A DNA stretch of 21,071 nucleotides. It comes from a virus. The notes beneath the pieces are model-generated. The model saw only the letters and a list, made by a program, of their open reading frames with translations. It searched no databases and was not told where the DNA came from. The DNA lies in the IMG/VR virus record IMGVR_UViG_3300025418_000675, positions 1-21,071 of that record. One strand, written 5' to 3'. The position numbers were made by a program, and so were the translations under genes. Below are positions 1-21,071 of the stretch, in pieces (position 1 is the stretch's first letter; each line of letters starts with the position of its first letter).

Positions 1-180
1 AATACCAATCATACAAAGTAATTGACCAACTTCCATTTCCAAATTTTCTTTTGTTGAGGCATTATCTTCGGTAGGATACCGAGATTGGAAACCAAAACGC
101 AGAATTTTAGAAGTTGCTTGAATTACTTCAGCACATTCTTCTTGTAGAATTACAAGAGTTTCTTCAACTTTACTTTTCAT
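1..180 (-). CDS. MazG-like nucleotide pyrophosphohydrolase (partial, C-terminus cut off by window)
   Basis: The first 60 residues are visible and the frame is still open at base 1. The segment has the shape of the first helices of an all-alpha MazG-type NTP pyrophosphatase, a family that hydrolyses (d)NTPs or modulates nucleotide pools. An EExxE motif sits at residues 14-18 (LQEECAEVIQ), followed by SKILRFGF, which is common in phage members. The second metal motif, usually ExxD, appears as E50-V-G-Q53, so one ligand may be replaced. Two consecutive in-frame ATGs (181-183 and 178-180) are possible starts; both overlap the end of the upstream 87 aa gene, so translation is probably coupled. It is the last visible gene of the vWA-protein operon. 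The family call is good; activity is uncertain because of the Q and the missing C-terminus. Confidence 0.7.
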   Translation of the reverse strand, partial: MKSKVEETLVILQEECAEVIQATSKILRFGFQSRYPTEDNASTKENLEMEVGQLLCMIGI

Positions 181-433
181 CATCACTCACAAATTTAATT
201 ACCGGCATAAAATCAGCCACAATCTTCATGGCCTCTTTCATGTTCGGCGCAATCACTTTACAATTATATAAACCGTCTTTTAATGATAAATCAAATGGCA
301 ATGGTTTACCCATAAAAACAAATGATTCATCGACATAACAGTTTACTTCCCAAACTTTAGCTTCTTTGCATCTTGCAAACAAAGCATCTGCAATTTTTTT
401 AGGATTAAAATCGTCCGCTTCAACAATCATCAT
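170..433 (-). CDS. hypothetical protein, 87 aa
   Basis: I do not recognise a family. The protein starts with two ATG codons (428-433), and its start overlaps the stop of the 67 aa gene by four bases, which suggests translational coupling. It is a mixed alpha/beta-looking sequence with an acidic end (VSDDEK), no signal peptide, no membrane segment and no cysteine pattern (two isolated Cys). It lies between a 67 aa hypothetical gene and a MazG-like gene in a run that begins with the vWA/zincin protein, so it was probably transcribed from the promoter at 2804-2832. No function can be inferred. Confidence 0.75.
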   Translation of the reverse strand: MMIVEADDFNPKKIADALFARCKEAKVWEVNCYVDESFVFMGKPLPFDLSLKDGLYNCKVIAPNMKEAMKIVADFMPVIKFVSDDEK

Positions 434-633
434 TCGCTCAGCAAAGTTGGTTTGGCGCCCTTGTTAGTATAATCTGTTGCAAAAGCAGTTGCTTCAGATT
501 CGGTCATAAACACTTTACTAAAAGAAGATGGATTATCTGATGTACCATAATTTACTTTCCAGAATCCTGGACCTTCATAAATCACGGCCATAATTTTACC
601 ACCTTCACCTACAAAAGTTGCTAAGTCTTTCAT
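430..633 (-). CDS. hypothetical protein, 67 aa
   Basis: A small soluble protein of unknown family. The beta-strand-rich pattern (KIMAVIYEGPGFWKVNYG) followed by a helix with ESEATAFATDYTNKG looks like a small alpha/beta fold of the kind seen in many T4-like phage hypotheticals. Its ATG overlaps the stop of the 716 aa vWA protein by four bases, and its own stop overlaps the next gene by four, so the three are translationally coupled. Tight coupling with the vWA protein makes a functional link plausible but unproven. Confidence 0.75.
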   Translation of the reverse strand: MKDLATFVGEGGKIMAVIYEGPGFWKVNYGTSDNPSSFSKVFMTESEATAFATDYTNKGAKPTLLSE

Positions 634-2780
634 GATATCAATCCTATAAAACGATTAAGTACAACACGGTTATTCAAACGATTACCAGCAAATTTACTAA
701 ATGCTGAAACCAAACCACGGGTAGTGGCATTTTCTTTTACTTCAAAAGTTACATCATCATCAGTATCAAGGCCTTCTGAACGGAGTAAATAATACTCATC
801 AAAGCCGCCATTGGTAACTACTAATGATTTGTTTTTACGGAATTCGTATTTGATTTTATCGATGGTTTGATAACCAGCATTAGGATAAAAATGATACAAT
901 TCACGGCCTAAGTTACGACCAGACAAAACATAGAAACCAACAATGTTACAATTAGTTCTCGCCTTCAATATCTTTATATATGATGCTGTCAAATCACGAC
1001 CTTGAGCACGTTCAACCGATTCTTGATTTTTAGTAATTGGATCACGAATCACAAATTTGCGATGAGCTTTCCAATCAGTACCACCATAATCAAGTTCTTT
1101 GTTAGATGTGCCACTTGTTTTATTACCTGAATTATTGATATAGAAAACATCACGATTACTATGACCTTCACCATCAGTTAAGAATACAGTATTTACAATT
1201 TGTAATTTGTATTGTTTTTGGAATTCAGGAATAATCTTCATGGCAGAAATAACTGCTTCATTCAAAGGTGTACCGCCTTTTTGTAACCAATTTGGTTTCC
1301 AGCCATAACGATATGTGGACATTTGAACTAAAGCAGAACCAGCATAAGTGAATTCAGAAGCAGACATTTTGCTCGATAACAAATTTAACAATTTGAAATT
1401 GTGCAATTCAATATCACCTTCTTTAAATTCTTGGCGATATGGTTCATCGTATTCTTGGCTGAAAGCATATACATCATAAGGAATGTTTACCTTCTTGCAA
1501 AACATTACTAGATTGATTAATTGCTTTACAGTATTTTCCATGTGGTCAGACATAGAACCTGACCAATCGAGGAACATAACGAGGCCGTGCGATTTAGCAC
1601 CAGGTACTACTGTCATCTTTTTGAAGATATCATCAGTCAATTGGTAAGAATAAATCTTACTCATGTTCAAGTCACCAGTTTTGGCAATAGAAGCACGTTT
1701 CAATTGGTCGGCATTTTTACGCAACTCAAACTCTTTGGCAAGATAGCCAACAACTTTTTTGGAATCATTACGCAACTTCATGAATTTCTTCATGTCAGTA
1801 CCAGTAAAGTCATCTGAGCGATATCTTAAAGCATCAATAGCTGCATTGCGATAACGTTTCCACAATGCTTTATGACCTACAATAGCTTTACTCAAATCAA
1901 CATCAGGAATATTGCCATAATAATAAGTGCTATTATCTTGTGCAAATAACTTACTTTCATTTTTACGATATGCTTCATCGGTAAATGATTTAGTTTCCTG
2001 GTCAATTGCATTAGGTTGTGAACCACCACCAGACATGGTTTTTTCGGATTCTAATTCATCATCAGTATCTTCTTCATCACCAGCTTCAGAATCATTTTTG
2101 CTTTTGCGAGTTTCGGTATCTTCATCATAATCATCAGAATCATCGTAACCTTCAGAATCAAATCCTTCATAATCACCATCTTCATCTTCTTCAAATTCTT
2201 CAGGATGATTTTTACGATGTTCTTCTGCTTCTTCTTTCAAATACTCTGCAACGAGGCGAGCAACCGCCATCACATCATCATAGGTCTCGGTCCCTTCAAT
2301 TTTGCGAACCAGCGATTGCTCATAGTCGGTAAATTTAATACCTTGTGATGCACCACCTTTGCTGTACATATTCACACGGTCAATAAAATTCAAATCATTT
2401 AAATCGGTACCATTTGTACCAAAGAAATCTTTATCAATCAATTCACGATACGCACGGATAAAGCTGGAACGAATACCAGGATATTTGTTTTTGATTTTTT
2501 TCTCGATACGAACATCTTCCAATACATTCATAACCGACATTGGAATTTTTTCTTCGTGAGCACGATACATTCCTTCTAAAGGAGTATAGAGTGCGTGGCC
2601 GACCTCATGACCCATGAATAAGTCATAGAGGTAGCCAGAAATGTTTTTATCAAGCATGGGCACAGTAAGTGTCCGTGATTTGACATCGAAAGACGCAGTT
2701 GATACATTGCGCTGTTCGACAATAAGATTTTCAGTTGCCATTAATTTGGCAAGTAATGATTTAGATTGAATAAGTTCCAT
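630..2780 (-). CDS. CobT-like protein: zincin-type HExxH domain plus C-terminal vWA domain
   Basis: This 716 aa protein joins three parts. The N-terminal domain has a zinc-protease-like motif HEVGH at residues 58-62 and a conserved NVLEDVRIE helix at about 85-93 that could give a third ligand. Residues 190-250 are a strongly acidic, disordered linker (runs of D and E). The C-terminal half is a vWA domain with a complete MIDAS: DWSGS at 405-409, the Thr of GGTPLNEA at about 504, and LTDGEGH at 534-540. Bacterial CobT/CoxE-type vWA proteins work with a MoxR/CobS-type AAA+ ATPase, and T4-like marine phages often carry CobS-like ATPases; no ATPase gene is in this window. The start ATG (2778-2780) follows a near-consensus promoter with GGAG upstream. 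In phages the role is unknown; remodelling of a host or virion complex is inference. Protease activity is not shown. Confidence 0.85.
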   Translation of the reverse strand: MELIQSKSLLAKLMATENLIVEQRNVSTASFDVKSRTLTVPMLDKNISGYLYDLFMGHEVGHALYTPLEGMYRAHEEKIPMSVMNVLEDVRIEKKIKNKYPGIRSSFIRAYRELIDKDFFGTNGTDLNDLNFIDRVNMYSKGGASQGIKFTDYEQSLVRKIEGTETYDDVMAVARLVAEYLKEEAEEHRKNHPEEFEEDEDGDYEGFDSEGYDDSDDYDEDTETRKSKNDSEAGDEEDTDDELESEKTMSGGGSQPNAIDQETKSFTDEAYRKNESKLFAQDNSTYYYGNIPDVDLSKAIVGHKALWKRYRNAAIDALRYRSDDFTGTDMKKFMKLRNDSKKVVGYLAKEFELRKNADQLKRASIAKTGDLNMSKIYSYQLTDDIFKKMTVVPGAKSHGLVMFLDWSGSMSDHMENTVKQLINLVMFCKKVNIPYDVYAFSQEYDEPYRQEFKEGDIELHNFKLLNLLSSKMSASEFTYAGSALVQMSTYRYGWKPNWLQKGGTPLNEAVISAMKIIPEFQKQYKLQIVNTVFLTDGEGHSNRDVFYINNSGNKTSGTSNKELDYGGTDWKAHRKFVIRDPITKNQESVERAQGRDLTASYIKILKARTNCNIVGFYVLSGRNLGRELYHFYPNAGYQTIDKIKYEFRKNKSLVVTNGGFDEYYLLRSEGLDTDDDVTFEVKENATTRGLVSAFSKFAGNRLNNRVVLNRFIGLIS

Positions 2781-2803
2781 ATAATCTCCGAGTTAAGAGA
2801 ACC

Positions 2804-2832
2804 ATTATACTACAAGGAAAGTCTACCGTCAA
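2804..2832 (-). promoter_or_regulatory. sigma-70-type promoter (P1) with conserved leader
   Basis: Read on the minus strand: TTGACG at 2827-2832, 17 bases, TATAAT at 2804-2809. The transcribed leader that follows reads GGTTCTCTTAACTCGGAG, whose GGAG serves as ribosome binding site for the vWA gene at 2780. The -35 overlaps the stop codon of the upstream zincin gene. The leader is almost identical to the one after the promoter at 4358-4386. Near-consensus boxes and exact spacing make this a strong call for recognition by unmodified host RNA polymerase, i.e. early expression. Confidence 0.88.
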
Positions 2833-3500
2833 CTTTTCTTTTTATATGTGTTGTACCGGGACAACACTTTGCGATATTGCTTCACCATGGGTAGAATGGT
2901 ATCGTAATCCAGACCAAATCGTGTTACCAATTCTTTTTTGAGACTGGTACTCATATACGCTTGAACTTCATCACGCACAACATTTACACCATAACCCATT
3001 TCTTTAAGTTTATTTACAATCTTAACATATGAAGAACGGTATTGTTTGTGAAATGTATAATTTAAATCCAGCATTTCTTCTTTGTATTGTGGATTCATAA
3101 AATAAAGTGCATGAGCAATTTCATGGTCAATTACATTGATATCACCTTTAACACCGCCGATAACATAAAAGGGTTCATTCATATTTAATTGAATAGCTAC
3201 TTCTTCTGCTAGTGCAGTTTCCCATTTTGTCTTATCTGATGCGTGTTGATAAAACCATTCAGTAAAAACATTTCCTGGAATGTTGAAACCCGACCATTCA
3301 TGAAAATAATCGATTCGACCTTCTTTGTCCATGTAAGCATCAATAAAATCCTCTAGTGTAAGATACTTTCCATTTACTTTTGCTGGGCCTTCATAAAATT
3401 CTTCAACACGGCAAAATGACAAAGCTAACTCTTTTTGTGTTTTGTACTCTAAAAGTAAGCAATTTTTAATTGGTTGACTAGATTTAAACATTTTACTCAT
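2829..3500 (-). CDS. zincin-like putative metallopeptidase, 223 aa
   Basis: A soluble protein with HEIAH at residues 126-130 and DEVQAYMS at 177-184, which fits the HExxH plus downstream Glu arrangement of gluzincin-like peptidases (the Glu in DExxAY would be the third zinc ligand). No signal peptide or membrane segment is visible, and the C-terminus is lysine-rich. The short context HExxHALY is the same as in the adjacent 716 aa vWA protein, although the rest does not look alike. It starts at an ATG overlapping the end of the 53 aa gene and belongs to the block transcribed from the promoter at 4358-4386. The substrate is unknown. A catalytic role is likely from the motifs, but I cannot place it in a named peptidase family. 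Confidence 0.75.
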   Translation of the reverse strand: MSKMFKSSQPIKNCLLLEYKTQKELALSFCRVEEFYEGPAKVNGKYLTLEDFIDAYMDKEGRIDYFHEWSGFNIPGNVFTEWFYQHASDKTKWETALAEEVAIQLNMNEPFYVIGGVKGDINVIDHEIAHALYFMNPQYKEEMLDLNYTFHKQYRSSYVKIVNKLKEMGYGVNVVRDEVQAYMSTSLKKELVTRFGLDYDTILPMVKQYRKVLSRYNTYKKKS

Positions 3501-3654
3501 ACATTTCTTTCATTTTTTGATAATTTGCTGAATCTTTTTCAAATCCGCTCATGACTGCCCACTTGCGAGTAACGATATCGAGCGCTTTCCATGCAGGAAT
3601 TTCTTCATCCGCTACTTTTGCTGACATCCACAAGTTGTATTCTTCTTCATACAT
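3493..3654 (-). CDS. hypothetical protein, 53 aa
   Basis: An acidic/aromatic small protein of unknown family beginning MYEEEYNLWMSAK. The open frame extends further upstream to a TTG, but the ATG at 3652-3654 has AAGGA about seven bases ahead and overlaps the preceding stop by eight bases (ATGTATGA), so I choose it. The stop overlaps the start of the zincin gene by eight bases. No motif, membrane segment or signal is visible. Confidence 0.65.
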   Translation of the reverse strand: MYEEEYNLWMSAKVADEEIPAWKALDIVTRKWAVMSGFEKDSANYQKMKEMYE

Positions 3655-3835
3655 GATTTTTTCCTTCGGTTTTTTCAAAAAAGTTGTGCTCGATAGCAGC
3701 GGCTAGCTCATCGGCAAGCTTCGGATTGAATTTTACGAGAAAATGTGCTACATCATCAACAGGCACATGACGTAAATTGAACATAATTTCATCAATTCCT
3801 CTTAAAATTGCAGTTTCTTCGTGTTGTGATAACAT
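3647..3835 (-). CDS. hypothetical protein, 62 aa
   Basis: A small, probably helical soluble protein (ILRGIDEIMFNLRHVPVDDV) with no recognised family. The ATG (3833-3835) is preceded by AAGGTG, which overlaps the stop codon of the 48 aa gene upstream, a layout typical of coupled translation. It sits in the middle of the small-gene block behind the promoter at 4358-4386. No function inferred. Confidence 0.7.
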   Translation of the reverse strand: MLSQHEETAILRGIDEIMFNLRHVPVDDVAHFLVKFNPKLADELAAAIEHNFFEKTEGKNHV

Positions 3836-3844
3836 TTTTTCACC

Positions 3845-3991
3845 TTACATATCATAAAAATGGTCAATTACTACAAAATTCTTGTTATTTGCTTTTGCTT
3901 TACCAATTGATTCAAGCCATTTCAACTCTTTTTGCAAATCTTCTTCATTCAAAGTGTCGAGGTAATCATAATAATCGTCAAATTCGCTCAT
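3845..3991 (-). CDS. hypothetical small protein, 48 aa
   Basis: A 48-codon frame from ATG (3989-3991) to TAA (3845-3847). The start overlaps the stop of the 113 aa gene by four bases (ATGA), and the TAA overlaps the ribosome binding site of the next gene, so it fills what would otherwise be the only gap in this block. The product is acidic at the N-terminus (MSEFDDYYDYLDTLNEEDLQ) and then helical with lysines. No family recognised. Support comes from the tight overlaps on both sides and from phage-like composition. Confidence 0.72.
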   Translation of the reverse strand: MSEFDDYYDYLDTLNEEDLQKELKWLESIGKAKANNKNFVVIDHFYDM

Positions 3992-4329
3992 CTTCGCATA
4001 CTCGCAATGTCTTTTGCTTCATTATCTGTAAAAATTGGCACGGCATTTGATTTGTGCATAGTACCAATGCCTTTGATTTTCTCACCTGTATAAGAATTTC
4101 CGAATTTCTTAACACAAGCAACAAAACCTGTATCCAAGGACGCAACTTCTGGAGTTTGTCTATGAAAAGAAGCCATAGGTTTTAATGGCAATTTCTTTTT
4201 TATAATGGGAGAATTGGAATACCGTTTTGACGATAATTTATTGATAGCAGCCAACCACTCTGCTTTTTGCTCTTGTTGAGCTTTAGATAATTTCTTAGGT
4301 TTGGATTTTGGAATGTAACCGTATATCAT
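3988..4329 (-). CDS. conserved phage hypothetical protein, 113 aa
   Basis: A basic protein with a C-terminal stretch GIGTMHKSNAVPIFTDNEA followed by KDIASMRR, a pattern I recognise from many tailed-phage hypothetical proteins; no function is known to me. The start is set at ATG 4327-4329, eleven bases after the GGAG of the promoter leader; a TTG three codons earlier lies too close to that GGAG. It is the first gene after the consensus promoter at 4358-4386, so it is likely an early gene. N-terminus is lysine-rich with a possible coiled segment (SKAQQEQKAEWLAAINKL). No signal peptide or membrane helix. Confidence 0.75.
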   Translation of the reverse strand: MIYGYIPKSKPKKLSKAQQEQKAEWLAAINKLSSKRYSNSPIIKKKLPLKPMASFHRQTPEVASLDTGFVACVKKFGNSYTGEKIKGIGTMHKSNAVPIFTDNEAKDIASMRR

Positions 4330-4357
4330 AATAAACAATTCTCCGAGTTAGAGAACC

Positions 4358-4386
4358 ATTATAATACAGGTAGAGCTGGATGTCAA
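4358..4386 (-). promoter_or_regulatory. consensus sigma-70 promoter (P2) with conserved leader
   Basis: Read on the minus strand: perfect TTGACA at 4381-4386, 17 bases, perfect TATAAT at 4358-4363. It is followed by GGTTCTCTAACTCGGAG, which matches the leader after the promoter at 2804-2832 except for one missing T. It drives the block from the 113 aa gene through the zincin gene. A small inverted repeat (GTTGT 4395-4399 / ACAAC 4406-4410) lies just upstream of the -35. Confidence 0.92.
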
Positions 4387-4455
4387 GCGGATCTGTTGTA
4401 TGGAAACAACATTACCTTTTTATCAAAGGCGGACATACCTACTTATAAGAAAAAA
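4387..4455 (-). other. intergenic stretch with two weak hairpins
   Basis: Between the 60 aa gene and the promoter at 4358-4386. Two short inverted repeats are visible: CCTTT 4415-4419 / AAAGG 4425-4429 and GTTGT 4395-4399 / ACAAC 4406-4410. Neither is followed by a clear T-run on the minus strand, so I do not call a terminator; they could be operators or a weak transcript end. Nothing else is seen here. Confidence 0.35.
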
Positions 4456-4638
4456 TCACAAATTTCTATTTTCTTCTGGTAAACTTGCGTCATCCAAATG
4501 ACTTAGTATTTCCTCTACATCACGATTCTTCATTTTTTTAATTTCAGAATGTTCATTGCGATGTTTTCGCTTTGGCATATAACTGTAATCTTCATTATAA
4601 TCTTGATTCTTTCGGAACTTACCTACAAACTTAGTCAC
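4456..4638 (-). CDS. basic hypothetical protein, 60 aa (GTG start)
   Basis: A charged small protein beginning with the GTG at 4636-4638; AGGAG lies about six bases ahead and overlaps the stop codon (TAG) of the cytidylyltransferase-like gene, which supports this start. The sequence has a lysine/arginine-rich middle (MPKRKHRNEHSEIKKMKNRD) and an acidic C-terminus, so it may bind nucleic acid, but that is only suggested by charge. Similar short MSKFVGKF-type proteins occur in T4-like phages. It is the last gene of the RNase H operon. Confidence 0.65.
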   Translation of the reverse strand: MTKFVGKFRKNQDYNEDYSYMPKRKHRNEHSEIKKMKNRDVEEILSHLDDASLPEENRNL

Positions 4639-4647
4639 TTACATCTC

Positions 4648-5019
4648 CTATTTCATGGTTTCAAAAGTAATGCCTCGAATTTTAGTTTCTGGCATATTAT
4701 GCATATCCTCAGGTGAGATATAAGTAATCTCGGCCCCAGGATAACAAATTTTTACAATTTTGAGTAGTTGGCAGACTGTGCCATCGGAATCATTGAATGT
4801 CATAACTTCGTCAACAAATTTTAAACTTTTTATAATTTCTCTGCGAGTGTCATAGTTTTGTACAAAGCCGCCTTCTGCCCACATCATCCACCAATCACTA
4901 TGTACGCCGACAATTAGCCAATCACCTTTATGGTGACATTTTTTAATGTAAAGCAAATCATCAGATGATAGTGGATCAAAAGTGCCACAGATGACAACTA
5001 TTTTTTCTGGCTCTTGCAT
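4648..5019 (-). CDS. cytidylyltransferase-fold protein with degenerate HxGH motif
   Basis: A 123 aa protein of normal length for the glycerol-3-phosphate cytidylyltransferase/HIGH nucleotidyltransferase superfamily. Recognisable elements in order: strand 1 and GTFDP at residues 12-16, GVHSDWW at 38-44, YDTRREIIKSLKFVDEV at 56-72 (the usual R-x-x-x-x-x-L-x-x-V-D pattern), and MPETKIRGI at 109-117 in place of the S/T-x-x-I-R signature. The catalytic HxGH that normally follows GTFDP is here SSDD (18-21), so both histidines are missing. It could be an inactive fold used for binding, or a divergent enzyme. The ATG abuts the TAA of the DUF6433-like gene (TAAATG). Fold call is firm; activity is doubtful. 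Confidence 0.75.
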   Translation of the reverse strand: MQEPEKIVVICGTFDPLSSDDLLYIKKCHHKGDWLIVGVHSDWWMMWAEGGFVQNYDTRREIIKSLKFVDEVMTFNDSDGTVCQLLKIVKICYPGAEITYISPEDMHNMPETKIRGITFETMK

Positions 5020-5445
5020 TTATGGTAATAAGTTTGGAAATGCCTCTTTAACAAATTTATAATCTAAACCTTTAACGCCTTGATTTTTTTGGAAGATACC
5101 AATGATAACTTCCGCTTCACGGGGTTCTAGTGATTCTAAGAGCTGAATTAACAATTCATTTCTCTTTCTAGGTGTCAATCTTTCTGCTGCAGGATTACCT
5201 TTTTGAAATAAGTATAATTTTCTTAATTCAGAAGATAATTGTGTTACACCAAGACCCGGTAAATTATCGGAAGGAACCTTATAGTTGTCTGGCATTTCTG
5301 TAATCAACCATTGAAATGCTGGATGATACGTCAATTTTAAAACTTCTACCAAAGTCGAATTAAGATTCTTACCAATTACATCTAATCTTTCTTTTTTACC
5401 TGTTGCTTGTTCAAACTCATCAAATATTTCAAACATATTTTTCAT
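5020..5445 (-). CDS. DUF6433-like conserved T4-superfamily protein, 141 aa
   Basis: I recognise this as the conserved protein of T4-like phages that I remember as DUF6433: FQKGNPAAERLTPRKRNELL followed by ESLEPREAEVIIGIF and a C-terminal KFVKEAFPNLLP. Its function is not known to me. It is a soluble, helical, charged protein with no membrane segment. The ATG (5443-5445) touches the last base of the RNase H stop codon, so the two are likely co-translated, and in related phages it is also found near replication genes, which suggests but does not prove a link to DNA metabolism. Confidence 0.8.
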   Translation of the reverse strand: MKNMFEIFDEFEQATGKKERLDVIGKNLNSTLVEVLKLTYHPAFQWLITEMPDNYKVPSDNLPGLGVTQLSSELRKLYLFQKGNPAAERLTPRKRNELLIQLLESLEPREAEVIIGIFQKNQGVKGLDYKFVKEAFPNLLP

Positions 5446-6284
5446 CAGAATTCCTCTATCACTTCCATTAAGTTCTTTAGTTTATGCTCAATAAAATAAT
5501 TTAGCAATTTGCCTTTAGCAGGCTTTGTTTCTTCATAGGTATTTATAATTTTAGTTTTGATGTCCTCGGGAATAAAAGAAAGGTCAATGAGTGTAGCATT
5601 ACGAATAAAGTTCGCCTTGATGGTCTCCTCTTGTTCCAGGTAACTTTCCGCCAATAGTTTATCTAACACCTTTTGTGTGATAGGTTTCTGTCTTAGGTCA
5701 CGGACAAAACAATCGCCAGGAGAGAATACATTAGGAATACCATCACCTTTATCGCCACGAATAATCTTTTCTTTTAACTCCATAATTGGATTTTTAGATA
5801 TCACATATTTCTTTTGTGATGGATTATATTGTTTAACATTGGGATAGTTTTGTAATTGTAGAAAGTCACCATCACTTGATAAAATCAAAATCTTTTCATG
5901 TTTAGATTGACGTGGTACTAATGTGCCAATAATATCATCTGCTTCGGCGCCCTCAACATCCAATACTTTGTATGGGAAATTATCTTTGAGTTCTTGTTTG
6001 AATTTACCAAGCATATCAAAGATTAAATGCCAATCTAAATCGGATTTATCACGGTTCTTTTTACGATTTGCTTTATAGAATGGGAAATATTCTTTACGCC
6101 AGTATTTACGATTATCACAACACAATACCACTTCACCGTATTCTGCTTTAAAATTCTTTACATGATTACGGATAATATTTAATACCATGTGACGGATTAA
6201 ATGTTCATCCAGCTTGCCTTTTTGATTGGCAATTTGTGCCATAAGGCCGGCAAGCAATACCTGATTTAAGTCAATAAGAATCAT
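5445..6284 (-). CDS. rnh: RNase H / 5'-3' exonuclease (T4 Rnh-like, FEN-1 family)
   Basis: A 279 aa FEN-1/5'-nuclease family protein, close in length to T4 RNase H (about 305 aa), which removes RNA primers from lagging-strand fragments. Metal-binding acidic residues are visible: D5 (MILIDLNQ), D57 (CCDNRKYWRKEYFPFYKANR, with the arch Tyr/Lys/Arg), E-A-D-D at 114-117, SSDGDF at 136-141 and GDKGDGIPN at 177-185, which is the start of the helix-hairpin-helix region. The C-terminal half is the usual helical DNA/ssb-binding part. ATG at 6282-6284; a consensus promoter lies about 30 bases upstream, so it heads its own operon with the DUF6433-like, cytidylyltransferase-fold and 60 aa genes. Very secure call. 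Confidence 0.93.
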   Translation of the reverse strand: MILIDLNQVLLAGLMAQIANQKGKLDEHLIRHMVLNIIRNHVKNFKAEYGEVVLCCDNRKYWRKEYFPFYKANRKKNRDKSDLDWHLIFDMLGKFKQELKDNFPYKVLDVEGAEADDIIGTLVPRQSKHEKILILSSDGDFLQLQNYPNVKQYNPSQKKYVISKNPIMELKEKIIRGDKGDGIPNVFSPGDCFVRDLRQKPITQKVLDKLLAESYLEQEETIKANFIRNATLIDLSFIPEDIKTKIINTYEETKPAKGKLLNYFIEHKLKNLMEVIEEF

Positions 6285-6312
6285 ACCAAACTTTCAATAG
6301 TTTCAAAACTCT

Positions 6313-6341
6313 ATTATATCACGCTTCTGTCATTTTGTCAA
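6313..6341 (-). promoter_or_regulatory. consensus sigma-70 promoter (P3) upstream of RNase H gene
   Basis: Read on the minus strand: perfect TTGACA at 6336-6341, 17 bases, perfect TATAAT at 6313-6318. It lies across the stop codon end of the upstream 117 aa gene. The leader differs from that of the other two promoters; an imperfect inverted repeat (AATAG 6297-6301 / CTATT 6311-6315) spans the likely transcription start and the -10 edge and could be an operator. Confidence 0.9.
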
Positions 6342-6672
6342 ATATACGTTGTACAAAAGCACCAGAAGTGGTAGTCTTCCTAACAACCATACCAAACCAG
6401 TTCTGTGGTATCAAATTGGAGATGTATTCGTAAGGGTCTACAAATATTGCTTCAAATCGGTCAACCTCATATAACTTGTCGTTTTTGGTATCGTCTTTGA
6501 ATAAGATTACTTCGTAGGTGTGGCCCATTTCATTACCACCAACAGGTTCACCTGGATTCTTTAATTGATTAGCCTCTATGTGGATTTCACCTTCTTTTTC
6601 AGTAGGCATAAAAAAGATGGCATCGAATGGTCCTTCAGGATCATTCTTTAATTTTTGAAGATAGTCTAGCAT
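6319..6672 (-). CDS. conserved phage hypothetical protein, 117 aa
   Basis: A mixed alpha/beta soluble protein with no family I can name. It begins MLDYLQKLKNDPEGPFDAIF, has a strand-rich middle (HTYEVILFKDD, RFEAIFVDPYEY) and ends in TTTSGAFVQRIFDKMTEA. The ATG (6670-6672) has AAGGA about six bases ahead and lies 32 bases inside the end of the GIY-YIG-like gene, a longer overlap than usual here but supported by the ribosome binding site. The 3' end contains the promoter for the RNase H gene. Confidence 0.72.
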   Translation of the reverse strand: MLDYLQKLKNDPEGPFDAIFFMPTEKEGEIHIEANQLKNPGEPVGGNEMGHTYEVILFKDDTKNDKLYEVDRFEAIFVDPYEYISNLIPQNWFGMVVRKTTTSGAFVQRIFDKMTEA

Positions 6673-7078
6673 TGTATTCCTTGATGTGTGATTTTCTCAC
6701 TCGTACCATAATCCAAGTGTTGTAGTATTCATCCGTTTCCATAACGCCACGGACAAATTGCTCTTTTGCTTCGAGATAACCACATTCGCCTTTGGACCGG
6801 CAAAGATGTAATATTTCACGGGTGAATTTGTCATGACCCAATGATAACACATCTTTGCTTAGTTCGGCACTACTTCCATAGTAAGTTTGCCAATCACTAA
6901 ATGCTTTATACCGTTTTTTCTTACCTTTGACTTGTCTGGTTTTGGTAGAATAGAAAAATTTCTTACCTATGTACTTTTTGTTATTCGTTGTATTGATAAT
7001 CAAGTATACGAATCCGTAATTATCACCAATCAAGTCTTCCGTAAAATCAGTATTATTATATTGCCAGTTTATTCCCAT
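6641..7078 (-). CDS. GIY-YIG-like nuclease-fold protein, 145 aa
   Basis: The N-terminal part carries GFVYLIINTTNNKKYIGKK at residues 22-40, which reads as the GIY-YIG core (VYLI at 24-27, YIG at 36-38). A basic loop (TRQVKGKKKRYKAF) and WQTYYGSS (63-70) follow, then a GHDKFTREIL helix and a candidate catalytic glutamate in YLEAKEQF (E103). Members are found in T4-like phages as putative endonucleases; GIY-YIG domains act in homing, repair and restriction. There is no added DNA-binding module, so a homing role is not favoured; it sits within a conserved gene run between nrdB-side genes and RNase H. ATG at 7076-7078 overlaps the upstream stop by ten bases. Confidence 0.72.
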   Translation of the reverse strand: MGINWQYNNTDFTEDLIGDNYGFVYLIINTTNNKKYIGKKFFYSTKTRQVKGKKKRYKAFSDWQTYYGSSAELSKDVLSLGHDKFTREILHLCRSKGECGYLEAKEQFVRGVMETDEYYNTWIMVRVRKSHIKEYNARLSSKIKE

Positions 7079-7254
7079 TCCTCATTATCCAAATCGTCAT
7101 CATCCTCTATATAGTCCTCGGATAATTCATCGATTTGTTCGCCGCAGAATGGGCAATGCTCTGGTAAGTCTTGAGATACTAGTTCTTCCATAAATGCTAT
7201 GCTATAAGATGATTCACAACTTAAGCATTCTCCTGATAATTGTTTTTGTGTCAT
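7069..7254 (-). CDS. zinc-ribbon small protein, 61 aa
   Basis: Two CxxC knuckles (C10/C13 and C34/C37, the second as CPFCGE) give a classic small zinc ribbon, followed by a very acidic tail (EDYIEDDDDLDNEEWE). The role is unknown; in T4-like phages such ribbons often lie near DNA metabolism genes. It starts at ATG 7252-7254, nine bases after the nrdB stop, with AAAGG ahead, and is probably co-transcribed with nrdA-nrdB. The acidic tail could act as a nucleic-acid mimic or protein contact, which is speculation. Confidence 0.75.
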   Translation of the reverse strand: MTQKQLSGECLSCESSYSIAFMEELVSQDLPEHCPFCGEQIDELSEDYIEDDDDLDNEEWE

Positions 7255-7263
7255 TGTAAACCT

Positions 7264-8250
7264 TTAGTGAGCCCAAACATCACCCCAATCTCCAGACAAA
7301 GAACCTTTTGCATAATCGGTTGCTCTATTCTCAAAGAAGTTTGTGTGTGTTGGTGCGTTAATCATTTCTTCTACCCATGGTAAAGGATTTCTTTTCACTT
7401 TAAACTGACCTTTAAGACCGAGAGAAATCAATCTGCGGTCAGCGATATAACGAATATATTTTTTAACATCTTCTGATGTCAAATCTTCCATTGGTCCCAT
7501 TTGAAATGCTAGGTCAATAAATTTATCTTCTAATTCAACCATTCTTTCAGCAATGGTGTATAAACGACCTTTGAGTTCATCATTCCAAATCTCACGATTT
7601 TCTTCAATGTATGTACGGAACAATTTAATCATGTTTTCGGTATGTTGAGTTTCGTCAACGATAGACCAAGTAACAATTTGACCCATGCCTTTCATTTTAC
7701 CGTGGCGTGGAAAATTTAACAACATAATAAACGAACTAAACAGTTGCATACCTTCGGTGAAAGCAGAGAATGTTGCAATATGTGTAGCCGTATTTTCTTT
7801 TGTTGTATTTTTAGAAGAAATGTCCATTACATAGTCGTGTTTCTCTTTCATTTCAGCATATTCCATAAACTCATTGTATGTTGTCTCTGGTAAACCAAGA
7901 GTTTCAATTAAATGAGAGTAGGCCGCAACGTGCAATGCTTCACGAGCAGCAAAGCCCAATAACATCATACGAATTTCAGGCTGTGGGAAATATGGAAGAT
8001 AATTATTTACATAACCACCTGCCACATCAATATCGCCTTGAGTAAAGAAGCGGAAGATATGTGTTAGAAATTGTTTTTCTTCTTTGCTTAATTTCTTTTT
8101 CCAATCCTTAACATCTTCAAGCATTGGAACTTCTGAATGCAGCCAATGTGATTGTTCGTGCTTCAACCAGGCATCATATGCCCAAGGATAGTTGAATGGT
8201 TTGAGGTATGTTCGTTCATCTGTTAAATTTAATTCTGTTTTCTTAATCAT
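7264..8250 (-). CDS. nrdB: ribonucleotide reductase class Ia, small subunit NrdB
   Basis: This subunit holds the diiron-tyrosyl radical that starts reduction of NDPs to dNDPs. With the start chosen here (328 aa), the ligands line up with E. coli R2: D73, E104, H107, E166, E200 and H203 (EALHVAAY and DETQH motifs), and the radical tyrosine is Y111. The C-terminus (GDWGDVWAH) would dock on NrdA. The frame is open further upstream to a TTG, but ATG 8248-8250 has AAGGA five bases ahead and lies two bases after the nrdA stop, so it is preferred. All metal ligands and the Tyr are present, so an active enzyme is expected. It supplies dNTPs for phage replication together with NrdA. Confidence 0.96.
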   Translation of the reverse strand: MIKKTELNLTDERTYLKPFNYPWAYDAWLKHEQSHWLHSEVPMLEDVKDWKKKLSKEEKQFLTHIFRFFTQGDIDVAGGYVNNYLPYFPQPEIRMMLLGFAAREALHVAAYSHLIETLGLPETTYNEFMEYAEMKEKHDYVMDISSKNTTKENTATHIATFSAFTEGMQLFSSFIMLLNFPRHGKMKGMGQIVTWSIVDETQHTENMIKLFRTYIEENREIWNDELKGRLYTIAERMVELEDKFIDLAFQMGPMEDLTSEDVKKYIRYIADRRLISLGLKGQFKVKRNPLPWVEEMINAPTHTNFFENRATDYAKGSLSGDWGDVWAH

Positions 8251-8251
8251 T

Positions 8252-10036
8252 TCATCCTTCGCAAGCAATACAGTCGTTACCTTGAGCAATTTGTGTCATG
8301 TCAATTTCCTTAATAATTTCACGTTGAATTTTCTTAGACACTTTATCTGCTTTACCTATTTTTTCTGAACGGCAATAGTATAGAGTTTTCAATCCTTTTT
8401 TCCATGCCATAAAATGAATAGCATGAATATATTTGATATGTACATCTGGTCTAAAGAACAGATTTAATGATTGCGCTTGGTCAATATACACTTGACGGTC
8501 TGCAGCAAGGTCAATAACCCATCTTTGGTCAATTTCCATAGAGGTTTTGAAAACGTCACGCTCTGCATCAGAGAGTATATCGAGATGCTGACAACTACCA
8601 TCATTGGCAATAATACTAGACCAAGCATCAGCGTAAGCTTGTTCATCTTTTAGTTTCTCCTTTAGAATTTTATCTAACCAACGGTTTTTATTTAAAAATG
8701 ATCCCGATAAAGTATCCTGACGATAAGCATTAGCACGATAGGGCTCAATAGATGGACTGGTATTACCCATAATGATGGAAGATGAGGCATTAGGAGCAAT
8801 GGCCATAACATGACTGAACCTGCGGCCAGTGCCAGCAGCGTCAGGAGCTTCACCACGTTCTTTACCCAATTGAAGATTTGCAACATCTAGTCCTTCCCGA
8901 ATTGTTTTAAAGATTTTATTGTTTGCAACTTTCGCCATGACGCCTTCGAAAGCAATTCCATTGCGTTGTAAGTAAGCATGAAACCCAAGAGCGCCAATAC
9001 CAATGCTTCGCTCACGTTCAGCAGAATATTTTGCTCTTGCAATGGCATCAGGAGCGTTATCAATAAAATACTGAAGCACATTATCGAGCATTTCAGCAAC
9101 ATCTTTAAGGAATTGCTTATTGTTTTTCCATTCATCATAAGTCTCCAAATTCAAACTAGAGAGGCAACATACTGCTGTTCTTTCCTCGTTAGTTGGTAAA
9201 ATAATTTCAGAACATAAGTTTGATTGATGTACTTTCAAACCTTTATCTTTTAACCACTTTGGTAATTGATTGTTACTTGTATCAATAAAATGTAAATATG
9301 GTTCACCCGTATGCATACGCAATTCGAGAATCATTTGCCATAACATTTTTGCTGATACAGTTTCACGAATTTCATTTGATGCTGGGTCTACTAAATTCCA
9401 ATCATCATTGGTTTCAGGATCCAACATACACTTCTCAATGATTTGCATGAACTCATCGGTGATGTTAATACCATGATGAAGATTTAGACATCGTTGATTT
9501 TGGTCGCCTGTTGGCTTCCGCATTTCGAGGAAAGAAATAATATCGGGATGGCTAATGTCAAGATAGGCAGCATAACTACCACGCCGAGTACGACCTTGAC
9601 GATAAGCAAGAGAACTCGCATCATAAATTTTAAGGTGAGGCATAACGCCAGTAGACTTATCATCGGCAGACCGAATACCAAAACCAATACCCACACCGCC
9701 CCCGAGCATAGAGAGCCAATTAGTTTCTGATAGATTGTCAACTAATCCCTCCGCAGTATCTTCGATATAATTGAGAAAACAACTAATAGGCATTCCCCGC
9801 TTAGACCTACCAAAGCTAAGAATAGGAGTGCTATAGGATAACCAATGAGAACTGCTATAATCGTAAAGCCGTTGTGCGTGTTCAGGAGAGGAACTAAACG
9901 CCTTGGAGACGAATGCGAATCGATGTTGTGGACTTTCTTCATCTTCCCTCATGTAACTTTCTTTTAGTCTTTTTATGCCCAATTCATCAAAAAGTTTATC
10001 TCGTTTCAAATCAATCTTAATTCCTAGATATTCCAT
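8252..10036 (-). CDS. nrdA: ribonucleotide reductase class Ia, large subunit NrdA (no ATP-cone)
   Basis: The catalytic subunit of ribonucleotide reductase, 594 aa. Active-site elements are visible: SCFLN (C86, partner of the redox pair), NLCSEI (273-278, with the thiyl-radical Cys C275 and catalytic Glu E277), CCLSSLNLE (C290 aligns with the second redox Cys), the PNASSS region, and KTLYYCRS with the two radical-transfer tyrosines. The C-terminal tail CIACEG carries the CxxC that passes electrons from thioredoxin or glutaredoxin. The protein starts directly with the catalytic fold; the N-terminal ATP-cone of E. coli NrdA (about 90 residues) is absent, so dATP feedback at that site is probably lost. 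ATG 10034-10036 follows AAGGTGAG at good distance. No phage thioredoxin or glutaredoxin is in this window. Confidence 0.95.
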   Translation of the reverse strand: MEYLGIKIDLKRDKLFDELGIKRLKESYMREDEESPQHRFAFVSKAFSSSPEHAQRLYDYSSSHWLSYSTPILSFGRSKRGMPISCFLNYIEDTAEGLVDNLSETNWLSMLGGGVGIGFGIRSADDKSTGVMPHLKIYDASSLAYRQGRTRRGSYAAYLDISHPDIISFLEMRKPTGDQNQRCLNLHHGINITDEFMQIIEKCMLDPETNDDWNLVDPASNEIRETVSAKMLWQMILELRMHTGEPYLHFIDTSNNQLPKWLKDKGLKVHQSNLCSEIILPTNEERTAVCCLSSLNLETYDEWKNNKQFLKDVAEMLDNVLQYFIDNAPDAIARAKYSAERERSIGIGALGFHAYLQRNGIAFEGVMAKVANNKIFKTIREGLDVANLQLGKERGEAPDAAGTGRRFSHVMAIAPNASSSIIMGNTSPSIEPYRANAYRQDTLSGSFLNKNRWLDKILKEKLKDEQAYADAWSSIIANDGSCQHLDILSDAERDVFKTSMEIDQRWVIDLAADRQVYIDQAQSLNLFFRPDVHIKYIHAIHFMAWKKGLKTLYYCRSEKIGKADKVSKKIQREIIKEIDMTQIAQGNDCIACEG

Positions 10037-10057
10037 GCAAACTCACCTTTATTGTTA

Positions 10058-10522
10058 TTATTTTCCGTAATTCAAAATTTCTTTTTTATAATCTTCGTCC
10101 CAATAATCGTAGTAATTGGACTTCATCAACTTTTCTCTTGCTTCTTCCAACTTCTTTCTTGGATTAACTAGAATAGTAGGATACTTTCCATTACTTGTAT
10201 TAACGCCATTAATAAAACCAGGATTATCAGGATGGTCTTTTAAGAAAATCATATCGTTACGTTTTGACTGCAACTTAGCTATGATACTCTTTAAATCTTC
10301 ATCTGTCAAATCTTTTTTAAGATTATAAAAAACGATTATTTCAAAATCAGGTGTTGTCTCAATGTATCTTAGTATGTAGGCCACACATTCTTTGCCAATG
10401 TAAGACCAAAATACTTTTTTTTCTTCTAATGCAGACTTTGCATAAGGACAAACATTAAACCCACCAAGTTCATCCTTTTTCTCCGAAATCCTTTGTACCC
10501 AATTGATTAAATCTTTTTCCAA
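10058..10522 (-). CDS. conserved phage hypothetical protein, 154 aa (TTG start)
   Basis: A soluble protein with GGFNVCPYAKSAL at residues 20-32, then alternating strands and helices (EIIVFYNL, TILVNPRKKL) and a Tyr/Asp-rich end (NYYDYWDEDYKKEIL). The CPYAK element recalls bacterial DUF1415-type proteins, but I do not claim membership. The only start that keeps the full conserved N-terminus is TTG at 10520-10522, with GGAG eight bases ahead; it overlaps the primase gene end by 16 bases. No later ATG would leave a sensible protein. Position between primase and NrdA suggests a nucleotide or DNA metabolism role; the function is unknown. Confidence 0.7.
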   Translation of the reverse strand: MEKDLINWVQRISEKKDELGGFNVCPYAKSALEEKKVFWSYIGKECVAYILRYIETTPDFEIIVFYNLKKDLTDEDLKSIIAKLQSKRNDMIFLKDHPDNPGFINGVNTSNGKYPTILVNPRKKLEEAREKLMKSNYYDYWDEDYKKEILNYGK

Positions 10523-11517
10523 TTTACAAACTCCATTTTTGCACGCAAATTTACAAAGGTATTTTTACTTATAAAGTCTTGAATTTCGTCAGGTGAGAAC
10601 CCATCTAACACCATTTCATTAATGTCTTTAGAATCAACGAATTCTGGCCAAATGACTACTTTGAAGTGATTATCAATAGCAGAATTTATTTTTGCTACGA
10701 TTTCTTTGTTACGAGGTTCATTATCAAACACCAAAACAACTTTGGACTTGTCCACGCAATCGGCAATCGATTCTAAATTAGAGTCTGCTGTTGCCACTGC
10801 GTTCTTAATAAACATTGAATCAATTGGTCCTTCAACAACATATACATCTTGATTCAAATCAACTCTATCAAGGCCATAAACCTTTTTAACATCGTCATGT
10901 AACTTTAATGTGATATACCGGAGTTTCGATTCACCCAACGAGCGACCCTGGACAGCCACGAGTTCCTTCTCTTTATTATAAAACGGTATGACGAGCCGTT
11001 TATCGTTCTTGTGAAGGCCTTCTTTTTCAATCCCAAGGCCTTGTATGAAGGTTGCGAAATCTTCCGCATAGTATAGTTGCGAATAGAAGGTCTCCGGAAT
11101 CCGTCTTTGCGAAACATAGTTCTTAGCAAAATGCGCCTCTGGTAATGAGTCGATTGAAGGAAGTTCCAAGGCTTTCTTAAATACTGGTTTTTCAGTTTTA
11201 AATTCATCAAAGCTAGGCGCTGGCGTATTTGCATTTGGTGTACCTTCTTTATATCTTTCTAATTGATATTCTCTAAGTAATGATTCGTCAACTTGTTTCA
11301 GAAAATTATAAAACGTGGTTGATACACCACAATTATGACACATATAGAAGTAGTCATTCTTTTTACGGAATACAAAACCTCGGGCTTTAATTTTATTTTT
11401 CTGCGAGTCGCCACAGAGCGGACACCTGAAATTATATAAATCGGATTTTTTTTGAGAAAACCTTTGTAATTTAGGCGAAACACGGAGCAGGAAAGTCCTG
11501 TCGATAAAAACACTCAT
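10507..11517 (-). CDS. 61: DNA primase (T4 gp61-like, zinc finger plus TOPRIM)
   Basis: A 336 aa primase close in length to T4 gp61 (342 aa), which makes RNA primers with the replicative helicase. The N-terminal zinc-binding domain has C32/C35 (RCPLCGDS) and C60/C63 (MCHNCG). The catalytic TOPRIM fold has EGPID at 229-233 and VFDNE at 263-267. A central region contains the RLVIPFY motif and VQGRSLG, also typical of phage primases. ATG at 11515-11517; the ribosome binding site ahead is weak. The helicase partner (gp41-like) is not in the window. It heads the replication/nucleotide block that runs on through nrdA and nrdB. Secure. Confidence 0.9.
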   Translation of the reverse strand: MSVFIDRTFLLRVSPKLQRFSQKKSDLYNFRCPLCGDSQKNKIKARGFVFRKKNDYFYMCHNCGVSTTFYNFLKQVDESLLREYQLERYKEGTPNANTPAPSFDEFKTEKPVFKKALELPSIDSLPEAHFAKNYVSQRRIPETFYSQLYYAEDFATFIQGLGIEKEGLHKNDKRLVIPFYNKEKELVAVQGRSLGESKLRYITLKLHDDVKKVYGLDRVDLNQDVYVVEGPIDSMFIKNAVATADSNLESIADCVDKSKVVLVFDNEPRNKEIVAKINSAIDNHFKVVIWPEFVDSKDINEMVLDGFSPDEIQDFISKNTFVNLRAKMEFVNWKKI

Positions 11518-11539
11518 AATATAATATTACCAAATTTGA

Positions 11540-11953
11540 TTAATGTATAGACTTGATTATTGTATCAATATTTCCATGGGAAATCAACCATGAGATAACA
11601 ACAATACCACCAACAATTGTCCACTTCCATTGCAAAAGTTTATCTAACTGTTCTTTTTCAGCGGTATTGTGGTCAGTAACACACTTACGGAGACCTTTGA
11701 TTTCTTCCATAATTCTTAATTCGGAAGCTTGCATTTTGTCCAAAACGGTATCAATACGGTCATGTATCTCTCTTACATCCGCATCTACCTCTACTCTACG
11801 ATTATCCATGTCTGTGTAAACCTTTGCTATGTGTCGGTCGTGTTGTTCCACCAGTTTTTCGATAACCGCATCTAGTTTATTACAAATTGCTGATAAAGTC
11901 AATACTTGTGTTTTTAAAACACCAACATCAACTTTTAGTTCCTCTTCCGCCAT
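11540..11953 (-). CDS. coiled-coil protein with C-terminal membrane anchor (XhlA-like architecture)
   Basis: A 137 aa protein: a long N-terminal coiled coil (about residues 5-108, heptad-like with NKLDAVIEKL, RIDTVLDKM, EEIKGLRK) followed by one hydrophobic helix (about 110-125, KWTIVGGIVVISWLI) and a short tail. This tail-anchored layout matches hemolysin XhlA-type phage proteins that sit next to holins and endolysins. It is the last gene of the lysis cassette. The ATG (11951-11953) follows the stop of the 57 aa secreted protein by one base. A role in lysis timing or in the membrane is inferred from neighbours and topology. Confidence 0.65.
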   Translation of the reverse strand: MAEEELKVDVGVLKTQVLTLSAICNKLDAVIEKLVEQHDRHIAKVYTDMDNRRVEVDADVREIHDRIDTVLDKMQASELRIMEEIKGLRKCVTDHNTAEKEQLDKLLQWKWTIVGGIVVISWLISHGNIDTIIKSIH

Positions 11954-11954
11954 T

Positions 11955-12128
11955 TTATTTTTTCTTTACGGGGATAGTTGTGGCATCAGCAATAGCTTGA
12001 TGAATCTTTACAGTCTTGCATACCGAAACTGTCTTACCTTTTACCACTTTATCGTGGCAGATTTTTTTGGTTTCTGCTTGTACAGTTAAAGAAAACAAAG
12101 CTAATACGATTAGTAATGATTTTTTCAT
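11955..12128 (-). CDS. small secreted protein, 57 aa, with signal peptide
   Basis: ATG at 12126-12128 with GGAGA ahead, TAA at 11955-11957. The first 18 residues (MKKSLLIVLALFSLTVQA) form a clear Sec signal peptide with cleavage expected after VQA. The mature part is about 39 residues, lysine-rich, with two cysteines (in KICHDK and SVCKTV) that could form a disulfide in the periplasm. It lies between the holin candidate and the tail-anchored protein, separated by one base on each side. No family recognised. A periplasmic role during lysis or in host exclusion is possible but unproven. Confidence 0.75.
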   Translation of the reverse strand: MKKSLLIVLALFSLTVQAETKKICHDKVVKGKTVSVCKTVKIHQAIADATTIPVKKK

Positions 12129-12129
12129 C

Positions 12130-12630
12130 TTATCTCTCCGGCATATTCATAGCAGGACCTAGTGGTTTCAACATAGGTGCTGCAGGGGTTGTTGTAACAG
12201 TTTCAGATACAGTTGTAGTAGTTGAAGCTGGCATTGCAGTTGGTGACATTATTGGTGACATTGGCCTTGGTGCCATTGGCATTGGTGAACCACCCATTGG
12301 TGATGGCATACCTGGTGTTGGTAAACCACCATTATTTGCGCCTGCCATCTTTTCTTGTGTTCTACCATAAGCAGCGATACCAAGAACAGCACCCATAGCA
12401 AGATGAAACAAACCAGCACCTTGTAATGTTAATGGTTGCCATTGACTGGTAACTTGGCCATGATTAAGTGCTTGTAATAAACTCCACAATACAGGCGCAA
12501 ATAAGAAATCAAATAAACAAATAATCATATACATCCAACCCATCATTGGACGCCACTTACTGTTCATCCAATCTTCTTTTTTCTTCTCGCTATCGCTGAG
12601 TTGTTTATATTCTTTTTCTGTATCTGGCAT
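12130..12630 (-). CDS. holin candidate, two TM helices and Pro/Met/Thr-rich tail
   Basis: A 166 aa membrane protein placed directly after the endolysin gene (TAA and ATG abut). It has a charged N-terminus, WRPMMGWMYMIICLFDF with a first membrane helix at about 30-54, a second at about 69-89, and then a low-complexity tail (95-166) of Pro, Met, Ala and Thr with no further helix. The WRPxxGW start matches the pattern of three-TM/GTA-type holin families, common in phages of aquatic bacteria. The function as holin is inferred from topology, motif and its place beside the GH19 endolysin. The long tail is not typical of holins. Confidence 0.72.
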   Translation of the reverse strand: MPDTEKEYKQLSDSEKKKEDWMNSKWRPMMGWMYMIICLFDFLFAPVLWSLLQALNHGQVTSQWQPLTLQGAGLFHLAMGAVLGIAAYGRTQEKMAGANNGGLPTPGMPSPMGGSPMPMAPRPMSPIMSPTAMPASTTTTVSETVTTTPAAPMLKPLGPAMNMPER

Positions 12631-13239
12631 TTAGGCACCAAGTACTTGTAATGCGTGCTGATAGTGTTGTTTTCTTTCTGCTTCACCTAAAGAACCACCA
12701 TTGATGATGTGTGAAATTTGGTCAATATCACCATTATCTGCGTGAGCATTTAGATTGGCATTTTCCCAAAAATAACAAGCAGACTGTACGGCACCTTCAA
12801 ATGTACCCATATAAGCAGGAACATCTTCTACTGACATTTGAATTGAATCAGCAAATGCTTGATAGTTGTCTTTACCAGTCAATTGAATTAGACCACGACC
12901 ACAATATTTCCAACCATCACCAGAAGCCTCATCGCCGTTACCCATGCGACCAGCGTAAGCACGATTAGCGATTGCTTCTGGATTGTGTTGATATTGTTCA
13001 GCAATTTCTAATGTTTGAAAATGTGAAGGCCATGTTCTATGTAAAGATTCTGCCTTATAGTTCAGATTCTCTTGGATTGCGGTGAAATTAGCAGATTCAA
13101 CACAGCACTCACCCATAAATGCAGCAACACGCAAAGGTGAAGTGATATCATATTGTGGCAAAATTTTATTTAATGCCTCAACCCATTGTTCAGCGTATGG
13201 ATTATTAGGTACAATTGCGTGAAATTCTTCTAAAGTCAT
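12631..13239 (-). CDS. endolysin, glycoside hydrolase family 19 (chitinase-like muramidase)
   Basis: A 202 aa single-domain GH19 lysin. Typical elements are FMGECCVESANF at residues 41-52, with E48 as likely catalytic glutamate, RTWPSHF at 68-74, RAYAGRMGNGDEASGDGW at 93-110, and the family hallmark YCGRGLIQLTGKDNY at 112-126. Phage GH19 enzymes cut the glycan backbone of peptidoglycan. There is no signal peptide or cell-wall binding domain, so release to the periplasm must depend on a holin, consistent with the next gene. ATG 13237-13239 with AAGGA ahead. Secure family call. Confidence 0.92.
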   Translation of the reverse strand: MTLEEFHAIVPNNPYAEQWVEALNKILPQYDITSPLRVAAFMGECCVESANFTAIQENLNYKAESLHRTWPSHFQTLEIAEQYQHNPEAIANRAYAGRMGNGDEASGDGWKYCGRGLIQLTGKDNYQAFADSIQMSVEDVPAYMGTFEGAVQSACYFWENANLNAHADNGDIDQISHIINGGSLGEAERKQHYQHALQVLGA

Positions 13240-13248
13240 TTTTAATCC

Positions 13249-13608
13249 TTATGATGGTTGTGCTAATGTTGCTGGTGGCGCTTCTGGTGCTACTACAATT
13301 TGACTTGCTTGTGAGGCAGCAATAGTAGCATGAAGTTGTGCTTCTGCGGTTAAAGCCTGAACTTGTGCTGTGGCTTCATCGGCAGCTGCCTTAGCTGCAT
13401 CTGATGCCTTCTGCGATAGTTCTGCTGCGTCTTTAATTGCTAACGCCAATTCAGATTTAAGTGTATCTACTTTTGCGTTTGCATTAGCCGCATCAATTTT
13501 GGCTTGTGCAAAAATGGAAGTTAAATCACTTTTGATTACAGATTCAAATTTCTGTACATCTTTTACCAATGTTTCTTTTTCTTTTTCAAACAAATTCAAA
13601 ATACTCAT
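13249..13608 (-). CDS. Ala-rich coiled-coil protein, 119 aa
   Basis: Starts MSILNLFEKEKETLVKDVQK at ATG 13606-13608, with GGAG six bases ahead; the GGAG overlaps the stop of the 68 aa gene. A GTG start eight codons earlier is open but has no such site. The body is almost all helix with heptad-like Ala/Lys/Glu repeats (about residues 5-100, with runs such as AAELSQKASDAAKAAADEA) and ends in a Pro/Ala tail (APEAPPATLAQPS). No membrane segment. It lies between the spanin genes and the endolysin. Function unknown; a structural or membrane-associated rod is likely from composition. Confidence 0.7.
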   Translation of the reverse strand: MSILNLFEKEKETLVKDVQKFESVIKSDLTSIFAQAKIDAANANAKVDTLKSELALAIKDAAELSQKASDAAKAAADEATAQVQALTAEAQLHATIAASQASQIVVAPEAPPATLAQPS

Positions 13609-13618
13609 TTCAATCTCC

Positions 13619-13825
13619 TCAATAAATTGCACTTACGATTTGTACCACGTTTAACAAAACTGCTCTTGCTTCTTGGTCTAATTCAAACTCATCAGCGTTT
13701 GCATCAATTTGACCTTGAATGTTTAAATCTTCTACCAATTCTTTAAAGTCTGCGGCAGAAAGTTGACCAGCATTATATTGGTTCTGATACTCTTGTGCCT
13801 GAATGGCAATATCTCTTATACTCAT
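13619..13825 (-). CDS. hypothetical helical protein, 68 aa
   Basis: A short acidic protein, mostly helix: MSIRDIAIQAQEYQNQYNAG, then LSAADFKELVEDLNIQGQID and a hydrophobic C-terminal helix (AVLLNVVQIVSAIY). No signal or clear membrane segment. ATG 13823-13825 overlaps the upstream lipoprotein stop by four bases, so coupled. Small proteins of this type occur in lysis cassettes of T4-like aquatic phages as I recall, but I cannot name a family. Confidence 0.65.
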   Translation of the reverse strand: MSIRDIAIQAQEYQNQYNAGQLSAADFKELVEDLNIQGQIDANADEFELDQEARAVLLNVVQIVSAIY

Positions 13826-14181
13826 CTTGGTTTACTCCCCGTAACTTGTTGAATTCGTTCGGCCGATTTAGCTATGATATTTAGTTTTGCTTTACAATAT
13901 GCTTCGCCTGGATTTTCTTTATTGTGTAATTCTTCTATTAATCTAAACAAGTCGGTAGTTAATTTAATTTCTGCTTCATTATTTGGTAGATACTGGCTAT
14001 AATTTTTTAATTCAGCACCATCCAAATATAACATTTCAATAATATTATGACCACAAGAATTTAGTTCAGCAATTGTTCTAATTTGAGTTACCAAATAATA
14101 TTCATTGGCATCGTAAGGCCCAATCATCAAAGAACAACCTGTTACTAGACAAAATAGCGAACTGACTAGTAATTTTTTCAT
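13822..14181 (-). CDS. predicted lipoprotein, 119 aa
   Basis: MKKLLVSSLFCLVTGC at the N-terminus is a lipoprotein signal with lipobox LVTG-C; the lipidated Cys would be C16. The following SLMIGPYDANEYY has no Asp at position +2, so outer-membrane sorting is expected. The mature part is helical, with three further cysteines in the precursor (C11 in the signal, C43, C96). It overlaps the Rz1-like gene stop by four bases (ATGA) and thus continues the spanin module. It is not proline-rich like Rz1. It could be a second lysis factor or a superinfection-exclusion lipoprotein; the family is not recognised. Confidence 0.75.
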   Translation of the reverse strand: MKKLLVSSLFCLVTGCSLMIGPYDANEYYLVTQIRTIAELNSCGHNIIEMLYLDGAELKNYSQYLPNNEAEIKLTTDLFRLIEELHNKENPGEAYCKAKLNIIAKSAERIQQVTGSKPR

Positions 14182-14462
14182 GGATTCAATTCTTTCTGTT
14201 GTTTAACCCAATTCTGTAATGCTTTTAATTGGTCTGCGGTTAAATGGTAAGTACCATAATTCTCTGCAATTATTTTTTCAGCATCTGATAACTCTACATT
14301 ACTTTCCGGTAATACCTGTAAATCCGTTGGCGGTACCATCAGTTGATCCGGTGGAGTTGGGAACGGAATTCGTAGCGGCGTAGTTGTGCAAGCGGATAAA
14401 AGAACCAGGCAGCTTACACAAGCTATCATCTTTAGTTGTAATATACTTAATAATCGTTTCAT
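14178..14462 (-). CDS. Rz1-like outer-membrane spanin lipoprotein (o-spanin)
   Basis: A 94 aa lipoprotein starting at ATG 14460-14462, which has AAAGG seven bases ahead. The frame is open to an earlier ATG (14481-14483), but that one lacks a ribosome binding site. The signal (MKRLLSILQLKMIACVSCLV) ends in the lipobox LLSAC with lipidated C25, and the mature chain begins with proline-rich TTTPLRIPFPTPPDQLMVPP, as in Rz1. It begins inside the i-spanin gene in another frame (14299-14462 shared) and runs beyond its end, the overlapped Rz/Rz1 layout. Together they bridge inner and outer membranes and disrupt the latter in the last step of lysis of Gram-negative cells. Confidence 0.85.
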   Translation of the reverse strand: MKRLLSILQLKMIACVSCLVLLSACTTTPLRIPFPTPPDQLMVPPTDLQVLPESNVELSDAEKIIAENYGTYHLTADQLKALQNWVKQQKELNP

Positions 14463-14778
14463 TTTTCGCCTTTGTTGCTTCATGAGTTTTTATATAATCA
14501 TCGAGCGCTTGTTTTGTAATATCTTTTTGGTCCGAAACAACTTGGTTGATTTTTGCTTCTTCATCCACTAAAACATCACGTCTTCCATCTATATAGAATC
14601 CCGAAGCAAACAAGATAACGCCAAGTAATTCTATAACAATTACTGCAATAAACCTGTACATAACAGGAATTAAAAATTTAAAAAATTGGACCAGAACAAA
14701 AAGGGCAACACCGAAACCGATAATTGCCCATGGCATCCAACTTGGAATTAGTCCTAAGAACCAATTTATACTAAACAT
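14299..14778 (-). CDS. Rz-like inner-membrane spanin (i-spanin)
   Basis: A 159 aa protein with two hydrophobic N-terminal helices (about residues 17-36 and 41-62), then a periplasmic coiled coil (64-116, RRDVLVDEEAKINQVVSDQK) and a C-terminal CKLPGSFIRLHNYAA at 121-135, which resembles the end of many Rz proteins. Classical Rz has one N-terminal helix, so the second one is unusual. The o-spanin gene starts inside it in another frame. ATG 14776-14778 overlaps the stop of the 69 aa gene by eight bases. With the o-spanin it forms the spanin complex. Confidence 0.8.
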   Translation of the reverse strand: MFSINWFLGLIPSWMPWAIIGFGVALFVLVQFFKFLIPVMYRFIAVIVIELLGVILFASGFYIDGRRDVLVDEEAKINQVVSDQKDITKQALDDYIKTHEATKAKNETIIKYITTKDDSLCKLPGSFIRLHNYAATNSVPNSTGSTDGTANGFTGITGK

Positions 14779-14980
14779 ATTCTACTTTTATCCATTCATA
14801 ATCTGAAAACTGATAACTCATATGAGCTTTGTATTCAACTTTCAACTTATCAAATTTAAATTTAATCCATTCCGCTAATGAAGCACTATCAAGTCCACGG
14901 ACTCTGATATATGTAACACCATCTTCTTTTTTTACTTCTGCTTTTAAGTGAAATGATTCCCAAATGGCTTCAACAATCAC
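14771..14980 (-). CDS. hypothetical protein, 69 aa (GTG start)
   Basis: GTG start at 14978-14980, with AAAGGA seven bases ahead; the preceding stop TAA abuts it (TAAGTG). An alternating strand/helix pattern (SFHLKAEVKK, VTYIRVRGL, SLAEWIKFKFDKL, SYQFSDYEWIKVEYV) suggests a compact alpha/beta fold without membrane segments. No family recognised. It lies between the small CTS-bearing protein and the spanin genes. Confidence 0.65.
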   Translation of the reverse strand: MIVEAIWESFHLKAEVKKEDGVTYIRVRGLDSASLAEWIKFKFDKLKVEYKAHMSYQFSDYEWIKVEYV

Positions 14981-15274
14981 TTAAAAGTCCTTTCGTTTAC
15001 CCATTCCCATTGGCAACCGTGGATCTGCGTGTTTCTTTTTGTGTTTTCTTAAATCAACACCAGGTTCGCCTTGTTTACCAACACCGATACCTGCAACAGC
15101 ACCACCGCCAGCAGTATTAGTTGGTCCGCCACCGCCTGCGGCGCCAGCACCCATTTCATTTAATTCATCTTCTTTAACGCAAGAACCTTTTGAGAATGCT
15201 GTTTTTCCTGGTACTGGTTTATAACCAGTCCAGCAGCGACCTTTTTCTTCTAAGTATTTTTTAAATGAAATCAT
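14981..15274 (-). CDS. putative internal head protein with capsid-targeting-like leader, 97 aa
   Basis: Begins MISFKKYLEE, very similar to the leader of the DUF6321-like protein at 19212-19733 and in form to the T4 capsid-targeting sequence that ends in [L/I]-x-E. It continues with CWTGYKPVPGK...CVKED, a short two-Cys module also seen in that protein (CWKGYTAVG...CVPEE). A second L-x-E site (LNE-M, 38-41) precedes a Gly/Ala-rich flexible stretch and then a basic tail with HKKKHADPRLPMGMG. Known: T4 internal proteins are targeted into the prohead by such leaders, which gp21 removes. Inferred here: this is a packaged protein. ATG at 15272-15274 overlaps the 128 aa gene stop by four bases. Confidence 0.62.
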   Translation of the reverse strand: MISFKKYLEEKGRCWTGYKPVPGKTAFSKGSCVKEDELNEMGAGAAGGGGPTNTAGGGAVAGIGVGKQGEPGVDLRKHKKKHADPRLPMGMGKRKDF

Positions 15275-15657
15275 ATGTTCCTTAATATCTCTGCGATATT
15301 CATATCTACTGGTATATCAGCAGACCGAATGTTTTTACCATTTATACCCCAAATCATTTCAGGCATAATACCCAAATATGATAGGAATGTTTTCAATATG
15401 TCATAGTCTCGTTCATCAATTCTATAAAATAATATTCTTGATGTGACTTCTGGACCAAAAACATTATTCAATAAAATGATATGGTTTAATATCAATCTTT
15501 CTTTGAGAGTTTTGGTGACCTTATATCTACGAAATAATCGTTTGAGATATTTGGTTCTTTTGATATCTCCCTCAAATTCAGACATAACACAATTAGGCGA
15601 TTCATAACACTTCATTGCGTACATCATAAAATTATCTTCATTCAAATCATCAAACAT
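15271..15657 (-). CDS. conserved phage protein, 128 aa (DUF7207-like)
   Basis: I recognise this as a widely conserved small protein of T4-like phages that I remember as DUF7207: YESPNCVMSEFEGDIKRTKY, LKERLILNHIILLNNVFGPE, RILFYRI and a C-terminal L-P-D-like IPVDMNIAEILRNI. Helical, soluble, charged. The function is unknown to me; homologues lie among head and tail genes. ATG 15655-15657 follows a strong hairpin by seven bases. The name is from memory and should be checked against Pfam. Confidence 0.75.
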   Translation of the reverse strand: MFDDLNEDNFMMYAMKCYESPNCVMSEFEGDIKRTKYLKRLFRRYKVTKTLKERLILNHIILLNNVFGPEVTSRILFYRIDERDYDILKTFLSYLGIMPEMIWGINGKNIRSADIPVDMNIAEILRNI

Positions 15658-15664
15658 AATTAAA

Positions 15665-15686
15665 ATGGGTACCCGTAGGTACCCAT
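15665..15686 (-). terminator. perfect 9-bp hairpin, probable terminator or mRNA-stabilising element
   Basis: ATGGGTACC at 15665-15673, loop CGTA, GGTACCCAT at 15678-15686. On the minus strand the stem follows the stop of the 214 aa structural gene and is followed by TTTTAATT just before the ATG of the 128 aa gene. Stem is perfect but the T-run is short, so it may be a partial terminator or a processing/stability element that sets a high level of the structural gene. Confidence 0.7.
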
Positions 15687-15698
15687 CCCTATAATATA

Positions 15699-16343
15699 TT
15701 AAACGCCAGCAATAAAATTACCAAAACTTGTGTTTGCTGAACTTGTGTTTGATGCAGTAGCGTTAGCAAGTGCAACCAAAGTCTCTTTCAAATAACGCAC
15801 TGTACCATCAGCGTTGACTTTCTTCTGTACATGAACCCAACCTTGAGTCATATTACCAACTTGAGTAGCAGTAATACCTGTTGGTAAATTGGTTGATGTA
15901 TTAGCACAACGAGTTGCAGTCATCAAAATGGTGTCAGAATTGTATGTGGTTTCTACTGTCTTGTTTGAATTGTAAGCAATTGCTTTATCAAATTCAACAG
16001 TCCAACCAGCATTTGCTGGACCAAACAAATTATTTGACAATGTGATAGTATTGCCGCTAATTGTAGAAATCTGAGTATTAGATTCAAAGAATCCTGGTGT
16101 ACCGTTACCGGACAAACCACCAACGTTATTTGCACCTAATGTATAGAAGTAAACCCATTGACCAACAGCAGCACCAACGTTAGCTACGTTGTTCTGTGCA
16201 CCATCGTTATAAGCAACTTGAATAACGTTGTTACCAGCTGTATTACCGGTACGAACCGTAAATTGTAATACTTCTCTTGTTTCACGTTCCACATCAAATT
16301 TTGGCTTTTGATTGTGGTTATCTGTATTTCCCCATGTTGGCAT
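15699..16343 (-). CDS. putative virion structural protein, 214 aa
   Basis: Begins MPTWGNTDNHNQKPKFDVER and ends with GWVHVQKKVNADGTVRYLKE and then ETLVALANAT... Asn/Thr/Gly-rich beta-strand composition throughout, with no signal or membrane segment. I recall similar proteins starting with WGNTD and ending in an ETLVAL stretch among structural proteins of T4-like cyanophages and related phages. The ribosome binding site is very strong (AAGGAG six bases before ATG 16341-16343), and a hairpin follows the gene, which suggests high, insulated expression as for a structural protein. The specific role (decoration, head or neck) is not known. Confidence 0.7.
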   Translation of the reverse strand: MPTWGNTDNHNQKPKFDVERETREVLQFTVRTGNTAGNNVIQVAYNDGAQNNVANVGAAVGQWVYFYTLGANNVGGLSGNGTPGFFESNTQISTISGNTITLSNNLFGPANAGWTVEFDKAIAYNSNKTVETTYNSDTILMTATRCANTSTNLPTGITATQVGNMTQGWVHVQKKVNADGTVRYLKETLVALANATASNTSSANTSFGNFIAGV

Positions 16344-16375
16344 CTTATTCTCCTTGTAAGCCTTTGGTTATGTTT

Positions 16376-17653
16376 CTATTTATCTTTCTTCTTATCTTCT
16401 TTTTTCTTATCTTTATCATCTTTTTTCGTGACATCTGGTTGACCAGGACGGTTTCTCATCATTGGATCAATCTCTACATCGTCACGCTTCTCACCAGTTA
16501 GTGTAGTACCACCGGTCAATACTGCAGCGGCCTGTGGTTTCTTTTCACCATGACTGTCTTTTTCATCGGCTTTTTCATGCTTAGGTTTCTTACCATAAGT
16601 TGCAACCGATTTATCTTCTTTTTCGTGGTCGTACATATCTTCCTTGACCATACGCTTATTTTTGTATAATGCCTTAATCATACGAGCAGATTTAGATAAT
16701 TGTTTCTTTTTTTCAGACACAGGTTCTAATTGAGCATTAGGTAAACCATCGGCATTGGTGGCTGCCTTGGCGTCACCAACATCTTCTTTAGTAGAAATCA
16801 ATTTTCCTTTTTTATGACCTTTTACAAATTTTTCAATATCTTTATCGTGTTTTTTATCTGCTTTTTTCTGTAAGGAATGTAACAAAGGTGAAACATCTTC
16901 TTTATTAACTTGTTTTTGTAAACGGTCAATAGCAGATGACATACCAGAACCATCTTTAGATTGCTTTTTTTCAATATCAGCGTGTTTCTTTTCACGTTCA
17001 GCTGATGCCTTACGAAACTTTTCTAATGCAGTATCTTTACTTGCCGCTTCGCCAAACAAAGTTTTTTTGATGACGCTAGCACGACTAAGTTCTTGTAATT
17101 TGGCTTCTTCGACTTTACTTTTCATACTAGTTTCTGTAATTCCCAAATAAGACAATAATTGTTTCAATAAGAATCTATTGTTCCATGCTTTTGTCATTGG
17201 ATCTTGTTTTTTTGTATCTTCCATAGTAACTTCTTCTGGTGTCAATTTAGTAGTTTGACTTGCTTCACCTTTAATAGGATTTTGGTGAGGATGTGTCGTT
17301 ACTGGTTTAATTGTATAATGTGAAGCCACTTTTTGTAAAGATTTTTGTCTACGCAATGTTGGTGAATGAATGTCTAAAGAACGAGCATCGCCATCTTTTC
17401 TTTGAGTAGTCATATCTTCATTCATATGTCTTTCTTTCCATTTTAGAAAAGCATTAGACTTAGAATGAGCAATCTTAGTATCTTTCGAAACATATTGTGG
17501 GTCGATACCTTTAGATTGTAGATATTGATTTAATGTAGCAGATTCAGCAACTTGATGCTTAGCTGAATACTGACCTAACTGGCTAGGGTTTGTAAAATTG
17601 GTGCCCCTAGCCGGTTCAGGATTCTTCTTAACGATATCTTTAAACTTTTTCAT
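16376..17653 (-). CDS. Lys/Glu-rich disordered protein, 425 aa (putative head-internal)
   Basis: A highly charged, low-complexity protein. It starts MKKFKDIVKKNPEPARG, then has more ordered parts (NQYLQSKGIDPQYVSK, AFLKWKERHMNED at about 68-80, and NRFLLKQLLSYLGITETSM in the middle), and ends with a lysine/aspartate tail (DKDKKKEDKKKDK). Candidate [L/I/V]-x-E sites include VAE-S, ITE-T, VEE-A and LQE-L. A related style is seen in the 510 aa neighbour. T4-like phages pack many basic, lysine-rich proteins in the head core; here that is an inference from composition and neighbours. ATG at 17651-17653 follows the 510 aa gene stop by nine bases. No family recognised. Confidence 0.65.
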   Translation of the reverse strand: MKKFKDIVKKNPEPARGTNFTNPSQLGQYSAKHQVAESATLNQYLQSKGIDPQYVSKDTKIAHSKSNAFLKWKERHMNEDMTTQRKDGDARSLDIHSPTLRRQKSLQKVASHYTIKPVTTHPHQNPIKGEASQTTKLTPEEVTMEDTKKQDPMTKAWNNRFLLKQLLSYLGITETSMKSKVEEAKLQELSRASVIKKTLFGEAASKDTALEKFRKASAEREKKHADIEKKQSKDGSGMSSAIDRLQKQVNKEDVSPLLHSLQKKADKKHDKDIEKFVKGHKKGKLISTKEDVGDAKAATNADGLPNAQLEPVSEKKKQLSKSARMIKALYKNKRMVKEDMYDHEKEDKSVATYGKKPKHEKADEKDSHGEKKPQAAAVLTGGTTLTGEKRDDVEIDPMMRNRPGQPDVTKKDDKDKKKEDKKKDK

Positions 17654-17662
17654 ATGAGTCTC

Positions 17663-19195
17663 TTAGTTAGAAATCTTACCCATCATTGTTTCTTTTTTCA
17701 ACTTCTTAAATGATTGGCGAGCCAAATCACGAGCACGGCTCATTGGTGTATGAACTGCACCAGATTTATCTTTAACATTCTTTGGCATCTTTTCCCAACC
17801 TGGACTACCAGCAATTACTTTCTCATCCATTTGAACTTCTTCATGAGTAATTTGGTGTTCGGAAGAAAAATGAGATTGTGGAGTTGGATGACCTAATTTG
17901 TCGTCAAGCTTGATATCTACGGCACCTGGATTTGTAGTAATCTTTTGTTTCTCTCTTGTATCTTCACCTTTTTCGATTTGCTTAGGTACTGGTTCTTCAC
18001 CAGCAGTTTTCAAATCTACTTTATAGTTTTTGAAAGAATTGATTTTGCCGCCAGCAACACGACCTTTTAACATATCTGTGGTAACTTTATCACTAGATTT
18101 ATCAACTTGTACTTCAACATCTTCTTTCATCTTCATTTTGATTGGCTCATGTTTTTCAACAGCAGACAATTTGTAATGACGATAAGCATGAGTTCTCAAT
18201 AAGTCTTTGGCTTGTTCCATTGCATCTTCATCATTCTTAGCAGTCAATAGAGCCATACTTGCCCATTTGCCAGTCTTTGGATCATCAAAGTGAGCAGCAT
18301 GAGTAATGTTTGCTTCTTCTAATGTTTCTTCTTTGATTTCTGGTTTGCCTTTAAGAAAACGACCAAGTTGTGTCATTGTACCTTTAACAGTACCTGGTTT
18401 GTGTTTCAAATATGCCTTATCAGCAATATCAGTATTCTTTGCTGGAGATGCTTCATCCAATTCTTCACCTTCGTATTCATCAGAAGAATCTTCTTTCATT
18501 GCTTGCTTAGTAGCAGTAGCATACATTACATTCTTCCAATTCTTACCATAACGTTGTTTGAAACCAGCTTCGCCTTTTTTCATAGACATAACAATCTTTT
18601 CACGCTTCTTCATTTGAGCGTCAGACATTTCTTCTTCACCAAGATTATTATCGGTGAAAATTTCATCTGTACCAGAACTTTTTGCTTCGTGAATTGCTAA
18701 TAATTTTTCAGCAAAAGTAAGGCCTTCCATTTTAACTGTATTCTTTTGGCCTTTGTGCATAGTCACATTGTGGTGACCAACTTCTTTTTTAGCAATCTTC
18801 TTTGCTTCTGGTTCAGTAATACAATCTTTAGATTCTTCTTTCATGTCCTTAGCTTTAGGACCTTTAACATCATCAACAGAATGTTTAGTTTGGTCAGCAC
18901 GAGCTTTCTTAGAATTACCGTAACTAGAACCATAAACTTTCATGCCTGTTGGTGTAGGTACTTTCTCAGCCGCTTCATCCATTTCAATTGCTTCTGCATG
19001 AGACTTTGCTGTAACAGGATATTTTTTACCTTGAAACTCAAAATGAGATTGATTGGCTTTCTTGGCAGCATGAGCAGCTTTGTGAAAACCAGTTTCATCC
19101 ATTTCTGCGTCAGTAATCATTTTCTTTTTATCTTCTTCCAAAACTTGATTAACTGCGTCAATCATAGATTGGGATACTAAGGTCTTTGCAAACAT
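17663..19195 (-). CDS. large modular disordered protein, 510 aa (candidate processed head protein)
   Basis: Short recognisable modules are separated by charged linkers. FHKAAHAAKKANQSHFEFQG at 37-56 and MSDAQMKKREKIVMSMKKG to KNVMYATATKQAM (190-233) resemble pieces I recall from many T4-like phage proteins. A compact alpha/beta-looking module lies at 296-350 (THAAHFDDPKTGKWASMALL ... SAVEKHE), and GAVHTPMSRARDLARQSFKK at 479-498 closes the protein. Between modules are [L/I]-x-E sites: LEE-D (19-22), IHE-A (168-171), LDE-A (246-249), LEE-A (292-295). These resemble the T4 gp21 prohead-protease consensus, so the protein may be cut into several internal peptides. ATG 19193-19195 with AGGAG ahead. 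Function is not known; processing is inference. Confidence 0.68.
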   Translation of the reverse strand: MFAKTLVSQSMIDAVNQVLEEDKKKMITDAEMDETGFHKAAHAAKKANQSHFEFQGKKYPVTAKSHAEAIEMDEAAEKVPTPTGMKVYGSSYGNSKKARADQTKHSVDDVKGPKAKDMKEESKDCITEPEAKKIAKKEVGHHNVTMHKGQKNTVKMEGLTFAEKLLAIHEAKSSGTDEIFTDNNLGEEEMSDAQMKKREKIVMSMKKGEAGFKQRYGKNWKNVMYATATKQAMKEDSSDEYEGEELDEASPAKNTDIADKAYLKHKPGTVKGTMTQLGRFLKGKPEIKEETLEEANITHAAHFDDPKTGKWASMALLTAKNDEDAMEQAKDLLRTHAYRHYKLSAVEKHEPIKMKMKEDVEVQVDKSSDKVTTDMLKGRVAGGKINSFKNYKVDLKTAGEEPVPKQIEKGEDTREKQKITTNPGAVDIKLDDKLGHPTPQSHFSSEHQITHEEVQMDEKVIAGSPGWEKMPKNVKDKSGAVHTPMSRARDLARQSFKKLKKETMMGKISN

Positions 19196-19211
19196 TTTTA
19201 TTCTCCTGTTT

Positions 19212-19733
19212 TTATCTGCATTTCCACTTGCGTAATGCTAGTGCTTTTCTTGTTGGTTCACCGTTTGGTTTCTTCATTGGTCCCTTCATGCCGCCCATGC
19301 GAGCACAAAATGACTTTCTACGTTTAGCTGCTTTACTACCGGCTTTTACTTTACCAGTTACAGCTCTTTTTAATTTAGATCCTGGATTTTCTCTACGATA
19401 AGATGCAATACCTTTTGCATTTAAACCACCAGTAGGATTCTTGCCTTCTTTTCTACGCCAAGCAGCAGATTCGTATAATTCTTCGTCTGAAACATCTTCC
19501 AGTTCTTCCCAAATAGATTCAGGATCAACACCGTTTTGTTCTGCCATATCGTATACAACTTCTTCGAGTATGTCGAACAATTCTTCTGGATTATATTCTT
19601 CAGGTACACAATTAGGTACTGTACGGCCATTTTTCTCTTTTGTACCAACAGCAGTATAACCTTTCCAACAGGCTTTCTTTAAAGCACCGGTAGGTTTTGC
19701 AACTTCATTTAAGTATTTTTTAAAAGATATCAT
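19212..19733 (-). CDS. DUF6321-like basic protein with capsid-targeting-like leader, 173 aa
   Basis: Three parts. MISFKKYLNE (1-10) resembles the T4 capsid-targeting leader ending in L-x-E. A CWKGYTAVG...NCVPEE module (22-46) and an acidic stretch (46-88) follow. From about residue 89 comes the domain I recall as DUF6321: SAAWRRKEGKNPTGGLNAKG, a basic KAGSKAAKRRKSFCARMGG and a C-terminal KKPNGEPTRKALALRKW. The site LYE-S (86-89) lies exactly between acidic and basic parts, and would free the basic domain if cut by a gp21-like protease. The basic part likely binds DNA. ATG 19731-19733 overlaps the upstream stop by four bases. The family is from memory; processing is inferred. Confidence 0.72.
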   Translation of the reverse strand: MISFKKYLNEVAKPTGALKKACWKGYTAVGTKEKNGRTVPNCVPEEYNPEELFDILEEVVYDMAEQNGVDPESIWEELEDVSDEELYESAAWRRKEGKNPTGGLNAKGIASYRRENPGSKLKRAVTGKVKAGSKAAKRRKSFCARMGGMKGPMKKPNGEPTRKALALRKWKCR

Positions 19734-21071
19734 TTCTTATCCTTAATCCATTTATCTGGAATCTTATCATGTTTCTTTTTAAAATCATCATGCAAATTTT
19801 TACCGGTAATACCGTGTTTACTTGCAATATTCTGCATCAATCTATCAATAGAATCATAACTATGACTATCTAATTTTTTCAAACCAGTTTCTAATTCTGA
19901 AACATGGTTTTCATTGAACTTCTTTTTCTTCTTCTTAACAATTTGTATACCAATATTACGGTTTGGGTCTTTGTAGGTATCCATGCCTTCTTTGTTGCTG
20001 GCACCACCTAAAACACCGCCAAGTCCAGATTCGCCATCATTTTGAAAACCATTAAACTCTTTAAAAGTTAATTTTTTCTTCTTCTTCTCGGATAAAGGAT
20101 TTGGTTCTACCTTAGCTCCAAGCATTGCTGTACCGTTCTGACTGGCATTACTATATTCTTGTGTTTCACCGTAAAGGTTCTGGCCAAGTCCGGCACCTGC
20201 TGCGGCACCTTGACCACCTGCTCTTGTATCGTATTCTCCGCTTACACCATCAGGTCTACCGACCCTTCCTGCACTTAACGACTTATCGCCACGTTTTATT
20301 TTTTTGTTTTTGTCGTTGTCTTTTTGGAAGTTAGGTTCTTTGGGCGGGCCGCTGATTTTGAGCGTGGGCGCTGCTTCGTTGTAGGCGCCGTGCCATGCTC
20401 CGCCGGAGTGGCCTTGACCGTTCGGGTCTTTGCGTGGGCCTGTACCGCCTTTGATTTGGTCTCTGGAACCGACAAGACTTCCGGAGTTGTCTGGCTTGAT
20501 GTCTGCTGGACCTTTGGCTCGGAAGAAGTTGTTGTATCTTCCGATGGTTTTTTGCTGAATAGATTTAGAATTTTTCTTAACATTATCTTCTCCAAATAAA
20601 CTTACATTTCTATTTAACCAATCGGTGGCGGACTCATTTGTTGCTCTGGAGTCCAAAAACTCTTTGGTGGACTGGTATATATTAGTTATATCCTCTTCCT
20701 TGGTATCTAGGTTTCCTGTGTTGTCAAAGGTTACTAAATTGCCATACATTTCACTAAATTGTGTAATGTTTTGTTGAGATTTAACCCACTTATCATATCG
20801 TACAGATTCAGCCATCATTCTGGACAATAATGAATTTCTTTCCTGACTAGTTTCATTAGTAGTATGAACAAAAATCATCATGGTATCGTAACCAAGTTCT
20901 TCTAGTTCTTCTTTAATGTAAGATATCTTTTCATTGTCATCGGCAGGACCATTAATAATCAATGGACCACGAGCACGAATTGCTTCTCTGCGGAAATCAT
21001 TAGTTTTCTCAGATAATTTTTGTTTATCGGCCAAATAATCTCTAGCTTGAATAAAATTCAATTCTACAATC
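19730..21071 (-). CDS. P-loop kinase-like protein with long disordered tail (partial, N-terminus outside window)
   Basis: The frame has no stop up to base 21071, and its first possible start inside (TTG at 21061) is not convincing, so the N-terminus, including the P-loop, lies outside. Visible part: RREAIRARGPLIINGPADD (24-42), then YIKEELEELGYDTMMIFVHT (48-67) and TNETSQERN (68-76), the C-terminal half of a zeta-toxin/P-loop-kinase-like domain that I recall from T4-like phages. After about residue 150 it becomes Gly/Asn/Lys-rich and disordered, with LSEKKKKKLTFKEFN (323-337) and a helical C-terminus. A GC-rich island and an overlapping reading frame lie in its Gly-rich part. Residue numbers count from the TTG. 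Confidence 0.7.
   Translation of the reverse strand, partial: IVELNFIQARDYLADKQKLSEKTNDFRREAIRARGPLIINGPADDNEKISYIKEELEELGYDTMMIFVHTTNETSQERNSLLSRMMAESVRYDKWVKSQQNITQFSEMYGNLVTFDNTGNLDTKEEDITNIYQSTKEFLDSRATNESATDWLNRNVSLFGEDNVKKNSKSIQQKTIGRYNNFFRAKGPADIKPDNSGSLVGSRDQIKGGTGPRKDPNGQGHSGGAWHGAYNEAAPTLKISGPPKEPNFQKDNDKNKKIKRGDKSLSAGRVGRPDGVSGEYDTRAGGQGAAAGAGLGQNLYGETQEYSNASQNGTAMLGAKVEPNPLSEKKKKKLTFKEFNGFQNDGESGLGGVLGGASNKEGMDTYKDPNRNIGIQIVKKKKKKFNENHVSELETGLKKLDSHSYDSIDRLMQNIASKHGITGKNLHDDFKKKHDKIPDKWIKDKK
20296..20583 (-). CDS. possible overprinted gene inside the kinase-like gene, 95 aa
   Basis: A frame different from that of the host gene but on the same strand: ATG 20581-20583, GGAG six bases ahead, TAA at 20296-20298. 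The product is MLRKILNLFSKKPSEDTTTS..., a short amphipathic start followed by a Ser/Thr/Pro/Lys-rich chain ending SKKTTTKTKK, so basic and probably disordered. It overlaps the Gly-rich linker (about residues 160-255) of the host gene. Long open frames are expected by chance in GC-rich DNA, and the GGAG here also encodes FGED in the main frame. I list it as a candidate only. Confidence 0.35.
   Translation of the reverse strand: MLRKILNLFSKKPSEDTTTSSEPKVQQTSSQTTPEVLSVPETKSKAVQAHAKTRTVKATPAEHGTAPTTKQRPRSKSAARPKNLTSKKTTTKTKK

Follow-up and report, generated by a model that had tools for sequence, protein, structure and literature searches.

Background

In bacteriophage T4 a capsid-targeting sequence (CTS) is known on the internal proteins IPI, IPII and IPIII and on Alt (Mullaney and Black 1996, reviewed in PMC9026906). 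In IPIII residues 4 and 7 direct targeting and residues 8 and 10 serve cleavage by gp21 (PMC9026906). T4 gp61.1 (phrog_1823 / phrog_2086) has a leader too, MKTFKEFIKE, followed by a copy of the N-terminal arm of gp23, and its gene adjoins the primase gene. Enzymes are also found in the virions of cyanomyoviruses: NMNAT/cytidylyltransferase, SAM hydrolase, APH kinase and Cas9. In the parts of the published accounts that were available (PMC10665884, PMC9146016, PMC9602691) no leader is mentioned for these enzymes; the authors allow for co-purified proteins and leave open the choice between true cargo and contaminant.

Here we describe two genes found in a window of 21,071 nucleotides, which is the whole stretch analysed from the viral record IMGVR_UViG_3300025418_000675. 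It is likely that they encode internal virion proteins of a freshwater phage of the T4 superfamily, with a T4-type capsid-targeting leader, which is also the leader borne by the cyanomyovirus virion enzymes. Its consensus in freshwater phages is M-x-[ST]-F4-K-x-[FY]7-[LI]8-x-E10. Like the T4 CTS it is N-terminal, ten residues long and fixed in position, with aromatic residues at 4 and 7, [LI] at 8 and E at 10, and it is borne by unrelated bodies. It differs by having F4 in place of Y4, and K5 is common. The bodies are also different: they are DUF6321, CW-GY, DUF6267 and cytidylyltransferase-like, not homologues of the T4 internal proteins.

The locus and its genes

We will call the two genes by their first positions. 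The initial annotation gave no strand for them; both are real reading frames of the minus strand, and the plus strand is interrupted by stops at 14981-15274 and 19212-19733. The features of the region are as follows.

10507-11517, minus strand: primase gene, a positional anchor common to T4 gene 61 and cyanophages (tblastn to 18 genomes)
14981-15274, minus strand: 14981 gene, 97 aa, with leader, CW-GY module and gp23-arm-like stretch (ORF call)
15053-15154, minus strand: gp23-arm-like stretch, residues 41-74 of the 14981 protein, MGAGAAGGGGPTNTAGGGAVAGIGVGKQGEPGVD (likeness to freshwater gp23)
15179-15235, minus strand: CW-GY module of the 14981 gene, C14-C32, CWTGYKPVPGKTAFSKGSC (sequence; CW-GY proteins in related loci)
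15245-15274, minus strand: leader of the 14981 gene, residues 1-10, MISFKKYLEE (frame, column conservation, positional enrichment, T4 control)
15271-15657, minus strand: DUF7207 gene (phrog_407), conserved neighbour of the 14981 gene (Pfam E=1.8e-36)
15699-16343, minus strand: gene of a 214-aa protein, relative of S-SCSM1_95, an annotated tail fibre and virion protein (local alignment score 74, next best 43)
16376-19195, minus strand: two Lys/Glu-rich genes between the leader-bearing genes, at 16376-17653 and 17663-19195 (ORF call)
19212-19733, minus strand: 19212 gene, 173 aa, with leader, CW-GY module, acidic helical segment and DUF6321 (ORF call)
19224-19445, minus strand: DUF6321 domain (PF19846), residues 97-170 of the 19212 protein (Pfam E=7.9e-24)
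19608-19670, minus strand: CW-GY module of the 19212 gene, C22-C42 (invariant residues in relatives; predicted beta-hairpin)
19704-19733, minus strand: leader of the 19212 gene, residues 1-10, MISFKKYLNE (same evidence as for the 14981 leader)
19730-21061, minus strand: 3' two thirds of a cytidylyltransferase-fusion gene (683 aa), whose start MKSFLELVEE... lies beyond the window (contig G001)

In translation the 14981 protein continues after its leader with KGRCWTGYKPVPGKTAFSKGSCVKEDE and the 19212 protein with VAKPTGALKKACWKGYTAVGTKEKNGRTVPNCVPEE. Residues 1-8 are identical in both and residue 10 is E in both; judging from these residues, cleavage by gp21 after E10 is predicted. Both translations also contain the module CW[TK]GY...C-V-x-E, as the initial annotation had stated. 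The 14981 protein has no family match in PHROG (E<=0.01) and Pfam profile searches, and tblastn against a phage collection gave short weak matches only. In the same databases the 19212 protein matches DUF6321 and unnamed families only, and neither protein matches the T4 internal proteins IPI, IPII or IPIII.

Contig G001 (L003) is 99.8% identical over 20.5 kb and extends the 21-kb window to 56 kb. It has the complete 683-aa cytidylyltransferase-fusion gene and, upstream of it, another leader-bearing gene, DUF6267. The leader-bearing neighbours look nucleotidyltransferase- and DUF6267-like. The gene upstream of 19212 and the cyanomyovirus cytidylyltransferases are of one family and occupy the same locus, upstream of primase-nrdA-nrdB. 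The 14981 gene has the direction and the DUF7207 neighbour found in cyanophages, where S-SCSM1_96 and S-CREM2 gp159 are the DUF7207 relatives in the same place. The product of the second Lys/Glu-rich gene (17663-19195) starts MFAKTLVSQSMIDAVNQVLEE; neither Lys/Glu-rich gene has a family match in PHROG or Pfam.

Conservation and spread of the leader

We studied 161 sequences, the window and related viral loci, in which 2593 unique ORFs were called. In 134 of these ORFs, 52 per 1000, residue 4 is the first residue of the motif F-x-x-[FY]-[LIV]-x-E; at internal positions the rate is 0.14 per 1000, so that the enrichment is about 370-fold. In a non-circular check, ORFs were chosen by residues 1-5 alone (M-x-[ST]-F-K, n=102). 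Residue 7 is F or Y in 85% of them (11% in other ORFs), residue 8 is L, I or V in 87% (28%) and residue 10 is E in 82% (7%). The shared start of the two proteins is far beyond chance. After M1 conservation is strongest in columns 4, 10, 7 and 8, and these are the targeting (4, 7) and processing (8, 10) residues of T4 IPIII.

A search for the same leader on unrelated bodies, suggested by the initial annotation, placed it on 15 body clusters, at least 14 of which are credible as unrelated; cytidylyltransferase-like, DUF6267, HAD-like and CW-GY/DUF6321 bodies are among those found in this phage group. Cluster 12, dUTPase-like, has a motif ending in PE and is probably a chance match. Domains in the leader loci are visibly shuffled.

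When the freshwater-leader profile was scanned over T4, three of its 270 genes matched, with 0.46 expected: ipII, ipIII and 61.1; ipI and alt were missed. Among 35 related contigs, gp21 is present in 10 and gp23 in 11, and 10 of the 11 contigs with gp23 also have gp21. Neither the 21-kb window nor G001 has gp21; since G001 has no gp23 either, the head region is not covered by this contig. An L-x-E junction, matching that of the leader, is present in every gp23 that we examined.

The CW-GY module and DUF6321

There are 87 CW-GY proteins in related loci, of which 49 have the leader. In the numbering of the 19212 protein, C22, W23, G25, Y26, K32 and C42 are invariant in 27 relatives. The module is predicted to form a small beta-hairpin: the AlphaFold2 model of the 19212 protein (pTM 0.30) has a leader helix at 4-12, a beta-hairpin at 26-44 and the DUF6321 helices. 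No match to this protein was found in the PDB by fold or by sequence. Its DUF6321 match reaches 84.5 bits, with a cut-off of 28.5; S-SCSM1_29, a relative in which both CW-GY and DUF6321 motifs occur, has the annotation of a virion protein. The module had been proposed as a shared docking piece. This is not established: it is seen with and without the leader, also in the leaderless S-CREM2 gp160 and S-SZBM1_139, which are virion-detected in the published data available.

The possible gp23-like arm

A second L-x-E lies at residues 37-40 (ELNE) of the 14981 protein, and the sequence after it resembles the N-terminal arm of gp23. Residues 41-74 of the protein are similar to a freshwater gp23 in which LNE is followed by TAVSSAPTNVTGSGISN; the PTN..G motif and the preceding LNE are common to this protein and to the gp23 of other freshwater phages. 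Taken alone, the stretch does not reach significance when whole genomes are searched. The second L-x-E and the arm-like stretch would probably give the protein a further contact, with the capsid wall or the core.

Clear copies of the gp23 arm are found in S-CREM2 gp160, S-SCSM1_97 and T4 gp61.1. In 8 of 17 T4-superfamily genomes the arm of the phage's own gp23 has its best match beside the primase gene. The matches are not above shuffles in the freshwater genomes G003, G008 and G017, nor in G004, S-SZBM1, S-CREM1, P-SSM2, S-PM2 and HTVC008M; the argument for an arm in the 14981 protein is thus drawn from motif and layout. The test of own versus other arms is significant over all clades, not within clades. 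Freshwater members such as L074 have the layout of T4 gp61.1. The 14981 protein differs from gp61.1: it has an inserted CW-GY module, its arm-like stretch is of the short freshwater gp23 type (PTN..G), and its gene is separated from the primase gene by about 3.5 kb in which there are lysis-type genes. It also has no match at E<=0.01 to phrog_1823 or phrog_2086. In the available part of the Morganella MP1 proteome, gp61.1 is not reported.

Virions of related cyanophages

The virion data of this section come from the accessible parts of published mass spectrometry (MS). Four non-lytic enzymes were detected in the virions of S-CREM2 (PMC10665884), and each of them bears the leader, a match made here: SAM hydrolase (MKDFDSFLEE), APH kinase (MKRFDAFLTE), cytidylyltransferase (MKNFSSFLTE) and Cas9, which has FASFMAE at residues 19-25. 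They were detected with up to 28 unique peptides, and the scaffold and protease themselves were also detected (PMC10665884). S-CREM2 has a genome with 48% GC, and its annotated proteins were used for a profile scan: the top three matches among 219 proteins are virion proteins, and no protein outside the reported virion set reaches 6 bits. A rank test over all head and other virion proteins is not significant (p=0.07); the leader is therefore a mark of some virion proteins and not of the whole set. In the other two phages S-SZBM1_140 and the NMNAT S-SCSM1_91 both bear the leader and are found in virions, and the leader proteins S-SZBM1_191, S-SZBM1_192 and S-SCSM1_30 (105-165 aa) are undetected in the MS data consulted. 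When the three phages are pooled, 5 of 8 leader proteins are virion-detected, with 1.4 expected (p=0.006); when S-CREM2, in which the pattern had first been noticed, is left out, 2 of 5 are detected (p=0.16).

The syntenic loci of S-CREM2, S-SCSM1 and S-SZBM1 are clusters of virion proteins, in which S-CREM2 gp160 and S-SCSM1_97 reach the virion without this leader. In a comparison with the locus proteins of S-CREM2 and S-SCSM1, the 14981 protein matches the virion-detected gp160 best; the best matches of the 19212 protein are S-SCSM1_29 and S-CREM2 gp137, annotated or tabulated as virion proteins. What suggests carriage of the window proteins in the virion is thus the published MS of relatives in these three phages.

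Discussion

The initial annotation had proposed a T4-type leader on two packaged proteins. The leader is well supported by its unrelated bodies, by the blind recovery of ipII and ipIII, by gp21 and gp23 in related contigs and by the carriers and syntenic relatives in virions of three cyanophages. The interpretation as a whole is partly supported, and for restriction as the target of the two proteins we found no sequence support. The products of the locus are probably cargo within the virus particle; we infer that in this phage they are packaged, cleaved and ejected and that they have a role in the cell. F4 and Y7 of the leader would bind the prohead core during assembly and bring the protein inside. 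The prohead protease gp21 would then cut after E10 and release the body within the DNA-filled head, from which it could leave together with the DNA. The leader is probably a portable address label, which this phage group has fused to many bodies.

In T4, gp67, gp68 and gp22 are prohead-core or assembly proteins which are cut up in the prohead. The small leader-bearing proteins could be of this kind, acting and being degraded there instead of travelling to the next host: in the 14981 protein a processing site and a stretch resembling the arm of gp23 are present, no effector domain is recognisable in either body, and in the S-CREM2 data consulted even scaffold and protease remain in the virion. 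However the leader is also present on a cytidylyltransferase, a SAM hydrolase, a kinase and Cas9, which have no obvious assembly role, and these enzymes are still detectable in virions, as the peptide counts available indicate. We consider this explanation rather unlikely. It is very improbable that the proteins are tail or baseplate components whose leader has another binding partner than the prohead core, since there is a gp21-type site at the end of the leader, the leader matches a T4 head-targeting sequence, and the arm-like stretch resembles a capsid protein, not a tail protein. The points in favour are the tail-fibre annotation of S-SCSM1_95, the relative of a neighbour, and the position of the DUF6321 protein S-SCSM1_29 between tail-fibre and terminase genes.

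The visible shuffling of domains, together with the leader proteins undetected in the accessible virion data, would agree with an inherited N-terminus spread by duplication or shuffling among non-virion proteins, with no present targeting role. This is highly improbable: on unrelated bodies the constraint lies at positions 4, 7, 8 and 10, just where it does in T4 IPIII, virions show an excess of carriers in the data available, and T4 ipII and ipIII were recovered blind. Neighbouring genes of one operon can also be paralogues, but chance or pure paralogy as the source of the shared start is refuted by the positional enrichment, the at least 14 unrelated bodies in 161 sequences and the non-circular check; its probability is negligible. 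Internal virion proteins with a targeting leader are therefore the explanation that we prefer. More tentatively, and with our own judgement leaning somewhat against it, we suggest that T4-superfamily phages keep beside the primase a small virion protein which copies the N-terminal arm of their own gp23 (gp61.1 in T4, with counterparts in other phages), and that some lineages have joined it to the leader or to CW-GY. It might regulate assembly or be a second address, for the capsid wall, and, with the leader, form a modular system which loads enzymes, even Cas9, into virions for delivery.

With the leader, scattered and puzzling virion enzymes of aquatic phages become a single class that can be predicted: every gene that has it is a candidate for head cargo. 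It bears on the doubt between cargo and contaminant in published proteomes and favours cargo. To gene 61.1 of T4, so far unassigned, and to its counterparts the copy of the gp23 arm gives a role in head assembly that can be tested. Where T4-like phages are known from metagenomes alone, the leader allows packaged, and probably injected, proteins to be called from sequence.

Organization of the locus

The window, a 21-kb virus fragment from IMG/VR, has its genes in an order that is typical for the T4 superfamily: uncharacterised genes come first as a block, then primase (identified by tblastn) and two genes which we take from their sequence to be nrdA and nrdB, all on the minus strand. A longer contig, G001 (locus L003), is 99.8% identical to the window across 20.5 kb and carries the operon further upstream. 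Its order is: DUF6267 gene, cytidylyltransferase fusion, 19212 gene, two Lys/Glu-rich genes, 214-aa gene, DUF7207 gene, 14981 gene, lysis-type genes and primase. Four of the eight genes preceding the lysis-type block have an N-terminal leader of about ten residues, similar to the T4 capsid-targeting sequence.

Leader genes and neighbours in the window and G001
14981-15274, minus strand: 97-aa protein with leader
19212-19733, minus strand: 173-aa protein with leader, DUF6321 (PF19846)
G001, upstream of the fusion: DUF6267 gene, leader MQSFKTFLKE
G001: 683-aa cytidylyltransferase fusion, leader MKSFLELVEE, a weaker form (7.6 bits)
11540-14980: lysis-cassette-like block between the 14981 gene and primase, seen by eye only
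12631-13239: chitinase-like endolysin, by eye
14178-14778: lipoprotein-like spanin pair, by eye

The fusion has a CTP_transf_like domain and a weak zeta-toxin/ATPase-like segment. Comparison with G001 shows that 19730-21061 in the window is only its last two thirds: the separate TTG-start ORF is a contig-end artefact, the 3' part of the 683-aa gene.

The leader is found on unrelated proteins

The initial annotation described both window proteins as starting MISFKKYL-x-E and continuing with CW[TK]GY...C-V-x-E (the CW-GY module), which is confirmed on the minus strand. We counted motifs in 2593 unique called ORFs from 161 sequences: the window and the loci that show a relationship to the 14981 or the 19212 gene. 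The motif [FY]-x-x-[FYLWM]-[LIVM]-x-E begins at residue 4 in 134 ORFs, 52 per 1000 against 0.14 per 1000 internally. Since the loci had been gathered with these same two genes, the bodies were clustered by their sequence after residue 11: 148 leader proteins give 15 clusters, so the same leader does occur on unrelated bodies. Several of these bodies are unnamed; the named ones include DUF6267, cytidylyltransferase-like and HAD-like proteins. One cluster consists of a dUTPase-like protein that probably matches the motif by chance.

Because the set used for column conservation had been selected with the motif, a non-circular test was run on 102 proteins picked by residues 1-5 alone. Residue 7 is F/Y in 85% (against 11%), residue 8 is L/I/V in 87% (28%) and residue 10 is E in 82% (7%); E10 is kept in 14 of 21 once related bodies are taken out.

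A 264-aa HAD-like protein in a related locus (L017, MKTFKQHLDD...) has a leader in which residue 10 is D rather than E; its C-terminus carries a PTN arm-like stretch. The leader-bearing DUF6267 proteins (2316-3497 in locus L003 of G001, and relatives) contain a K-[YWF]-DG-[SA]-P stretch, reminiscent of the KxDG motif found in nucleotidyl-transferring ligases.

Comparison with T4

Targeting of T4 IPIII is chiefly governed by residues 4 and 7 and its processing by 8 and 10 (PMC9026906, citing Mullaney and Black 1996); in T4, D at residue 10 permits targeting and blocks processing (PMC9026906). The same four are the conserved columns here, with 4.0, 3.2, 2.1 and 3.5 bits. A leader profile (columns 4-10) finds three of the 270 T4 genes, ipII, ipIII and 61.1, with 0.46 expected; ipI and alt are not recovered among them, thus the profile is specific rather than complete.

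The prohead protease gp21 (PF03420) is found in 10 of 35 related contigs and the major capsid protein gp23 in 11: gp21 is present in all gp23-bearing contigs but one, where gp23 sits at the contig end. Both genes of this phage lie outside its known contigs (window and G001). The gp23 junctions end in L-x-E (LNE, LTE, LAE, LSE, LQE, LME, LGE), with FIAE in RB49, whereas the freshwater sites do not have the aromatics of leader positions 4 and 7. This fits the T4 division, 8/10 for the protease and 4/7 for targeting.

Related proteins of 76-78 aa with leaders MISFKRFLVE and MLSFKSYLHE are found in RB49 (102832-103068) and 44RR (114768-114998); they are candidates for further internal proteins. 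Several KVP40 ORFs have leader-like starts (MLGNFDSFLSE, MKQFCNFLAE), including 37733-39178 and 39187-39834, which adjoin a second gp23-like gene at 36321-37145.

Leader proteins in cyanophage virions

The S-CREM2 proteome lists 52 of 219 proteins in virions (PMC10665884, Table 3). All four non-lytic, non-structural enzymes of that list have the leader.

S-CREM2 proteins listed in virions
SAM hydrolase: MKDFDSFLEE
APH-like kinase: MKRFDAFLTE
Cytidylyltransferase: MKNFSSFLTE
Cas9-like protein (OR473000 7704-10313): RFASFMAE at residues 18-25, motif FASFMAE at 19-25
gp13: less strict leader MKDLHSFLTE
gp136: less strict leader MQTFSMFFSE

The strict pattern has three matches in this phage, all in virion proteins, against none in 167 non-virion proteins (p=0.013). 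When all 219 are ranked by the profile, virion proteins take the top three places, and fourth place scores 5.7 bits. In S-SZBM1 (PMC9146016) the leader-bearing cytidylyltransferase _140 (MRFRQFIIE) is detected, while leader proteins _191 and _192 are absent from the virion list; in S-SCSM1 (PMC9602691) the NMNAT _91 (MKSFLQFLKE) is detected and _30 is absent from the list. Pooling the three phages, whose virion lists may include contaminants, 5 of 8 leader proteins are in virions where 1.4 would be expected (p=0.006). Leaving out S-CREM2, in which the pattern had first been noticed, gives 2 of 5 (p=0.16). In their passages on such enzymes the authors of the three reports leave undecided whether they are cargo or contaminants. 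The leader argues for cargo, and for the Cas9-like protein its motif and virion report suggest packaging as cargo.

In all three cyanophages virion proteins cluster upstream of primase-nrdA-nrdB: _89, _90, _91, _92, _93, _95 and _97 in S-SCSM1, _136, _139 and _140 in S-SZBM1, and gp154, gp155, gp156 and gp160 in the S-CREM2 list. Of the proteins from cyanophage loci that were compared, S-SCSM1_29 and S-CREM2 gp137 match the 19212 protein best and S-CREM2 gp160 the 14981 protein; each of these is a virion protein.

A gp23-arm-like stretch, in eight genomes beside primase

After CW-GY the 14981 protein continues ELNE-MGAGAAGGGGPTNTAGGGAVAG, which resembles QLNE-TAVSSAPTNVTGSGISN at the N-terminal arm of freshwater gp23. 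In the related loci 26 of 185 leader proteins contain this PTN stretch, compared with 27 of the 2408 remaining proteins; it often comes right behind the leader.

For each of 17 T4-superfamily genomes, all six frames were searched with the arm of that phage's gp23. In T4, RB49, 44RR, KVP40, Syn9, S-CREM2 and S-SCSM1 the top match scores 69-98, the runner-up 38-42 and no shuffled arm above 51; the score in phiM12 is 46 against 40. In these eight genomes the match is never more than 602 bases away from primase (chance about 2% per genome); in the other nine, three freshwater genomes among them, the search does not exceed shuffled arms. The best genome-wide match in T4 is gp61.1 (NC_000866 18966-19130), MKTFKEFIKE-DMVAGDSGGNPENISIGTTSGAVVNKGP, compared with FGSFLTE-AEIGGDHGYNATNIAAGQTSGAVTQIGP in gp23. 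The leader is also present on the arm-copy proteins of T4 and RB49. S-CREM2 gp160 has 17 of 24 identical residues in the arm comparison and matches phrog_696 (major head protein, E=4.8e-10); it and S-SCSM1_97 were detected in virions by mass spectrometry. Taken over clades, each copy resembles the gp23 arm of the clade it belongs to (p<0.0001); within clades the preference for own over other arms is not significant.

Automatic annotation betrays the likeness: "putative head morphogenesis protein" in T2, "major capsid protein" in others. We found no paper on it in the literature searched; one of three papers naming 61.1, that on phi-pp2, only lists the gene. On its own the freshwater arm is too short to reach significance, so membership of the 14981 protein in this group is likely but unproven.

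Proposed function

During assembly F4 and Y7 of the leader would bind the prohead core, and gp21 is then predicted to cleave after E10. The freed body would remain in the head alongside the DNA; its ejection is predicted from this position. The arm-like stretch may bind at the sites for the gp23 arm. DUF6321 and CW-GY are conserved and Cys-containing, with no match in the PDB. An anti-restriction role of the bodies is possible, although nothing here points to restriction. For the two window proteins packaging, cleavage and injection are predictions.
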